Positions 1-64,000 of a stretch of DNA of 64,000 nt are shown one piece after another; position 1 is the stretch's first letter, and each line of letters begins with the position of its first letter. The stretch lies in the NCBI RefSeq assembly GCF_014205275.1, contig NZ_JACHND010000001.1, positions 2,294,001 to 2,358,000 of the forward strand, in the 5' to 3' direction. The stretch is from Sphaerisporangium siamense (GTDB lineage Bacteria; Actinomycetota; Actinomycetes; Streptosporangiales; Streptosporangiaceae). The translations under genes were made by a program, and so were the position numbers. The notes under the pieces are model-generated. The model was given only the letters and a program-made list of their open reading frames with translations. It searched no databases and was not told the DNA's origin.

Positions 1-43
1 GCATCCTCCCGGATCAGGCACTGAAGGTGATCGTAATACCACC

Positions 44-541
44 TTGGGTACAGCCACCGATTCAGCCGATAAGGTCGCAACCATCCCGTCCCCCGTCCTG
101 CACAGGCTTCACAAGGCGTACAGCTGCGCAGCCCAGGCAAAGGAGAGGCGAGAACCAGTGAACGAGGAAACCTGTCGAAGGGCCGGCCAGATCGCTGATG
201 GCCTGGCGTGGGTGTGCGCGGAGCTGGACTCCCTGAACGCCGTCATGCCCGACAAGAAGACCTCGCCGCTGCGGCACCTGCTGGCAGCGGTACGGAATGG
301 CCAGGACCCAGCCGATCAGCTGCAGGCGCTGCACATCGCGCTGCGCAAAGCCGGGGACCAGCTGGGAGTGTGGGGACACCTGCGCACGGGGCCCCTGACG
401 GGGGTTGACGAACAGCGGCCCTTCGAACCGGTCTACCTGTGCCCGCTGGGCCGCTGCTCGGGACGTCAGGTGGACAGCGCCACCACATTTCCGCTCACCT
501 GCGCCATAACCGGCCGGCAACTACGCCGGGACCAGTTGTAG
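44..541 (+). CDS. Hypothetical protein, possibly 5'-incomplete
   Basis: A 165-residue frame that is open to the left edge of the window, so the true start may lie outside. TTG 44 is the only early in-window start. GTG 158, with AAAGGAG 12 bases upstream, is an alternative that would remove a helical N-terminal stretch. The body is rich in Ala, Leu and Arg (probably helical) and the C-terminus has paired cysteines (YLCPLGRCSGR, then LTCAITGR). It ends 2 bases before the start of a membrane protein, so the two are probably co-transcribed. I do not recognise a catalytic motif and assign no function. Confidence 0.6.
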   Translation: MGTATDSADKVATIPSPVLHRLHKAYSCAAQAKERREPVNEETCRRAGQIADGLAWVCAELDSLNAVMPDKKTSPLRHLLAAVRNGQDPADQLQALHIALRKAGDQLGVWGHLRTGPLTGVDEQRPFEPVYLCPLGRCSGRQVDSATTFPLTCAITGRQLRRDQL

Positions 542-543
542 CC

Positions 544-1527
544 GTGGGCGGATTCCTGGAGGAGCTCGGCAAGAAACTCGCCGAGCGCTGGCTGTCCCTG
601 CTGGTGCTGCCCGGCGTGTTGTACCTGGCCATCGCCACCACTGCCGCGACCCTGGGCCACCGCCATGCCCTTGACGTCCCTTACCTCACCGCACGCGTCA
701 CCAGCTGGACCACAACCCCGGCCGCTACCGGCGCCGGAGGCCAGGTAGTCCTGGTCGCCGCCGTCCTGGCGGCCGCCGCGGGGGTCGGACTGGCCACTCA
801 GGGCGTAGGGTCGGCGGCCGAACGGCTCATCCTCGCCGCCGACTGGCGCACCTGGCCGGGCCCGTTGCGCCGGCTGGCCCGGCGACGCGTCACCAGTCGC
901 CGCACCCGATGGGACATGGCACACGCCGAATACCACCGGCTCTACCACCAGGCCGAGCAGGCCCGCCGCAGCGGAACCTCGCCGGATTCGGAACTACGCG
1001 CCCGGCGGCACCTCTCGTACCGCACGTACACGCGCATCTGCCTGGAACCCCCCGACCGCCCCACCTGGAGCGGCGACCGCGTCAACGCCGCTGTCATTCG
1101 CCTGGACCGGGTGCTGCAGGTGGACCTGCCGACCATCTGGCCGACGCTGTGGCTGCACCTGCCCGACACCACCCGTACCGAGATCACCACCGCTCGCAGC
1201 GCTCTGTCCCGTGCCACCAGCTTGATCGGCTGGTCCCTGCTGTATCTGCCCCTGACCGGATGGTGGTGGCCCGCAGTACTGATCAGCACCGTCCTGGCCG
1301 GCGTCGCCTGGCAGCGAATCCGCGCCACCGCCGGCGCCTACGCCCTGCTGCTGGAGGCCGCCACCCACCTGCACCTTGCCGGCTTGGCCGAAAACCTGGG
1401 CGTCGATACCACCGGCAAGACTCCATCCGCCATCGGCCAGACCCTAACGCACCTGCTGCACACCCCACCCCTGTCGGCGACCGACCTTCCCGCACGTATC
1501 CCATCCGCATCACCGCCCGCGACGTGA
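544..1527 (+). CDS. Hypothetical integral membrane protein
   Basis: About 327 residues from GTG 544, which follows the previous stop by 2 bases and begins with an amphipathic helix (FLEELGKKLAERW). Hydrophobic segments are visible at about residues 14-36 (LSLLVLPGVLYLAIATTAAT), 65-88 (VVLVAAVLAAAAGVGLA), and two near residues 225-260 (LIGWSLLYLPLTGWWWP, AVLISTVLAGVAW). An Arg-rich cytoplasmic region lies between them. No enzyme motif is visible. Tight coupling to the preceding gene suggests one functional unit. Function unknown. Confidence 0.6.
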   Translation: MGGFLEELGKKLAERWLSLLVLPGVLYLAIATTAATLGHRHALDVPYLTARVTSWTTTPAATGAGGQVVLVAAVLAAAAGVGLATQGVGSAAERLILAADWRTWPGPLRRLARRRVTSRRTRWDMAHAEYHRLYHQAEQARRSGTSPDSELRARRHLSYRTYTRICLEPPDRPTWSGDRVNAAVIRLDRVLQVDLPTIWPTLWLHLPDTTRTEITTARSALSRATSLIGWSLLYLPLTGWWWPAVLISTVLAGVAWQRIRATAGAYALLLEAATHLHLAGLAENLGVDTTGKTPSAIGQTLTHLLHTPPLSATDLPARIPSASPPAT

Positions 1528-2082
1528 CCGGCTCGCCTGACGCTCCTCGCCGAGGCAGAGCTGCTGCTGTGGCCGAAACGATCAGCCCCGGGTATGGTCG
1601 CTGCCTCACCGCCACTCGCTGCGCTGTTGGCCCGTGAGGAACGTCCCGGGGTCCTTCTGTTTCCAGGGCCGAGCCGGATCGGACACAGCCGCGACGACAC
1701 CTCCCGCACCACCGCCCAAGTATTCGCGGCCGCATGGACGACACGCGGTGGCAAGGTACTCACCGTCGTCGACTGGCCGGAGACAGCCGCCTCCTGGCTG
1801 CGACCGGCGATCCGGCTGACGGCCCGGACTCCCGACGCGTGGGTGATCGCCGCCGGGCTGCTCGGCTTCGCCCGGCTCGCGCGCCGCCTGCGCCATTCCA
1901 CGGACTTCGATCCGGCCCGCACCGTCGCGTTCGCCTCCCTCGGGGACCCTTGCCTGACCGCGCTCGCCGGGCCCCACTCCCTGCACGGACTGCGCGGCGC
2001 GAGCGCCGACGGCGGAACCTGGGACGTGCGCCAGGGAAGGGTCACTTCCCATCCGCCTACTGGGACGGGCGCAGCGCGCTGA
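1528..2082 (+). pseudogene. Remnant of a third co-transcribed gene; possible periplasmic-binding-type fold
   Basis: The frame reads continuously from just after the membrane-protein stop but has no convincing start; ATG 1594 is internal. Segments such as VLLFPGPSRIG, GGKVLTVVDWP, DAWVIAAGLLGFARLARRL and LAGPHSLHGLRGA suggest an alternating alpha/beta ligand-binding domain. This is a low-confidence resemblance to substrate-binding proteins. The C-terminus appears out of frame: the last residues (SHPPTGTGAAR) are low-complexity, and about 90 further bases run to the convergent regulator gene. It is most simply a truncated or frameshifted third member of the operon. Confidence 0.4.
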
Positions 2083-2171
2083 TCTCCCGTACGGCGGAGC
2101 CCTGGGTTCGACGCGAGATCGGTGAAGCGCTGGACAGCTGGTCCACATGGCTGCGCCGTGGATTCGGTGGC

Positions 2172-2714
2172 TCAGGTCTGTCGGGGGGAGCGGATCAGCA
2201 GGGTGGCCAGTGCTTCGTCTGGGCCGACAGTGCTGTAGATGTGTGGGACGTCGGCCTGCCAGGAGATGTGCTCGCCCGGCGCGGCCAGCAGGGGGGCGTC
2301 GGCCGGGCCGGCACGCAGCACGCCCGTGTAGACCGTGATGTGTTCGGTCACGCCGGGGGCGTGGGGTGGCGAGTGCTGCACGAGGCCGGGGCGGACGCGC
2401 ATGCGCAGCAACTCGAATGTCGCGGTCGGCTCCTCCCAGACCTCCAGCAGTGTGGCCGTTACGGCGGAGCCGGGCACGGGGACGGCCTCTGAGGGCGGTG
2501 CGCCCGGCTCCAGAACCAATGCCGTCAACGGTACGCCCAAGGCTCCTGCCACCGCGTAGAGCGTCTCCAGGGTCGGGTTGCGGGTGCCCAGTTCCAGGCC
2601 GGACAGGGTGGCCTTGCCGATGCCGGCGCTGCGGGCCAGCGCCGACAGGGAGATGCCGCGGGACTCCCGCAATCGCCGCAGCCGGCTCCCGATATCCGTG
2701 TCACGGCCGTCCAC
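2172..2714 (-). CDS. XRE-family regulator with C-terminal cupin domain
   Basis: About 180 residues from GTG 2714; a longer frame to 2843 would run through the divergent promoter. The N-terminal helix-turn-helix (about residues 8-62, LRRLRESRGISLSALARSAG and GKATLSGLELGTRNPT) is typical of the XRE class. A small beta-rich C-terminal cupin domain follows (about 95-175, LVQHSPPHAPGVTEHITVYT, then GEHISWQADVPHIYSTVG). XRE-cupin proteins usually repress transporter or catabolic genes and sense small ligands through the cupin. It is divergent from the BenE-type transporter across a short gap with a perfect palindrome, so local control of that transporter is likely. The ligand is unknown. Confidence 0.85.
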   Translation of the reverse strand: MDGRDTDIGSRLRRLRESRGISLSALARSAGIGKATLSGLELGTRNPTLETLYAVAGALGVPLTALVLEPGAPPSEAVPVPGSAVTATLLEVWEEPTATFELLRMRVRPGLVQHSPPHAPGVTEHITVYTGVLRAGPADAPLLAAPGEHISWQADVPHIYSTVGPDEALATLLIRSPRQT

Positions 2715-2773
2715 CCGGCAATCCTTGCATTCCGCCGCCGGGCTTGTCCGCACGGTGGCGACGTGGCTATGGT

Positions 2774-2793
2774 TCGTTCCGTAAACGGAACGA
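2774..2793. promoter_or_regulatory. Palindromic operator between XRE-cupin regulator and benE-type gene
   Basis: Perfect inverted repeat TCGTTCCG-TAAA-CGGAACGA, with 8-bp arms and a 4-bp spacer, in the divergent intergenic region 30-50 bp upstream of the transporter start. Symmetry, spacing and position fit a dimeric HTH regulator binding site. That the neighbouring XRE-cupin protein binds it is inference. Confidence 0.65.
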
Positions 2794-2817
2794 TTGTGAG
2801 TCTGGCGACACCGAGGG

Positions 2818-4050
2818 GTGGGCGTGCGGGTACAGGCCGTCATGTCGGGGCTGGTCAGCGCGGTGGTCGGCTACGCCAGTTCGTTCACCGTCGTGCTCGC
2901 CGGGCTGCGTGCCGTCGGGGCGACGCCGGGGCAGGCCGCGTCCGGGCTGCTCGCCCTGTGCTGCGGTATCGGGGCGGCGGCGGTCTTCCTTGGGCTGCGG
3001 TACCGCATGCCGATCAGCATCGCCTGGTCCACTCCTGGCGCGGCGCTGCTGGTGGCGACCGGTCCCGTGCCCGGGGGCTTCCCGGCCGCGGTCGGCGCGT
3101 TCATCGTCTGCGCCGGGCTCATGGTCCTCGCGGGTCTGTCGCCCTGGCCGGCCCGGGCGATCGCAGCCATCCCGCGTCCGATCGCCGGTGCCATGCTGGC
3201 GGGCGTCATCCTCAGCCTGTGCACCGCACCGGTCCGCGCCGTCGTCGACATCCCCCTGTTGGCCGTGCCCGTCATCCTGACCTGGGCGGTGTTGCAGCGG
3301 TACCTGCGGCAGTGGGCCGTTCCGGGTGCGCTCGTCGCGGCGGTCATCGCCATCGCGGTGCACGGGCCCGGCGGCGGCCTGTCCGGCGCGGCGCTGCGGC
3401 CCGCGGTCGAGCTGACCACCCCGACGCTGAACCCGTCCGTAGTGGTGAGCATCGCCATCCCGCTGTTTCTCGTCACCATGGCCGCGCAGAACGTCCCCGG
3501 TATGGCGGTCATGGCGACATACGGGTACACGCCGCCCCTGCGCCCGGTCCTCGTCGTGACCGGCCTGGCGAGCGCGGCGGCGGCGCCGTTCGGCGGTCAC
3601 GCCGTCAACCTGGCCGCGATCACCGCAGCGCTGACCGCCGGTCCGGACACTCACCCTGACCCTGGGCGCCGGTGGATCGCGACGGTGGCCCTCGGCACCG
3701 GGCAGCTGACCCTTGGCCTCGGAGCCGGCCTGGCCATGGCTCTGGTGCTGCTATCCCCACCCGTGCTGGTCATCGCGGTGGCCGGCCTCGCCTTGCTGCC
3801 GGCGCTCGGCTCGTCGCTGGCCGGCGCGGTGACCGAGCCGGAGGGACGGGAGGCCGCGGTGGTCACTTTCGTGGTCACCGCGTCGGGGATGACGATCCTG
3901 AGCATCGGCGCGGCGTTCTGGGGCCTGGTCGCGGGCGGCCTGACCGCACTCCTGCTGCACAGACGACCACCGTTGGAACGGCAATCGTCGTCCACTGCGG
4001 AAACCGGGGTGGAACGCCGGGTTCATCACGCAGGTCGAAGACCATCTTGA
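2818..4050 (+). CDS. benE: Benzoate/H+ symporter family (BenE-type) transporter
   Basis: About 400-410 residues of almost continuous hydrophobic segments, consistent with the roughly 12-TM BenE family that imports benzoate-like aromatic acids with protons. Family-like features include PISIAWSTPGAALLV near residues 60-75, IPLFLVTMAAQNVPGMAVM near 215-235, and FGGHAVNLAAITAALTAG near 260-280. GTG 2824, with GAGG 7 bases upstream, fits translation better than GTG 2818, where the spacing is too short. The gene is divergent from an XRE-cupin regulator. No aromatic catabolic genes are nearby, so the physiological substrate is uncertain. The hydrophilic tail (about the last 25 residues) may be a new C-terminus created by the flanking IS scrap. 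Confidence 0.85.
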   Translation: MGVRVQAVMSGLVSAVVGYASSFTVVLAGLRAVGATPGQAASGLLALCCGIGAAAVFLGLRYRMPISIAWSTPGAALLVATGPVPGGFPAAVGAFIVCAGLMVLAGLSPWPARAIAAIPRPIAGAMLAGVILSLCTAPVRAVVDIPLLAVPVILTWAVLQRYLRQWAVPGALVAAVIAIAVHGPGGGLSGAALRPAVELTTPTLNPSVVVSIAIPLFLVTMAAQNVPGMAVMATYGYTPPLRPVLVVTGLASAAAAPFGGHAVNLAAITAALTAGPDTHPDPGRRWIATVALGTGQLTLGLGAGLAMALVLLSPPVLVIAVAGLALLPALGSSLAGAVTEPEGREAAVVTFVVTASGMTILSIGAAFWGLVAGGLTALLLHRRPPLERQSSSTAETGVERRVHHAGRRPS

Positions 4051-4095
4051 CGGCTCGATCACGCAACTCTTGGGGTACTTCCGCTGTACGGGCAC
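4020..4095 (-). pseudogene. IS3-family OrfA N-terminal remnant
   Basis: Reading the minus strand gives PVQRKYP, then after a one-base shift ELRDRAVKMVFDLRDE. This is the characteristic start of IS3-family OrfA (HTH_Tnp_1). The fragment is only about 75 bp and frameshifted, and nothing else of the element is present. It overlaps the 3' end of the BenE frame and marks an old rearrangement point. Confidence 0.6.
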
Positions 4096-4562
4096 GGCTC
4101 CCGAGATCGGCGCGAAGAAACGACCCTCGCACCGCTCGACACCGCCATTGCACTTGATGTGAGCACGAACGACGACCCCTCATGACCGCCCCTGTCTCCC
4201 TGAAGGAACGCCGCAGACGGCGCGGGTGGAGTCGGCCCCCTTCGGTTCCGCCCATTGCTCAGCGCTCGCTGTCGCTGGGTACCCACGCTCGCAGCCTCGC
4301 AGCGCGACAGTACACCGACGAGTCTTTCAGTTACTCCCTTTTGTTCATGCCATAACTCAGCGTATTGATCGCCTGTAATATTATTTAGGACTTCGCCGCA
4401 TTGACGGCGCAGCCTCCCGAATGCCCTCTTGTCTGCCAATGATCGCCGTGCGACTATCTAAAAGGAATATCGACGATCTTCACGGGCGGGCAACTTCTGG
4501 CCGAGCCGGCTACGCGAGACCACCTGCGTGGGCAGCGGTCACATAGGGGCGGAGCTGGGTCG
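4096..4562. other. Intergenic stretch upstream of the RHS gene
   Basis: No convincing gene. A lower-GC patch at about 4330-4480 probably holds the promoter and leader of the large RHS gene, but I cannot place -10/-35 boxes with confidence. A 126-residue minus-strand frame here has no family features and was not called. Confidence 0.5.
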
Positions 4563-7500
4563 ATGCGCGTTGGGGTACGTTTTCGGATTGTCGCTTCCGT
4601 TCTGACCGCGATCATGATTCCGCCGGCTCTTCCGGCGGGAGCGGTGACGACTGTCACGGACTTGGCACAGGAAAAGGGCAGGGTCGCCACGGCCGCATCG
4701 GCCGCGAGGAATACCGCCGTCAAACGGGCGGCCGCGAAAACCGGCTCGCCCGTTCAAGGGCCGGTCGCCAGGCGGGCGGTCTCACCGCCGGGCCCGGCGA
4801 CCTACGCCTACGACGCCGCCGGACGCATGGTCGGGGTAACCCAACCCTCAGGGGACACGGCCCGCTACCGCTACGACCCCACCGGCAACCTGCTCGGCGT
4901 GGACCGCTTCCCGTCCAGCGACCTTTCGGTGCTGAGCGTGGTCCCCACCTCCGGCCGGCCGGGGGGCACCGTCACCGTCAACGGCACCGGCTTCTCCACC
5001 ACCCCGTCGGCGAACCAGGTGACCTTCAACGGCACCTCGGCGACGGTCACAAAGGTGACCCCGACCTCGCTCGAAGTGGAGGTGCCGCCCGCGGTGACAG
5101 CGGGCCCGGTGCGCGTGCAGGTCGGCGGTACCACGGTCACCGGGGAGACGTTCACCGTCGCCGCTGCGCCACCGGTCGTCACCGCGATCTCGCCGGCGAC
5201 CGGGCCCCCGTCCACGACGGTGACGCTGACCGGCTCGGGGTTCGATCCGGTGCTCGCCAACAACGTGGTGGACATCAACGGCACCCTCGCGGAGGTGACG
5301 GCGGTCACCGCGACCAGCCTGCAGTTCGTGGTCCCCCTCAGAGCGACCACCGGCGACGTTCTGGTCACGACCCCCGCGGGCGGCACCCAGGCGCCCGGCC
5401 AGTTCTCGGTGCCCTACCCGGGCGTCGACGCGGTCCTCATCGAGAGCGTCACCCCGATGACGGTCGGCGGTGCGGCCCAGGCCGTCAGCGTCGGCACCGC
5501 GGGCAAGGCGGCGCTGGTGGTGTTCCGCGCCCCCGACGACGGCCGGGTCGGCGTCGGGCTGACGGCCTCGACCTTCAGCAGCTCGATCGATGCTCAGGTG
5601 GTCGGTCCCCGGGGCAAGGTGGTCGCCGAGCTGTCCGGCATTCCGGCTCGCGATCTGGAGCTGACACGTCTGGAGGCCGGCGCCACCTACCAGTTGCTGC
5701 TGGACCCCAACGTCGCGTCGGACACCGGTCAAGTTCAGGTGACCCTTAGCGCTCCAGCCGGCGGGCAGCTCGCCGTGAACGGCACTGCGTCGGTCGCCGC
5801 GATGTCCAGGCCCGGCCAGGACGGCTTGTTCACCTTCACCGGCCAGGAGGGCGACGATCTCAGCCTGGGCTTCACCGCCAACACGCTGACCAGCTACGCC
5901 TACGTCGACGTCCTGGCCCCCGACCTGTCGGTTCTGGTCGACGACTACCAGGTCGGCACCGGGGGGATCGCCGACATCGACCTTCCCGTGCTGGACGCGT
6001 CAGGCACGTACGTGGTCCGCATCGATCCCAACCAGGCGGCGACCGGCAACGTCACCCTCACGCTGTCGGCCGCGCAGACCGCCGTCCTGACCTCCTCGGG
6101 CGCCGCGACCCAGATCTCCATCGCCCGCCCCGGTCAGGACACTGTCGTGACCTTCAGCGGCACCGAGGGCGAAATGGCCAACATCGGGCTCACCTCCAAC
6201 ACCCTCAACCAGGACACCAAGTTCACCGTCAAGGACCCCTCTGGGAACGTCCTGGTGGACTGGACCTTCCTGAAGATCTACCCCGCCTCCGACATCGATC
6301 TCACGCGGCTGCCGGCCACCGGCACCTACACCATGCGGCTCGACCCCGCGTCGGCCGGCACCGGCGGGGTGCGGCTGACGCTGTCGTCTCCCGCCACCGC
6401 CGGGCCGCTCACGGCGAACGGTTCCGCGCTGACCGCGTCGATCACCCGCCCCGGCCAGGACGCCGTCTTCACCTTCACCGGCACGGCCGGCACGAAGGTC
6501 AACCTCGGGCTGAGCACCACGCTGTCCAAGAACGCCTACATCTACATCAGCAAACCGGACGGCTCGCTCCTGGTGGACGGCCGGCTTCTCGTGGCCTACA
6601 GCAAGGGCAACGTCGACTTGACGCCGCCGGCCGACGGCACCTACCGGCTCCGGCTCGACATCGTCGACGCCGGGACGGGCAACGTCACCGCGACGCTCTC
6701 CACTCCCGTCGCGGCGGGCGAGGTCACCACCACGGGAGCCGCGAAGACGGTGACGATCAGCCGTCTCGGTCAGAACGCGGTCCTCACCTTCGTCGGGACG
6801 GCCGGGCAGGCGGTCAACTTCGGGTTCACCTCCAACACGTTCACCGACCAGATCTACCTGGATTTCGTCGCACCCGACGGGACGGTCGTGGTCAACGATC
6901 GGAGCGTCGCCGCTTACTCGAAGAGCGACCTGGACCTGCCGTCGCTCCCGGCGTCGGGCACCTATCAGATCGTCATCGACCCGGCGTACGGGGTGACGGG
7001 AAGCATCACCGTGACCGGCGCCATGTCCGTCCTGCCCGGCGGGCTGGCCGTGGACGGCGCGGCGCTGCCCGCCACGCTCACCCGGGCGGGGCAGGACGCG
7101 ATCTACACCTTCAGCGGCACCAGTGGGCAGCTTCTGCGGCTGAACGTGTCCGGCGTGGCGTCGTTCGGCGGTAGCAACGTGTTCGTCACAGTGATCAAAC
7201 CCGACGGCGCCGAGCTGAGCCCTTACGCCACGCTCAGCGCCGACGGGGCGGTCACGGTTCCGGCCCTGCCCGTCTCCGGGGCCTACAAGGTCGTGGTCGA
7301 CATCGGCAACGCGGCCACGGGAACGGTCACCCTCGCGCTCGCCACCAGGACGGCGGCCGCCGTCGCTCCGGGGGCGCGGACCGCGCTCACTCCTGCTCCC
7401 ACGCCCGTGCCGTCCCCCTCGGGGTTCACGCCCGCACACGTCCAGGCCATGGCGGGGGAGGCGATGAGAAAGGGCCCGTCATGGCAGCCGGACCACGTCA

Positions 7501-10500
7501 ACCTGAGTGGTTTCGACTGGAACATCCGGCGCGGCCCCGCACAGCAGGCGCGGACGCTGACCGCCGCGTCCGGCCAGACCGCGCTGGCGGGCCAGGTCCG
7601 TACGGTCGATGGGCGGGCGCTGCCGCGCGTCGACGTACGGCTCGGCGCGGCGCGCGGGGAGACGGACGCCCAGGGCAGGTTCCTGCTCACCGGAGCACCC
7701 GCAGGCACGGGAACCCTGGTCGTCGACGGTGGCCCGGCGGGCCGCAGGGGCGTCAGGTACGGCCACTACGAGCTCAAGGTGGAGGTGGCCGCCGGCCGGA
7801 CCACCGCGTTGCCGTACACCATCTGGATGCAGCAGCTCGACACCGAGCACATGGTGCGTTTCCCCTCGCCGACGACCGCGGAAACGGTGCTGCGCACCCC
7901 GAAGATCCCGGGCCTGGAGGTGCGCATCCCCGCCGGCTCGGTCATCCGCGACGGCGAGGGCCGGGTCGTGACCGAGCTGGGGATCACACCGATCCCGATC
8001 GACCGGCCGCCGTTCCCGCTGCCCGAGCGCGGCATCGTGCCGGTGTACTTCACCGTGCAGCCGGGCGGTACGTACATCTTCCCCGACGGGGCGCGGATCA
8101 TCTATCCGAACTACACCAAGCTGCCGGCCGGCACCCGCGTGGACTTCTGGAACTACGACCCCGAGCGGCGCGGCTGGTACGTCTACGGCAAGGGCCGGGT
8201 GAGCGCCGACGCCCGCCAGGTCGTCCCGGACCCGGGCACCAAGGTGTGGGCGTTCCACGGTGCCATGTTCAACACCGAGTTCATCCCGCCCTGGCTGAAG
8301 AAGTGGATGAAGGACTTCACCGACTGGCTCTCGGGCGACCCGGTGGAACTGTCGTCGGGCCTGATGTCCGACACCCGGACCGACCTCGCCGTCGACGACG
8401 TGATGCCGATCGACGTGACCCGCGTCCTGTGGCAGGGCGACGTCGAGTCGCGTGAGTTCGGGGCCGGGATCACCTCCCGCTACGGCATGATCCTCCACTC
8501 GGAGGACCAGTACACCGAGGTGGACCTCTACATCCCCGGGGGCGGCAAGGTCCACTACGTGCGGACCTCGCCCGGCAGCAGCTTCACCGACGCCGTGTTC
8601 GAGGCGCGCGGCACCACCGGGGAGTTCCAGGGCTCGAAGGTGTGGTTCAAGGGAGACGGCGGCTGGGTCGGCGACTGGCGCCTGACCCTCCGCGACGGCA
8701 CGGAGTACGTCTTCCCGCAGTACTCGCGGCTCAGCGCGATCCGGGACCGGTACGGCAACGAGATCCGGCTCACCCGGGCCGCCAATCCGACCGAGGACCT
8801 GACGCAGATCACCTCCCCCAGCGGTAAGTGGATCAAGCTGAGCTACGACGCCCAGCACCGCGTCGTCCAAGCCCGCGACAACATCGGCCGCACGGTCGGA
8901 TACACCTACGACGCCGCCGGGCGCCTCGCGACCGTGACCGACCCGGCGGGCAAGGTGGCCCGCTACACCTACGACTCCGCCGGACGCCTCGCCACCGCCA
9001 GGGACGGCCGCGGGATCACCTATCTGACCAACGAGTACGACACCGCGGGGCGCGTCCGGCACCAGACGCTCACCGACGGGCGGGTGTACGACTTCGCCTA
9101 CACCACCGACGCGAACGGCCAGATCACCGAGACGCGCGTCACCGAACCCGGCGGCAGGGTGCGGCGCGTCACCTTCGTCAACGGCCTGGTCAGCACGGAC
9201 ACCACCGCGTACGGCACGCCGCTGGCGCGCACCGTCACCTACGAACGCGGCACCGACCAGCGGGTGGACGCCGTCGTCGACCCCTTCGGACGGCGCAGGA
9301 CCTACCACTACGACACGAAGGGGAACGTCACCCACACCACCACCCTGGCCGGCACCGCGAACGCCACCGACTCCGCCAAGGTCACCTACGCGGGACCGCA
9401 CGGCCAGCCAACCAAGATCGTCGACGAGCTGGGCAAGACGACGAGGTTCGGCTACGACCAGAACGGCAACCTAGCCTCGGTCACCGACCCGATGGGCCGC
9501 TCCGCCACCTACGTACACAACCGCGCGGGGCAGCCCACCTCGGTCACCGACCTCACCGGACAGACCACCACATTCGCCTACCGCCACGGCCAGATGGTCA
9601 GTGCCACCGACCCGGCGGGGGCCAAGACGACCCTCTTCAGCGACGCCGCGGGGCGCCGGATCGCGGTCACCGCCCCCAACGGCACGACCTCCCGTGTGGT
9701 CTACGACGCCCGCAACCAGGTCACCCAGACCCTCAACCCGCTCGGCCACACGCTGACCTTCGGCTACGACGACACCGGTAACCTGCGTACGCTCACCGAC
9801 GCCCGCCAGCACAGCATCACCTGGAACTACGACGACTCCGACCGGGTCATCGGGATCACCGACCCGCTGGGCCGTTCCTCCTCCACCACCTATGACGCCG
9901 CGGGACGGCCCGCCACGGCCGTGAGCCGCAAGGGCACGGTCACCCAGCTCGACTACGACACGCTGAACCGGCCCACCCGCGTCTCCTACGGCGTCAGCGG
10001 CACCACCGCCGAGTCGCGCACCACGCTCACCTACGACGCCTTCGACCGGTTGCAGCAGGTCGCCGACACCGCGACCACCACCCCGGCCACCTTCGGCTAC
10101 GACAGCCTCGACCGTCCGACGCTGGTGACGACGGCGAACGGCGCGATCGGCTACACCTACGACACCGCGCACCGGCTCGCCACCATGACCACCACCGGTC
10201 AGGCTTCCGTCACGTACACCTACGACGACGCCGGGGACGTCACCCGCATCGCGCAGGGGGCACAGCAGACCGACGTCCACCGCGACGGCTCGGGCCGCGT
10301 CGACCGTCTCGACATGCCCGGCTCCTGGAGCCAGAACTACACCTACGACGCACGCAACCGGGTCACCGTGGTGAGCTACGAACACGGCACCACCGTCAAG
10401 GGCGTGCTCAACCAGGCGTACGGCCCCAGCGGCGACCTGGTCGAGGCCACCGGCGACTTCGCCAGGATCGCCCTGCCCCAGGCGATCACCGGCCTGACCT

Positions 10501-12083
10501 ACGACGACGCCAACCGCCTGACCGGCCGGGATGGCCAGACGCTCACCTACGACGACGACGGCAACCTCACCGGTGACGGCACCACCAGCTACACCTGGAA
10601 CGCCCGAGGCGAGCTCACCGGGCTCAACCGCACCGGCCTGAGCGCCACCTTCGGCTACGACCCCCTCGGAGAGCGGGATCGCCGCACCGTCGCGGGGAGC
10701 ACCCGGAGCTACCTGTACGGCCAGGGCAACCCCGTCACCGAGACCGACGGCACCGGCCCCGCCACAACCCTGCTCTCCGCAGGCACCGACCGCTGGCTCA
10801 CCCGCACCTCGCCTGCCGGCACCCGGGCGTACCTGACCGATCCCCTCGGCTCGGTCCTCGCGCTCGGCGACGCCTCCGGCCAGATCACCGCCTCCTACGC
10901 CTACGACCCGTACGGCAACACCTCCGTCAGCGGCGACCCGGAGGGCAACGCCCTGACCTACACCGGCAGGGAGGACGACGGCACCGGCCTGATGTACTAC
11001 CGGGCCCGCTACTACAGCCCCACACTGCAGCGCTTCATCAGCGAGGACCCCATCGGCGTCGCCGGCGGCACCAACCTGTACGCCTACGCCGCGAACTCCC
11101 CGACGAACTACACCGACCCCTCCGGTAACAACCCCCTGGTCGTCGGCTGCCTGGTCGGAGGGCTCACCGACGGCGCCATCGACTACCTGAGCCAGCGTCT
11201 GTCCGGCCGCAAGGTCGACTGGGGGCTGAGCGGCGTGGGCGGGGCCGCACTCAGTGGCTGCCTGCTGGGCGGCCTGTTCGGAGCGTTCGCCAAGCTGCCC
11301 AAGTTCGGGGGGTGCCTGCCCAACAGCTTCACCGCCGACACCCTCGTGGCGATGGCCGACGGCAGCCGCAAGCCGATCTCCGCCGTACGCGTCGGCGACA
11401 AGGTGCTGGCCGCCGACCCGGAGACCGGCGAGACCCGCGGCGAAGAGATCACCGGCCTCATTACCGGGGAAGGCGACAAACAGCTCGTACGCATAACCGT
11501 CGACACGGACGGCCCCGGTGGCACCGCGGCAGGAACGGTCACCGCCACGGACGGGCATCCCTTCTGGGAACCGGTCCTCGGAGAGTGGCTCACCGCCGAC
11601 CGGTTGAAGCCGGGCATGTGGCTGCGCACCGGCGCGGGCACCCATGTTCAGATCACCGCGGTCGCCAGGGAGACCTCTCACACGCGGGTCTACAACCTGA
11701 CCGTCGCCCATCTGCACACCTACCATGTACTCGCCGGCTCCACGCCGGTACTCGTCCACAACACCTGCCCAGTCCTTGGTACCGGCGCGCCGAAGGCCGG
11801 GAACGTGGCGGTCGTCGGTCGCCTTGACGACACTGCTATAGCGCGCGGTTGGCCGGGACATGATGTTCTCAACATCCCGGACTGGACGATCGCCAAGAAT
11901 GATGCATGGGTCAACGCGGTGATCAAGAACAAGCAGGATGTATACGTCGCGTCACCGCTTACCCACAGGAACCTGTGGGATGCGGTCAACCACCGGCGGA
12001 CCGTCCTGGCCCGAGAACTGAAGATGTTGACAGACGCCGGATACAAGTGGGATGGAGACTATCTACGCCCCCCGAGGAGTTGA
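4563..12083 (+). CDS. Secreted RHS-repeat polymorphic toxin with TIG, PPC and Hint domains
   Basis: 2506 residues. Order: signal peptide (about 1-27, ending PPALPAGAVT); one isolated YD repeat (about 80-115); two IPT/TIG domains (about 120-200 and 203-287); six tandem PPC-like beta domains of about 106 residues each (about 300-930, each with RPGQDxxxTFxGTxG); a carboxypeptidase-regulatory-like domain (about 1010-1080); a DPVELSSGLM pre-RHS segment near 1260; many YD repeats (about 1390-2130); the RHS core motif YYRARYYSPTLQRFISEDP near 2145-2165; a hydrophobic linker; a Hint autoprotease domain (about 2250-2400, NSFTADTLVAMADGS to TPVLVHN); and a toxin tip of about 100 residues (2405-2506). 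The Hint domain is expected to release the tip. The tip (GWPGHDVLNIPDW, KNDAWVNAV, LWDAVNHRRTVLAREL) matches no toxin class I can name. The next gene, 6 bp away, is the likely immunity protein. Confidence 0.92.
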   Translation: MRVGVRFRIVASVLTAIMIPPALPAGAVTTVTDLAQEKGRVATAASAARNTAVKRAAAKTGSPVQGPVARRAVSPPGPATYAYDAAGRMVGVTQPSGDTARYRYDPTGNLLGVDRFPSSDLSVLSVVPTSGRPGGTVTVNGTGFSTTPSANQVTFNGTSATVTKVTPTSLEVEVPPAVTAGPVRVQVGGTTVTGETFTVAAAPPVVTAISPATGPPSTTVTLTGSGFDPVLANNVVDINGTLAEVTAVTATSLQFVVPLRATTGDVLVTTPAGGTQAPGQFSVPYPGVDAVLIESVTPMTVGGAAQAVSVGTAGKAALVVFRAPDDGRVGVGLTASTFSSSIDAQVVGPRGKVVAELSGIPARDLELTRLEAGATYQLLLDPNVASDTGQVQVTLSAPAGGQLAVNGTASVAAMSRPGQDGLFTFTGQEGDDLSLGFTANTLTSYAYVDVLAPDLSVLVDDYQVGTGGIADIDLPVLDASGTYVVRIDPNQAATGNVTLTLSAAQTAVLTSSGAATQISIARPGQDTVVTFSGTEGEMANIGLTSNTLNQDTKFTVKDPSGNVLVDWTFLKIYPASDIDLTRLPATGTYTMRLDPASAGTGGVRLTLSSPATAGPLTANGSALTASITRPGQDAVFTFTGTAGTKVNLGLSTTLSKNAYIYISKPDGSLLVDGRLLVAYSKGNVDLTPPADGTYRLRLDIVDAGTGNVTATLSTPVAAGEVTTTGAAKTVTISRLGQNAVLTFVGTAGQAVNFGFTSNTFTDQIYLDFVAPDGTVVVNDRSVAAYSKSDLDLPSLPASGTYQIVIDPAYGVTGSITVTGAMSVLPGGLAVDGAALPATLTRAGQDAIYTFSGTSGQLLRLNVSGVASFGGSNVFVTVIKPDGAELSPYATLSADGAVTVPALPVSGAYKVVVDIGNAATGTVTLALATRTAAAVAPGARTALTPAPTPVPSPSGFTPAHVQAMAGEAMRKGPSWQPDHVNLSGFDWNIRRGPAQQARTLTAASGQTALAGQVRTVDGRALPRVDVRLGAARGETDAQGRFLLTGAPAGTGTLVVDGGPAGRRGVRYGHYELKVEVAAGRTTALPYTIWMQQLDTEHMVRFPSPTTAETVLRTPKIPGLEVRIPAGSVIRDGEGRVVTELGITPIPIDRPPFPLPERGIVPVYFTVQPGGTYIFPDGARIIYPNYTKLPAGTRVDFWNYDPERRGWYVYGKGRVSADARQVVPDPGTKVWAFHGAMFNTEFIPPWLKKWMKDFTDWLSGDPVELSSGLMSDTRTDLAVDDVMPIDVTRVLWQGDVESREFGAGITSRYGMILHSEDQYTEVDLYIPGGGKVHYVRTSPGSSFTDAVFEARGTTGEFQGSKVWFKGDGGWVGDWRLTLRDGTEYVFPQYSRLSAIRDRYGNEIRLTRAANPTEDLTQITSPSGKWIKLSYDAQHRVVQARDNIGRTVGYTYDAAGRLATVTDPAGKVARYTYDSAGRLATARDGRGITYLTNEYDTAGRVRHQTLTDGRVYDFAYTTDANGQITETRVTEPGGRVRRVTFVNGLVSTDTTAYGTPLARTVTYERGTDQRVDAVVDPFGRRRTYHYDTKGNVTHTTTLAGTANATDSAKVTYAGPHGQPTKIVDELGKTTRFGYDQNGNLASVTDPMGRSATYVHNRAGQPTSVTDLTGQTTTFAYRHGQMVSATDPAGAKTTLFSDAAGRRIAVTAPNGTTSRVVYDARNQVTQTLNPLGHTLTFGYDDTGNLRTLTDARQHSITWNYDDSDRVIGITDPLGRSSSTTYDAAGRPATAVSRKGTVTQLDYDTLNRPTRVSYGVSGTTAESRTTLTYDAFDRLQQVADTATTTPATFGYDSLDRPTLVTTANGAIGYTYDTAHRLATMTTTGQASVTYTYDDAGDVTRIAQGAQQTDVHRDGSGRVDRLDMPGSWSQNYTYDARNRVTVVSYEHGTTVKGVLNQAYGPSGDLVEATGDFARIALPQAITGLTYDDANRLTGRDGQTLTYDDDGNLTGDGTTSYTWNARGELTGLNRTGLSATFGYDPLGERDRRTVAGSTRSYLYGQGNPVTETDGTGPATTLLSAGTDRWLTRTSPAGTRAYLTDPLGSVLALGDASGQITASYAYDPYGNTSVSGDPEGNALTYTGREDDGTGLMYYRARYYSPTLQRFISEDPIGVAGGTNLYAYAANSPTNYTDPSGNNPLVVGCLVGGLTDGAIDYLSQRLSGRKVDWGLSGVGGAALSGCLLGGLFGAFAKLPKFGGCLPNSFTADTLVAMADGSRKPISAVRVGDKVLAADPETGETRGEEITGLITGEGDKQLVRITVDTDGPGGTAAGTVTATDGHPFWEPVLGEWLTADRLKPGMWLRTGAGTHVQITAVARETSHTRVYNLTVAHLHTYHVLAGSTPVLVHNTCPVLGTGAPKAGNVAVVGRLDDTAIARGWPGHDVLNIPDWTIAKNDAWVNAVIKNKQDVYVASPLTHRNLWDAVNHRRTVLARELKMLTDAGYKWDGDYLRPPRS

Positions 12084-12088
12084 TCACT

Positions 12089-12598
12089 GTGAGTCTCGAC
12101 GCACGGTCATTTGGCATTCTTGAGCCGGCCGAGAACGTGAACTATGGCCGGGATGAGGTGCCGTCCGCGAGGGACGGGCAGATTCGGGACTTGGTTCTTC
12201 ACGCGGCGGGGAGTTGGGCGTTCGAGGAGATCGTACGGATTGTTCCGCGTGGCGCTGATCGGGTTCTCGGCGCCTTCGCGGAGCGGGCCGCCTCCATGGC
12301 GGTGCGTCGCCAGGACGTACGCGAGCTTCGCGCTGGTCTCCTGGCCGCGGCCATCGCCCAGGAAACTTCTGGAGATCCCAGAGAGGCGTTGGCGGCGCTT
12401 TCCCTGCTCTATCGCGCGGCTGAGATGATCGGCCATGATCCCGATGTGGAGTTCTCCGCGCTCAACGAGTTCTCGGGCGGCCGGGCCGGTGGCCTGCTCG
12501 ACTTCCTGCGGCGGTCGCCTGAAGACAAGGCGATCGAGGCGATGGGCTACGAAGAAGGGGATGACAAGCGCGGCTTCAGGTTCCTCCGAAATTGGTAG
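12089..12598 (+). CDS. Probable immunity protein for the RHS toxin
   Basis: 169 residues from GTG 12089, 5 bp after the RHS stop, so translational coupling is likely. It is mostly helical and acidic, with no signal peptide, as expected for a cytoplasmic immunity protein. The C-terminal segment AIEAMGYEEGDDKRGFRFL is distinctive. Assignment rests on position directly after a polymorphic toxin gene rather than on a recognised family; neutralisation of the toxin tip is inferred. Confidence 0.65.
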   Translation: MSLDARSFGILEPAENVNYGRDEVPSARDGQIRDLVLHAAGSWAFEEIVRIVPRGADRVLGAFAERAASMAVRRQDVRELRAGLLAAAIAQETSGDPREALAALSLLYRAAEMIGHDPDVEFSALNEFSGGRAGGLLDFLRRSPEDKAIEAMGYEEGDDKRGFRFLRNW

Positions 12599-12744
12599 CG
12601 TGCGCTCGCCGAGGTCGGCGGCCATGACGCGCCCCTGCATGGTGGCGGCCGAACCAGTCCGGCCGATGGCGGCAACACAGGAGTGCGACCGCAAATCGAC
12701 GACCACGGGCGATCCGTTATGTAGACCTGGGTGTGCACCAGTAT

Positions 12745-13854
12745 ATGACTGACCGAAAACGCCGATCGCCGGCGCTCGCGACATGTAGCGGTCCGATATC
12801 CCGGCGTAGGGTGCTGGCAACGGCCGGAATGGTGATGGGCAGTGCTCTGTTCATGGGCGGCAGCGATGGATACAGCCCGCGCCCTTCTCAGCCGGTCATG
12901 CTCATGTCACCGCCACCATCGTACGCTCAATTCACTTCTCTCGACATCGTCGAGGCCGAGCCATTTTTCCGCAGGCTCAAGGACTCGACGCTGATGTTAC
13001 CTGCGTCAATCGAGGTCACGGTTGGGTTGGGGGCATCGTTGTTCGATAAGGAGATACCTCTTGAACGCCCCCGGCAGCTGAGGCTGATGCCCCCATTCCC
13101 AGGGGATCTGCTCAACCCGAAATCAACACATGGAGATGTACTGATCCAGATTTGCTCTGAGACTCCGGAAAAAGTACGGAGTGCGACGCAGTACCTGCTG
13201 GACCGAATTCCAGGTCACGAAATCAGATGGTCGGCACACGGCTTCAGAAACGACAATCGCGAGGAGAACGGACGGGCGCTCACTCGTAATTCGCTTGGGT
13301 TCATGGAAGGCCACGGCAATCCGGATCGCAGAGGAAGCCGACGTGCATTCCACGACATGATCGAGGTGTCCGACGCTGGAGAGCCGGCCTGGGCGCGCCA
13401 CGGCACTTACCAGGTGGTCCGGCTCATACGACTGGCTCAGAAGCTGTGGGACGCCGACCCCGTGGACGTGCAGGAGAAGATCATCGGGCGGCGGCGCGAC
13501 GGAACGCGCCTGGATGGGGTCGCCCCGTTCGACGACATGCCGTTCACCGGAGACGCGGATGGATCGATCACCCCGCTGGACTCCCACGTTCGTCGCGCGA
13601 ATCCCCATCTCCCAGGCATCGAACCGCCACCCATGCTCCGCCGCAGCTTCTCCTACGGACGGGGCGAAGACGCCTTCGGCAACGTGGACGAGGGTCTGCT
13701 GTTCGTGTGCTACCAAGCGGACCTTGCACGGGGGTTCGAAGCCGTCCAGAGACGCTTGGCGGGCGAGGCCCTGAGCCGGTACATGCTCACAACGGGCGGG
13801 GGCTATTTCTTCGTTCCCGCTCGGCTGGAGCCCGATCGTTGGTGGAACAGCTGA
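12745..13854 (+). CDS. Tat-exported DyP-type (EfeB-like) haem peroxidase
   Basis: About 369 residues from ATG 12745; ATG 12733 is also possible. The N-terminus carries a twin-arginine signal (SRRRVLATAGMVMGSALFM), so export folded by Tat is expected. DyP landmarks: VTVGLGASLFD, a MPPFPGDLLN-type segment, HGDVLIQICSETPE, the active-site loop GFMEGHGNP, the haem-ligand region DSHVRRANPH and RRSFSYGRG. In the canonical GxxDG motif the catalytic Asp is Glu here (GFMEG). The region before VTVGLG looks shorter than in typical 400-420-residue EfeB proteins. GC is lower than in neighbouring genes. The role could be peroxide-dependent oxidation or haem-iron release, but the Asp-to-Glu change makes activity uncertain. 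Confidence 0.82.
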   Translation: MTDRKRRSPALATCSGPISRRRVLATAGMVMGSALFMGGSDGYSPRPSQPVMLMSPPPSYAQFTSLDIVEAEPFFRRLKDSTLMLPASIEVTVGLGASLFDKEIPLERPRQLRLMPPFPGDLLNPKSTHGDVLIQICSETPEKVRSATQYLLDRIPGHEIRWSAHGFRNDNREENGRALTRNSLGFMEGHGNPDRRGSRRAFHDMIEVSDAGEPAWARHGTYQVVRLIRLAQKLWDADPVDVQEKIIGRRRDGTRLDGVAPFDDMPFTGDADGSITPLDSHVRRANPHLPGIEPPPMLRRSFSYGRGEDAFGNVDEGLLFVCYQADLARGFEAVQRRLAGEALSRYMLTTGGGYFFVPARLEPDRWWNS

Positions 13855-13879
13855 CATGAGAAACACCTCGCCTGCCATC

Positions 13880-14105
13880 ACTTGAGCTTCCACGCACCAC
13901 CCCAGCGCCTTGCGCGCGGACAGGTCATCGCAGATCACGTGAACCGCCCGGCAGGGGCTAGGTCTGGCGGTCGCTCTCAGCCCGGAGGTCACGGAAGTCG
14001 ACGGCACGGTGCCGGCCCGGCAGCCTGCCGATCACTCTGCCAGCGGCGGTTTCCAGGGCCGTGAACAAGCCGTTCTCCACCTCGGCATACTCCGGCGTCT
14101 GACAG
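13880..14105 (-). pseudogene. IS630-family transposase fragments
   Basis: Minus-strand frames show YAEVENGLFTALETAAG then GRVIGRLPGRHRAVDF, and, in another frame, VHVICDDLSARKALGW. Both resemble the DDE core of IS630 transposases (the second contains the middle Asp of a CDNLSAHK-like motif). Frames are broken, no ends are visible, and the right side is cut by the IS5-family element at 14114. Confidence 0.55.
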
Positions 14106-14113
14106 TGGGCTAG

Positions 14114-15131
14114 GGCCTGTTTCGAAGTCCGCTGTGTGACGGCGTGTCATGTCCGGACATGCAGTGAGGTCTCCGATAGAAGGTTGATCGACCAAGAAGA
14201 ACCTTCACACCGGAGACCTCGTGGCCACCTTAGCGGTGACGAGGCGGTTTGACCTGACCGATGCGCAATGGGCACGCCTGGAGCCGCTGCTGCCCGCGCC
14301 AAGGAGATCAGGACGGCCGTCGAAGTGGAGCAAGCGGCAGCTCATCGATGGGATCCGCTGGCGGGCACGGGTGGGAGCGCCCTGGCGGGATGTGCCGGAG
14401 TGTTACGGCTCCTGGCAGGCGGTGTACGGGCTGTTTCGCCGCTGGCAGCGTGCCGGTGCCTGGCACAAGATCGCCACTGGGCTGCAGGCCCTGGCCGATG
14501 CCGCCGGCTTGATCGGCTGGCAGGTCGGAGTGGACTCCACAATCGTGCGTGCCCATCAACACGCGGCCGGCGCAGCGCGGCACCCGCAGGCGCAGGCCGA
14601 GTCACCCGGTGGGGTGCGTACCGAGCCCGCCGATCACGCTCTGGGGCGCTCACGGGGTGGGTGGACGACCAAGCTGCATCTGGCCTGTGAGCAGAGCAGG
14701 CGGATGCTGTCGCTGGTGGTGACCGCCGGGCAGCGCGGGGATGCGCCGCAGTTCGAGGCGGTCATGGCTGCGATCAGAGTTCCCCGGCCGGGCGTGGGAC
14801 GGCCGCGGACCCGGCCTGAGGTGGTGCTGGCCGACAAGGCCTACTCCTCACGGGCGATCCGTGCTCACCTGCGCAGACGCCGGATCAGGTGCATCATCCC
14901 CGAACCGGCCGACCGCGTTGCCGCCCGGTTACGGCGTGGCAGCCATGGTGGCCGTCCTCCGAAGTTCGACCTCACCGGCTACCGCGCCCGCCACGCGGTG
15001 GAGTGCGGTATCAACCTACTCAAACGCCATCGAGCCATCGCGACCAGGTACGACAAGCTCGCCGTCCGCTATGAGGCCACCATCCACGTCGCGTCCATCA
15101 ACGACTGGCTCACCGGTCTTTGAAACAGGCC
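14114..15131 (+). mobile_element. IS5-family insertion sequence, copy 1 (1018 bp)
   Basis: Bounded by inverted ends GGCCTGTTTCGAAG (left) and CTTTGAAACAGGCC (right), each flanked by CTAG (14110-14113 and 15132-15135), which fits the 4-bp YTAR target duplication of IS5 elements. It holds one transposase gene. The first 315 bp are identical to copy 2 at 45706, after which the two diverge. It separates an IS630 scrap on the left from an integrase scrap on the right. Confidence 0.85.
14221..15123 (+). CDS. IS5-family transposase (DDE)
   Basis: 300 residues from GTG 14221. An N-terminal DUF4096-type segment (about residues 9-85, DLTDAQWARLEPLLPA to GSWQAVYGLFRRWQ) precedes the DDE catalytic domain: Asp in VGVDSTIVRAHQH (about 104), Asp in VLADKAYSSRAIR (about 204) and Glu in HAVECGINLLKRHRAIATRYDK region (about 262). 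All three acidic residues are present, so the enzyme may be active. Full length for the family. Confidence 0.9.
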   Translation: MATLAVTRRFDLTDAQWARLEPLLPAPRRSGRPSKWSKRQLIDGIRWRARVGAPWRDVPECYGSWQAVYGLFRRWQRAGAWHKIATGLQALADAAGLIGWQVGVDSTIVRAHQHAAGAARHPQAQAESPGGVRTEPADHALGRSRGGWTTKLHLACEQSRRMLSLVVTAGQRGDAPQFEAVMAAIRVPRPGVGRPRTRPEVVLADKAYSSRAIRAHLRRRRIRCIIPEPADRVAARLRRGSHGGRPPKFDLTGYRARHAVECGINLLKRHRAIATRYDKLAVRYEATIHVASINDWLTGL

Positions 15132-15137
15132 CTAGGC

Positions 15138-15243
15138 GTGGGGCGTTGACCGCCGAACAGGTCGTGTCGCCGCCGGATGCTCGTCCCTACGATCTGCGAC
15201 ATGCGGCGGTTTCACTGTGGCTCAACGCCGGCGTCCCCGCTAT
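15138..15243 (+). pseudogene. 3' scrap of an AICE tyrosine recombinase
   Basis: The frame reads LTAEQVVSPPDARPYDLRHA then AVSLWLNAGVPA. This matches the integrase C-terminal region containing the R-H motif of the intact copy ending at 56696 (PYDLRHAAVSLWLNAG). The 5' part is missing at the IS5 insertion, and the final tyrosine segment is missing too. It lies about 110 bp left of the tRNA-Arg fragment at 15351, so it represents the integrase of an older element further left. Confidence 0.7.
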
Positions 15244-15350
15244 CCCGCAGCGGCTGACATGCGGCTGTACATGGCAGCCTACATTTGCTCAAGATCGTAA
15301 AAGCTGCTAGGAGAAACCGCAGGTAGATGCCGGTTTCGCCTGATCAGGAG

Positions 15351-15398
15351 GTGCCCCCGGCAGGATTCGAACCTGCGGCACCCGCTCTAGGAGAGCGG
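15351..15398 (-). repeat. attachment-site fragment 1 (3' 47 nt of tRNA-Arg)
   Basis: The minus strand reads CCGCTCTCCTAGAGCGGGTG... to GGGGGCA, i.e. anticodon arm, variable loop, T arm and acceptor 3' strand of the tRNA-Arg(CCT) at 58393-58465, without the D arm. There is one base difference in the anticodon loop region. It is the left attachment repeat of element A. A further 110 bp to its left (15240-15350) is similar to the region left of the second fragment (30255-30367). Confidence 0.85.
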
Positions 15399-15815
15399 TG
15401 GTTCCTCTAACGGGCCGATGGCCTCGACCTGCGAGAACAGTGCATTTACTGATCACATCAAACATGATCATCCCGTGTATGCCCCGGCGTTCACAGTCAG
15501 TCACCACCTGGCTTTGCCAACCGAGCTGGCGGTTACATGCTCATGCGCCAGTTGGCTCACACCGCTAAGCGAGCTCGGCGCCAATTTCCTGGGGCCTGGG
15601 GGTAAAGGCTTGCCGAGGTCGATGGCTCTGCTGGGACCCCGGTTGTCGACCATTAGCGCTGAATAGCGGAGGTTGGCTCGAAGGATCTAGTTCAGTGATG
15701 CGCGATACCCGCAGGGATGCGGACTGCTCCAGCCCAAGGTCCCCGCGTCGGCGGTCGGGCGTCGCAGATTCTGGAAGGATCGTCGCCAGCATCCAATGGA
15801 CGGGCGGGGCACAGC
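15399..15815. other. Left-end noncoding region of element A
   Basis: No supported gene. It shares with the region right of the second att fragment the short motif GATCATCCCGT followed by ATG-like bases (15467-15482 versus 30480-30497). This may be integrase or regulatory binding sequence, but that is not demonstrable here. Confidence 0.4.
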
Positions 15816-17753
15816 GTGAGGATCAGCAGGATCACGGCACAGGGCTTCTTGTCCTTCGCCGATCTGAGCATGGACTTGGGGCAGGGCCTAACCGTGGTAA
15901 CCGGCCCCAACGCTGCGGGCAAGTCGAACCTGTGCCAAGTACTCGGCGCTGTATCCGCGTTCCTGGGCCGCCACCGCGACTCGGAGCAGCGCGATCTGCT
16001 CTCCCTGTACGAGCAGGCCGGCCACAACGGGGCCTCCGCTTTCACGTTGACGGTCTCCTTCGAGCTGGACCAGCCTTGGGAACAGGATCTGGTCGCCACG
16101 TTCGTGAAGGCTTCTTACATCGGCATCGCCGCCCGGAATGCCGACGGGCGAGGCCCCAGCACCGAACTGTTCGAGGAGAAAGCCGAGACCAACATCACCA
16201 CTGACTCAGTGGCCGCACTATTCCACGGCACACTCCGGTTGGACTTCGACTCCCACCGGCACACTGGCTGGTCCTGCGCCTGGCAGTTCAACTACGGCGA
16301 CGACATTTTTCACATCCAACTGGAGGGTCCATGGCAGCAGCAGCTTCGCTCCGGAGCGGCCCAGGGCTGGAAGACCGTAGCCATGGAGCAGGTGACCGAA
16401 GAGCCCGTGCCTGAGCTGGCCGAATTCCCAGCCATCCTGGATGGGCTTGAGCAGCCGATCGTGTTCAGCGTGCCCACGCTCTACGACGGCAGGTCCAATC
16501 TCCGGCCCGTCTCCATGACCGCGCTCGCACAGGCGCTGCGGCTGACCGAGCAGCATTCCGTATCCTTCGTCGCGGTGCTCGAAAAGATTTGGGCCGCAGG
16601 CGTCTCGGTGACCGTCAATCGGCGCCTGCCCGCGCGCCGGCACTTCTCTCTCGATGAACTGACAGGCCCCCTCGATCTGAGCGACGGCAGTCGCGTCTCG
16701 GCCGAGTTGTACAGGTTGAAGAACGGTGCGCATGAACAGCGCGAGGGCTTCCGCAGAGCCCAGAAAATATTTCACACCATCACTGGGGCACACCTGGAAG
16801 TCCAGGCATCTCCCGAGACGGACGGGATGGCCATCGATGTCGTGATCGATGCTGGTCACGGTGAACGACGTGCTGAGTTCTGCGGAGCAGGACTGCAGGA
16901 GGCCGTCCTGCTAGCGGTCCTGACAGCGGGTGGCCCCGGTCGCGTGATCGTACTGGACGAACCGGCGGTCCAGTTGCATCCGACCATGCAGCGACGGATC
17001 GCCACAACCGCTCTGCGTGACGTACAAGCCCTCCTGATCACCCACAGCGCGGACCTGGTCCCGGTGGCCACGACGGCCGACCTCAAGCGCATCGTCCGCC
17101 TAGCCCCAAGGCCGGATGGAGCAACCACTATCCGTCGCGCCCCGGCCACGACCGCTTCAACCCTGGCTGGCTGGATCCAGAACCTAGCCGCCGCTGACAC
17201 CAGAGCCCTGCTTTTCGCCCGCGCCGTGATCCTTTGCGAGGGCGCGTCGGAGACCGGCGCGCTGGGCCAATGGTGGAACACAGCCACCCAGCTAGGGCCG
17301 GAGGCGCTTAACGTCCCGCTGCTGGACGTCGGAGGTCAGAACAACTTCGGCGGCTACATCAATTACCTCACCGCCTTCGGCATCCCCTGGGCCGTCATTG
17401 CCGACGGACCAGCCCTGCGCGGCGCCAGTGCACTCGCCAAACAACTAGCCAAGCAGCGACTTCGACCCCCCAACCCCCCTGATGACGCGAACGACTTCAC
17501 CGCCTGGACCAACTACTGGAAGACAGCGGGCGTGTTCACCCTCGCCGACCAGTTCGGCGATGACGGCAGCAAGTCCGGCGAACTAGAGGCGTACCTGCGA
17601 CGCCTGGACCCCCAGATCCTCGACCAGGCCCAGAGGGACACCACCAGCAAGCCGCGGGTGGGAGCCCTCTTCGCTACCCGCTACCCCCACGGAATGCCGC
17701 CGGAGGTTGCCGTCCTGTATAAGGACGTGGCCGCGTACCTGAATCTCGACTGA
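15816..17753 (+). CDS. OLD-family ATPase-Toprim nuclease
   Basis: About 645 residues from GTG 15816, chosen because the protein then begins with the usual SMC/OLD start (VRISRITAQGFLSFADL). Walker A GPNAAGKSN at about residues 29-37; ABC-type Walker B VIVLDEPAVQLHPTMQRRI near 377; LLITHSADLV H-loop near 405. A C-terminal Toprim domain starts near 470 (ILCEGASETGAL). The second Toprim acidic motif reads VIADGPAL, so the usual DxD second Asp is Pro. OLD proteins are nucleases in phage defence. No UvrD-like partner follows, so this is a single-gene (class 1-like) OLD rather than Gabija. Located immediately inside the left att of element A. Confidence 0.8.
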   Translation: MRISRITAQGFLSFADLSMDLGQGLTVVTGPNAAGKSNLCQVLGAVSAFLGRHRDSEQRDLLSLYEQAGHNGASAFTLTVSFELDQPWEQDLVATFVKASYIGIAARNADGRGPSTELFEEKAETNITTDSVAALFHGTLRLDFDSHRHTGWSCAWQFNYGDDIFHIQLEGPWQQQLRSGAAQGWKTVAMEQVTEEPVPELAEFPAILDGLEQPIVFSVPTLYDGRSNLRPVSMTALAQALRLTEQHSVSFVAVLEKIWAAGVSVTVNRRLPARRHFSLDELTGPLDLSDGSRVSAELYRLKNGAHEQREGFRRAQKIFHTITGAHLEVQASPETDGMAIDVVIDAGHGERRAEFCGAGLQEAVLLAVLTAGGPGRVIVLDEPAVQLHPTMQRRIATTALRDVQALLITHSADLVPVATTADLKRIVRLAPRPDGATTIRRAPATTASTLAGWIQNLAAADTRALLFARAVILCEGASETGALGQWWNTATQLGPEALNVPLLDVGGQNNFGGYINYLTAFGIPWAVIADGPALRGASALAKQLAKQRLRPPNPPDDANDFTAWTNYWKTAGVFTLADQFGDDGSKSGELEAYLRRLDPQILDQAQRDTTSKPRVGALFATRYPHGMPPEVAVLYKDVAAYLNLD

Positions 17754-17974
17754 CGCCTCTGCATGCATTCGAACCTTCCCTGCCGCTGGGGTGCTGGTGA
17801 GCGCTTTGCAGTCGCGCTGCCGACTCAGCCTCGATGACTCAGCGACTGGCCGGGGTCCGTGAAGCTTTCCGCCCGTGCACCGCATCGGCCCCGATCGGTT
17901 CCAGCGTGTGGCGCACGGTCGAGCCCGATGGCGCACCACGGCCTCCACAAAAGCCGGCGCGGTTCACCTTGCAA

Positions 17975-18265
17975 GCGGCACGGCTCTTCGCCAACAAGCG
18001 CTATACCGACTCGGGCGCGGTGCACGACGATCGCGGTCTGAAACACCGGGCGGACAAGAACACGCGGCCGGTGCCGATTCCTCCGGCTCTGGTGAAGATC
18101 CTGCGCGAGCACATCGAAGAGTTCGGCGTAGCTGGCGACGGCAGGCTGTTCGTCACGAGCAAGGGCGGTCTCTACACCAACTCGGTGATCTCCCGCGTGT
18201 GGAAGTCGGTACGCAAGCAGGCGTTCACGCCTGAGCAGGTGGTCTCTTCTTTAGCGGCGAGGAAG
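17975..18265 (+). pseudogene. Internal fragment of another tyrosine integrase
   Basis: The frame gives LFANKRYTDSGAVHDDRGLK, HRADKNTRPVPIPPALVKIL, HIEEFGVAGDGRLF and KQAFTPEQVVSSLAA. This aligns with residues about 300-400 of the intact integrase at 55329-56696 but is clearly more diverged. The N-terminal half and the R-H/tyrosine end are absent. It lies between the OLD gene and the IS256-like element, and is evidence for a third integrase lineage in this tRNA locus. Confidence 0.65.
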
Positions 18266-18674
18266 ACCGGGTGCGCTGGACGAGCGCCTGGCGGCACTTC
18301 ATGGTGCCTGTCCCTGCGGTCAGGATTCAGCAGTCGCCGACACTTCGGCTCACCGGACCTGATTGCTCGGTCACGTCCAGCGAAGTGGTGTATGGGTCAG
18401 CCTTCGCGTGATCCGTTTCTGCAGGTTAAGCGGTGAGTGTCTCGGGGAGTTGGTGCGGGGGCGGTGTGTCGCCGTGGATGAGGTGCAGGCGTGCTTTGGC
18501 CAGGACCTCCACGCCCATGTAGCGGCGGGCTTCGCTCCATTCGTCGGTCTGTTCAGACAGCACTGCGCCGATGAGGCGGATGATGGCGGGCCGGTCGGGG
18601 AAGATCCCGACGACGTCGGTGCGGCGGCGGATCTCCTTGTTCAGCCGTTCTTGCGGGTTGTTGGACCAGATCTG

Positions 18675-20451
18675 ACACCGTTGGCGAATCCGTGGTCACG
18701 CGCAGGCAACTGCCTGGAGTTGCTCAAGGTGATGGCTGCGGGTGGTGGCGAGTGGTGTGCCGGTAAGCCAGGCGTCGATGCGGACGAGGTTGATCGCAAC
18801 TGCGGTCAGGACGTGCTGCAGGTGGGTCTTGGCCAGGCCGAGATAGCGGGATCGGCGCAGGTGAAAACCTCGAACGGCTTGAGATATCGTGCCTTCGATC
18901 CCCGAACGCAGCGCGTACTGCTTCTTCCAGGATTCGGTGCGTTGTGCGGCCCTTGCATGGTGCAGGGCTTGGTGGACGTCGCGGGCGTGAAGGGTGAGTT
19001 GACGGGGTTCGCGTTTAGCGCGGGTGCATTTTGAGCGGGCCGGGCAGGGTGTGCAGTCGGCTTTGGAGAAGTCGATGTGGATGGACTCCTCACCGGCTTT
19101 GGTCCGCCAGGGTGCCCAATTGATCGAGGACTTGCCCTGCGGGCAGGTGACCGTCTGGGTATCCCAGTCGATGGTGAACCCGGAGGTGTCGAAGCCCTCG
19201 CCCGCCTTGGCCTGCCAGCTGCAGTCCTGCCGGGCCGGGCCGAACAGGTCCACCCCGTAGAGGTTGCGGCTGATGACCAGCAACTCGCCGCCGGTATATC
19301 CCGAGTCGATCAGATGAACCTGCGGCAGCAGGTCGCGCCTGGCCAGGCCGGCATGGATGGCAGGAATCATGTCGTTGTCGGCGACCTGTCCAGCAGTCGT
19401 GGTGACGTTCACGATCACGTGCGGGGCGTCCGGTTCACAGGTCTCGGTCAGGTGGGTCTTGTAGCCGACCCAGCCACTACCACGTTTGACCGCGTAGCGA
19501 GCGTCTGGGTCATAAGGTGAGGCCAGGCGCTCCCCAGAAGGGAGCAGATCTTTGGAATCGCGCCAGCGTAGGTTCCCGTGCTCATCAGTTAGATACTGCT
19601 GGTCCCAGATCCGGACAAGTGTCGTGATCGCTGGAACCTCTTGCAGCCAAGACGGTGCGTCCTGAGAGGTGATATGCGCCAGCAGACCAGCGCCATCGGC
19701 ACCGATGCTCTGTGCGTAGGCGAGCCTTTCGGTGTCGTCTTTGGGCAACTGGTACTCCTCCACCCGATGCCCGTATCGATCGGCCCAGTGCTGTTCGATA
19801 AGCGGGGCCAGCCAATCGGGAGCAGCCACGGCCAAGGCGCTCAGTGCCGCTCGCATCGTCTCGCCCACCAGTTCCAGCCGGTTGACCGTGCGGATCGCCG
19901 CAAGCACGTGCGTGGAGTCGGTCCGCTGGCGGCCACCTGCATTGATCAGGCCAGCCTTCCGCAGCCGCTGCAGCATCAGATCCAGTAGCCGGTCGGCGCC
20001 GGCCTCCACCAGCCGAGACCGAAACTCGCTCAATACCGAGAAGTCAAAGCCCGGGTCGGCCAGGTCCAGGCCCAGGGCGTATTTCCAGTCGATCCGGCCC
20101 CTCACCGCATCCGCAGCCTGCCGGTCCGACAGTCCTTCCGCGAACTGCAACACGCTGACCAGCGCTAACCGCCCTGGCGATAACCCGGGCCGGCCACGAC
20201 GCGAGAACATACCAGTGAACTGGTCGTCCTCGAACAATGGCCCCAGCCCATCTCGCAACCGGACAGACAGACTGCCCTTGGGAAAGGCCGCCCTGCAGAC
20301 TCGAACGGTCTCTTCAGGGATCTTGTGAACCTGAACCGGACGCAGGGACACTACCGACTCCCTCGACCACCTGTCCCCGACCGACAAGGCCACCATGATC
20401 TCAATGTGATCACCCTCCGCGCATGCGATCGCACGGATTCGCCAACGGTGT
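18675..20451 (-). mobile_element. IS1182-like insertion sequence (1777 bp)
   Basis: Perfect 20-bp terminal inverted repeats (ACACCGTTGGCGAATCCGTG at 18675-18694; its complement at 20432-20451), flanked by directly repeated CAGATCTG (18667-18674, 20452-20459). One transposase gene fills it. Insertion lies inside an IS256-like transposase gene; both the clean ends and intact gene suggest it is recent. Confidence 0.88.
18696..20396 (-). CDS. IS1182-family transposase
   Basis: 566 residues. An N-terminal DUF772-type domain (about 30-150, LSPGRLALVSVLQFAEGLSD, DWKYALGLDL, FDFSVLSEFRSRL) leads into a DDE domain: Asp in RQRTDSTHVLAAI (about 170), Asp in VHLIDSGYTGGE (about 365) and Glu in GIEGTISQAVRG (about 515). 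A Cys cluster, CTPCPARSKC, lies near 450 as is usual in this family. All catalytic residues are present and the length is normal, so it is probably functional. Confidence 0.9.
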   Translation of the reverse strand: MVALSVGDRWSRESVVSLRPVQVHKIPEETVRVCRAAFPKGSLSVRLRDGLGPLFEDDQFTGMFSRRGRPGLSPGRLALVSVLQFAEGLSDRQAADAVRGRIDWKYALGLDLADPGFDFSVLSEFRSRLVEAGADRLLDLMLQRLRKAGLINAGGRQRTDSTHVLAAIRTVNRLELVGETMRAALSALAVAAPDWLAPLIEQHWADRYGHRVEEYQLPKDDTERLAYAQSIGADGAGLLAHITSQDAPSWLQEVPAITTLVRIWDQQYLTDEHGNLRWRDSKDLLPSGERLASPYDPDARYAVKRGSGWVGYKTHLTETCEPDAPHVIVNVTTTAGQVADNDMIPAIHAGLARRDLLPQVHLIDSGYTGGELLVISRNLYGVDLFGPARQDCSWQAKAGEGFDTSGFTIDWDTQTVTCPQGKSSINWAPWRTKAGEESIHIDFSKADCTPCPARSKCTRAKREPRQLTLHARDVHQALHHARAAQRTESWKKQYALRSGIEGTISQAVRGFHLRRSRYLGLAKTHLQHVLTAVAINLVRIDAWLTGTPLATTRSHHLEQLQAVACA

Positions 20452-21563
20452 CAGATCTGCTTCCAGATGTCTTTGGGGAAGGCGGCGAAGGCCGGCAGGT
20501 CCTCGCGGGAGACCTCCAGATGGTCGGCGGCGGCCGGATACTTGGCGGCCAGGGCGTCGATGACCCACTGGTGCTGGGCGAGCACGGCCTGGGCGGTGTC
20601 CTGGTCGAAGATGGTGCGCACCAAGGTGGCGACCCAGGGCTGGGCGGATTTGGGGACACAGGTCAAAAGGTTGCGCAGGTAGTGGATGCGGCAACGCTGC
20701 CAGGACGCGCCTGGCAGGCAGGCGCCGATGGCGTCCACCAGCCCGGCGTGGGCGTCGGAGATGACCAGATGGACCCCCGACAGGCCGCGGGCGACCAGGC
20801 CGCGCAGGAAGGACAGCCACCCGGCGCCGTCCTCACGGCTGCTCACCTCCAGCCCCAGGATCTCCCGCTGGCCGCCTGCGTTCACCGCCGTGGCGACCAG
20901 AACATGAACGTTGATGATCCGCCCGCCCTCGCGGACCTTCTGGGTCAGGGCGTCCAGCCACACGAAGGTGTAAGGGCCGGCGTCCAGCGTGCGGGTACGA
21001 AACGCCTCGACCTGGGCATCCAGAGTCTTGGCCATCTGGCTGACCTGGCTTTTGGAGATACCCGCGATGCCCAGCTGCTCCACCAGCTCGTCCACCCGGC
21101 GGGTGGACACTCCCAGCAGGTAGGAGGTGGCCACGACACTGATCAGTGCCTGCTCGGCCCGGCGGCGGCGCTCCAGCAGCCAGTCGGGGAAGTAGGACCC
21201 TTGCCGCAGCTTCGGGATCGCCAGTGCCACGGTGCCTGCCCGAGTGTCCCAGTCACGGGTGCGATATCCGTTGCGGGAGTTGGTGCGCTCGCTGCTGCGC
21301 TCGCCGTAGCCGGCTCCGCACCGGCTGTCGGCCTCGGCCGACATCAACGCCTCGGCCATGGTCTTCACCATGGATCGCAACAGATCCGGATCCTGGGTCT
21401 CGATCTGCTTCGCCAGCCAGGTTGCGGGGTCCACACTGTCGTTCACGGCCATCGCTCGGTTCTCCTTCGATCTTGGAACATCGAAAGGATCACGCGATGG
21501 CCGTCCTCATTTCACGACGCCACGCCCACGACCAGCGGAAACTCGTACACCACCTCCGTGGAC

Positions 21564-21853
21564 GCAACCGATTGCTCATGAAGAAAGGGGGCCCGCGCCA
21601 GTCTGTGTTCGGGTCCCTTCCTCGCAGGTTGACACAATCAAGGCCGTATACGTGTCGCCTGCGGGGTTGGTCAAGCGGAGCAGCCTGGGTGCCCGAGGTG
21701 CCGCAGCAGGGCCGGTGATGGATGCGGATCCGTCTCGGGGAAGACCTCACCGGGCGAACTCGGCTTCAAGATCACTGCACATCGCGCCTTCTGGTTCGAG
21801 GTGCTCGCTCAGCTTCCGCGCGCAATCTACTCTGACCTACAGTCGCCGGATGT
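21564..21853. other. Spacer between IS256-like element and herA-type gene
   Basis: No supported gene. High-GC sequence up to about 21750 changes to lower GC at about 21850, marking the right boundary of the AT-richer HerA module. Confidence 0.4.
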
Positions 21854-23626
21854 CTATTCTTGCCATCTCTCAATGATGTCCTGAACGGCAACGTCCAGCC
21901 AATCACGCTGCCACTCAGTATGAAAGTCAATGTCACGCGAATCTGGGCGAGCTTCAACGTAATCAACTTTGACCAGTGACGGAATTAGGATCGAATCGCC
22001 GATTACTATAACTTCACGCTTCTCCAAAGTAGGGAGTGCATCCGTAATGGCACCCACATTATCCGGAAGAAGTCGCCTAACGTAATGCTGATCAACCGGA
22101 TTGGTTAAGCGCATGGCAACAAAGTTATTACACTGAGAAAATACGGTTTCCGACACTTCCGACGGTCGTTGACTTACAATCATCAACGAGACTCCATATT
22201 TGCGACCCTCTTTCGCGATGCGCTCGATTGCTTTCTTGACAGAGCTATACCTAGCCCCATCACTCTGAGGTATGTAGTTATGCGCCTCTTCGTAAACAAG
22301 AAGAAAGGGGAGATCGCCTTCGGTGGAGTGCTTATACTTTTTGAGGTAAAAGTTGAAAGTAAATATCAACCGGGTAATGAGTGACACGACAACACTAAGC
22401 ACCTCGAACGGTATGCCACTTAAATCGATTATGGTTACATTGCTTCTGTCTTCCCGATTGCGGCCGTAGCCAGTGAACTGACCAAGGATCTCCGCTAGAT
22501 CTTCTGTTCCATACTCGGCTCCGGCTTCTCCACCTCTACGAGGGTCCAGCAGGAAGGCAAGCCGCATGTCATTTTGGCGGGCGTCTAGGCGCATCAGAAA
22601 GCGGTTGAACTCTCCATGGAAAGGACCATTGCTGGCCTTTGATGCACTTGACGCCGACTGCTGCACGAATTCAAGGACATCCGAAAAATAGTAATGAGAT
22701 CGACTTTGAACGAGATCACCATTGGCTAACTTAGGCAGAGATTCACCTGGGAGTTTTCCTATGACCTCAGAGTTTAGATTGCTCAAGTAATTAATGACTT
22801 CTCTGAGGCTAAAATACACGGGCGAATCATACGACACCATCCTGCTTACATCTCTCAGGTGGAGCTTCTTGTTTTCGATGACGGCTTGCCTAAACTGCGA
22901 TATCTGATTATGAGAGTTATTTTCATGACTCTCAATGAACATTTCCTCCAGTTCCTCAGAATTCATTAGCCAGTAGGGCAATTTAAGATTATTGGTATCC
23001 ACCACGTTCGCTTCAGGGAACGCCGTTCGATACTCGCCGTGTAGGTCGAATATAATGACATGAGAATTATTTAGAATACCCCCCTCCTGTTGCTCGGTTG
23101 AACGCTTCGTTCCTTCCTGTAGAATCTTGGCAACAGTACACGACTTCCCGGACCCGGTAGATCCGATGACGCCGATATGCTTACCGAAGAACTTGTCGCC
23201 ATCTACTACCACGCGAACAGCTGCATTTTGGGCGAGCGAGCCAAAACTAAATCTTTTTTCTCCTTCGACTCCGCTATAGATTTCTTCAAGAACATCTCTC
23301 TCTGCAATCTCAATGCGCGTTGGCGGGATTGCGATTTGTTTCCCACCACGACTGAACTTTCCCTTTTGAAGCCTACCCACAGGCTGGGTGTCGATAATGA
23401 AGCTCAGCGTGGCCAGCTCATGACCGCTTACGTTCGGACGGTCCTTGATACGGTAGCTCTTCACGATGACGACCATAGAAAGGCCGTTATCATCGGAAAT
23501 CTTTAGATAGCTTCCGATTTCTACTTCAACATTTAAATCTCGATACTCCTCGGACGAGACTACCTCGATCTGCACTAGATCGGGAGCTACGCTTACGACA
23601 CTTGCGACATCGCTTAGATCAGTCAT
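21854..23626 (-). CDS. HerA-like hexameric ATPase of a two-gene defence pair
   Basis: 590 residues from ATG 23626, with strong SD AGGAGG 6 bases upstream inside the partner gene. N-terminal HAS-barrel-like domain (about 1-120), then a FtsK/HerA ATPase: Walker A GVIGSTGSGKSCTVAK at about 160-175, IIFDLHGEYRTAFP near 205, Walker B LPFLLVYEEAHNYIP near 440, SLMIVSQRPSEVSETVFSQC near 480 and the C-terminal QHYVRRLLPDN segment. It acts as a DNA translocase in HerA-nuclease complexes. Its start overlaps the partner stop by ATGA, so a 1:1 complex or coupled translation is likely. GC is far below the neighbours, indicating transfer from a lower-GC source. Confidence 0.88.
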   Translation of the reverse strand: MTDLSDVASVVSVAPDLVQIEVVSSEEYRDLNVEVEIGSYLKISDDNGLSMVVIVKSYRIKDRPNVSGHELATLSFIIDTQPVGRLQKGKFSRGGKQIAIPPTRIEIAERDVLEEIYSGVEGEKRFSFGSLAQNAAVRVVVDGDKFFGKHIGVIGSTGSGKSCTVAKILQEGTKRSTEQQEGGILNNSHVIIFDLHGEYRTAFPEANVVDTNNLKLPYWLMNSEELEEMFIESHENNSHNQISQFRQAVIENKKLHLRDVSRMVSYDSPVYFSLREVINYLSNLNSEVIGKLPGESLPKLANGDLVQSRSHYYFSDVLEFVQQSASSASKASNGPFHGEFNRFLMRLDARQNDMRLAFLLDPRRGGEAGAEYGTEDLAEILGQFTGYGRNREDRSNVTIIDLSGIPFEVLSVVVSLITRLIFTFNFYLKKYKHSTEGDLPFLLVYEEAHNYIPQSDGARYSSVKKAIERIAKEGRKYGVSLMIVSQRPSEVSETVFSQCNNFVAMRLTNPVDQHYVRRLLPDNVGAITDALPTLEKREVIVIGDSILIPSLVKVDYVEARPDSRDIDFHTEWQRDWLDVAVQDIIERWQE

Positions 23627-24861
23627 CCTTTCCTCCTGAGAATGCCGACCATTTCCTCTAGATCCGTCAGGTTGATTTGATAGCCGTGTGGTACCTTGTC
23701 TAGAGAATAGTGATCAGGATGGGAATTACTGAAGCTAATGATTAGATCCGAGCCCTTCAGTTCGTCAACGTGTTTCACGTATGTTTCCGCACTGACGAGT
23801 CGGACGCTATAAGATGCCCGAGAGATCTTGCTACCACCTTTCGTCGTATTAGTTATGGGGGGCGCATCAAACATCTCAGGACTAAAGAGTATCCCTTCGT
23901 AGCCATCGTTGAAACTTATCCTATTGTCGATCAGTCCGGCTTTGATGGCCTCCACATCAGCATTAGTTCCCTCAATAACTACAGTCCATGGTCTAGCCGA
24001 AGTGAGCTGGCCCGGCCCATAATGCTCCGTCGCTAGGAACTTGATCAAATAGGCTAACTCCCGAGACCTTCCAATCGAAGCAGCACCCAGGCCATCTATT
24101 ATCAGCATTCGCCGATTCCTTGGTTTAAGGGCGTCCGTGGCCTTCAAACGCTTCTGAATCATCTTGACGATATGTTCTCTGCCGAGGACCTCTTCTTTCC
24201 ATCGAGTAAAAAGCATTTGACGCTTGTTGACTCGCGAAATGAATTCGCTCTTGGTTGTCTTACGCTCACCCTCCCTTGGTCGCATTGCCAGATCCATGAC
24301 GTAGGAGATGGCATTCCCGTAGTGAAGATCTAGGGCATCGTCCGAAGAGCTGGAGAAATTATCACAGAGCGCTTGTATGACTTGCCTTCGCTGCTCCTCG
24401 AAAGAGTCTCCAGACGTAATAGTAAAGTGCTGCAGGAAGCCATTCAAGATATCGTCAGAGAAAGCTTTGTAGTGCTCGATGAGCACCGAAGGCTTACGCC
24501 TAGTTTCGGTAAGGCATTCTTTTAGTTCGTCTAGCGTCAAGCGAGTAGGCGCTTGAACCCCCTCCGAAAAGTAAGCATATAATCGATACTGCCAATACCT
24601 CCCATCATTGTAAGCTTGCAGCATGGGGAGGATAACGCTTCTCAAGCTAGGCAAAGAATACTTAGTGCTAGAAAGATATTTGCACTGAATAGTCTCGATT
24701 GACACGCCGTTATTGATATCGATATCTTCGCATCCCTCGACGGTTATTGTGCTCCCTTGCTCGGCTTGCAAGATCTCTATAACTGTGCGATCGAACTGAT
24801 ACACATAACCGCGGATAGCTGGGCCGGCTGCACGGATCCCCGACTGACGCGAGCTGATCAT
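23623..24861 (-). CDS. Cap4/DUF4297-like nuclease partner of HerA
   Basis: About 412 residues from ATG 24861 (MISSRQSGIRAAGPAIRGYV); the longer upstream frame is high-GC and unlike this protein. The N-terminus has the pattern of the Cap4/DUF4297 PD-(D/E)xK nuclease: GYVYQFDRTVIEIL, then TVEGCEDIDI, then ETIQCKYLSS near residues 20-75, where E, D and QxK are the expected catalytic residues. The remaining 330 residues, including MLIIDGLGAASIGRSREL near 260, are unassigned. HerA plus DUF4297-type nucleases form known antiphage complexes; membership of that family is inferred from the motif pattern and the operon. Confidence 0.68.
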   Translation of the reverse strand: MISSRQSGIRAAGPAIRGYVYQFDRTVIEILQAEQGSTITVEGCEDIDINNGVSIETIQCKYLSSTKYSLPSLRSVILPMLQAYNDGRYWQYRLYAYFSEGVQAPTRLTLDELKECLTETRRKPSVLIEHYKAFSDDILNGFLQHFTITSGDSFEEQRRQVIQALCDNFSSSSDDALDLHYGNAISYVMDLAMRPREGERKTTKSEFISRVNKRQMLFTRWKEEVLGREHIVKMIQKRLKATDALKPRNRRMLIIDGLGAASIGRSRELAYLIKFLATEHYGPGQLTSARPWTVVIEGTNADVEAIKAGLIDNRISFNDGYEGILFSPEMFDAPPITNTTKGGSKISRASYSVRLVSAETYVKHVDELKGSDLIISFSNSHPDHYSLDKVPHGYQINLTDLEEMVGILRRKG

Positions 24862-25733
24862 GGACCTTGGTACGCCTAACTTTCCCGACGGAGACTGGCA
24901 GTCGCGGCCACATCGCTCAAGATCGCGAAAGCTAGCGCCGCGACATCGCCCCTCGATCAAGTTGGACAGGCCGCCTTGGCTCTCAGGACCGTCTTCATCA
25001 TGCCTGTGTTCATCTAGCAGTGGTAACTTTAGCAACATCTTCACCGCAGGTATCAGGGTTCTCAGTACCGCTCCAAGGCTCGAGACTTGCGAATCGGCCG
25101 ACACGTTCCGTGGTCGTAGATCAAGTTGGACTAGCCGTAGGGTGATCGGGGGAATGTGTGGCAGAAACGGAACTTGCTATCGGTTTTGGGCGTGGTGCGC
25201 AAATCGGGAATCGCCGCCCCATCTGATTTGGACAATTAAGACAAAATCGGCACCGCCTTTATGCTGCTAGTCCAGAGAGTCTGTAGACAGGAACGAAATG
25301 CCAGATCGCTCAGCAGGTCAGGCGTAGTTCTCTGCAACCCCTCTCAGAGCGTCATCTCCTCGTCGGGGCATCCCTTCAAGGTGGTCGGGGAGGAGGTGAT
25401 CTCATCCCACCCGCACCCGCCCGGCTCATCTCGGAGACCTCCCGCAGGCGTTGGCTGTCAGGCGCATCTCCATCGGAGGACCTAGAGCGGAGGAGGAGCC
25501 CTTTTGCGGCTCTTCTCTCCGGGGCCATCTTGGCGAGTTGAACCGCGTCGCCCTGGCCGCCTTGGTCTTCGATTGTTGGGCGTTCCGTCTCGCCTCGGGA
25601 GCGCGAGGTCGGCGCTGGCCGGGACCGGCCGGAGAGCCGCAGCCCGGCCAGCTGGCAGACCGGCGCGCGAGGCGGGTCGCCGTAGGCGGCTCGCCCTTGA
25701 TAGACGTACAGATAAGTTACTTTCTGATCTTGA
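24862..25733. other. Noncoding region between nuclease pair and truncated XRE gene
   Basis: No supported gene over about 870 bp. GC rises from about 25100 onward. From 25693 (CCCTTGATAGACGTACAG) the sequence is nearly identical to 44985 onward in element B. That marks the start of a shared block running through the XRE/DUF5919 gene copies. Confidence 0.5.
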
Positions 25734-26334
25734 TCAGGTGCCCGCGTCGCTGGCCTGCGGGAGTGGGATGGCACTGGTCCAGGTGTTGTCCAAGCTTGTG
25801 AGGTAGGTCGTTGCGGTGCTGGTGTCGTCACCGGCTTGGATGTGCATCAGGGGGGCTTGGGCGGCGGGGGTGGCGTAGGCGTGGAGGTTGACGAGGAGGT
25901 TGTCGTCTGCGCGGTAGATGGAGTTGTAGAGGACGGTGCGGTGTAGGCGGATCTCTACGCCTTTGGTGGCTTGGAGTGGTTCGTAGAGTTTGATGGCGTT
26001 GTGGATACGGGCGGTCATGAGGTCGGGGCCGATGCCTTCGTCTGTTCCGCGGGCGGCGACGTGGGGGCTCTCCGGGTCGCCGAGCATGATGCGGACCTGG
26101 GCGCCCGCTTGGGCTCGTTCGGTGATGGTCTGGAGGATGCCGGCGTTCTCGGCGAGGAACAGGCCGCTGTAGACCAGGATGTCGATCTGGTGGCGGGCTG
26201 AGGCGAAGAACTGGCGCCAGAGGGTCTGAGGGACTGTCCAGCGGTGGGGGTAGACGGCTTTGACGTCCCGGCCGATCGGGCGGTGTGGTTTGGTGGCCTC
26301 GGGCCAGAGGTCGGCGGGGCTTTCCCCGTAAACG
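25734..26334 (-). pseudogene. XRE/DUF5919-type regulator, 5' end removed at IS3
   Basis: The readable frame gives ADLWPEATKPHRPIGRDVKA, YPHRWTVPQTLWRQFF, IDILVYSGLFLAENAGIL, VRIMLGDPESPHVAARGTDE and YNSIYRADDNLLVNLHAYAT. It is collinear with the intact 246-residue protein at 48908-49648 and almost identical to the broken copy at 45025. The HTH-coding 5' end (about 70 residues) is missing exactly at the IS3 end (26335). Confidence 0.8.
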
Positions 26335-26346
26335 TGGACACCGATT

Positions 26347-27235
26347 TCAAGCGGCAGAGTTCAGGCTATCTGTCGTCTTCTCGTAGGCGATCGGGCTGAG
26401 CTGGCCGAGCCGGGAGTGCCGCCGGATCGTGTTGTAACGGGTGATCCAGCCGAACACGGCCAGGCGGGCGGTGCGGGCGTCGGGCCAGCCGGGCGAGCCC
26501 TTCAGCGTCTCGCGTTTCAGACTCGCGTTGAAAGACTCGGCCGCCGCGTTGTCGGCGCTGGTGCCGACCGCACCACGCGAGCGGATGACACCGAGCCGGC
26601 GACAGGCCCGCGCGAACTCCTGCGAGCAGTACTGCGCCCCGTTGTCGCTGTGAAACACCCACCCCGTCCAGACGGCCCCGGGTCTGCGCCGCGGCCTGCA
26701 GCGCGTCGACGACAAGCTCGGTGCGCATGTGATCGGCGATCGACCAGCCCACCAGCCGACGCGAATACAAGTCCACGACCGTGGCCAGGTAGAGGAACCG
26801 GCCGCCGCCCACCGGCAGGTAGGTGATGTCGCCGACGTAGCGGATGTTGGGCCGCTGGGCGGTGAAGTCGCGCTGGAGCAGATCCGGCACCGGCACGGCG
26901 TCCGGCTCGGGGATCGTGGTGCGGACCCTCTTACGCAGCCGTAGCCCGGCGATGCCGTACTCGCGCATCACCCGCTCCACCCGCTTGTGGTTGACCCCCA
27001 TCCCGGCCGTGCGCAACTCGGCCGTCATCCGGGGCGAGCCGTAGGTACCGTCATGCTCGGCGTGGATCCGCCGCATCCGTGCAGCCAACTGCTCATCGGC
27101 CTGTTGGCGGGCCAGCCGCGCCGCGGCGCCCTTCAACCATCGGTAGAAGCCCGAGCGCGACACCTGCAGCACCCGGCACAACCGCTTCACGCCGTAGAGC
27201 GCTTTGTGATCCTCAACGAACTGAAAGCGGTTCAC
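26347..27235 (-). pseudogene. IS3-family OrfB transposase, frameshifted
   Basis: Starts MNRFQFVEDHKALYGVKRLC and carries DDE residues in two frames. The first Asp is in YVGDITYLPVGGGRFLYLAT and the reading frame then breaks near 26690. The second frame continues GWVFHSDNGAQYCSQEF with the second Asp and AVGTSADNAAAESFNASLKRE with the catalytic Glu. The break is not at the usual orfA/orfB frameshift site but inside the rve core, so the enzyme is inactive. Confidence 0.85.
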
Positions 27236-27579
27236 CAGTTCGTCTCGCCCGCGAAAAGCTTGGCCGCCTTACGCAGAATGTCCCGCTCCTGCTCCAGCTC
27301 CCGAATCCGGGCCCTGAGCTGCTTGTTCTCCTCTTCCAACACGTCGTCCGAGGGTACGTGCCCGGCTGATGGGTCCTGACGGGCAGCAGTGCCGCCGGCC
27401 GCTCGTTGCCCACCTTCACCCCGCGCCTGCGCGGCGCGTACCCACACCCGCAGCGTCTCGCGGCTGACTCCCAGGTCCCGCGCGATCGACGTGATCGTCC
27501 GGTCCGGCCTCGACAGCACCAACGCCACCGCGTCGGCCTTGAACTCGGGCGGGTAGTTCTTCATCACCATCAGTGACAT
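27232..27579 (-). CDS. IS3-family OrfA (transposase DNA-binding subunit)
   Basis: About 115 residues from ATG 27579 (MSLMVMKNYPPEFKADAVAL), preceded by an AGGGAAGAG purine stretch. HTH_Tnp_1 helix-turn-helix (TSIARDLGVSRETLRVW) at about 30-55 and a C-terminal leucine zipper (EEENKQLRARIRELEQERD), both standard. Its stop overlaps the start of OrfB by 4 bases, as expected for IS3. Confidence 0.88.
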   Translation of the reverse strand: MSLMVMKNYPPEFKADAVALVLSRPDRTITSIARDLGVSRETLRVWVRAAQARGEGGQRAAGGTAARQDPSAGHVPSDDVLEEENKQLRARIRELEQERDILRKAAKLFAGETNW

Positions 27580-27619
27580 CTCTTCCCTGGACCTCAAGAT
27601 CCAGTCTCCAAGGTGTTCA

Positions 27620-28610
27620 CGTTCAAGGGGAAAGGCCCGAGGTCTCGCCCTGCCACCCCCGGCGCGACGCCAAACCCTGCCCACACGGCCGCGTCATCTC
27701 CTGCACCGTCCGCCACACCGCCGACGACCCGCAGCTCGGCGAACCCCTGTGCCCGGACTGCTACGACTACACCTGCTCGGTGCTGTTCAACGCCGCCGCC
27801 TCCCTGCTGTGGGCACGTTTCGCCGACGCCCTACGCCGCCGACTCGCCACAGCTGGCGGACTCAGCCTGCGCGAACTCCGCCAACACCTGGTCCTCTCCT
27901 TCGCCAAGGTCGTCGAATACCAGCGCCGCGGCGTCGTCCACCTGCACGCCGTGATCCGCCTCGACGGCCCGGACGGGCCAACCTCCCCGCCCCCGGCCTG
28001 GGCCACCACCGACCTTCTCACCACAGCCATACAGGGCGCCGCCCCGGCCGTCTCCGTCCGCATCTCCACCACTCAAGACCAGCCCGTACGCATCCTGCGC
28101 TGGGGCCGACAGCTCGACATCCGTCCCATCTCCGCGGACGGCGGCCTGTCCGAACAGAGCGTCGCCGCCTACATCGCCAAGTACGCCACCAAAGCCGCCG
28201 AATGCGTCGGCACCCTTGACCGGCCCATCCGTCCACTGGAGGACCTCGACGCCCTCGGCCTGCGCGACCACCCCCGCCGGCTGATCGCCGAGTGCTTTCG
28301 CCTCGGCGCCCTGCCCCGCCTGGCCGAACTCCGCCTCACCCACTGGGCCCACATGCTCGGCTACCGCGGCCACTTCTCGACCCGTAGCCGTCGCTACTCC
28401 TTCACCCTTGGCCGACTCCGCACCATCCGCATCGACCACGCCCGAGAGCAAGACATCACCACTGGCAGGCTCCCCCTGTTCGCTGACGACGCCCCGATCA
28501 AGGTCACCCACTGGCGCTACGCCGGGAAGGGTCTGCCCATCGGAGACGCCGTCCTGGCGGTCGCCTTGGCGACTTCCAAGCGCGGTGCCTCGGCAGGTGA
28601 GGTCCGATGA
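27620..28610 (+). pseudogene. RepSA-like replication initiator, 5'-truncated
   Basis: The frame from the IS3 end reads VSPCHPRRDAKPCPHGRVIS, CPDCYDYTCSVLFNAA, the HUH-type motif GVVHLHAVIRLDGP and the tyrosine segment SVAAYIAKYATKAAECVG. It is about 85-90% identical by eye to residues 138-458 of the complete Rep at 53768-55144. The first about 130 residues are missing at the IS3 junction. The catalytic histidines and tyrosine remain but no start is present, so it should be non-functional. Confidence 0.85.
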
Positions 28611-28798
28611 TGCGTCAGGACAAGCTGTTGACACTGCCTGAGGTCCTCGACGAACTCGGCGGTGTTTCCCGCCGGACCTTCTACCGCTGGCGTGAACTGG
28701 GCCGCGCCCCGGTCTGCCTCCAACTTCCGAACGACGAACTCCGCGTCTGGCGCAGCGACCTCCTCGCCTGGCTCGACTCCCTCCGGCAGGCGGCATGA
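28607..28798 (+). CDS. xis: Excisionase (Xis), MerR/AlpA-type HTH, element A
   Basis: 63 residues, overlapping the rep stop by 4 bases. A single winged-helix DNA-binding domain (LLTLPEVLDELGGVSRRTFY, RWRELGRAPVCLQLPNDELR, VWRSDLLAWLDSL) of the kind used by pSAM2-type excisionases to bend attachment-site DNA. Nearly identical to the element B copy at 55141. It appears intact although its integrase partner is frameshifted. Confidence 0.88.
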   Translation: MMRQDKLLTLPEVLDELGGVSRRTFYRWRELGRAPVCLQLPNDELRVWRSDLLAWLDSLRQAA

Positions 28799-30163
28799 AC
28801 ACCAGCTATGACGTGAAGTTCTGGGAGGTTCGACGAAACCAGTCGAGTAAGCGGCCCTCCTATGAGGTTCGCTGGAAGGTCGGCGGTAAAGCGAAGTCGA
28901 AGACTCTTCGTACCAAGGCGCTGGCAGAGAACTTCCTTTCGGATCTGCGGCAGGCTGCCAAAGCAGGGGAAGCGTTCGACATCGCCAGTGGATTGCCAGT
29001 GTCGATGCTGGCCGCCGCATCGATCTCGGGGCCGTCAGTTCTGGAATTCGGGCGCTTTTACGTGGTGAGTCGATGGCGTGGCTCTGCAGCTCGTACCCGC
29101 GAAACGGACGTTTACGGCCTGCTGTCGCTCATCCCCGCACTTGTCGCCGACCTACCGGGCCGACCAGACGATCCGGCAGTACGGACGCTGCTCCGCGAGT
29201 ACGTATTGCTGCCGGATGACCGACGCCCCGAGGTGCCGCTGCACCTCCGACCTGTCTTGACTTGGTTGGAGAAAGCGTCATTGCCCTTGGCGGATCTTCA
29301 AGACTCCCGTGTGATCCGCACGGCCCTCGACGCCATCTCGATGACCTTCGCGGGTAAGGACGCCGCTGCCAATACGGTTCGCCGGAAGCGCGAAGTCCTT
29401 AATCACATGCTGGAACTCGCCGTAGAGCAAAAGGAACTCCAGGCTAACCCGCTGCACGCAATCAAGTGGAAGCCGCCAAAGGCCGCCGGTGCCGTCGACC
29501 CACGCACCGTCGTGAACCCTCAACAGGCTCGTGCACTACTGGCGGCTGTTCCGAAGATCGGCCGTACGCGGGGGAAGCGGCTACATGGGCTGTTCGCCTG
29601 TATGTATTACGCCGCTCTCCGGCCGGAGGAGGCCGCCGGGCTGCGCCAAGAGAACTGTGACCTGCCTGAGGAGGGATGGGGCCTGCTCACGGTCGAGAAA
29701 GGCGCGTCCCCAGGCCAACAAGAGGTGGACCAATTCGGGGGAGACCCACGATTCCCGGGGGCTCAAGCACCGTGCCAAGAACGACACCAGGGAGATCCCG
29801 ATCCCTCCCGTCCTGGTGGCCGTCTTGCGAGCGCACATCAGCCGGTACGGCGTCGCCGATGACGGTCGGCTGTTTCGCACGTCCAAGGGCAAGCCGTTCT
29901 CTTCCTCGGCGTACTCAGGTGTCTGGCAGCAGGCTCGGCGCGCGGTCTTGGCCGCGGAACAAGTCGCCTCGCCGCTGGCTGCACGGCCTTACGATCTGCG
30001 GCATGCAGCGGTGTCGCTGTGGCTCAACGCCGGCGTGTCGGCCACCGAGGTCGCCCAGCGCGCTGGCCACAGTGTCGATGTGTTGTTGCGCGTCTACGCC
30101 AAATGCATCGAAGGGCAGCAGTCCCGTGCGAACCGCAAGATCGGTGAAGCCCTGAACGACTGA
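28795..30163 (+). pseudogene. int: Tyrosine integrase of element A, frameshifted
   Basis: Starts MNTSYDVKFWEVRRNQ, overlapping xis by 4 bases, and is collinear with the intact element B integrase. At about 29697 a run GAGAAAGG replaces GAGAAGG, a one-base insertion. The first frame then runs to a stop at 29862, while the correct frame continues KARPQANKRWTNSGETHD, with catalytic PYDLRHAAVSLWLNAG, AGHSVDVLLRVY and the terminal tyrosine, to 30163. The N-terminal arm-binding and core regions are otherwise complete. A sequencing error cannot be excluded from one read of the sequence. Confidence 0.88.
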
Positions 30164-30181
30164 TCCACATCGACGCGCCGT

Positions 30182-30205
30182 GGACCCCGGGTCATCCCGG
30201 GGTCC
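30182..30205 (+). terminator. Hairpin terminator after integrase A
   Basis: Perfect inverted repeat GGACCCCGGG-TCAT-CCCGGGGTCC, 19 bp after the integrase stop, followed by TTCTGCTTTCT. Strong GC stem with a pyrimidine-rich tail fits an intrinsic terminator. Confidence 0.8.
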
Positions 30206-30367
30206 TTCTGCTTTCTAGGGCTGAGCTGGTAGAACGCGCCGAGCTTCATCCCCCGTATATCCCGCAGCGGCTGACATGCGGCTGCGCACGGCGGCCTACG
30301 GTTGCTCAAGATCGTCGAAGCTGTCAGGGGAAACCGCAGGTAGATGGCAGTTTCACCTGATCAGAAG

Positions 30368-30415
30368 GTGCCCCCGGCAGGATTCGAACCTGCGGCACCC
30401 GCTTTAGGAGAGCGG
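30368..30415 (-). repeat. attachment-site fragment 2 (3' 47 nt of tRNA-Arg)
   Basis: Identical over 47 nt to the 3' part of the tRNA-Arg(CCT) gene at 58393-58439, lacking the D arm and 5' acceptor strand. It separates element A from element B and serves as right end of A and left end of B. The preceding 110 bp (30255-30367) is similar to 15240-15350 beside fragment 1. Confidence 0.9.
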
Positions 30416-31147
30416 AGGCTATGCAGCTGGGATGCACCCTCTGAGCTCGGCAGATGCCTCACGCGGCGTGCGCCACCCCAAAGATCATCCCGTACATGTC
30501 CCACAAGCGGCATGCGCTCGGACGGTCCCGCGGCGGGCTGACAACCAGGTTGCACTTGCTCATCGAAGCTGCAGGCTGACGCTGCACCTGACCCCGCCGG
30601 CAACATTGAACTGCACCGCGCCTTCAAGCGGTGCTTGCCAAAGCTCCGGCTGCGCGCCACCGAGGCTCGTTCTCCTAGGGCCATTTCCAGGTGGCGGGGC
30701 GGTTCGATCCTCTGGCGGCGACTCACTTTTCGTCACCCTTGCCTGGTGGCCCACTGCGTACCTCTATCGCGATCAAGTGGAGTTGCACCTCACTGATGGC
30801 ATCCTCCGTGCTGGGCTCCAGGCGGAGATGGCCGACGACCGTGCCGCCGTGGCAGTCGTCGCTGCTGGCCCGTACGCAGGACCTAGCGAGGTTTACGCGT
30901 TGCTAAACGGCAGGGTCATTGTGACGGCCGCCTGATCGCAGGTAGGCGCTCCGCCCACATCCTTGGAGGGAGATGGGCGGGTTCGCGGTTTGGCCAGTGG
31001 AGACGCCAGTTTTAAGTCTGTGCACGGGTGCTGCCCTGATCTGTCGTGATCTGTCAGCAATCGTCGCTACAGTACGGCTCGCACCACCCTTCGCCCCTGT
31101 CCGTCTGCTGACCGTTGCGTCGGCCGTCGTTCCGAAGGAGCGCTCTC
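30416..31147. other. Left-end noncoding region of element B
   Basis: No firmly supported gene. A plus-strand frame ending at 30935 (VTLAWWPTAYLYRDQVELHL to LLNGRVIVTAA) reads like a short protein tail but has no clear start or SD. The last 30 bases hold the AAGGAG site for the next gene. Confidence 0.4.
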
Positions 31148-33037
31148 GTGGCGTTGCGTTGTCTGTACCAGGGCAGTGCCGAGGAACTCGCCGAGGTCAT
31201 CGCCCAAGGTCATCTGGTCGAGGAACTGCGCCGACGCTTCGTCGCGATGCACGGAGCGAAGCCGCGAGAGAGCGAGAGCGCCTCGTGGGGCGGCAGCATC
31301 CCCACCGTCGTCGACCTGCTGATCAGCGCTGGCCTGCAAGACGTACAGGTGCTGGTCGAGCTGACCGCGCCGATCTGCGACGTACGCATGGACATCGTCT
31401 TGGTCGGAAGCGAGCGCGAGACCGGCGAGATCTGCGTCGTGGTGGTGGAGAACAAACAGTGGTCGCAGGTCCGGCCGGTGCGCGGCACGCAGATGGTGCA
31501 CGTGCCGAACGCGCCTGGCCGCAACCCGCGCCTTCACCCGGCCGTCCAGGCTGACGGGTACCGGCAGGTTCTGCGCGACTTCGTGCCGATGCTGCGGACC
31601 GCCAAGGTGATGAGCCTGGTCAACCTGCACAACATGCCCGCTGCGGTCCTCGAGACGATCCAGGGCGACAGCCAGGAACTGGAGGGCGGCGCGAAGCGCA
31701 CGCAGATGTACGGCCAGGAACCGGAGGACCGTGAACGGTTCGCGGCCATGCTTACGAAGGCCCTCTCGGGCGAAATGGCGCTCGAGCATGCTCACGACCT
31801 ACTGTCCGCCCGCGTGTCACCGACCGACAGCCTGATGACCGCGGTCAACAAGAGCGTGCGGGGACGCCCCGGCTTCCCCTTGCTGGACGAGCAGCGCAAA
31901 GCCGTCGAGTACGTCAAGGTCCAGTTGGCAGCGAGCCGCCGGGGCAACAAGCGGGTCGTGCTGATCGTGGGTGGCCCCGGCACCGGCAAGAGCGTGATCG
32001 CCTTGGAGCTGCTGGCCGCGTGCAGCAAAGACGGGCTGAAGGTCGCGCACGCCACCGGCAGCCGATCCTTCACCCGCACGCTGTGGGAGTACGCCGGCGA
32101 GGACAAGCGCGCCAGGCGCATTTTCCGGTACTTCAACAGCTTCGAAACCCTCCGCTCGAAGCTGGATGTGCTCATCGCCGACGAGGCGCACCGGCTCCGG
32201 CGCCAGGCATCCGGCACGGGCCCGTCCCAGGTCGAGCAGCTCATTAGTGCGGCGGACGTGCCCGTCTTCCTGCTGGACGAGCATCAGGTGGTGCGTCCCG
32301 GCGAAGACGGCACCATCCAGCTGATTGAGAACGCGGCCAAGGAGATGAAGCACGAGGTCCTGCGGATCGACCTGCGCAGCCAGTTCCGCTGCGGCGGCGA
32401 CCCGGAGTATATCCGCTGGGTCGAACAGCTGCTCGGGCTGGTGGCTGGGGAACCGCCACGCCGGTGGCGGCCGCTGGAGAACTACGAGCTGTACGTCGCC
32501 CCCACCCCCGAGGCGATGGAGAAATTTCTCAACAGGCGCGCTGCCGAGACCAACAGCACCGCCCGCATCGCGGCAGGCTTCTGCTGGCCCTGGTCGTCCC
32601 CCCGCAAAGACGGCACCCTGGTCGACAATATACGCATCAATGGCTGGAACAGGCCATGGAACGTCCAGGGTGACGAGTGGGTCGGCGACAGGCCGCCGCA
32701 CACACTGTGGGCGACACACCCAGGCGGCCACGGCCAGATCGGCTGCATCTACACCGCGCAGGGCTTCGAGTACGCCTGGGCCGGCGTCATCTTCGGCCCA
32801 GACCTGGTCTGGCACGACGGAGGCTGGCAGGCCGACATCAGCCAGAACCGCGACAGGGCGGTCGAGGACGCGCTCGACTTCGACTTCCTGGTCCGCAACA
32901 CTTACAGGGTGCTTGCTACCCGCGGAATGCGCGGCACCGTGTTGTACTCCGTCGACCGCACCACCAACGTGATGCTGGCCAAGCTTGGTGCTCGTCTGCT
33001 CGACTACGAAGGCGTGCCCATGAACGCTCCGCGGTAG
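31148..33037 (+). CDS. Nuclease-helicase fusion with DUF2075 (Schlafen-like) ATPase
   Basis: About 629 residues from GTG 31148, with AAGGAG 7 bases upstream. The N-terminal 110 residues look like a PD-(D/E)xK nuclease (DVRMDIVLVG, then ICVVVVENKQW near residues 78-105, giving D...ExK). A superfamily 1-type DUF2075 ATPase follows: Walker A VGGPGTGKSVIALEL at about 273-287, Walker B VLIADEAHRLRRQ near 340, LRSQFRCGGDPEYIRWVEQL near 415-435 and the C-terminal VLATRGMRGTVLYS motif near 600. DUF2075 proteins are common in defence islands. It is convergent with the HNH gene and has its own promoter region. Substrate unknown. Confidence 0.8.
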   Translation: MALRCLYQGSAEELAEVIAQGHLVEELRRRFVAMHGAKPRESESASWGGSIPTVVDLLISAGLQDVQVLVELTAPICDVRMDIVLVGSERETGEICVVVVENKQWSQVRPVRGTQMVHVPNAPGRNPRLHPAVQADGYRQVLRDFVPMLRTAKVMSLVNLHNMPAAVLETIQGDSQELEGGAKRTQMYGQEPEDRERFAAMLTKALSGEMALEHAHDLLSARVSPTDSLMTAVNKSVRGRPGFPLLDEQRKAVEYVKVQLAASRRGNKRVVLIVGGPGTGKSVIALELLAACSKDGLKVAHATGSRSFTRTLWEYAGEDKRARRIFRYFNSFETLRSKLDVLIADEAHRLRRQASGTGPSQVEQLISAADVPVFLLDEHQVVRPGEDGTIQLIENAAKEMKHEVLRIDLRSQFRCGGDPEYIRWVEQLLGLVAGEPPRRWRPLENYELYVAPTPEAMEKFLNRRAAETNSTARIAAGFCWPWSSPRKDGTLVDNIRINGWNRPWNVQGDEWVGDRPPHTLWATHPGGHGQIGCIYTAQGFEYAWAGVIFGPDLVWHDGGWQADISQNRDRAVEDALDFDFLVRNTYRVLATRGMRGTVLYSVDRTTNVMLAKLGARLLDYEGVPMNAPR

Positions 33038-33184
33038 GAGAACGGTAGCTACTCCGTCGGCCCAGGCGCCTTGAACTGGGCAAATAGCCAAGAGAACGTG
33101 AGGGCGCCGCAGGGTTATACCACGCATGTCCCGCACTTGCCGACTAAGAGGCTGCCGCAGCATCCTCCACTTTAAGTTGATGCT

Positions 33185-34288
33185 TCAAGGGGTGTGTTTG
33201 GCGCGAAAGTCGGCGAGTGACTGCTCAACGCCGGCTGTGGTCAGTCGCCAGAAATCCCAGCCGTCGACGTCGTCGCTGCCGATGGCTACGCGGGCCGCGG
33301 AGGTAGGGGTGCCCCAGGTACGGCCCAGGACGTTGATCCGTCCGTCGCGTTGCAACACGGCCCGCACGTCCTTCTTGTAATGAATGGTCAGCGGAATGCC
33401 GGCTGCCAGTTCGGCCGGATCCAGATGTTCGAGCAGGTTCCGCAGGTCTACATTCGAACGATGCCGGTCGAAGACCGTCGTGGCGGAAAGCGCCGTCTCA
33501 GGCTGGGCGGCCGGGTCTGTTGGCAGGGCGCAAGCACGCTGCAGCGCCAGGGCGGCTGTGGCCGCTGAGCTCCATGGCGCCGTGGGATGCACCTTTCTCT
33601 CAATCCGTGCCTGGACGGTGGGCAGGCTCGATATCTGGGCGAGTTCCGCGATCTCTGTCATGAGCTCGCGCCGTTGCTCGGTGATTTGGGTGGCGTTGAG
33701 CGCAAGGATTCGGATGGTCTCGTCGGCGCGGCACACGCCGCTTTGCGCCTCGGCTGGTGAGTACGGGGCGTTGCTGCGCCGGGCATAGCCGTAGCTGTCG
33801 AACCCGAGCAAGTCGGGGTCGCCTTGCTGGGCCGGGTCGAGGAGCAGCGGCTGCTCAAGTCTCTCGTTCCCTGGTTGCCAGGCGCGCGGCCCGGCCAGGA
33901 GCGGGAAGCGACTACCTTTGGCACGACCTTCCGGCACGCCGTCGAACCTGGCCCCACCGCTGTTGCAGTGCTTGCACGTGATGCGGTAATTCTCAATTTC
34001 GTAGGCGAGCCACCAATAGCCGAGATGGCCAGGTTCATCAAGCACCTCGGACTTGGGCCGAAAGTGGTCGACGTTGACATCTGCGCGCTGGATTATGGTC
34101 TCGCAGTACCAGCATTTCTGTCCGATGAGTGCGAGCAGAGGGTCGCGTACTTCGTCATCGGTCCAGTGGGCTTTGAAGATGCGCTCTTTGTTCTCGGCCA
34201 TCGCGGCCCGCACGACGTCCAAGGTGCGCCGAGTCCTGTTGGCCCAGGCCGTCGGGGTAGTGAGCCCCTTCATATCCACATGTCTCAT
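33185..34288 (-). CDS. HNH endonuclease, Septu PtuB-like
   Basis: 367 residues from ATG 34288, starting 6 bp after the ATPase stop. Zinc-binding HNH fold at residues 59-110: CWYC (Cys59, Cys62), VNVDHFRPKSEV (Asp74-His75), YWWLAYEIENYRITCKHCNS (Cys105, Cys108). The DH and Asn/Cys pattern is typical of an active HNH. The C-terminal 250 residues are helical and unassigned. ATPase-HNH gene pairs are the Septu (PtuA-PtuB) antiphage arrangement and also the effector of some retrons. No reverse transcriptase or ncRNA-like sequence was seen here, so Septu-like is preferred. Last gene of the minus-strand run starting at 41878. Confidence 0.8.
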   Translation of the reverse strand: MRHVDMKGLTTPTAWANRTRRTLDVVRAAMAENKERIFKAHWTDDEVRDPLLALIGQKCWYCETIIQRADVNVDHFRPKSEVLDEPGHLGYWWLAYEIENYRITCKHCNSGGARFDGVPEGRAKGSRFPLLAGPRAWQPGNERLEQPLLLDPAQQGDPDLLGFDSYGYARRSNAPYSPAEAQSGVCRADETIRILALNATQITEQRRELMTEIAELAQISSLPTVQARIERKVHPTAPWSSAATAALALQRACALPTDPAAQPETALSATTVFDRHRSNVDLRNLLEHLDPAELAAGIPLTIHYKKDVRAVLQRDGRINVLGRTWGTPTSAARVAIGSDDVDGWDFWRLTTAGVEQSLADFRAKHTP

Positions 34289-34293
34289 CGTCG

Positions 34294-35928
34294 TCAGAGC
34301 ACCGACGAGAAGTGCTCGTTGAAGAGTTCGGCGACCAAGGCCTCCAGCACTTCGGGGGACGGAGGGCTGGTACCCCGGGCGGCCTCGACGAGGGCGCGGC
34401 GCCTGCTGTGGAGTTCGGCGAGAAAGGCTGACACAAGCGGATCGCGGTTAGCGGTGGAAAAGCCCAGCGCATCGAGCTTGCCCGTGACCCGTCTGAGTTC
34501 TGCCTGCGCCACGGAATCGTGTGGCGCAGCTGCTAGTAGCTCGTACTGTTGATCGATTAGACCTTGCGTGTGTTCATCGAGTTGGGTGGGCAGTCCGAAG
34601 AGGTCGGTGGTTAGTAGACCGCCGGCACCCTGCCCGCGCGGGTCCGCCCTAGGAGTCACCGCCTTGGTCCGGCCCTCCTCGCCGGTGGAAACGACGCGGA
34701 TCTGCTGGCGGGTCATATTGGCCACTAGGAGGGGTTCGTGGGTGGCCGCGATGAACTGCGAGTCATGGTGTTCCCCTAGCACGATGCGAACGGAGCTGTA
34801 CCAGCGCCGGCTCCACTCGGGATGGAAGTGTGAGTCGGGTTCGTCGAGGAGGAAGAGTGACTCCTGAGCGCGCTGGAGGTGCAGCAGGCCCAGAATCGTC
34901 AGGATTTGCTGCTCTCCCGAGCTAAGGTCGTCGAGGTCGAGCGTAACTGTGCCGGTCCTCTGCAGCCGGATATCGACGGTGAGGTAGCCAGCGTCGAGCA
35001 GGGTAGCAAGCAGCCCGAACATCGACAGATCGGAGTCGAAGAGATTACGGAAGGCCTTGACGTCCTCGGTGGTACCCAGCACGATTCTGAATCCGTCTGC
35101 GGGGCTTCCGGCTCCATTCACGGGATCGGCATCGGGAATCAATCCGAACCGACCGGACTCGGCCGCCGCTGCGAACAGCGTGCGGGCAGGCCCACCCAGA
35201 CCCCAGTACGGGAGCGCGGCCAACGGCATTTCCCGCGCGGCGCGGGGCGCTCTGACGCGCAGGACTGCCGAGGCCACGTGCTGGATGTATGACTGCTCAC
35301 GCAGGTAGGCGCCGAATGAGTCGGACCAGTGGGTGGTCTGCGAGAGGAGCAGCAGAGGCAGGTGGGCGGGGGTGCAGAGGAAGATCGGGGTGTATAGGGG
35401 GCAGCTGATGGGCAGGGTGAGCTGTTCCGGCCACGAGTCTTCTAAAGTGTGGCTATCGAGCCACTCCTGAAGACCTTGTCGCCATTGCCTGCGCCAATCG
35501 CCGAGACGCTGCGCGGCGAAGCGGCGATGCTGGTCGAACTCCCCTGTCCAGGGAGCCCGAGGATGAGCCTGGTAGCCGAAAACGTGGTAAGGAAGATGTT
35601 CCGCCCAGTCTGCCCGGGGCACTCGCGTCGGCTCGCGGCCCGCCTGTGCCACAGTCATCCCGGGGGATGCATCGGGGGAAGCTTGGAGGACCCTGACGGT
35701 CTTGCCGCGCACCACGTAGTGGGCGTCGAAAGCGAATGCCGTACGGTGCTTCGGCCGATGGAGTGCACCGAAGATCTCAGCGAGCGCGTGTAGGACCCGC
35801 GACTTTCCGCCTCCGTTGGGGCCGATCAGTGTGGCGATGGCATGGCCGTCGTCCACCGCATCCTCGAGGTTTAGCTCGAAGTTGCGCATCCCCCGGTAGG
35901 AGGGGAGGCTCAGTCGGAGCAGCCGCAT
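34294..35928 (-). CDS. AAA/ABC-type ATPase, Septu PtuA-like
   Basis: 544 residues from ATG 35928 with CTGGAGGA just upstream. Walker A LIGPNGGGKSRVLHALAEIF at about 34-53, ABC signature DDLSSGEQQILTILG near 335, Walker B SLFLLDEPDSHFHPEWSRRW near 360 and the H-loop FIAATHEPLLVA near 395, all intact. The middle 250 residues hold a helical insertion rather than a long coiled coil. It would act with the HNH protein encoded 5 bp downstream. It lies 33 bp after the HsdM stop and on the same strand, so it may be transcribed with the restriction-like genes. Confidence 0.82.
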   Translation of the reverse strand: MRLLRLSLPSYRGMRNFELNLEDAVDDGHAIATLIGPNGGGKSRVLHALAEIFGALHRPKHRTAFAFDAHYVVRGKTVRVLQASPDASPGMTVAQAGREPTRVPRADWAEHLPYHVFGYQAHPRAPWTGEFDQHRRFAAQRLGDWRRQWRQGLQEWLDSHTLEDSWPEQLTLPISCPLYTPIFLCTPAHLPLLLLSQTTHWSDSFGAYLREQSYIQHVASAVLRVRAPRAAREMPLAALPYWGLGGPARTLFAAAAESGRFGLIPDADPVNGAGSPADGFRIVLGTTEDVKAFRNLFDSDLSMFGLLATLLDAGYLTVDIRLQRTGTVTLDLDDLSSGEQQILTILGLLHLQRAQESLFLLDEPDSHFHPEWSRRWYSSVRIVLGEHHDSQFIAATHEPLLVANMTRQQIRVVSTGEEGRTKAVTPRADPRGQGAGGLLTTDLFGLPTQLDEHTQGLIDQQYELLAAAPHDSVAQAELRRVTGKLDALGFSTANRDPLVSAFLAELHSRRRALVEAARGTSPPSPEVLEALVAELFNEHFSSVL

Positions 35929-35961
35929 GCGGTCCTCCAGTCGTGGCAGGCGTGGTTGCGC

Positions 35962-37473
35962 TCACTTAGCGGAGTCCCGATCCGGACGGTCACGGTGGAC
36001 GCCGTAGGGTCGGAGCGCCTCGGCGAGGGCGCTGAACTCGGCCAGCGCCGAGCGGAGTTCCCCGGTGATCTTCTCGGCCATGCGGTACAAGTCAGCCTCG
36101 GGCTCGCCGAGTGCAACGGGCTCATCCTGAGGTTCTCCGACCCGGAGGTCGAGGTTGGTGCGGTCTCTGGCGAGTAGTTCCTCCACACTGAAGGACCGGA
36201 ACGGGGGTGACTCGATCCGCTCGTTCCGAGGCCGTCCCGGCCGGTAAGCGGATACGAAATCCTCGAAGTCGGCGCCGACCAGCGGTTTGGTCTTGGTTGG
36301 CGTCGGGCGGTGAGACCGCATGTCGTACACCCAGAGTTGCTTGGTCGATGGTCTGCCGTCTGGCCGTGGAGAGGGTTTCTCGAAGAACAGAACGTTGGTC
36401 TTTAGACCGCCTGCATAGAAGACTCCTGCCGGGAGCCGGAGCAGGGTGTGCAAGTCACAAGCGCTCAGGAGTCGTCGTCGGATCAGGTCACCGGCTCCAC
36501 CTTCGAACAGCACGTTATCGGGAATCACGACGGCTGCTCGGCCGTTGGTCTCTAGCAGGCCGTAGACGTGCTGGATGAAGTTGAGCGCTCTGTTGCTGGT
36601 CTTCGTCCAGAAGTCGGGTCGGTAGTAAGTGTCGGCGTTGCCCATGGACCGCATCCCGAACGGGGGCGTGGTGAGGACCAGCGTCGCGTGCCGCGTCGGA
36701 AGGTGGGTGAGCGCGTCACCGACGGTGATACAGGGGTCGGTAGCGTCAGCCCTGGTCAGGCCGTGTAGGACGAGGTTCATCGTTGCGAGCCGCGCCGTGG
36801 CATCGACGAGTTCGGTGCCGAAGAACGCACCCGTGTTGAGTCGCGCGCGCTGAGCAGGGGTGACGCCTGGGGGGAAGTGGTTGACCAGGTACTCGAATGA
36901 CTTGATCAGGAAGCCTCCAGTGCCGCAGGCAGGGTCGATGATCGTGTCGTCGACCCCCGGCTGGACACACTGAACGATCGCCTCGATCAGCGGCCGCGGG
37001 GTGAAGTACTGCCCGGCTCCGGTTCGGCTGTCGGAGGTAAATCGGGCCAGCAGTGCTTCGAAGACCGCGCCACGGCTGGTGCTTCCATCTCCTGACCAGT
37101 GGTGGAGGTCCACCAGGTCGATCACCTGGCTGAGCTTGGTCGGCTCCTGAATGCGGTTCTGCGCCTTCCTAAAGAGCAGGCCGAGGTTGCCCGGCCGAGA
37201 CGCGAGGTGGTTGAGCATTTGCTCGTAGCGCCACGGCTGGTGCTGGACGTCAGTACGGCGAAGTTCTCCCCACGCGTCGTAGCCGAGCACGTCGAGCGGG
37301 TTGAGCGGGCGCTGGCTCTGTTCGTGGGCGAGCTTGAGAAAGATCAGGAAGGCCAGCTGCTCGACGTATTCTGAGACCGGGATCCCGTCCTCTCGCAGAA
37401 AGTCACTCAAGGACCAGAGGACCTTGGTGATGTCCTGGTCGCGCCCGGTATGGGGAGAAACAGGTGGGTTCAA
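35962..37473 (-). CDS. hsdM: Type I restriction-like methyltransferase subunit, altered motif IV
   Basis: 503 residues from TTG 37473, whose start overlaps the HsdS stop (TTGA). HsdM_N-like helical region (about 15-110), then an N6-adenine methyltransferase core: SAM-binding motif I TIIDPACGTGGFL at about 177-189, GTELVDATARLATMNLVLHG near 220-240. Motif IV reads LVLTTPPFGMRS (about 266-277), so the usual NPPF/Y is TPPF. The base-flipping Asn is replaced by Thr, which is not a usual residue at this position. Other regions (NRALNFIQHVYGLL, GRAAVVIPDNVLFEG) are normal. It should still bind SAM and form the M-S recognition complex; methylation is uncertain. Confidence 0.85.
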   Translation of the reverse strand: MNPPVSPHTGRDQDITKVLWSLSDFLREDGIPVSEYVEQLAFLIFLKLAHEQSQRPLNPLDVLGYDAWGELRRTDVQHQPWRYEQMLNHLASRPGNLGLLFRKAQNRIQEPTKLSQVIDLVDLHHWSGDGSTSRGAVFEALLARFTSDSRTGAGQYFTPRPLIEAIVQCVQPGVDDTIIDPACGTGGFLIKSFEYLVNHFPPGVTPAQRARLNTGAFFGTELVDATARLATMNLVLHGLTRADATDPCITVGDALTHLPTRHATLVLTTPPFGMRSMGNADTYYRPDFWTKTSNRALNFIQHVYGLLETNGRAAVVIPDNVLFEGGAGDLIRRRLLSACDLHTLLRLPAGVFYAGGLKTNVLFFEKPSPRPDGRPSTKQLWVYDMRSHRPTPTKTKPLVGADFEDFVSAYRPGRPRNERIESPPFRSFSVEELLARDRTNLDLRVGEPQDEPVALGEPEADLYRMAEKITGELRSALAEFSALAEALRPYGVHRDRPDRDSAK

Positions 37474-38819
37474 AGCAGGGACTCCTGTTGCCCGAACGGA
37501 TCGGCGGCGTTGGATAGCTGACCGCTGAAAGCCTGCTGCTGGAGGTTGTGTCGCAGCCGGTCGGCCATGACGAGTGCTCGTTCAGCCGCAGCGGAAGCGG
37601 TCTCGAGACTCACGGTGTGCGCCTGGACGAAATCGACCAACCGTTGCTGTTCAGCAGCGGGGGCAACGGGCACCGGCATCAGCCGGACCTTCCGCAAAGC
37701 GATGGACGCTAGCCCTGTGACCTGCGTGGCGTTGCGTTCGCACCACTGGCGGCCGAACCCGTTGGCGTGCCAGGCCAGGAGCTTGGGGTGCAGCAGCTGG
37801 TCCGTGATGCGGACTCGGAACACGTGATTCTGGTGGACGCAGTCGGGCAATTGGTCCTCCCAGATCCAGCCCCGGCCCAGCTTGTCATGGTCTCCGCCTC
37901 CGGTGAGGACCACGTCACCAGATCGAAGGCGGGCGGTCTCTGCTCGCTGTATAGGCAGCCGGACTGAGCGGACGTCGTCCAGGACCAATCGGCCGCGCTG
38001 AACGTTCGCCACCCGAAGGCAGGGAACTTCCACGTCAGTGGGCTCCCACTGCCGGCTGTTTTTGGTGATCCCGCGTGTCACATCGGCGATGGTCTCCAGG
38101 CGGGTCCATCGCCAGTCTGCGGGCAGGGATGGCAGGGCGCCGTCGTTTGTGCCTGCGGGGGCAAGGTTTCCTGGCGTGGCGAGCGTGTTGGAGAGCCGTC
38201 CCAGACAAGCCTGGGCGATCACGGAGCGTCTCAGCTCGTCCGCTTGGTCGACCGCTGTGCGGGTCCGAGTCTCTGCCGCGTCGATCTGGGCGAGGTGGTG
38301 TTCCAACAGGCTAATGATCCTGCGCTGTTCGGCAGGAGCCGGGAGCGGAAGCAAGATTTCTGCCAGGTCGCTCTGGCTGATCCGGTATATCCCCCCTCCG
38401 CCGTTACGCCGGGCGCGGGTCTCCAGCTGGCGACGTATGACCGGGGAGTTCCACAGATGAGCGAGGTACCTCGGGTTGACCAGGGTGGGGAGCACGCGCA
38501 CGCGGATCATCGTGTCGGGGAAGGTCGTAGGCGTTGGTGGATCATCGACCAATGCGCCCTCACCGACCAGGGAGAGCGAGCCGCTGGCCCGGCTGACAAG
38601 CAGGTCACCGGGTTCGGCTAGAAGAGGGGCGATGTTACGGGCCGTCCAGTCACCGCCCTTCGTCTGGGTGAAATCCACCGTTACTGCGCGAAGTGCCGTC
38701 AGCCTCAGCACGGGGAAGCCGTCCTCCCGGGTGGGCAGGGAGCGGCCGTTGACCAACTGCTCGCTCAGTACGTCAGCCAATCGGACAGCAGTCCAGCCTG
38801 TGGGAAGGTCATTCTTCAA
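37470..38819 (-). CDS. hsdS: Type I restriction-like specificity subunit
   Basis: 449 residues from TTG 38819, overlapping the HsdR stop by TTGA. Two target-recognition domains are visible. TRD1 starts DLPTGWTAVRLADVL and ends ISQSDLAEILLPLPAPAEQR. TRD2 starts LPADWRWTRLETIADVTRGI and ends ALRKVRLMPVPVAPAAEQQR. Each is followed by a long helical spacer with coiled-coil character (HLAQIDAAETRTRTAVDQAD; TVSLETASAAAERALVMADR). The arrangement is normal for a protein reading a bipartite DNA sequence. The sequence recognised cannot be deduced. Confidence 0.88.
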   Translation of the reverse strand: MKNDLPTGWTAVRLADVLSEQLVNGRSLPTREDGFPVLRLTALRAVTVDFTQTKGGDWTARNIAPLLAEPGDLLVSRASGSLSLVGEGALVDDPPTPTTFPDTMIRVRVLPTLVNPRYLAHLWNSPVIRRQLETRARRNGGGGIYRISQSDLAEILLPLPAPAEQRRIISLLEHHLAQIDAAETRTRTAVDQADELRRSVIAQACLGRLSNTLATPGNLAPAGTNDGALPSLPADWRWTRLETIADVTRGITKNSRQWEPTDVEVPCLRVANVQRGRLVLDDVRSVRLPIQRAETARLRSGDVVLTGGGDHDKLGRGWIWEDQLPDCVHQNHVFRVRITDQLLHPKLLAWHANGFGRQWCERNATQVTGLASIALRKVRLMPVPVAPAAEQQRLVDFVQAHTVSLETASAAAERALVMADRLRHNLQQQAFSGQLSNAADPFGQQESLL

Positions 38820-41800
38820 ACGAGTGTCCTACCCAGTTCGTCCAAGAGGTCGATCGCGCCGTCGGTTCCAAATGCGCTGAGGAAGCCGTCCGTGCCGCCT
38901 CGTCCCGAGAAGGGGACGCCATCGAGGTCACTGGGATCGAATCGGGCGTCGGCGGTTGCAGTCGCCTCCGCGATGTTCTCGATCCACCACCACTGAGCTG
39001 GGGTGAAGGGCCCGGCCTGTTGCTTGAACGCTGCCAAACGGCGGTGCATGGTCTCGATGGCCGCAGTCTGCCCGCTGGGCTCCTCCAGGGCCAAGCTGGT
39101 TGGTCGGTCGTAGACGTCGAGCAGCAGCTTCCGGAGCGCAGGTAGCTCGGAGAGCGGAGCGACTGCATCCCTGACTTCGTCTTCGACAGCCTTCTCGCCG
39201 CCGGCTTCGCGGAGCTGCGTCACGTGGTCCGCATCGACGGTGTTGATGAGCCGGGCCACCAACTCCTCCAGGGAGAGGCCCGCCAGCTTCCGTACGGCAG
39301 CGCCATCCACGTCGGTCAGCACGGGGATGAGCCTGGCGAGCCGCACTCCGAGTTCAGCAGTCTCGTTAGGGGTCAGGCCGCCGTCTACCGTACAGTTCAG
39401 CAGGCGCTCCAGGGCGAGCCGCCCGGCGCGCCCGGCCGCATCGGTCACGTTGACGAGCTGTCGGTTGTGATGGCGCGAGGCCCCCACTGCGTCGATCACC
39501 ACGAGCTGGGTCTTAGTGGACGCTCCTGGGGTGACGGCACGGAGCTCCGCCGGCGAAATGCGCTGGGCGCCTTGCGCCAGCAGCCGCTCGTAGTAGGCGC
39601 TGGACCGCACATCGCGCAGGAACAGCATGCACTCGACCGGCCGCATGTTGCTGGAGGCGGAGATGAGGTCCACCCCCACGGCGATCCGGAACTGTGGTGT
39701 CGTCCTGAAGTCCCTCAGGAGCTGGTCCGGGTTACCACTGCTACGGGTGATCTTCTGGCAGAAGGCATCGCCGACGCCAAATACCTCGCGGATGTGGTGG
39801 ACGACGTCTTCCGCATGCGCATCGTTGACCGCGAAGACCACTGTCTTGGGGACCACCAGCCCGCCTTGGGCCATCCTCTCAGGGAACAGGGCGGGGAGTT
39901 CGTCACGGAAAGCCGTCAGAACCGCAGTCAGCCGTTCGGACCCGACGATCGATGGGCCACTGTCCGGTCCGGCGTGGGCTAGGTCCTCGTCCAGTTGCTC
40001 GTATCGGGTGCGGCGCGGGCGCTTGGCTTCGGAGGCAATGTGCTCGTCCAACGGCACGAGCTTTGCCCGTCGGGGCGACTCGAACCTTGTTTGGTAGACG
40101 GAGTAGTCCACAAGGAGGCCATCTGCGATGGCCTGCTCAAAGGGATACTCGCTGACCAGATTGCCGTTGAAGAAGCCGAAGACCGGGGCCACCGGAGTCG
40201 CGGTGAATCCCACTACAGGAGCATCGAAGTACTCAAGGACAGCACGCCCTCTTCCATAGACCCATTGGCGGCAATCCTCGACGATGACGAGATCGAAGAA
40301 ATCAGTCGGCAGAGCCTCCGAGTAGATGACTTCGAGCGGCATGGCGTCGGAATGCGAAACCTGCTCGGCGGTCTCAGATGCCGACACGCGGACGGAACCG
40401 CTGTCCGGCTCTGATGCGCCTGCCAATAAGCCCGCCAGTCTCTGTGCCGTGGCCACGACGACTGATGCCGATGGAGTCGGGCCTGTCGAGGCCAGCTCTT
40501 CGACCTGGTACACGTCAGCGAGACTCCGCCCCTCATCCGGGGTACTGAACTGGCGGAGCAAGGCTGTCAGCTGATGCGCCAAAGCGACTCGATCGACCAC
40601 GAAGAGAATGTGGGCAGCCTTGGCATACCTGAGCTGACGATACGCCGCGAAGACCTCAGCGTTGATCCGTCCCGTTCCGGTGGTCATCTGCACCAGGGCA
40701 CGGCGCTGTCCGGCCGCGAGAGCTTGCTCGACGGCCAGTACTGCTCGCAGCTGCGGCGGACGAAGGTGCCCGGTCGCCGATGACCCCTCGTTCAGCCGTG
40801 GCAGGCGGGCGGTCAACCGGGCTCGGTAGGTCGGCGCCTCACTGTCCGCTTCTGCCTCACGCTGCCAACGGGCCAAAGTGGCGGGTCGGTGGAAGCCGCT
40901 GACGAGCCGGGCTCGTGGCTCCGGATCATTGGCGTCACAGAAAAGCAGACGCTGACCGTCGCTCACGTACCGATATGGCAGCGGTGAACGCCATACCGGC
41001 CACGGCGAGGCGTCGGTCAGTACTGCAGCCAGTACCTCCGCCTGTTCCATGGCAGCAGTGAGATCCGCGCCGCCCCTCTTGTATTCAATGATTCCGACCA
41101 CTTGCCCACCGACCAACAGCAGCATGTCGGCCCGGCGGCCGCCGGGCAGGCGGGGGCCCAGCAACACGCAACCGAGTGAGCGATTCCGATCATCCTCCGC
41201 ATCTCTGCCCAGAACGTCCCACCCTGCCTTGGTGAGGCTACGCTCCACCTCCGCCGCGATCGCCGCTTCTGCCAGTGGCTCATAGGCTGCGTCACGAGCG
41301 CGGACGATCAAGTGCTCGCGCTCTGAAGCCGGCAGGGATGTCGACCCCACCCGGAGGTCGATTTCCCGGCGCAACCAGGGCAGGGCTGCTTCCAGTGGCT
41401 CCACTCGCTCCGCTAGAGCATGTAGGGCGGACGAGTCTGTGTGAACAAAGGACATCGGCTCCTGGTCGGATGTCTGGAGCCGGAAGAACCAGACGGCGAG
41501 CTGAAAACAGCGCTGGACCAGGTGCGACGCTACGGCCTCTGTCGGGTCGGGCTCACCGCCCGCGAAGTTGTGAAGGTCTTCGAACGCGGCGAGGACTCGT
41601 GCGGGGAGTAGCCCAGCCCGGGTGAGCACTTGCAGACGAGACGACTGGTCGGTCGTCGGCGGTTGCACGCCTGCCATATGGCTGAGTTTGGTGGCAAGAA
41701 CCTCACCGAACTGGTGCGCCGCCACCACCGAGTCAGTTGGGTCAGTGGACATACGGGCCTCGGATGAAGCGCCGTAGAGCACTAGGAGTGGTTCGTAGGG

Positions 41801-41878
41801 GAGGAGGAACCCGAAATTGGCTGAGGCGAGGGCCAGGTTCGTGAACTGGCTTCCAAGCTCGCCCGGCTCTCGAGCCAC
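38816..41878 (-). CDS. hsdR: Type I restriction-like R subunit with intact nuclease but degenerate helicase motifs
   Basis: 1020 residues from GTG 41878. An N-terminal DUF4145-like segment (ASANFGFLLPYEPLLVLYG) is followed by a PD-(D/E)xK nuclease domain: RADMLLLVGGQVVGIIEYKR near 250-270, D and ExK intact. The RecA-like helicase region is clearly homologous to HsdR (ILFVVDRVALAHQL, AVLEYFDAPVVGFTATP, YPFEQAIADGLLVDYSVY). However, Walker A reads MTTGTGRINAE instead of GTGKT (about 398-408), the DECH box reads IVEDCRQWVYG (about 530), and motif VI QxxGRxxR reads LLAQGAQRIS (about 765). The frame is uninterrupted and coupled to hsdS, so it is not a decaying pseudogene. ATP-driven translocation is unlikely. 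Confidence 0.85.
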   Translation of the reverse strand: MAREPGELGSQFTNLALASANFGFLLPYEPLLVLYGASSEARMSTDPTDSVVAAHQFGEVLATKLSHMAGVQPPTTDQSSRLQVLTRAGLLPARVLAAFEDLHNFAGGEPDPTEAVASHLVQRCFQLAVWFFRLQTSDQEPMSFVHTDSSALHALAERVEPLEAALPWLRREIDLRVGSTSLPASEREHLIVRARDAAYEPLAEAAIAAEVERSLTKAGWDVLGRDAEDDRNRSLGCVLLGPRLPGGRRADMLLLVGGQVVGIIEYKRGGADLTAAMEQAEVLAAVLTDASPWPVWRSPLPYRYVSDGQRLLFCDANDPEPRARLVSGFHRPATLARWQREAEADSEAPTYRARLTARLPRLNEGSSATGHLRPPQLRAVLAVEQALAAGQRRALVQMTTGTGRINAEVFAAYRQLRYAKAAHILFVVDRVALAHQLTALLRQFSTPDEGRSLADVYQVEELASTGPTPSASVVVATAQRLAGLLAGASEPDSGSVRVSASETAEQVSHSDAMPLEVIYSEALPTDFFDLVIVEDCRQWVYGRGRAVLEYFDAPVVGFTATPVAPVFGFFNGNLVSEYPFEQAIADGLLVDYSVYQTRFESPRRAKLVPLDEHIASEAKRPRRTRYEQLDEDLAHAGPDSGPSIVGSERLTAVLTAFRDELPALFPERMAQGGLVVPKTVVFAVNDAHAEDVVHHIREVFGVGDAFCQKITRSSGNPDQLLRDFRTTPQFRIAVGVDLISASSNMRPVECMLFLRDVRSSAYYERLLAQGAQRISPAELRAVTPGASTKTQLVVIDAVGASRHHNRQLVNVTDAAGRAGRLALERLLNCTVDGGLTPNETAELGVRLARLIPVLTDVDGAAVRKLAGLSLEELVARLINTVDADHVTQLREAGGEKAVEDEVRDAVAPLSELPALRKLLLDVYDRPTSLALEEPSGQTAAIETMHRRLAAFKQQAGPFTPAQWWWIENIAEATATADARFDPSDLDGVPFSGRGGTDGFLSAFGTDGAIDLLDELGRTLV

Positions 41879-42014
41879 GTCAGCCCTCCCTACCTGCCCT
41901 GCTTGGTGATGTGGTCAGTGCCGTGGGATCCGCTACAGACCGATCTCCTACCCTACCGTCCGCCACCTTCGTGCAACGTGGAGGTTTGGCCCGGGTGCTG
42001 GCGCCGACGGCCCC

Positions 42015-42619
42015 TTGCGAGTCCTCCTGCTGGGGGCGACGACGGATGGAGGGCTGCGCATCGGCCGCGAGCAGACGCGGATCCGCGCGGCCGTCAACGC
42101 CGCCCTCCACCGGGACGCCGTCGAGTTGGATCCGCGGCCGGCCGCGACCACGGCCGATCTGCTGGACGGCCTCTCAAAGTTCAAGCCGCACGTCGTGCAC
42201 TTCTCGGGGCACAGCGATGAGAACTTCATCGTCCTGGAGGAGGACATCGACGAGGAGCACGAGTTCGGGGTGGACGTCGCCGCTGGCACCTTCGCCCGTG
42301 CAATGCGGCACCGGACGAGCCACCGCTGCTGGTCATGTTCAATTCCTGCACGTCGGCCCCACTGGCCGAGGCGCTCGTGGCTGCTGGCGTGGTACCTTCC
42401 GCCATTGGCATGTCCGACGAGATCGAAGACACGGACGCGATCGCGTACGCGGCGCAGTTCTACGCGGCCATCACCGACGGCAACTCGATTCAGAGCGCGC
42501 ACGACCTCGCCGTAGTCGGCCTTGAGTTAAGCGGCTTGGCGGGCGTTGACTTGCCACATATGGCATGCGCGCCCGATGTCAATCCCGCGCAGACCTTCTT
42601 AGTCAGGAAGCTGACGTAG
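42015..42619 (+). pseudogene. CHAT (caspase-like) protease domain, frameshifted
   Basis: The first frame reads VLLLGATTDGGLRIGREQTR then KFKPHVVHFSGHSDENFIVL, giving the catalytic His (about residue 62). After a shift near 42310, a second frame reads LLVMFNSCTSAPLAEALVAA with the catalytic Cys, then GMSDEIEDTDAIAYAAQFYA and ends at 42619. His and Cys together with the conserved C-terminal helices identify a CHAT domain. A single frameshift separates the two catalytic residues, and no good start or SD is seen. It is divergent from the hsdR gene and was probably the protease of a lost conflict module. Confidence 0.72.
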
Positions 42620-43152
42620 ATCAACGCTCTCGGCGCTGGCCGGATCGGGGGTCGCGGTCAGGCGGCGACCCGTGGACCACCCTTGGCCAGCGCCTCCACC
42701 GGAACGGTCCACTCCTACGGGGTCGAGCCGTGACTTCCTAATTGCAAACGAGCGCCAGCGACGACGTAGAGAGCTCCTGACCCTGCTCAAGCGGCAGATG
42801 GCGACTGGTGACGTGTGATCGCTTAGGCAGCGTTGCTGTACCCGCTGCTGTACACAGCGCTCTGGCCGGCGGCCAGCCCAAGTCACCCGATGGCAGGGGA
42901 CCCGTACCGCAGGGCCACCAAGCCCGAGGAACGGAAGCCCCGCGGCAGCATCAAGCTGCGGTTGAACGACGAGGTGCGCAGCCCTCTACGCCCGCCGGCC
43001 ACATGGGTAACCCTGGGTTGCCTTACTCCTCACTCTTCCTATCCAAAGACCCGCATCGTCTAGTTTCGATGCCCGCGAATCAAATTGGTAGGGCTGTTAG
43101 GCCTGAAACAGAAATACGGTGAAATCAAACAATATCATCCGAGTATCCAGAT
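42620..43152. other. Intergenic region with possible gene scraps
   Basis: No supported gene. A plus-strand frame ending at about 42818 (RDFLIANERQRRRRELLTLL) and another near 42940 (RKPRGSIKLRLNDEVRSPL) read like protein fragments but have no context. GC falls sharply after about 43050. Confidence 0.35.
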
Positions 43153-44622
43153 TTAACCATCTCCAGAATTCGGCTGGTCGTCAAATGGAGCAACCGTGCG
43201 GCCGGTGATTATCGAGGGCTTACTATAGTCATATCTATAGCATGAAAGGATCGCATCAACCTGGCCACCTTCAGTCGTGGGCGAGAATATGATTAGGCGT
43301 TCAAGTAGTACGCTGACATCCGCGATTCCAAAAATCTCTAACACTTCACGAGGAATCTCAATGTGTACAGTTTTTGCATCGTCTAAGCCTACTTCTAGAT
43401 AGATCGCATTGGGACTGTATATTACCTCAACTACTACGCCCACGCGCCAGTCGGTTGGATCAGGAAGCTTGGGTTGCAGAACGTGGTCAGGATTAATGCA
43501 TCCATCCTGTAGGCACTGATATACAAGCTCAGCACCTAGGCGAATATCCCGTTCGCCAAAGTAGAATGCGCATCGATGCGCATCTGCAATGCGTTCGTCG
43601 GTGATGTCGAACGTGAACGGGTTTGCCCATCGAATCTCATCTTCCTGGATCCGCTCTTGCGTCTCCTTTAGTGTGGCGCGTGCCTGATTAGGGGAAAGAT
43701 AGACTTCAAAATCGTCAAGGACAATGCAGTCACCCTCCGGCTTGGGTCGCCTCCCTTCCTCGTTGGATGGACTTTGATGCTCCTCTTGGATGGGTAACAT
43801 GTCGGTCTGGTGACATACTGAACAGGATCTAAATATGGTTTCTTCTTCCCCGCTAACCTCCACATCCAGTTGATATGAGCCGCACGCCGAACATCTTGGC
43901 GGGCTCCCGATACGCCATCTCGCCACCGTCATAAGCATGATTTCCATGAGGTCAGATGTGGCTGTGTAAGCAATCTGCCCGTCTAGTGGTGTCGCATTCC
44001 GGGCATGAGTTAGCCAGTTAACGTAGCCCCACGTCTTCTCAGAAGACGCTTTCAGCAACGCGCGCAAATGCTCTGCAGATGCTCCCGCTGCAAAGTTACT
44101 TGCAGCGAGTTCTGCCCATCCCTTGAAATCGCTCGCTTTAGGCCGATCTGTTGCGTTGACGGTATCTAAAAGGGAGGCGATGCCATTGGCGACGCTGACC
44201 AGCGCTTCCCTGAGGCGCATTCCAACGGCTTGAAAATCTTCTCTTTCTTTTGCGTTTTCTAAACGTTCATGTGCAACTGTAAGCCTACGCATAGAATCAA
44301 GCGCCCAATCATGCTGCTCTCCCGCGTGAGGTGTCGCAGCTTTGGACATAACTCTACTCGTTAACCCAATATGAAAGGAAAGGGCAACATCCATACTTTT
44401 AATTGTTTCCTGGTTGTACAGGTTCATGGGATTCGTAACGACCCACCAGCGGCCTTCGTTAGTGTGCGCATCCCACACGTCATACTCACGCCCCAGCACG
44501 TACTCCTGGGCAATCTTTTCAACGTGTAGAACTCGAAAGTCTTCTCCAGACTGGGAGCGAAGATATCTTTCGACTTGCAGGCGTTCGTTTATGGGGGTGT
44601 CCAACGAAGCTCCAGAGCGCAC
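43153..44622 (-). CDS. Hypothetical protein with a zinc-ribbon-like centre
   Basis: 489 residues of low-GC sequence, so a recent acquisition is likely. The N-terminal half (about 1-230) is helical (VALSFHIGLTSRVMSKAATP, LRALLKASSEKTWGYVNWLT). A four-cysteine ribbon follows (CSACGSYQ, then CSVCHQTD, about residues 240-270). The C-terminal half carries FYFGERDIRLGAELVYQCLQ and beta-rich segments. No catalytic motif is evident. Position between defence genes and the AICE backbone suggests cargo; function unknown. Confidence 0.7.
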   Translation of the reverse strand: MRSGASLDTPINERLQVERYLRSQSGEDFRVLHVEKIAQEYVLGREYDVWDAHTNEGRWWVVTNPMNLYNQETIKSMDVALSFHIGLTSRVMSKAATPHAGEQHDWALDSMRRLTVAHERLENAKEREDFQAVGMRLREALVSVANGIASLLDTVNATDRPKASDFKGWAELAASNFAAGASAEHLRALLKASSEKTWGYVNWLTHARNATPLDGQIAYTATSDLMEIMLMTVARWRIGSPPRCSACGSYQLDVEVSGEEETIFRSCSVCHQTDMLPIQEEHQSPSNEEGRRPKPEGDCIVLDDFEVYLSPNQARATLKETQERIQEDEIRWANPFTFDITDERIADAHRCAFYFGERDIRLGAELVYQCLQDGCINPDHVLQPKLPDPTDWRVGVVVEVIYSPNAIYLEVGLDDAKTVHIEIPREVLEIFGIADVSVLLERLIIFSPTTEGGQVDAILSCYRYDYSKPSIITGRTVAPFDDQPNSGDG

Positions 44623-45024
44623 GGTTAGGCTGTCCGACCTTTACTGATCTAGGTACTCATCGTGCCTATTATTGTGCAACATGTCATTGCCGACCAGTAG
44701 TCGTCCATTTTGTGTCGAAAACTGACTAGAAGTGGCGTCTACGTAGATCCGGCCCAGTGATTGGATGGCAAGTGAACCCGAGCGTAGGGCTGCCAGCCAA
44801 AGCACTGTAAGCCGCGCAGCAGTCGACCAGTCTGACCACGTACCGAAGTGTGGATGGGCACGGCTTTACTGGTGACTCCTGCCGGCCTCTCGGCGCGCGG
44901 GGCGGTGCGTGCCCGGACCGGCCGAAGAGCCGCAGCCGGGCACGCAGACCGACCAGCGCGCCCGGCGGGCCGCGGAGCGGGCCGCCCTTGATAGACGTAC
45001 AGATAGGTTACTTTCTGATCTTGA
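44623..45024. other. Noncoding stretch ending in a block shared with element A
   Basis: No gene supported. From about 44984 the sequence (CCCTTGATAGACGTACAGAT) matches 25693 onward nearly base for base, continuing through the adjoining regulator gene copies. Confidence 0.45.
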
Positions 45025-45705
45025 TCAGGTGCCCGCGTCGCTGGCCTGCGCGAGTGGGATGGCGCTGGTCCAGGTGTTGTCCAAGCTAGTGAGGTAGGTC
45101 GTTGCGGTGCTGGTGTCGTCACCGGCGTGGATGTGCATGACGGGGGCTTGGGCGGCGGGGGTGGCGTAGGCGTGGAGGTTGACGAGGAGGTTGTCGTCTG
45201 CTCGGTAGATGGAGTTGTAGAGGACGGTGCGGTGTAGGCGGATCTCTACGCCCTCGACGTCCTGGAGCGGCTCGTAGAGTTTGATGGCGTTGTGGATGCG
45301 GGCGGTCATGAGGTCGGGGCCGATGCCTTCGTCTGTTCCGCGGGCGGCGACGTGGGGGCTTTCCGGGTTGCCGAGCATGATGCGGACCTGGGCGCCGGCT
45401 TGGGCTCGTTCGGTGATGAGTTGGAGGATGCCGGTGTTCTCGGCGAGGAAGAGGCCGCTGTAGACGAGGATGTCGATGTGGTGGTGGGCTGAGGCGAAGA
45501 GTTGGCGCCAGAGGGCTTGGGGGACGGTCCAGCGGTGGGGGTAGACGGCTTTGATGTCGCGGCCGATGGGGCGGTGTGGTTTGGCGGCGTCGGGCCAGAG
45601 GTCGGCTTCGTCGACGTGGAGGAGGTCGGCGACGGCCCAGCGGTGGCGGGGGTGGGGGATGCGGCCTTTGAGCCAGCGGTCGACGGTTTTGGGGTCGACG
45701 GCTAG

Positions 45706-46723
45706 GGCCTGTTTCGAAGTCCGCTGTGTGACGGCGTGTCATGTCCGGACATGCAGTGAGGTCTCCGATAGAAGGTTGATCGACCAAGAAGAACCTTCAC
45801 ACCGGAGACCTCGTGGCCACCTTAGCGGTGACGAGGCGGTTTGACCTGACCGATGCGCAATGGGCACGCCTGGAGCCGCTGCTGCCCGCGCCAAGGAGAT
45901 CAGGACGGCCGTCGAAGTGGAGCAAGCGGCAGCTCATCGATGGGATCCGCTGGCGGGCACGGGTGGGAGCGCCCTGGCGGGATGTGCCGGAGTGTTACGG
46001 CTCCTGGCAGGCGGTGTACGGGTTGTTTCGCCGCTGGCAGCGTTCCGGCGCCTGGTACGGCATCGTGACCGGCCTGCAGGCGATGGCCGATGCCGCACAG
46101 CTGATCGGCTGGCAGGTCGGGGTGGACTCCACGATCGTGCGTGCGCACCAGCACGCGGCCGGTGCTCGCAAGGATGCGACGTTGCAGGCCGAACCGCCTG
46201 GCGGGGTGCGGACCGAGCCGGCCGATCACGCTCTGGGGCGCTCGCGGGGCGGGTTGTCGACCAAGCTGCACCTGGCGTGTGAGCGGGGCCGAAGGTTGCT
46301 GTCGCTGGTGGTGACGGCCGGGCAACGCGGGGATGCACCGCAGTTCGACGCGGTCATGGCCGGGATCGGCGTGTCCCGGCCGGGACCGGGGCGGCCTCGT
46401 ACCCGGCCCGATGTGGTGCTGGCCGACAAGGCGTACTCATCGCGGGCGATCCGTGCTCACTTGCGCCGGCGCCGGATCGGGTGCGTCATCCCTGAGCCTG
46501 CCGACCGGATCGCCGCCCGGCTGCGGCGCGGCAGCCGCGGCGGCCGTCCTCCACAGTTCGACCCGGCGCTCTACCGCGCCCGCCACGCCGTGGAATGCGG
46601 CATCAACCTGCTCAAACGCAACCGTGCCATCGCAACCAGGTACGACAAACTCGCCGTCCGCTACGAGGCCACCGCCCACATCGCCGCCATCAACGACTGG
46701 CTCACCTGTCTTCGAAACACGCC
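45706..46723 (+). mobile_element. IS5-family insertion sequence, copy 2 (1018 bp)
   Basis: Ends GGCCTGTTTCGAAG and CTTCGAAACACGCC, flanked by CTAG at 45702-45705 and 46724-46727. Same length as copy 1 (14114-15131). Identical to it for the first 315 bp, including the leader before the transposase gene, then substantially diverged. Confidence 0.88.
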
Positions 46724-46727
46724 CTAG
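45813..46727 (+). CDS. IS5-family transposase (DDE), copy 2
   Basis: 304 residues from GTG 45813. The catalytic Asp residues are in VGVDSTIVRAHQHAAGA (about 104) and VVLADKAYSSRAIRAH (about 204), and the Glu is in HAVECGINLLKRNRAIAT (about 262). The usual TGA seen in copy 1 (TTTGA) is TTCGA here, so the frame runs to a TAG formed by the flanking CTAG target duplication, adding about four residues. Otherwise full length and probably active. Confidence 0.9.
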   Translation: MATLAVTRRFDLTDAQWARLEPLLPAPRRSGRPSKWSKRQLIDGIRWRARVGAPWRDVPECYGSWQAVYGLFRRWQRSGAWYGIVTGLQAMADAAQLIGWQVGVDSTIVRAHQHAAGARKDATLQAEPPGGVRTEPADHALGRSRGGLSTKLHLACERGRRLLSLVVTAGQRGDAPQFDAVMAGIGVSRPGPGRPRTRPDVVLADKAYSSRAIRAHLRRRRIGCVIPEPADRIAARLRRGSRGGRPPQFDPALYRARHAVECGINLLKRNRAIATRYDKLAVRYEATAHIAAINDWLTCLRNTP

Positions 46728-46838
46728 GTGGGTGGCGATGTCGACGGTTCGCATGCGGGCTTGGGTGAGTGCGTGGCGGAGGTTGTCGTTCATGCGGTTC
46801 CTCCTTGGCGGATGCACCGGCATCGCGAAGCTAGCATA

Positions 46839-46858
46839 AGACGTCCCTAGACGTCCCT
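46839..46858. repeat. Tandem AGACGTCCCT operator-like repeat
   Basis: Two perfect head-to-tail copies of AGACGTCCCT (46839-46848, 46849-46858) in the 158-bp region between the broken XRE gene and the plus-strand gene starting at 46951. The GACGTC core recurs at 47808-47831 and 49665-49700, so it is probably the site of an element-encoded regulator. Confidence 0.6.
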
Positions 46859-46950
46859 GACTGTGGTGTAGAAGTTCCAGGCCGGGGAGCAGGCTCGTTG
46901 GCACGCAGCGTGATCGCGATGGGGCGGCGCGCGGGAGCGGAAGGGTGCCA

Positions 46951-47295
46951 ATGGGCAAGTTCAACGAGAAAGAGCGGCCGTACATGGACCGGCTGCTCCT
47001 GGGGCTACGTGACCGCCTGGTCCACTTGGGCGTGGAGGTCCATCACCTGTCCGACCAGAACGACCGGCCCTGTCTGGAGGTGTTCGACGGCCATCTCCGT
47101 GCACGCCGGGTGTACGCACATCTGGCCTTCATGTGGTTCTTCTGGGGGTCACTCAACGACGAGCGCACCTCGTGCCACGACCTCGACGGCGCGGCGGAGG
47201 TCATCGCGGCAGCGGCGCAGGCCGGATGGCCTGCGGAGGAACAGGGGCATCTCGGGCCGGACCTTCAGAAGATCCTGGACGCCTACCAGTCGTGA
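46951..47295 (+). CDS. Hypothetical protein, AICE backbone
   Basis: 114 residues from ATG 46951 (MGKFNEKERPYMDRLLLGLR); GTG 46945 is an alternative. Aromatic-rich middle (YAHLAFMWFFWGSLNDERTS) and a short helical tail. It overlaps the next gene by 4 bases (GTGA), so it is co-expressed with a GntR-type regulator. No family recognised. Confidence 0.7.
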   Translation: MGKFNEKERPYMDRLLLGLRDRLVHLGVEVHHLSDQNDRPCLEVFDGHLRARRVYAHLAFMWFFWGSLNDERTSCHDLDGAAEVIAAAAQAGWPAEEQGHLGPDLQKILDAYQS

Positions 47296-47807
47296 GCGAC
47301 TCAGAAGACGGCGGATCGGCCGAAGGCAGCACTCTGCGCAACTGGCTGACCGGGTGGCGGGTCTACTTGCAGCTCGCCGACCGGCTACGGGACCGGATCA
47401 CCACGGGGCTGTATCCGGCAGGCAGCTACCTTCCATCGGAAGCGTCGTTGAGCCAGGAGTTTCGCGTGGCTCGGAATACGGTCCGGCGGGCGCTGCGCGT
47501 CCTGGTGGAGGAGAACTTGGTGGCATCAGTCCGCTCCAAGGGGCATCTGGTGTTGCGTGAAGAGGTTCGCCACCTGGATCGGGAGTACCTGTATCAGGCG
47601 ATCGCGGCTGAACTGCGCGAGCAGATCGAGTCCGGGCGGTTGCCGCCGGCAGGCAAGGTGACCAGTGAGCGAGATCTGCGCCTGCACTATGCGGCCTCCC
47701 GGACGACGGTACGTCAGGCGCTTCAGGTCCTGGAGAGCGATGGGCTGATCGTGGCGGTCCACGGGAAGGGCCGGTTCGTCCGTCCTGACGGGGAAGCACG
47801 TCCATAG
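47292..47807 (+). CDS. Regulator with two tandem GntR-type winged-helix domains
   Basis: 171 residues from GTG 47292, overlapping the previous stop. Two GntR wHTH units: residues about 20-90 (YLQLADRLRDRITTGLYPAG, LPSEASLSQEFRVARNTVRR) and about 96-168 (YLYQAIAAELREQIESGRLP, SERDLRLHYAASRTTVRQAL, DGLIVAVHGKGRFV). No ligand-binding domain is present, and the whole protein is two DNA-binding heads. It is followed within a few bases by three GACGTC motifs. Probably a KorSA-like controller of element functions. Confidence 0.82.
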   Translation: MSDSEDGGSAEGSTLRNWLTGWRVYLQLADRLRDRITTGLYPAGSYLPSEASLSQEFRVARNTVRRALRVLVEENLVASVRSKGHLVLREEVRHLDREYLYQAIAAELREQIESGRLPPAGKVTSERDLRLHYAASRTTVRQALQVLESDGLIVAVHGKGRFVRPDGEARP

Positions 47808-47831
47808 ACGTCTTGGACGTCTCAAGACGTC
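47808..47831. repeat. Cluster of three GACGTC motifs
   Basis: GACGTC at 47808, 47816 and 47826 in AGACGTCTTGGACGTCTCAA followed by GACGTCTAAG. It begins directly after the double-GntR stop and sits 40 bp upstream of the HD-domain gene, so it probably regulates that gene. Confidence 0.6.
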
Positions 47832-47872
47832 TAAGACAGATCCCTGGATCGGGACGGAAGGGGCCTGCGATC

Positions 47873-48544
47873 GTGAACACCATGAGGGACAAAAGCATCG
47901 CCTGGGCCCGTGAGCTGGCACGAAAGACACTGCAAGACGCGCTCCCGCGTCGGTGGGAGCATTCGTTCGGGGTCGGCCGGCGGGCTGAGCAGCTCGCCCC
48001 GATCCTGGGCAAGGATGCTGAACTGCTGATCATGTCGGCGTACCTGCATGACATCGGGTATGCCCCGGACCTGGTGGACACCGGGTTTCATCCTATTGAC
48101 GGCGGGCGCTACCTGCGGGATGTCCATGGGGCTGATGAGCTGCTGTGCAAGCTGGTCGCGCACCATACATGCGCGGAGATCGAGGCCGACGGCCGCGGCC
48201 TGCTGGACATCCTGCGCAGTGAGTTCCCAAAGCAGCGGCCGGACTTGGTGGAGGCGCTGACCTACTGCGACATGACCACCAGCCCGGATGGCGTGCCGGT
48301 TGAGGCGGTGGACCGGCTGGCCGAGATCCGGCAGCGCTACGGCCCGGACGACCTGGTCACCGCCACCATCATCAAGGCCACCCCGTGCATCATGTCGGCC
48401 GTGCGCGCCATAGAGGGACGGCTGGCGCTAGCCGATGTACGGCCCGCCGACACCGCTGAGGTAGTGCCCCATGCGCAGTCGCATCGAGCGATCCATCCGA
48501 AGCTGTTCAACCTGGTCCCGGCTTATCCAGCGCACTTCGCGTGA
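47873..48544 (+). CDS. HD-domain phosphohydrolase
   Basis: 223 residues from GTG 47873, with GGAAGGGG upstream; ATG 47882 is also possible. HD signature: RRWEHSFGVGRRAEQLAPIL (first His), SAYLHDIGYAPDL (HD), a further KLVAHHTC pair and ALTYCDMTT (distal Asp). It is predicted to bind two metals and cleave phosphate esters, perhaps nucleotides. It converges with, and overlaps by 117 bp, the Nudix gene on the other strand. A metal-dependent hydrolase next to a Nudix hydrolase suggests control of a nucleotide pool or signal within the element. Confidence 0.82.
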   Translation: MNTMRDKSIAWARELARKTLQDALPRRWEHSFGVGRRAEQLAPILGKDAELLIMSAYLHDIGYAPDLVDTGFHPIDGGRYLRDVHGADELLCKLVAHHTCAEIEADGRGLLDILRSEFPKQRPDLVEALTYCDMTTSPDGVPVEAVDRLAEIRQRYGPDDLVTATIIKATPCIMSAVRAIEGRLALADVRPADTAEVVPHAQSHRAIHPKLFNLVPAYPAHFA

Positions 48545-48904
48545 CTCGTCGCTGGGTGTTGGCTCGCCGCTGACGGCGCGGGCGGTCAGAACGATGGAGA
48601 ACTCTTGCCGGACCTCGCCGTTGCTGGTGTAGAGGATCACGTGCTTGGGGTCGCTGTAGGTGCCAACAATCCCGGTGATCTCACACTCGATGCCGGTCTC
48701 TTCGCGGGTCTCGCGTACGGCGGCCTGGGGGATGGACTCGCCCAGATCGATGGCTCCGCCGGGGACGGCCCAGTTGTCGTTGTCGGAGCGGCGGATCATC
48801 AGGATCTCGCTGGCCTGGTTGGTGACCACGACGTTGACCGAGGGAACGAGGCTGTTGGCCGCGGGTGCCTGCGGGTCGTCGTAGAAGTCGATGCGGCGGG
48901 CCAT
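48428..48904 (-). CDS. Nudix hydrolase, similar in context to pSAM2 Pif
   Basis: 158 residues. Complete Nudix box GGAIDLGESIPQAAVRETRE followed by ETGIECEI (about residues 50-75), with the GX5EX7REUXEEXGU pattern intact. Preceding strands (VNVVVTNQASEILMIRRSD, WAVPGG) are normal. pSAM2 carries a Nudix protein (Pif) that blocks redundant transfer; equivalence here is by context only. Its start is 4 bp after the XRE/DUF5919 stop, so they form a minus-strand operon. Confidence 0.85.
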   Translation of the reverse strand: MARRIDFYDDPQAPAANSLVPSVNVVVTNQASEILMIRRSDNDNWAVPGGAIDLGESIPQAAVRETREETGIECEITGIVGTYSDPKHVILYTSNGEVRQEFSIVLTARAVSGEPTPSDESREVRWISRDQVEQLRMDRSMRLRMGHYLSGVGGPYIG

Positions 48905-48907
48905 GAT

Positions 48908-49648
48908 CTAAGACTCTACCGGGGTGGCCTGCTCCCATACCCGTTCGAAGCTGGCCGCGTAGGTGGCCACCATGTCGCCGCCGATCACCTTCTTCAGGTG
49001 CAGGACGGGGGCGTTGGCGGCGGGCTGGCCGTACACATGCGGGTTGACCAGGACCTGATCATCGGCGCGGTAGATCGAGTTGTACAAGATGGTGCCGTGT
49101 AGCCGGATCTCCACGCCTGCGATGTCGCGGATGGGTCGGTAGAGGACCAGGGCGTTGCGGGTCTTGGCGGCCATCGCCCCGCCGATGCCCTCGTCCGCGC
49201 CCCGCTGAGCTACCTGCGGTGAGTGCGGGTCGCCGAGCAGGATGCGAACCCGGACTCCGCTGTCGGCCTTGTCGCCGAGAAGTTTGACCATGCCGGGGTC
49301 GTCGGCAAGGAACATGCCGCTGTAGACCAGGATGCCGATCTCCCGCTGGGCTTCGGCGAACAGCCGTCCCCAGATGTCCCGGGGGACGGCCCAGCGGTGC
49401 GGGTAGATGTGAACGATCTCGCTCTCGCCGGCCGCGGTGACCTGCTCAGGGGTGAGGGCATCCGGCCACAGGTATGCCTCGTCCACCTGCAAGAAGGTGG
49501 CGATGACGTAGCGGTGTTTGCGGTAAGGGCGGCGTGCCTGGGTGATCCACCGCTCGACGGTCTTGGGGTCCACGGAGGTGGCAACGGCCAGGTCGCCGAT
49601 CGATACGCCGCGTTCCAGCAGCGCTGCGCGCAACCTCTCGTTGCCCAT
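48908..49648 (-). CDS. XRE-type regulator with phospholipase-D-like (DUF5919) domain
   Basis: 246 residues from ATG 49648. An N-terminal HTH (about 1-50, ALLERGVSIGDLAVATSVDP, KTVERWITQ) leads into a C-terminal domain (about 85-246) with IGILVYSGMFLADDPGM, VRVRILLGDPHSPQVAQRG and LHGTILYNSIYRADDQVLVN. The last part resembles a PLD-like fold without obvious HKD repeats, as in DUF5919 proteins. It is the only intact member of three related copies in this window. Upstream lies a group of GACGTC-like motifs and a divergent membrane-protein operon. Probably an element maintenance regulator. Confidence 0.82.
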   Translation of the reverse strand: MGNERLRAALLERGVSIGDLAVATSVDPKTVERWITQARRPYRKHRYVIATFLQVDEAYLWPDALTPEQVTAAGESEIVHIYPHRWAVPRDIWGRLFAEAQREIGILVYSGMFLADDPGMVKLLGDKADSGVRVRILLGDPHSPQVAQRGADEGIGGAMAAKTRNALVLYRPIRDIAGVEIRLHGTILYNSIYRADDQVLVNPHVYGQPAANAPVLHLKKVIGGDMVATYAASFERVWEQATPVES

Positions 49649-49662
49649 ATCACCTGCTCGCA

Positions 49663-49712
49663 AGGACGTCCAAGGACGCCAAAACCCTAGTCGGGACGTC
49701 TTGCACACGTCC
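49663..49712. promoter_or_regulatory. GACGTC motif group in divergent promoter
   Basis: AGGACGTCC (49663-49671), AGGACGCC, GGGACGTCT (49693-49701) and ACACGTCC lie between the start of the XRE/DUF5919 gene and the plus-strand gene at 49799. They share the GACGTC core with repeats at 46839 and 47808. Confidence 0.55.
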
Positions 49713-49798
49713 AGTCGTGTACTGATCTCGTCCCTACGTTGCGTCGCATTCTCGTCTCGCACCGCGAAACCGACCGTGAGATGAGAGGAGAACCGCAG

Positions 49799-50077
49799 AT
49801 GACCGACGAGATCCCCCCGCTGGATGAGACCCCGCCGTGCGCGTGCGGCGCCCGGATGCCCAAGGGAGCCGACGCCTGCCGTAAATGCGCGGCCGTGTTG
49901 CGCTGGCACCGCCGTCAGGCCAGATGGCGCAAGGGCAGAGGCGGCAGCACCCGCCCGGCCGGACGTCCCCGTCGCCCCGGCTCCAACGGTCCGGGCGCTG
50001 CGGCGGCCATCGTCCTGGCGATAACCATCACCGGACTGGCGCTGGCCGCGCAGAGCGCTGGGGTGATCTGGTCATGA
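49799..50077 (+). CDS. Small zinc-ribbon membrane protein
   Basis: 92 residues from ATG 49799, with GAGGAG about 10 bases upstream. CxCxx...CxxC pattern (PCACGARMP, ACRKCAAV) at residues 13-33, an Arg-rich linker, and one C-terminal TM segment (AAAIVLAITITGLALAAQSA). It overlaps the next gene by ATGA. Typical of the small accessory proteins near AICE transfer genes; role unknown. Confidence 0.7.
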   Translation: MTDEIPPLDETPPCACGARMPKGADACRKCAAVLRWHRRQARWRKGRGGSTRPAGRPRRPGSNGPGAAAAIVLAITITGLALAAQSAGVIWS

Positions 50078-50355
50078 CCACGCTGCTCCCCCTGGCCGTG
50101 ATCGCGCTCGGCGTAGCCGGGATCTTCGCCTTCGTCATCGTGCTGGTCGGCGTCCGCCAGGAGGACCGGCGGATGCGCCTACCGGTCACCCCGGAGACCA
50201 GCTCGGCGGCGTTCGCCCGGCGGGTCATCGGTGTTCACGTCCGCGACAACCGCCCCGGACGAGGGGATGCGGATGTCAGCCTCGCGGCGACCGGCGGGGC
50301 TTGCCAGACTGCGGGGGCGACAGTTGTGACTCCACGCGTTCGAGCCGCTCAGTGA
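50074..50355 (+). CDS. Small membrane protein
   Basis: 93 residues from ATG 50074. One N-terminal TM segment (LLPLAVIALGVAGIFAFVIV) and a hydrophilic tail. Coupled to the preceding gene by a 4-base overlap. Its last 80 bases overlap the convergent GntR gene. Function unknown. Confidence 0.6.
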   Translation: MTTLLPLAVIALGVAGIFAFVIVLVGVRQEDRRMRLPVTPETSSAAFARRVIGVHVRDNRPGRGDADVSLAATGGACQTAGATVVTPRVRAAQ

Positions 50356-50653
50356 GCTCCTTGATGCTCGCGCGGATCTCCGCCACCTCATCGGCGGTCG
50401 CGGCAGGGGAGTCGCCGGCCGTGGTGCCGATCTCGCGGACGTACACGCCCTTGCCCTGCTGGCCGATGACCAGTCCTTCGTTTCGCAGGATGCCGACGGC
50501 CATCTTCACCACCGACAGTGACGCGTCGAACTGCTCGGAGAGCCGGTTCGTGGAGGGCAACAGATCGCCCGGCGCCAGCGTCCCGCGGCGGATCTGCTCG
50601 CGCAGTTCGTCGGCGATCTGAAGGTACCCGGGACGGCCGGTCTTCTTGACCAT
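50276..50653 (-). CDS. GntR-family repressor, KorSA-like
   Basis: 125 residues. One wHTH domain (about 8-75, YLQIADELREQIRRGTLAPG, STNRLSEQFDASLSVVKMAV) followed by a short coiled-coil tail (ADEVAEIRASIKELTERLER). No effector domain is present. It is divergent from the transfer operon, and the gap holds AGCCAAC repeats. This matches the role of KorSA, which silences pSAM2 transfer and replication genes. Autoregulation is likely. Confidence 0.82.
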   Translation of the reverse strand: MVKKTGRPGYLQIADELREQIRRGTLAPGDLLPSTNRLSEQFDASLSVVKMAVGILRNEGLVIGQQGKGVYVREIGTTAGDSPAATADEVAEIRASIKELTERLERVESQLSPPQSGKPRRSPRG

Positions 50654-50709
50654 TCCCCAAGTTCAGCACACTCGCCCGACCAAGCCAACCACGATGTCAT
50701 TGACAACCG

Positions 50710-50735
50710 AGCCAACTAGGTTAACTATGTTGGCT
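50710..50735. promoter_or_regulatory. Operator palindrome upstream of the transfer operon
   Basis: AGCCAAC (50710-50716) and GTTGGCT (50729-50735) form a perfect 7-bp inverted repeat around TAGGTTAACTAT, itself containing GTTAAC. A third AGCCAAC lies at about 50685. It sits between the GntR gene and the gene at 50759, immediately upstream of its AAGGAGG, so bound repressor would block transcription. Confidence 0.7.
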
Positions 50736-50758
50736 AAGACAGATAAGGAGGTTCGCTC

Positions 50759-51088
50759 ATGCGCAACATCCCGATCCCCGTCGACATCAACAAGCTGAGC
50801 TTCACCTGCGTGAAGGCGCCCCGGCCCCGCCTGGTCAACTCCGACACCGGCGAGATCAAGAAGGACAAGGACGGCCAGATCGTCCACGAGGTCGTCCTGC
50901 TGGTCGAGGACGAGACCGGCCGGATCGAGCTGGTCAAGGTCGGCGTGTCTGGCGACTCCCCGATCTCTCCTGGGAATGAGGTGATACCGGTCGGCCTGGT
51001 CGGCTACGTCTGGGAGATCGGCCAGCGGTGGGGCATCTCCTACCGCGCCGCCGCCTTCACCCCGGCGGGGGCGGGCGCCCATGCCTGA
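50759..51088 (+). CDS. SCO3933-type regulatory protein
   Basis: 109 residues from ATG 50759, with AAGGAGG 7 bases upstream. Small beta-rich protein (VKAPRPRLVNSDTGEIKKDK, VVLLVEDETGRIELVKVGVS, EVIPVGLVGYVWEIGQRWGI), the pattern of the small regulators that precede traB in AICEs. It overlaps the TraB start by 8 bases, so translation is coupled. Direct activity is not known. Confidence 0.75.
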   Translation: MRNIPIPVDINKLSFTCVKAPRPRLVNSDTGEIKKDKDGQIVHEVVLLVEDETGRIELVKVGVSGDSPISPGNEVIPVGLVGYVWEIGQRWGISYRAAAFTPAGAGAHA

Positions 51089-52442
51089 CCTGCTGCACCT
51101 GCTACTCGGGATACTGGCCTACCTGGCCGCCCTGCTCACTGCGGCCTGGACCTGGCGGCACTGGCACTACCGGTCGTACTGGCTGACCATCGGCTACACG
51201 CTCACCGCGATCGGTGTGCGAGTCACCTGGCGCAAGGTCGCCCTGGGCTGCGGGCTGACCAAGAAGCAACACCGCTGGTGGTTCACCGTCGTTCCGCGCG
51301 CCGTCGTCTCCACCGGGCTCGTCAAGGTCCGCCGTCGCGTGCAGCGGGTCGCCGTCGACGTCAAGCCATGGATGTGGCTTCCCCTGCCGACCCGGTACGG
51401 CTGGCGCGTCACCGTCCGCCTGTTAGAGGGCCAGGTCCCGGGCGACTACGCCGATGCCGCCGAACGGCTGGCGCACTCCTGGGGCGTTCACGCGGTCCGG
51501 GTGTCCTCCCCTCGGCCGGGGCGGGTCGTGCTGGCCGTGACGATCCGCGACCCGCTGGTCCGGCTGGACACCTTGCCGGCCTCCGGTGAGCTGCTGACGG
51601 TCATCGTCGGCAAACTGGAGACCGGCGGGCCGTGGGTCATCGACTTCCGTACTGTTCCGCACTGGCTCAACGCGGGCGCCACTCAATCCGGCAAGTCGAA
51701 CCTGGCCAACGTGCTGATCGTCGGGCTGGCGCCGCAACCGGTCGCCCTGGTCGGCTTCGACCTCAAAGGCGGTGTCGAGTTCGCTTCGTATGGGCCGCGG
51801 CTCTCAGCGCTGGCCACCGATCGGGCCGAGTCGCTGGCGCTGCTGGATGACCTGGTCGCGATGATGCTCGATCGGATGGGCCTGTGCCGTGCGCATGGTG
51901 CTCGCAACATCTGGCAGCTCCCGGCGGGGCTGCGGCCGGTGCCGGTCGTGGTCCTGGTCGACGAACTCGCCGAGTTGTACCTGATGGCCGGCAAGTCCGA
52001 GAAAGACGAGGTCGCCCGTACCTCCACGGCTCTGCTGCGCATCGCTCAGCTCGGCCGCGCGTTCGGTATCTACCTGTTCCTGTGCGGGCAGCGCATTGGC
52101 TCCGACCTCGGCCCGGGTGTCACCGCGCTGCGCGCTCAGTGCTCCGGGCGCATCTGCCACCGGGTCAACGACCCCGAAACCGCGACCATGACCCTCGGCG
52201 ACCTCGACCCCGCCGCGCTGCTATCCGCTCGCGCGATCCCCGCCGAGACGCCGGGGGTGGCCATCGTCGCCTCGCAAGACGGCCAGTGGTACCGGGCGCG
52301 CTCGTTCTACGTCGCTGAGCACATCGCCGAACACGCCGCCCGTATCTATGCCCACCTGACTCCGTCCTGGGCCGATCTCACCACTGGCGCGCACCGCGGG
52401 GAGGTGACCGAGACCGATATCCCCGTCCTGCTCGACGCCTGA
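51081..52442 (+). CDS. traB: TraB-type conjugative DNA translocase (FtsK/SpoIIIE family)
   Basis: 453 residues. Two N-terminal TM segments (about 5-25, LLHLLLGILAYLAALLTAAW; about 33-50) anchor it in the membrane. The FtsK ATPase follows: Walker A LNAGATQSGKSNLANV at about 195-210, VALVGFDLKGGVEFASYG near 220, Walker B PVPVVVLVDELAELYLMA near 290, and LGRAFGIYLFLCGQRIGSDL near 325. In mycelial actinomycetes such a protein alone moves double-stranded DNA between hyphae. Length and motifs are complete; probably functional. Confidence 0.9.
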   Translation: MPDLLHLLLGILAYLAALLTAAWTWRHWHYRSYWLTIGYTLTAIGVRVTWRKVALGCGLTKKQHRWWFTVVPRAVVSTGLVKVRRRVQRVAVDVKPWMWLPLPTRYGWRVTVRLLEGQVPGDYADAAERLAHSWGVHAVRVSSPRPGRVVLAVTIRDPLVRLDTLPASGELLTVIVGKLETGGPWVIDFRTVPHWLNAGATQSGKSNLANVLIVGLAPQPVALVGFDLKGGVEFASYGPRLSALATDRAESLALLDDLVAMMLDRMGLCRAHGARNIWQLPAGLRPVPVVVLVDELAELYLMAGKSEKDEVARTSTALLRIAQLGRAFGIYLFLCGQRIGSDLGPGVTALRAQCSGRICHRVNDPETATMTLGDLDPAALLSARAIPAETPGVAIVASQDGQWYRARSFYVAEHIAEHAARIYAHLTPSWADLTTGAHRGEVTETDIPVLLDA

Positions 52443-52486
52443 CCGGCTTACTCGTCACCGCTGCCGCTGATCAGAAAGGGGAAACG

Positions 52487-53179
52487 ATGCGACGCTTCGC
52501 CGCCTGGCTGGCCGACTCCGGACCGGTCATCATCCTGGCCGCCATCGCCGGCGCCGGATCGTTCACCCACATCCGCGACACCGCCACCGCCCACGGACAA
52601 CACGGCTGGATGGCCTGGGCCATCGCGATATGCATCGATTTGACCTGCGTCATGGCGGCGCGCGAACGCCAACGCGACAAGAAGACCGGACATCCCCGGA
52701 CCGGTTGGGCGTCCTGGCCGACTCTGGTCCTGACCGGCGGCGTCGTGCTGTCCCTGGCCGCCAACCTGGACCAAGCCCAACCAACGGCCTGGGGCTGGAT
52801 CGTCGCCGCCACCCCCGCCGGCGCGTTCCTCGTCGCCGTGTCGATGCTCGAACGCCGCTTCTCCGCACCCCGTCCCACGCCGTCCCCGGACCCGTCCTCG
52901 GTGACGGTCACCCCGTCCCCGGCCTCACCGGAACCCGTCCCGCCGTCCTCAACCGCCCCGGCGCTCGTCCCCGGTAACCAGGACGACAAGGACGGCCAGG
53001 ACGAGGCGTCAGGACCATCCCCGGAACTGCTCGACTACGCCCGCAAAGTCGCCACCGACTACCACACCCAGCACCACAAACCGATCAGCCGCGACGCCCT
53101 GCGCGCCCGACTCGGCGTGTCCAACCAGCTCGCCTCCGACCTGCTACGCCACCTGCGAACCGCATCCGACCCCATCTGA
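52487..53179 (+). CDS. SpdB-like spread protein (DUF2637)
   Basis: 230 residues from ATG 52487 with GAAAGGGGAAACG upstream. Four hydrophobic segments in the first 125 residues (VIILAAIAGAGSF, WMAWAIAICIDLTCVM, WPTLVLTGGVVLSLAA, WGWIVAATPAGAFLVAVS), a Pro/Ser-rich linker (about 128-165) and a C-terminal helix-turn-helix-like part (HKPISRDALRARLGVSNQLA). This is the DUF2637 arrangement of AICE spread proteins. It follows traB by 44 bp. Confidence 0.82.
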   Translation: MRRFAAWLADSGPVIILAAIAGAGSFTHIRDTATAHGQHGWMAWAIAICIDLTCVMAARERQRDKKTGHPRTGWASWPTLVLTGGVVLSLAANLDQAQPTAWGWIVAATPAGAFLVAVSMLERRFSAPRPTPSPDPSSVTVTPSPASPEPVPPSSTAPALVPGNQDDKDGQDEASGPSPELLDYARKVATDYHTQHHKPISRDALRARLGVSNQLASDLLRHLRTASDPI

Positions 53180-53203
53180 TCACTCGACGAAAGGAGAACC
53201 TGG

Positions 53204-53542
53204 ATGACCAACGACCGGATCGCCTGCATCTCCGGCCTTCGCGACCTGGCCGACTTCCTCGACACCAACCCTGATATCCCCACCCCGTGTCAGGACATCA
53301 CCGCCTACTACCTGCCCGAGCGGGCCACGGACTCCCAAATGTGCGAGGAGATCGACAAGATCGCCGCCTATCTGGGCAGCGAGATCGACCCCGACGGGCT
53401 GCCGGGCGGCCACTACCGCACCTCGCTCCGATTCGGCCCGGTCGAGTACCGCGCCGCCGCCATCCTGGCCAGTGCTCGCGCCCGCTTCACAGCCGAAATG
53501 AGCTACGCCGGCTGCGTAACACCCGACAGTCCGCATGAGTGA
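53204..53542 (+). CDS. Hypothetical protein, AICE backbone
   Basis: 112 residues from ATG 53204, with AAAGGAG about 10 bases upstream. Helical with DLADFLDTNPDIPTPCQDIT and MCEEIDKIAAYLGSEIDPDG. Such small proteins commonly lie between spdB and rep. No motif recognised. Confidence 0.65.
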   Translation: MTNDRIACISGLRDLADFLDTNPDIPTPCQDITAYYLPERATDSQMCEEIDKIAAYLGSEIDPDGLPGGHYRTSLRFGPVEYRAAAILASARARFTAEMSYAGCVTPDSPHE

Positions 53543-53672
53543 GACCGACCCCGCGGACGAGGTGATCGTCATCCGCTACCGCTGCTGCACCTGCAACGGC
53601 ACCGGACTCGACACCCACGGCGCCACCTGTGGCGACTGCTCCGGCGTCGGCATCGACAACCACGGGGCATAG
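53535..53672 (+). CDS. 45-residue DnaJ-type zinc-finger protein
   Basis: ATG 53535 overlaps the previous stop by 8 bases; TAG at 53670-53672. It contains CCTCNGTGLD and CGDCSGVGID, i.e. two CxxCxGxG units as in the DnaJ cysteine-rich zinc centre, and nothing else. Coupled translation and the clean repeat support a real micro-protein that could bind a zinc ion and nucleic acid or protein. Confidence 0.55.
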   Translation: MSETDPADEVIVIRYRCCTCNGTGLDTHGATCGDCSGVGIDNHGA

Positions 53673-53767
53673 CCCCGGCGCCCCCGGCCTGGCCGCACAT
53701 CCGCCAAGACACACGCCAGGTCGGGGGCCATCCCTCCACCCGAAACGAGCGAAAGGAGGACACCATC

Positions 53768-55144
53768 TTGCCCGCATCCACCATCAACCCGCACGCGATC
53801 GCCGCCATGGTCGCTCGTCTCGACGATCCCAGCTACGACCGGTGGGCCGCACAGATCCGCCGCACCGGCGGGTGCCGCCAACCCATCAACATGCGCGGCA
53901 CCGTCCTGCACATCGACCCCGCCACCGGCCGGCGCCTGCACACCTACACCACCCACACCGAACCCGGCGGCGTCCTGCGCCTGCCCTGCAAGACCCGGCG
54001 GGCGAGCCGCTGCCCCGCCTGCGCCAAGACCTACCGCGCCGACACCTACCAACTCATCCGCGCCGGCCTGACCGGCGGCAAAGGCGTCCCGGCCTCCGTC
54101 AGCGAACACCCGTGCCTATTCGTCACCCTGACCGCACCCTCCTTCGGCCCGGTGCACACCAGACGAGAGCAGGGCGGCAAAGTCTCGCTCTGCCATCCTC
54201 GGCGCGACGCCAGCCCATGCCCACACGGCCGCGTCATCTCCTGCACCGCCCGCCACACCGCCGACGACCCGCAACTCGGCGAACCGCTGTGCCCGGACTG
54301 CTACGACTACACCGGCTCGGTGCTGTTCAACGCCTCCGCCTCCCTGCTGTGGGCACGCTTCGCCGACGCCCTACGCCGCCGACTCGCCACAGCCGGCGGA
54401 CTCAGCCTGCGCGAACTCCCCGGGCACCTGGTCCTCTCCTTCGCCAAGGTCGCCGAATACCAGCGCCGCGGCGTCGTCCACCTGCACGCCGTGATCCGCC
54501 TCGACGGCCCCAACGGGCCAACCTCCCCGCCTCCGGCCTGGGCCACCACCGACCTTCTGCCCACGGCCGTACAAGGCGCCGCCCCGGCCGTCTCCGTCCG
54601 CATCTCCACCACTCAAGACGAGCCCGTACGAATCCTCCGCTGGGGCCGACAGCTCAACATCCGCCCCATCACCGCTGGCGGCCTGTCTGAACAGAGCGTC
54701 GCCGCTTACATCGCCAAGTACGCCACCCAAGCCGCCGAATGCGTCGGCACCCTCGACCGCCCCATCCGCCCCCTGGAGAACCTCGACGCCCTCGGCCTAC
54801 GAGACCATCCCTGCCGACTGATCGCCGAATGCTTCCGCCTCGGCGCCCTGCCCCGCCTGGCCGAACTCCGCCTCACCCACTGGGCCCACATGCTCGGCTA
54901 CCGCGGCCACTTTTCCACTCGCAGCCGCCGCTACTCCCTCACCCTTGGCCGACTTCGCACCATCCGCATCGACTACGCCCGACAGCGCGAGATCACCACC
55001 GGTCGGCTTCCCATCCTCCCTGAGGACGAGCCGGTCACCGTCGCCCGCTGGGCCTACGCCGGTCACGGCCTGACTCCTGGGGAACAACTCCTTGCCGCTG
55101 CGCTGGTCGGTGACCCCGGGCTCGGCCTGGATGGCGCCCGATGA
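53768..55144 (+). CDS. repSA: RepSA-like rolling-circle replication initiator
   Basis: 458 residues from TTG 53768, with AAAGGAGG 10 bases upstream. Cysteine pairs (RCPACAKTYR near 88; CPDCYDYTG near 177) suggest zinc binding. The HUH-type metal motif is RRGVVHLHAVIRLDG (about 235-249), and the nicking tyrosine is in SVAAYIAKYATQAAE (about 310-324). In AICEs Rep nicks one strand after excision to start rolling-circle copying. It overlaps xis by 4 bases, giving the standard rep-xis-int order. Complete, unlike its element A counterpart. Confidence 0.88.
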   Translation: MPASTINPHAIAAMVARLDDPSYDRWAAQIRRTGGCRQPINMRGTVLHIDPATGRRLHTYTTHTEPGGVLRLPCKTRRASRCPACAKTYRADTYQLIRAGLTGGKGVPASVSEHPCLFVTLTAPSFGPVHTRREQGGKVSLCHPRRDASPCPHGRVISCTARHTADDPQLGEPLCPDCYDYTGSVLFNASASLLWARFADALRRRLATAGGLSLRELPGHLVLSFAKVAEYQRRGVVHLHAVIRLDGPNGPTSPPPAWATTDLLPTAVQGAAPAVSVRISTTQDEPVRILRWGRQLNIRPITAGGLSEQSVAAYIAKYATQAAECVGTLDRPIRPLENLDALGLRDHPCRLIAECFRLGALPRLAELRLTHWAHMLGYRGHFSTRSRRYSLTLGRLRTIRIDYARQREITTGRLPILPEDEPVTVARWAYAGHGLTPGEQLLAAALVGDPGLGLDGAR

Positions 55145-55332
55145 CGCGCAGGGATGAGCTGCTAACGCTGCCCGAGGTGCTCGACGAACTCGGCGGGGTC
55201 TCCCGCCGGACCTTCTATCGCTGGCGCGAACTGGGCCGTGCCCCGGTCTGCCTCCAGCTCCCGAACGACGAACTCCGCGTTTGGCGGAGCGACCTGATGG
55301 CCTGGCTCGACTCGCTGCGGAGAGCTTCGTGA
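55141..55332 (+). CDS. xis: Excisionase (Xis), element B
   Basis: 63 residues, overlapping rep and int by 4 bases each. Winged-helix excisionase (LLTLPEVLDELGGVSRRTFY, ELGRAPVCLQLPNDELRVWR), differing from the element A copy at only a few positions. It directs Int toward excision. Confidence 0.9.
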   Translation: MTRRDELLTLPEVLDELGGVSRRTFYRWRELGRAPVCLQLPNDELRVWRSDLMAWLDSLRRAS

Positions 55333-56696
55333 ACACCAGCTATGACGTGAAGTTCTGGGAGATTCAGCGCAAGGCGGACCGGAAAACGGTGTCCTTCGTC
55401 GTGCGCTGGACCGTAGCGCGCAAGACCAAGTCCAAGAGCTTCCGGACCAAGGGCTTGGCCGAGAACTTTATGTCGGACCTCCGGCAGGCGGCCAAGGCGG
55501 GGGAAGCCTTCGACATCACCACCGGATTGCCGGTGTCGATGCTCGCCCCTGAGCCGCCCTCTGGGCCGACGCTTCTGCAGTTCGCACAGTCCTTCGTGGT
55601 GAGCCGGTGGCGTGGTTCAGCGGCCCGGACCCGCGAAACAGATGTCTATGGCCTGTTGTCGCTGATCCCGGCGCTGGTGGCCGAGGTACCAGACAGGCCG
55701 AGAGACGCGGACCTGCGCGCGGTCCTGCGGGAACATGTCTTGCTGCCCCTCGATCGGCGCTCTGAGGTGCCACGCCACCTCCTGCCGGTGCTGAACTGGC
55801 TGGAGAAGGCGTCATTGCCCCTGGTCGACCTGCATGATCCGCGCGTCGCCCGGACCGCGCTCGATGCCATCTCGGTGACCTTCGCCGGCAAGGACGCTGC
55901 TGCCAACACGGTGCGTCGCAAGCGGGAAGTCCTTCACCACCTTCTTGAACTCGCCGTAGAGCAGAAACAGCTCGCGGCCAACCCGTTGCACGCGATCAAG
56001 TGGGCACCGCCAAAGGCCACCGGCACCGTTGACCCGCGCACCGTCGTCAACCCCGAACAGGCCAGCGCCCTGCTGGCGGCCGTACAGACGATCGGCCGGA
56101 CCCGTGGCAAGCGCCTGCATGGCATGTTCGCCTGCATGTACTACGCCGCTCTTCGTCCCGAGGAAGCAGCGGGCCTGCGGCGCCAGAACTGCCACCTTCC
56201 GGAAGAGGGTTGGGGGCTGCTCATCGTGGAGAAGGCGCGTCCACAGGCCAACAAGAGATGGACCAATTCGGGCGAGACCCACGATTTCCGGGGCCTGAAG
56301 CACCGGGCCAAGGACGATACCCGCGAGATTCCCATCCCGCACGTCCTGGTCGTCATCCTCCGGGCGCACATCGAGCTGTACGGCGTCGCCGAGGACGGCA
56401 GACTGTTCCGCACCTCCAAGGGGAAGCCGTTCTCCTCCTCCGCGTACTCGGGCGTCTGGCAGCAGGCAAGGCGGCTGGCGTTCACGCCGGAGCAGATGGC
56501 ATCGCCCTTGGCGGCTCGGCCGTACGATCTGCGCCATGCCGCCGTCTCGCTGTGGCTCAACGCCGGCGTGCCCGCAACTGAGGTTGCCGCGCGAGCTGGT
56601 CACAGCGTTGAAGTGCTGCTGAAGGTGTACGTCAAGTGCATTGAGGGACAGCAGACCCACGCCAACAACAAGATCATGGACGCGCTCAGCGGATGA
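55329..56696 (+). CDS. int: Site-specific tyrosine integrase, element B
   Basis: 455 residues from GTG 55329, overlapping xis by GTGA. Arm-binding N-terminus (SYDVKFWEIQRKADRKTVSF), core-binding domain (about 80-230) and catalytic domain with Arg in YYAALRPEEAAGLRRQNC (about 275), the PYDLRHAAVSLWLNAG motif (Arg present; the first catalytic His is Tyr, as in many AICE integrases), AGHSVEVLLKVYVKC with the His and the nucleophilic Tyr. It is expected to recombine the 3' end of tRNA-Arg(CCT). Intact, and the only complete integrase in the window. Confidence 0.92.
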   Translation: MNTSYDVKFWEIQRKADRKTVSFVVRWTVARKTKSKSFRTKGLAENFMSDLRQAAKAGEAFDITTGLPVSMLAPEPPSGPTLLQFAQSFVVSRWRGSAARTRETDVYGLLSLIPALVAEVPDRPRDADLRAVLREHVLLPLDRRSEVPRHLLPVLNWLEKASLPLVDLHDPRVARTALDAISVTFAGKDAAANTVRRKREVLHHLLELAVEQKQLAANPLHAIKWAPPKATGTVDPRTVVNPEQASALLAAVQTIGRTRGKRLHGMFACMYYAALRPEEAAGLRRQNCHLPEEGWGLLIVEKARPQANKRWTNSGETHDFRGLKHRAKDDTREIPIPHVLVVILRAHIELYGVAEDGRLFRTSKGKPFSSSAYSGVWQQARRLAFTPEQMASPLAARPYDLRHAAVSLWLNAGVPATEVAARAGHSVEVLLKVYVKCIEGQQTHANNKIMDALSG

Positions 56697-56729
56697 GGCA
56701 TGCTGGTCAGTGGTTTACCCTCCCAAGGA

Positions 56730-56750
56730 AGCAAACATCGGATGTTTGCT
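56730..56750 (+). terminator. Hairpin after integrase B
   Basis: AGCAAACATC-G-GATGTTTGCT, perfect 10-bp arms with a one-base centre, 33 bp after the integrase stop. There is no T-tract, so it could be a terminator or a palindromic protein-binding site. Confidence 0.5.
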
Positions 56751-57048
56751 CTCCCTGCATATGTGCGTAGGTAGTGCTCCTTGTGCCCTGTAGCTCCTTG
56801 TTAAAGCCGACATATCCTTCATTTGTGGCAAAGTGGGAGGAATCGGACTTGCTGAGATGGCGCTAGGCGGCCGAACAGCGGGCGCTGGTAGTGATTAGCC
56901 ATAGCAGCACAGGCGTACCTCTACGAGCGACTCAGCGCCGGCGCCCTCGTGGCGGGTGCAGTCGATCTTCGTTGTCGGCCGAGCTTCGTCCTCTGGGGCA
57001 AGATGAGGCTTTGTCCCCACACTACTGCGGTTGATGCCTGAGTCTTCC
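56751..57048. other. Lower-GC noncoding stretch after integrase B
   Basis: No gene seen. In element A the integrase is only 205 bp from its attachment site, whereas here it is 1.7 kb away, so 56.7-58.4 kb looks like inserted DNA. Confidence 0.4.
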
Positions 57049-57096
57049 AGTAGCTAAAGGTGTCCGCCACCTATGTGACGGACACCTTTAGCTACT
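57049..57096. terminator. 18-bp perfect inverted repeat
   Basis: AGTAGCTAAAGGTGTCCG and CGGACACCTTTAGCTACT, separated by 12 bases. It lies 36 bp past the stop of the minus-strand gene at 57132. It is most likely its terminator, though the perfect long arms could also be a transposon-derived end. Confidence 0.6.
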
Positions 57097-57131
57097 GCTT
57101 TCTACTTCGGATGTCGATCTAAGAGACTGCT

Positions 57132-57332
57132 CTATCGAAGGATAAGTGTAATCTCGACACCGGAACGAACGAGGATAATCACCGTCAGGATGCTAGCGGC
57201 TAACAATCCAATGCGCTTAACGTTTCCGGATAAGACTTTGCCAATCAAGTCTCTAATGGATCGGTTCTTCTTTGGCCGCTTCTTCCTGGGTTGCTTAGCT
57301 GGAGGATTTCCTTCTTCGGGTTGGTTCTCCAT
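57132..57332 (-). CDS. Small basic single-pass membrane protein
   Basis: 66 residues from ATG 57332, with AAAGGAG 5 bases upstream, an unusually good SD for this region. Acidic start, then a lysine/arginine-rich cytoplasmic part (KQPRKKRPKKNRSIRDLIGK) and one TM helix (IGLLAASILTVIILV). Low GC. No family recognised. Strong SD and downstream hairpin support a real gene. Confidence 0.6.
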   Translation of the reverse strand: MENQPEEGNPPAKQPRKKRPKKNRSIRDLIGKVLSGNVKRIGLLAASILTVIILVRSGVEITLILR

Positions 57333-57485
57333 TTTGCTCCTTTGGTATTCGACTTAGGAGCTAAGGGGAACCAGGCTTTGGGAAATTTACTGTCGTTCGA
57401 GCTAATGACTTCCACTCGGATGAGATACACTGAAGTAGCTGGTTTAGGATCTCGGTGCCAGATCATCCCTGGTTGCTGGTTCCAG

Positions 57486-57526
57486 TGAAGGGCCTGGAGT
57501 CTCTGCAGGAGTCCGGGCCCTTCACC
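57486..57526. terminator. Imperfect hairpin GTGAAGGGCC/GGCCCTTCAC
   Basis: Ten-base arms (57486-57495, 57517-57526) with an inner 21-base loop, followed on the plus strand by CTTTCCTT. Terminator-like; no plus-strand gene ends nearby. Confidence 0.4.
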
Positions 57527-58392
57527 TTTCCTTAGCCGATGTTTATCGTAGCCCCTTCTTCTGGCCACATGGTGCCATGTTGGGCGAGCGAATTCGGCTG
57601 CTGTCACGCCTTTCTCCCCCTAGCTGCGGAAACGCGCGGTGGCGTCGGGGAAAACTTTTTCGGGCCGAGCGGAGAGGCTCAAGATATCAAGATCGGCTAG
57701 GTTGGTTGCGGCGGTGTGGAGGCGTATCGGCCTTCCTCTTAGTGGTGGGCCGCTGGCCTCGCAGATAGGCCAGTCTTCGTGAGTCAGGCCGTCCCCTGGG
57801 TCGCTTGTTATCCAACGAGAGGCGGATTTCTTCAGAAAGCGGACATTTCCTACTGGCTGGCTATCGGAGTGTGGAATCCGCCTACATTGGACAATCGTGT
57901 ACACGTACGCGATTGTCCGAAGATGGGTCGTCGTGCCGTATGGCGCGGCCGGTGTGGGCCTACGGATGTGCAGCCCTCGCCGAGGGCTCGCCGTGCCGGC
58001 TGCCAGGGGAGAGATTGATCGGATGAATCTCTTGATCGGGCGAAAGGAGGCGGCGCGAGTGCACCTTGCCGCGCGCGGGAGTCTCCTGGACATCGAGGGT
58101 CTTCACCGCTGTGGGCAGGCAGACTAGATGGCTCGTGCGGGGGTGCGGCTTAAGCAGTACAGGCCGAGGCTTGTGCCTACAAGGAAGGTGACGCTTTCTG
58201 GTGCTGTCTTCGTCCTCGACGGACGCGCTGGGCTGAAGCACGCGCTGGGCTGCGCAACAGCCTCAAGATCGTATCGTGCATGTATCGCGATCATCGGCCT
58301 ACGGCTGCATACGATGGCGCACGGCTGCCCTTGATCATCTACTGTCAAGGAAAGAAAGCCCTGATGATGGGCGTGATGGCTGGTCGGATGAG
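57527..58392. other. Noncoding right end of element B
   Basis: No gene supported. Several overlapping frames of 60-157 residues exist but none shows family features. CTCAAGATCGT at 58263 also occurs beside both att fragments (about 15290, 30303) and could be an integrase arm site. Confidence 0.4.
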
Positions 58393-58465
58393 TGCCCCCG
58401 GCAGGATTCGAACCTGCGGCACCCGCTTTAGGAGAGCGGTGCTCTATCCCCTGAGCTACGGAGGC
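58393..58465 (-). tRNA. tRNA-Arg (anticodon CCT)
   Basis: 73 nt on the minus strand, GCCTCCG at the 5' end pairing with CGGGGGC at the 3' end, discriminator A, D-arm GCTCAGGGGATAGAGC, anticodon arm CCGCT-CTCCTAA-AGCGG with anticodon CCT, T arm GCAGGTTCGAATCCTGC. CCA is not encoded. Its 3' 47 nt is duplicated at 30368-30415 and, with one change, at 15351-15398, which makes it the attachment site of the two integrated elements. Confidence 0.97.
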
Positions 58466-59560
58466 GGGATCTGGTGTAAGCGTACCGAAAGGTGGGGGGG
58501 TTGTGTGACGTGGTGGGGCTTGGGTCTTGGTGGAGGAGGCCATGGGTGGGCTGAGCTGCGGTAAAGGGGGGACATGGGGGAGTTGGCGGTTGCGGTGGGT
58601 GACTATGGTCGCGGAGCGTGACTGGGGGGTGTGTGGGTGGTGCTGGGCGTACGAGGGGTAGCTGTAGCGGTGATCTTGGGGTGGATGGCCTCTGCGTGGA
58701 CGTAGGGGGTGGGGGACTTGCTGGGCGATCAGGTGCCTGTGGTTATGAGGTGGGTTGTGAGTTGCGGTCGGGGGGCTTGCGGGGGCGGAAGGTTCGGCTT
58801 GGGGTGTTGATAGGGGCTCTGGTCGTGCCTGTGGTGATCGCGGTGGGGCTTATGGTTGCGGCGCTTAGTGGGTAAGAGGAGCAGTTGGCTCGGGCGGTAA
58901 GAGGAGCAGTTGCTCGGGCGGTGAGGGGAGCGGGTGCGGTCGGCGTTGGCGTCGTCATAAGCGGCAAGGTGGTCAAGGCCAGCACTCTGAAGAACCGGAT
59001 CGGAGCCTGTAGCACCGCCCGAAGCAGCATCGCCACCGATGGTGGCGGTATCGCCTGGTGCTCTGCCAATGCCGGCATCGGCTCCGTCACTGATCCTGTC
59101 ACTGGTTCTGTCGCCGGTCCCATCGTCCGCCGGTCCCATCGTCGGCTCCATCACTGGTGCCCTTATCGGCGCTGTCACTGCTGACGGTAGTGGCGTCTGC
59201 GGTGACGGCTGGGCCTTGCGAGGAGGCCTGGCGGCTGTCCTGGGGAACGTCGCGGCAGTCGTCGCTCAGAGGGCGTGGTCGCCCGGTGGCGGGAAGGACG
59301 TGGCTGCCGTTGCCTGCGGTCGAGGTGAGCGCGTTGTGTGGCGTTGGTGTGGGCAACTTGGGGCGCTGGTAGGGCGATGGTGGGCTTTGCTGGGGTGGGT
59401 GGGGGATTCGTGAGAGTGCGTCAAGTTTGGGGGGTGGGGGCGGTATAAATGCCATGATCCGTGCATAACGGGTCTTGTGGCTTGGGTTCGGGGACTTGGC
59501 TGGCTGTAGTAACGTGCGTGCCGGGCTGAGGTCACAAGTTCGCAACTGGAGGGGTCCGAC
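58466..59560. other. Intergenic region between tRNA-Arg and M15 peptidase gene
   Basis: No well-supported gene in about 1.1 kb. The plus strand is G/T-rich. A frame ending at 58875 has a hydrophobic tail (LGVLIGALVVPVVIAVGLMV) and could be a small membrane protein, but it has no convincing start. Short repeats occur at 58872-58920 and, as CATCGTCCGCCGGTCC-like units, at about 59090-59160. Confidence 0.45.
58872..58920 (+). repeat. Tandem 24/25-bp repeat
   Basis: Two copies of a unit starting GTAAGAGGAGCAGTTG and ending CTCGGGCG (58872-58896, 58897-58920), followed by a degraded third copy. It immediately follows the TAA of the possible small membrane-protein frame. Confidence 0.6.
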
Positions 59561-60649
59561 GTGCCATCTCCTCGATCGGCGAGCCTGGTCGCGGTCTTCA
59601 TGGCGTTGGCTTCCGTGCTCGTGCTCGCGTCGTCGGGGACGGCGCAGGCGAAGCTCGTCACGCTGGAGGAGGTCGACCGGGAGCCGGGGCCGGGGAATCT
59701 GACGGAGCTGCGGCGGGAGGCCGAGAAGTCGTCGCAGGCGCTGGCGGAGGCGACGAAGGCGCTGGAGCAGCGGCAGGCGACGCTGGCGAAGGCCGACACC
59801 GAGCTGAAGGCCAAGCTGGAGCAGCTCCGCACGGCCACCGCGCAGTTGTCGCGGGTGCGCAAGCCGCTCGCCGACCTCGTCCAGTCGCTCTACCAGTCCC
59901 CGTCGGGCGGGGACATGTCTCCGTTCCTCTCCGGTGAGGAGGACGTCGACCAGCTGCGCGCCCTCAGTGACATGACGTACCTGGTGTCCGGACGGGACGA
60001 GGTGCTGGCCGACGCCGGGCGGCTCTACCAGCAGCAGCAGCGGCTGGCGGCCGAGGCGCAGGATCTCCGGGCGACCAAGCTACTGGTCGAGGCGCAGCTC
60101 AGCGTGGAGATCGATACCTTGCGGAAGCGTTCGGCCGCGACTGTCAAGTCCTTGTCGCAGGCGCTGGTGAAGCTCGGCGTACGCGTCAACCAGGGGGGTC
60201 GGTCCGGTGCCGCGTGCGACCCCACGCGGGTGAGCTCGGCCGCGCAGTATCCGAACGGCCTGCTGCCCAAGAGCGTGCTGTGCCCACTCCAGCAGCCGGG
60301 GCGCGAGTTGCGCGCGGACGCGGCGATCGCGTTCGTGGCGCTCAACGAGGCGTACAAGCGGCGCTTCGGCAGGTCGATATGTGTGACGGACAGTTATCGC
60401 AGCCTGGGGGCGCAGCAGGCGGTCTACTACCGCCGGCCTGGGTTCGCCGCCGTGCCGGGGCGGAGCAACCACGGGCTGGGGCTGGCCGTGGACCTGTGTG
60501 GCGGGGTGGAGTCGTTCCGTTCGGCGCAGTTCAACTGGCTTGAGGCGAACGGCAAGCAGTTCGGGTGGATTCACCCCGCTTGGGCGTATAGCAGTCCCTT
60601 TGAGCCCTGGCACTGGGAGTATGACCCCAAGCTAGGGTCTGCGCTGTAG
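59561..60649 (+). CDS. Secreted M15-family D-Ala-D-Ala carboxypeptidase with coiled coil
   Basis: 362 residues from GTG 59561, with GGAGGGG upstream. Signal peptide (about 1-30, VAVFMALASVLVLASSGTAQ), long coiled coil (about 45-210, AEATKALEQRQATLAKADTE), then a VanY/DacB-type zinc peptidase: VTDSYRSLGAQQAVY near 278, zinc ligands in SNHGLGLAVDLCGG (His and Asp, about 303-316) and EPWHWEYDP (His, about 347). It would trim peptidoglycan stem peptides outside the membrane. Coiled coils of this kind link peptidases to division or wall complexes. Convergent with the SAF gene. Confidence 0.88.
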   Translation: MPSPRSASLVAVFMALASVLVLASSGTAQAKLVTLEEVDREPGPGNLTELRREAEKSSQALAEATKALEQRQATLAKADTELKAKLEQLRTATAQLSRVRKPLADLVQSLYQSPSGGDMSPFLSGEEDVDQLRALSDMTYLVSGRDEVLADAGRLYQQQQRLAAEAQDLRATKLLVEAQLSVEIDTLRKRSAATVKSLSQALVKLGVRVNQGGRSGAACDPTRVSSAAQYPNGLLPKSVLCPLQQPGRELRADAAIAFVALNEAYKRRFGRSICVTDSYRSLGAQQAVYYRRPGFAAVPGRSNHGLGLAVDLCGGVESFRSAQFNWLEANGKQFGWIHPAWAYSSPFEPWHWEYDPKLGSAL

Positions 60650-60660
60650 CGGAAGCCGAT

Positions 60661-60683
60661 CTTATCCACATGCTGTGGATAAG
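60661..60683. promoter_or_regulatory. Inverted pair of DnaA boxes
   Basis: TTATCCACA (60662-60670) and its complement TGTGGATAA (60674-60682) separated by 3 bases, within a perfect 10-bp inverted repeat. Each half is an exact DnaA-box consensus. It lies 12 bp after the M15 peptidase stop, so it could serve as a transcription hairpin, a DnaA titration site or both. Confidence 0.5.
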
Positions 60684-60851
60684 TGTGTGCGCCGAAGGTC
60701 GCGTCGAACGCTTTCCCGGACCGCGCGCGTTCGGGGTGAGTGGCGGGATGTCTCCCAGGGCGGCTTGCTCTTCGCGGCTTGAGGTTACGGATCGTCATAG
60801 GATTCGGACGTGGTCGCCGCGTTACGGTGAGTGACGTTCCTGGGATGGCGG

Positions 60852-61535
60852 CTATCGCCGGTGGCCGTGGATCGCGATGGACAGGCGTGAGCCGGTGGCG
60901 GCTTGGGCGAGGCGGGTGGCCTGGTCGGGGGTGGCGGCGAGGACGACCAGGGCGCCGGTGTCGCCCATGGCGTCGGTGGTGCGGGTCGCGGCGGGCGGGG
61001 CGATGACGGTCACCGCCTGGGCCACCGTCGCCGTCGGGGGTGCGACCGCGTCGTCCCACTTGGGGGCGGCGGCGATGACGTCGATGACGTCGCCGGAGCG
61101 CAGAAGGTGTGCCGACGAGGCGTCCGTGATGCGCACGGGCGCGGCGAGGAGGCCCGGGCCGTAGGCGTCGACGAGGGATGGGCCGAGCAGGCGTACGTCC
61201 GTCAGCGGCTCGCCGCGGCGGGCGGGCGAGGTCAGGACGCGGCCGTCGACCGGGGCCGCAGGGGGGAGGGCTCCGTCGGGCACGGTGCCCTCGGGAAGCC
61301 TGATCACGGTGACGTCCGCGGGGGAGAGCGCACCTCCAGGGAGGTCGCGGGCCGCGGCGAGGACCTCGGCGGTGGCGGCGGGACGGATGGCGAGACCGAG
61401 GCAGGTCATGGCCATCGCCGCCAGCACGGCGGCCAGGAGCCGCCGCCGTCGGTTGACCATTCGAGCGGCACGAGACAGCGCCCCACGAGACAGTGCGCCA
61501 CGAGATGGTGCTCCAGAAGATGGTGCGGTGCGCAT
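60852..61535 (-). CDS. SAF-domain protein (CpaB/RcpC-like)
   Basis: 227 residues from ATG 61535 with AGGAG upstream. A short repeat-rich basic N-terminus (SRGALSRGALSRAARM) precedes one TM segment (LLAAVLAAMAMTCLGLAI), then a SAF domain (about 62-125, AARDLPGGALSPADVTVIRL, RRGEPLTDVRLLG) and an RcpC-like part with SGDVIDVIAA and GALVVLAATPDQATRLAQAA. Such proteins help assemble Flp-type pili or act in the periplasm. No pilus genes are visible here. Next gene upstream is mtnP. Confidence 0.82.
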   Translation of the reverse strand: MRTAPSSGAPSRGALSRGALSRAARMVNRRRRLLAAVLAAMAMTCLGLAIRPAATAEVLAAARDLPGGALSPADVTVIRLPEGTVPDGALPPAAPVDGRVLTSPARRGEPLTDVRLLGPSLVDAYGPGLLAAPVRITDASSAHLLRSGDVIDVIAAAPKWDDAVAPPTATVAQAVTVIAPPAATRTTDAMGDTGALVVLAATPDQATRLAQAATGSRLSIAIHGHRR

Positions 61536-61701
61536 GGTGATCGCTCCTGATGGGCGACGTCGGCCGTTCGCTGGATGGCCGAGGGACTCGGGAACGGTCG
61601 GCGGGTAGCGCGGACCACAGAGGGGCGTTGTCACGCGGCCGCGGGGGTCATCACCGCGCCGTACGGTGCCGTCGGCCGCGGTGATGACGGGCGGGCTGGG
61701 G

Positions 61702-62508
61702 TCAGGGGAGAGCGAAGGGGAGTTTGATGCCGTTCAGGGCGGTGGGGCAGGGGCAGGCGCGGTCCAGGGGGAGGGATTCGGCGACCGTGGCGACGAGCGT
61801 GCGCATGCGTTCGCTGTTGGCGGCGAAGAAGGCGAAGACCTCTTCCTGGGTGACGCCTTCGCCGGCCTCGACGCCGGCGTCGTGGTCGGTGACGAGGGCC
61901 AGCGTGGTGTAGCAGAGGGCGAGTTCGCGGGCGAGGGCGGCCTCGGGGTAGCCGGTCATGCCGATGATGGACCAGCCGTTGGAGCTGAACCAGCGGGACT
62001 CGGCGCGGGAGGAGAAGCGCGGGCCCTCGATGACGACGAGGGTGCCGCCGTCCACGGCCTCCCACCCCTCGGCGCTCGCGGTGGTGTGGGCCAGGGCGCG
62101 GCCCACCGGGCAGTAGGGGTCGGCGAAGGGGACGTGGACCGCGCCCCCCTCGTCGTAGTAGGTGTGGACGCGGCCGGAGGTGCGGTCGACGAGCTGGTCG
62201 GGGATGACGAGCGTGCCCGGGCCGTACTCGACCCGCAGCGACCCCACGGCGCTCGGCGCCAGCACCTGCCGGACGCCCAGCGAGCGCAGCGCCCACAGGT
62301 TGGCCCGGTAGGGAATGCGGTGGGGAGGGTGGCGGTGGTCGCGGCCGTGACGGGGCACGAACGCGACGGTTCGCGAGCCGATGCGCCCGACGGTGACGGG
62401 ATCGCTCGGCGGGCCGTACGGCGTGGTGACCTCGACCTCTTCGGCGTCGTCGAGGAGGGAGTAGAAGCCTGAGCCGCCGATGACTCCGATGTCCGCTCTG
62501 GTGACCAT
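61702..62508 (-). CDS. mtnP: S-methyl-5'-thioadenosine phosphorylase
   Basis: 268 residues. PNP/MTAP family 2 landmarks: IGVIGGSGFYSLL (phosphate loop) at 8-20, RHGRDHRHPPHRIPYRANLW near 53-72, VLAPSAVGSLR near 83, VVIEGPRFSSRAESRWF near 160, and the substrate segment GMTGYPEAALARELALCYTT with TDHDAG near 190-215. Cleaves methylthioadenosine to adenine and methylthioribose-1-phosphate in methionine salvage. Length is normal. Related actinobacterial enzymes may accept other 6-oxopurine nucleosides. Confidence 0.9.
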   Translation of the reverse strand: MVTRADIGVIGGSGFYSLLDDAEEVEVTTPYGPPSDPVTVGRIGSRTVAFVPRHGRDHRHPPHRIPYRANLWALRSLGVRQVLAPSAVGSLRVEYGPGTLVIPDQLVDRTSGRVHTYYDEGGAVHVPFADPYCPVGRALAHTTASAEGWEAVDGGTLVVIEGPRFSSRAESRWFSSNGWSIIGMTGYPEAALARELALCYTTLALVTDHDAGVEAGEGVTQEEVFAFFAANSERMRTLVATVAESLPLDRACPCPTALNGIKLPFALP

Positions 62509-62663
62509 GGCGACGACACTAGCGCGCCACGCCGGGCCCGTCGGCGGCGAAATCGCGGCCTGTGGAAAACCGCCTCAGCCGCTCGTACGAGCCTGATTCC
62601 GCGGGGCCAGGAGCGGAAGAGGGTTGTACGGCGTCAGAGGCGGCCGTACAACCCGCGACGGCG

Positions 62664-63023
62664 TCAGGAGGTGGAGGAGCCAGAGGAGCTGGAGGAAGTG
62701 GACGAGCTCGCGGCGGCGGGTTCCTTCTTGCCCGAGCCCGACTCCGAGCCGGACTTGGAAGACCCCGAGTCGGAGGAACCGGACCCCGAGGAGCCGTTGG
62801 ACTCGGACTTGGCCGACGGCGAGGTCGTGGAGGCGGAGGAGCCGGACGAACGGTTGTCGGTACGGTAGAAGCCCGACCCCTTGAACACGATGCCCACGGC
62901 GGAGAAGACCTTGCGCAGCTTGCCGGAGCAGCTCGGGCACGTCGTCAGCGGATCGTCGGTGAAGCGCTGAGTCACTTCGAGACCTTCACCGCAAGCGGTA
63001 CAGGCGTACTGGTAGGTGGGCAC
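62664..63023 (-). CDS. FmdB-family zinc-ribbon regulatory protein
   Basis: 119 residues. FmdB zinc ribbon at 1-55: MPTYQYACTACGEGLEVTQR, CPSCSGKLRKVFS, with four cysteines and the GIVFKGSGFYRTD motif. The remainder is a low-complexity Ser/Gly tail with some Lys/Glu. Short proteins of this type sit beside mtnP and a SAF gene in many actinomycetes. Precise role unknown. Confidence 0.9.
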   Translation of the reverse strand: MPTYQYACTACGEGLEVTQRFTDDPLTTCPSCSGKLRKVFSAVGIVFKGSGFYRTDNRSSGSSASTTSPSAKSESNGSSGSGSSDSGSSKSGSESGSGKKEPAAASSSTSSSSSGSSTS

Positions 63024-63275
63024 GCGGTCCTCCTCATATGGCTCACGCAGATTGGCACTCTACCGATGCGACTGCTAATGGTACGCAGCCGATTAGGCTA
63101 AACGCCACCCAGCCGGGTTCTAATCCCCTCCACAAGATCTCCCCGCCGAGGTCACAGGCCTCTATGAGGATGCCTTGTCCTGGTATGCCGCAGAGGCGGG
63201 GGAGGACGCGAGTGGCAGTGGGGAAGATCACGGGCAGAGGGATCTGTGGCCGCGCGGGCTGAGGTGCTGGGGTCC

Positions 63276-63324
63276 CGCGGCGACGTCATAAGGGCCTCCC
63301 AAGGGGAAGCCCTCAGTCGCCGCG
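63276..63324. terminator. GC-rich hairpin after antiporter gene
   Basis: Outer arms CGCGGCGAC (63276-63284) and GTCGCCGCG (63316-63324) enclose a second stem AGGGCC...GGAAGCCCT. The right arm overlaps the last codons and stop of the antiporter. Likely terminator. Confidence 0.6.
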
Positions 63325-64000
63325 CTCGCCGTACCATCCGGCCAGCTTGCCACGCCGGCTGACCGCCCGCAGGCGCCGCTCGACCGTCTGCCGGCAGGCC
63401 GCGGTCGTGACGACCAGGAGCTGGTCCTCCGCCCGGAGCCGGGTCGAGAGCTCGGGGACGAACGACCGTCCCTCCCGAACGACCATGGTGACGGCGGCGT
63501 CGGACGGCAGGCGGAGCTCGAAGATCTCCACTCCGTGCAGTCCCGAGCCGGGAGGGATCGTGACCTGGAGCAGGTCGGCGTCGAGCTCTTCCAGGGGCGC
63601 GGCCTCGACGCCGAGGTCGCGGGCCTCGCCGGGCGCGCCGATGCCGAGGACGCGCGCCAGGTACGGCAACGTGGGCCCCTGCACCATCGTGAAGACGATC
63701 ACGATGACGAAGACCTCGTTGAACAGGCCCTTCGCCCCGATGATCCCCGCGGCCCAGGGGATGGTGGCCAGGACGATCGGCACGGCACCGCGCAGACCCG
63801 CCCAGGACAGGAAGAGCTGGTCCCGCCAGGACAGCGAGTCGACGCCCGCGACGCGGACGATCAGGGCGGAGGCCACGACGGACGCGGGCCGGGCGAGCAG
63901 CAGCAGCGCGAGCCCGGCGATCAGGCCGGGGACGATGGTCGTGGGCAGCTCGGAGGGGCTGGCCAGGATGCCGAGCATGACGAACAGCCCGATCTGGGCG
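63313..64000 (-). CDS. Potassium/proton antiporter (CPA1-type), C-terminal part
   Basis: The reading frame is open to the window edge, so the N-terminal half is missing. TM segments include IVPGLIAGLALLLLARPASV, ALIVRVAGV, WAGLRGAVPIVLATIPWAAG with the conserved RGAVP motif, and VIVIVFTMVQGPTLPYLARV. A cytoplasmic TrkA-C-like domain follows (LLQVTIPPGSGLHGVEIFEL, RAEDQLLVVTTA), ending at 63313. It exchanges K+ or Na+ for H+. Confidence 0.9.
   Translation of the reverse strand, partial: AQIGLFVMLGILASPSELPTTIVPGLIAGLALLLLARPASVVASALIVRVAGVDSLSWRDQLFLSWAGLRGAVPIVLATIPWAAGIIGAKGLFNEVFVIVIVFTMVQGPTLPYLARVLGIGAPGEARDLGVEAAPLEELDADLLQVTIPPGSGLHGVEIFELRLPSDAAVTMVVREGRSFVPELSTRLRAEDQLLVVTTAACRQTVERRLRAVSRRGKLAGWYGERGD

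Follow-up and report, generated by a model that had tools for sequence, protein, structure and literature searches.

A five-gene unit of type I subunits and a Septu pair

The window, a stretch of 64,000 nucleotides from Sphaerisporangium siamense, carries five genes in the order hsdR-hsdS-hsdM-ptuA-ptuB (Table 1), with gaps of 33 nt between hsdM and ptuA and of 5 nt between ptuA and ptuB. The initial annotation had coupled the hsdR homologue to hsdS, the two frames overlapping by 4 nt, but the operon is larger, and hsdM, ptuA and ptuB had been missed. Pfam places N6_Mtase in HsdM and AAA_21 in PtuA. HsdS matches Methylase_S in one stretch (28.4 bits against a cutoff of 22) and the S subunit of EcoKI in two stretches (6.4e-24), and both of its recognition domains can be aligned with those of the relatives. 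The remaining two genes encode an AAA/ABC ATPase with intact Walker motifs that adjoins an HNH nuclease, which is the arrangement of Septu, and the ATPase is related to the solved PtuA 8ee4 (1.7e-9). RAMA scores 34.4 bits in the PtuB of the window, slightly below its cutoff of 35.2, and is matched at E up to 0.01 in all six PtuBs of the alignment (A4). The MAD2, MAD3 and MAD5 equivalogs of the MADS system remained below their curated cut-offs, with 71.5 of 720, 34.3 of 420 and 40.3 of 400 bits, respectively. Besides this locus, the genome has two further N6 methyltransferase loci and no other HsdR of this family.

Table 1. Genes and motifs of the five-gene unit, in positions of the window.
Feature	Position	Strand	Remarks
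hsdR homologue, 1020 aa, motor-dead by motifs	38816..41878	-	open frame, GTG start
PD-(D/E)xK nuclease residues D251...E265-Y-K267, retained	41078..41128	-	alignment; profile aligns region to 3h1t
Walker A region, HsdR residues 398-405, MTTGTGRI	40664..40687	-	MATGAGKT in 25/25 intact aligned homologues
Walker B, HsdR residues 534-537, EDCR	40268..40279	-	DECH in 25/25 intact aligned homologues
Motif VI, HsdR residues 764-773, ERLLAQGAQR	39560..39589	-	consensus EQMKGRGART
hsdS, 449 aa, two recognition domains retained	37470..38819	-	4-nt overlap with hsdR
hsdM, 503 aa	35962..37473	-	4-nt overlap with hsdS
HsdM motif IV, residues 268-272, TTPPF; Asn of NPPF replaced by Thr	36658..36672	-	SAM motif kept
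ptuA-like AAA/ABC ATPase, 544 aa; Walker A, signature and Walker B intact	34294..35928	-	PADLOC PDLC00294, 954 bits
ptuB-like HNH nuclease, 367 aa, C-terminal RAMA-like domain	33185..34288	-	PADLOC PDLC00327, 503 bits
DNA homology unit common with S. inhibens L002 (83.5%)	33189..41991		five genes + 113 nt upstream

The same five-gene order is found in the related loci L002 (S. inhibens), L003 (S. diastatochromogenes) and L101, and also in L084 and L085, but there S and M are fused in one frame. At the DNA level the homology with L003 (73%) covers positions 33199-41902, and when the flanks were compared the homology with both L002 and L003 proved limited to the five-gene unit. The Walker and signature residues of PtuA and the HNH residues of PtuB are kept in all six aligned proteins and likewise in L101.

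Loss of motor residues in HsdR

HsdR has the fold expected of the subunit, with two RecA domains behind a nuclease domain; its Pfam matches are ResIII and SWI2_SNF2, while HSDR_N and EcoEI_R_C stay under their cutoffs. Structure prediction also gives an intact motor fold, and the absence of the EcoR124I HsdR among the 50 structural matches listed is uninformative. The residues on which the motor depends are nevertheless replaced. Alignment places G401-T-G-R404-I opposite GAGKT and V533-E-D-C-R537 opposite VDECH, which confirms the changes from GTGKT to GTGRI and from DECH to EDCR that had been read from the unaligned sequence. The substitution proposed for motif VI is also real, although the register had been off by one residue: the canonical Q765, G768, R769 and R772 are R, A, Q and Q. 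Thus the Walker A lysine, the DExx glutamate and the motif VI arginines are represented by R404, D535 and Q769 with Q772. The claim that all helicase motifs were lost holds for Walker A, Walker B and motif VI but goes too far, as LFVVDR and the TATP of motif III are kept, and motif V is altered (DLISASSNM vs DMIATGTDV). In addition, linker and C-terminal segments are deleted. As first described, the nuclease triad D251/E265/K267 is present, and the frame is open over its whole length.

The canonical state of these motifs is very uniform elsewhere. MATGAGKT, DECHRS and the nuclease D/E/K occur in 25/25 intact homologues in an alignment of 31 rows (A7), to which the HsdR of the window is 36-43% identical, and GKT with DE[C/A]HR was found in 58/58 loci read outside the dead group (L004-L032 and L037-L065, L037 being the same place as L066). 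With both samples entirely canonical, the changes in the window lie far beyond chance. The searches matched R in 44 Streptomyces genomes and 34 genomes of the window's own family, and loci for reading the motifs were taken from 31/44 and 30/34 of these, respectively, though not from every second place in a genome; among viral contigs no relative of HsdR was found.

Loss of the methyltransferase motif in HsdM

METHYLTRANSFERASE is affected too. NPP(Y/F/W) is described as the catalytic site of the methyltransferase (PMC3874165), and in the HsdM of the window the corresponding motif IV reads TPPF, with the SAM motif I (DPACGTGGF) present. By its motif, the methyltransferase of the window is silent. 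Five of the six loci with a dead R have lost NPPF: the motif is TPPF in the window and L002, APPF in L101, DPPL in L084 and DPPM in L085, and L003 alone retains it. All 17 HsdMs of intact-R loci, including L066, and all five of the other PtuAB loci keep NPPF. Some other adenine methyltransferases use DPP motifs, so that the loss is less certain in L084 and L085 than in the window, although the aromatic residue of motif IV is also gone in these two. A second, motif-less HsdM suspected in the ordinary loci L068, L070, L072 and L073 was dropped, as alignment shows DPACGTG and NPPF to be intact.

Motor-dead relatives form a single branch

The initial annotation had asked whether homologues with the same substitutions exist, and had taken close homologues with normal motifs as the sign of a decaying single copy. 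A scan of genome contigs yielded HsdRs 80% identical to that of the window in S. inhibens and 62-63% identical in S. diastatochromogenes, the PtuA profile led to L101 (47%), and the R search of 392 Streptomyces genomes to L084 and L085 (40-42%). The homologues with normal motifs that were read are at most about 44% identical. A decaying single copy is hence ruled out, since the relatives at 80, 63 and 47% have the same loss. At the position of the Walker A lysine the window, L002, L084 and L085 have R and L003 has A, so it is lost in 5/6 HsdRs of the dead group and kept as K in L101; the Walker B glutamate has become Asp in 6/6, and the GR of motif VI is gone in 5/6, L101 being its only keeper. 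With NPPF still present in L003, and Walker A and motif VI in L101, the silencing is graded. The nuclease E and K are kept in the window, L002 and L003, and are replaced by V and L in L101 and by E and R in L084 and L085. Even at 40% identity the hsdR frames of all six dead loci contain neither stops nor frameshifts.

The six dead HsdRs fall on one side of a branch (support 100/100) in the maximum-likelihood tree, whose 24 rows, like the 30 of a second tree, were hand-picked from the loci. With midpoint rooting the sister of the dead group is L066, which combines an intact motor with ptuAB; two non-actinobacterial HsdRs, meant as an outgroup, were placed between intact rows and so do not settle the root. 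The branches of L101 and of the L084/L085 stem are long, and the composition of several rows is deviant. With only six dead-R loci known, the number of independent events is small.

Specificity subunit in step with HsdR

HsdS lags behind HsdR in identity in 32/32 pairs of ordinary systems (16 loci), as recognition-domain swapping predicts, and these systems seem, from their sequences, to swap recognition domains: the ratio of S to R identity has a median of 0.53 and a maximum of 0.79, and one pair has R at 89% and S at 30%. In the dead group S diverges in step with R, with ratios of 0.95, 0.98 and 1.02 in three pairs with R above 55%, although such pairs are few and S/R pairs in general are not independent. 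The count was restricted to pairs with R of at least 55%, as below about 55% the ratio loses its meaning (L066-L067, 0.87), and the ratio of 1.09 for L084-L085 was excluded from the comparison, S and M being one frame there.

With boundaries set by hand, the two recognition domains of HsdS are 81 and 82% identical between the window and L002 and the spacer 57%; the corresponding values are 65, 71 and 56% for L003 and 49, 68 and 47% for L101. The recognition domains are thus at least as conserved as the spacer, which suggests that sequence recognition is still selected. The second domain is probably truly DNA-reading, since five ordinary systems have it in common at 51-62%.

Selection on the unit and its probable transfer

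Between the window and L002 the dN/dS is 0.26 for R, 0.27 for S, 0.28 for M, 0.19 for PtuA and 0.26 for PtuB, and in the window group it ranges from 0.26 to 0.31 for R and from 0.28 to 0.36 for M. The R of dead pairs gave 0.26, 0.31 and 0.31, and 0.39 in L084-L085. With values of 0.26-0.39 the dead hsdR is maintained, and the purifying constraint on it is weaker than on ordinary HsdR (0.06-0.26 in 12 pairs). The proposal of selection for an ATP-independent role, made from the single sequence, fits these values as well as the six dead loci on one branch and their uninterrupted frames.

When R is divided into five segments, dN/dS is lowest in the nuclease domain for the three pairs within the window's subclade (0.17-0.20, bootstrap 0.08-0.34), although between the window and L002 it is almost tied with RecA1 (0.21), and RecA2 has 0.35-0.41 (bootstrap 0.24-0.62). 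As the bootstrap intervals overlap, this contrast inside the dead group is suggestive. The rise of RecA2 over the 12 ordinary pairs, where it has 0.03-0.21 and the nuclease 0.04-0.27, is the clearer signal. In L084-L085, where the nuclease lysine is lost, the nuclease has 0.38 and RecA2 0.24.

The unit seems to have moved between lineages, as the dS of R and of rpoB are discordant across the same genome pairs: R has 0.43 for window-L002 and 0.83 for L002-L003, and rpoB 0.56 and 0.14, respectively.

Distribution of PtuAB

Among 20 R-homologue regions, which were chosen by hand with L084 and L085 picked for their short-looking frames, ptuA and ptuB are found in L066, L084 and L085 and in none of the other 17. 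The PtuAB-linked R loci found in this HsdR family number seven, six of them dead and one, L066, intact. With few candidates scored per genome, PtuA at E up to 1e-30 was detected in 6/392 Streptomyces genomes, in 1/338 genomes of the window's family and in 1/396 of a phylum sample, and in both of the latter samples the match is the window itself; among the six Streptomyces cases, L091 has a broken remnant of ptuAB and lacks hsd genes. In L092, L097, L098 and L099, i.e. one locus and three of the four plasmid loci opened (of six plasmid PtuA matches), M, S, PtuA and PtuB are present and no hsdR is seen within the stretch examined, L098 beginning at the first base of its record and the PLSDB gene tables being incomplete. 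The fourth opened plasmid locus carries hsdR. Since these four loci have M and S with no hsdR seen, PtuAB can occupy the effector place. Phage records gave merely weak, partial PtuA matches, in three records.

A silenced type I complex as a possible control of PtuAB

Comparison of the sequences shows a conserved five-gene unit with loss of catalytic residues, intact effector residues, purifying selection, dead HsdRs on one branch and an S that keeps in step with R, and it suggests that HsdR, once a weapon, now serves PtuAB as a sensor or holder. The reading that we favor, with a probability of roughly 0.45, is that the five genes form one composite defence system, in which a silenced type I complex of fixed specificity senses infection and controls the intact PtuAB. 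The ancestor would have been PtuAB-linked with an intact motor, as L066 is now. HsdM2-HsdS would still bind a fixed DNA sequence, with HsdR persisting as a structural subunit docked on it, whose nuclease might be gated in the window's subclade. The complex would keep PtuAB in check or recruit it. Phage infection might then disturb the complex and so release or activate PtuAB, by analogy with the EcoprrI-PrrC pair, and the freed PtuAB would cleave its target, be it tRNA or DNA, and stop the infection. More tentatively, a type I enzyme may have been converted, as one clade, to a non-restricting and mostly non-methylating sentinel with frozen specificity that controls a Septu system. Several points count against a sensor. 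The link between Hsd and PtuAB is one of gene order, the nuclease retained in the window's subclade is not explained by a pure scaffold, and a complex that binds DNA without methylation control must somehow avoid self-recognition. The graded losses in L003 and L101 and the raised dN/dS could also fit slow decay under weak selection.

The initial annotation had offered a local nuclease or a recruitment platform as the ATP-independent role. The platform is the better fit, as ptuAB adjoins and is the obvious candidate to be recruited or restrained. The nuclease would cut beside the HsdM-HsdS target without translocation in the manner of type IIG enzymes, with PtuAB as a second line, and is possible only for the window's subclade, namely the window, L002 and L003, where the triad is kept and the nuclease domain has the lowest dN/dS (0.17-0.20); the triad is lost in L101, L084 and L085, the intervals for nuclease and RecA2 overlap, and the HsdMs of the window and L002 have no NPPF. 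As the window HsdM has no Asn there, nothing in the operon would shield the host DNA from a local cutter that was always active, and cutting at its own sites would go unchecked. We therefore regard a local nuclease as unlikely. Nearly the same doubt attaches to a complex that serves purely as bait, bound by phage anti-restriction proteins such as DNA mimics or Stp-like peptides so that PtuAB is freed, with DNA recognition unused. A decoy should look much like this, with both catalytic activities lost, the subunits retained and an effector joined to them, and precedents have been described in PARIS, which senses Ocr, and in the activation of PrrC upon inhibition of EcoprrI by Stp (PMC12707154, PMC2610378), but the recognition domains of HsdS, at least as conserved as the spacer, appear to be still under selection.

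It is also rather improbable that selection acts on PtuAB alone while hsdRSM is a remnant in slow decay. RecA2 is relaxed (0.35-0.41, and 0.24 in L084-L085, vs 0.03-0.21 in the 12 ordinary pairs), as is R as a whole (0.26-0.39 vs 0.06-0.26), the linker and C-terminal segments of R are deleted, hsdR is not seen in several PtuAB loci, and in L091 ptuAB itself is broken and hsd genes are absent. Against erosion, the R frames have no stops or frameshifts in 6/6 loci, the dN/dS of R, S and M in the window group is far below 1, the recognition domains are conserved and the five genes are held in common as one block. Least credible of all is a restriction enzyme that still works with altered catalytic residues: Walker A and motif VI survive in L101 and structure prediction leaves the motor fold intact, but the window has no Walker A Lys, Walker B Glu or motif VI arginines, and mutations in the DEAD-box motifs of R subunits are described as impairing ATPase activity and translocation (PMC3874165).

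Few cases are known in which a suicide nuclease guards a restriction enzyme, PrrC and PARIS among them. The present loci would provide a natural series, from an intact motor with PtuAB (L066) through a dead motor with PtuAB (six loci) to PtuAB beside M and S where HsdR is not seen (four loci), in which the signal read by PtuAB, its need for restriction and the passage from a guarded enzyme to a pure sensor could be addressed directly. If the type I complex is indeed a sentinel, bacteria would have their own version of those immune receptors into which a dead copy of the pathogen's target enzyme is built, and a related locus would still represent the guard stage in which the motor is intact. 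For annotation the unit is a warning that a set of hsdRMS genes may look complete and yet neither restrict nor methylate.

Comparison with known systems

Each component has been described before, be it type I restriction-modification, Septu or suicide nucleases linked to type I enzymes; among the open-access titles listed in our searches, none describes PtuAB coupled to a conserved motor-dead, methylase-dead type I complex of fixed specificity. With type I systems of the EcoAI/PRK11448-like HsdR kind the unit has in common the set of subunits, the overlapping genes and the nuclease triad, whereas the motor residues and the methyltransferase Asn are lost, the linker and C-terminal segments deleted, S diverges in step with R, and PtuAB is attached. 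L092, L097, L098 and L099 likewise combine type I M and S with PtuA and PtuB, but hsdR is not seen in them, the NPPF of HsdM is kept and PtuB is shorter (284-305 aa).

The PtuA ATPase and PtuB HNH nuclease are those of Septu and of the effectors of retron Ec78 (I-A), but here they belong to a five-gene operon with type I subunits, and PtuB has a C-terminal RAMA-like domain. Retron I-A has a reverse transcriptase and msr-msd; no reverse transcriptase was found among the neighbours scanned with Pfam. The RAMA domain is described as a reader of modified bases (PMC12839542), and as a guess the RAMA-like domain could tie PtuB to DNA. As a target of PtuAB, tRNA-Tyr is reported for retron-Eco7 and Septu EcB88, and nicked DNA for another Septu (PMC11555353, PMC13096335). 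PARIS (AriA-AriB) has a related ATPase (AriA, 1.2e-20) and a nuclease that is described as being unleashed when an anti-restriction protein is sensed (PMC12707154), but it consists of two genes and no type I subunits, and AriB is reported as a Toprim nuclease and not HNH (PMC12409363).

In the EcoprrI-PrrC pair, too, a type I enzyme is encoded together with a nuclease. PrrC is described as a suicide anticodon nuclease with ABC ATPase motifs (PMC2610378, PMC3874165), which EcoprrI holds silent and which is activated when Stp inhibits EcoprrI (PMC2610378), and it has been grouped with PARIS, which senses Ocr, as a guardian (PMC12707154). The window shows a comparable gene linkage, its effector is PtuAB in place of PrrC, and whereas EcoprrI is described as a conventional type IC enzyme, the type I enzyme of the window is seemingly silent.

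Genomic surroundings of the hsdR-hsdS-hsdM-ptuA-ptuB operon

The five-gene operon and the remnants of an integrative element both lie within the approximately 18.6 kb between two copies of a direct repeat. Immediately upstream of hsdR, a gene that looks broken is apparently divided over two frames; its first part has no match in Pfam, and the gene's motifs are suggestive of CHAT peptidase-like proteins. At the other end, the gene of a Schlafen group 3-like helicase is convergent with ptuB and not part of the conserved unit, and is a candidate for a further defence gene.

Features in and around the operon and in related loci (G000 C1, contig C1 of the window's genome)
Feature	Location	Strand	Details
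Gene apparently in two frames, immediately upstream of hsdR	window 42000-42700	+	
Schlafen group 3-like helicase	window 31115-33037	+	640 aa; SLFN-g3, 253 bits
RepSA replication initiator (pSAM2-type) and phage-integrase frame	window 27573-28610 and 28795-30163		Pfam
Direct repeat copies	window 25592-26315 and 44885-45606		~726 nt, 91% identity
rpoB, two copies	G000 C1:82-3387 and C1:8320262-8323567		
hsdS and hsdM in single open frame	L084 10439-13771; L085 10649-13771		

Among the related loci, hsdS and hsdM are spanned by a single open frame in the two Streptomyces loci with ptuA, ptuB and an HsdR that has lost its motor motifs (L084 and L085). The ordinary type I loci L068, L070, L072 and L073, of R-S-M order, carry an extra HsdM-like gene with the SAM and NPPF motifs retained.

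In the region 27573-30163, the RepSA initiator matches its Pfam model at 377 bits. The phage-integrase frame, of 210 aa, scores 27.2 bits against a cutoff of 27.1; it overlaps a frame without a Pfam match, and the two together are possibly an interrupted integrase. The RepSA and integrase region adjoining the defence genes is an AICE-like remnant.
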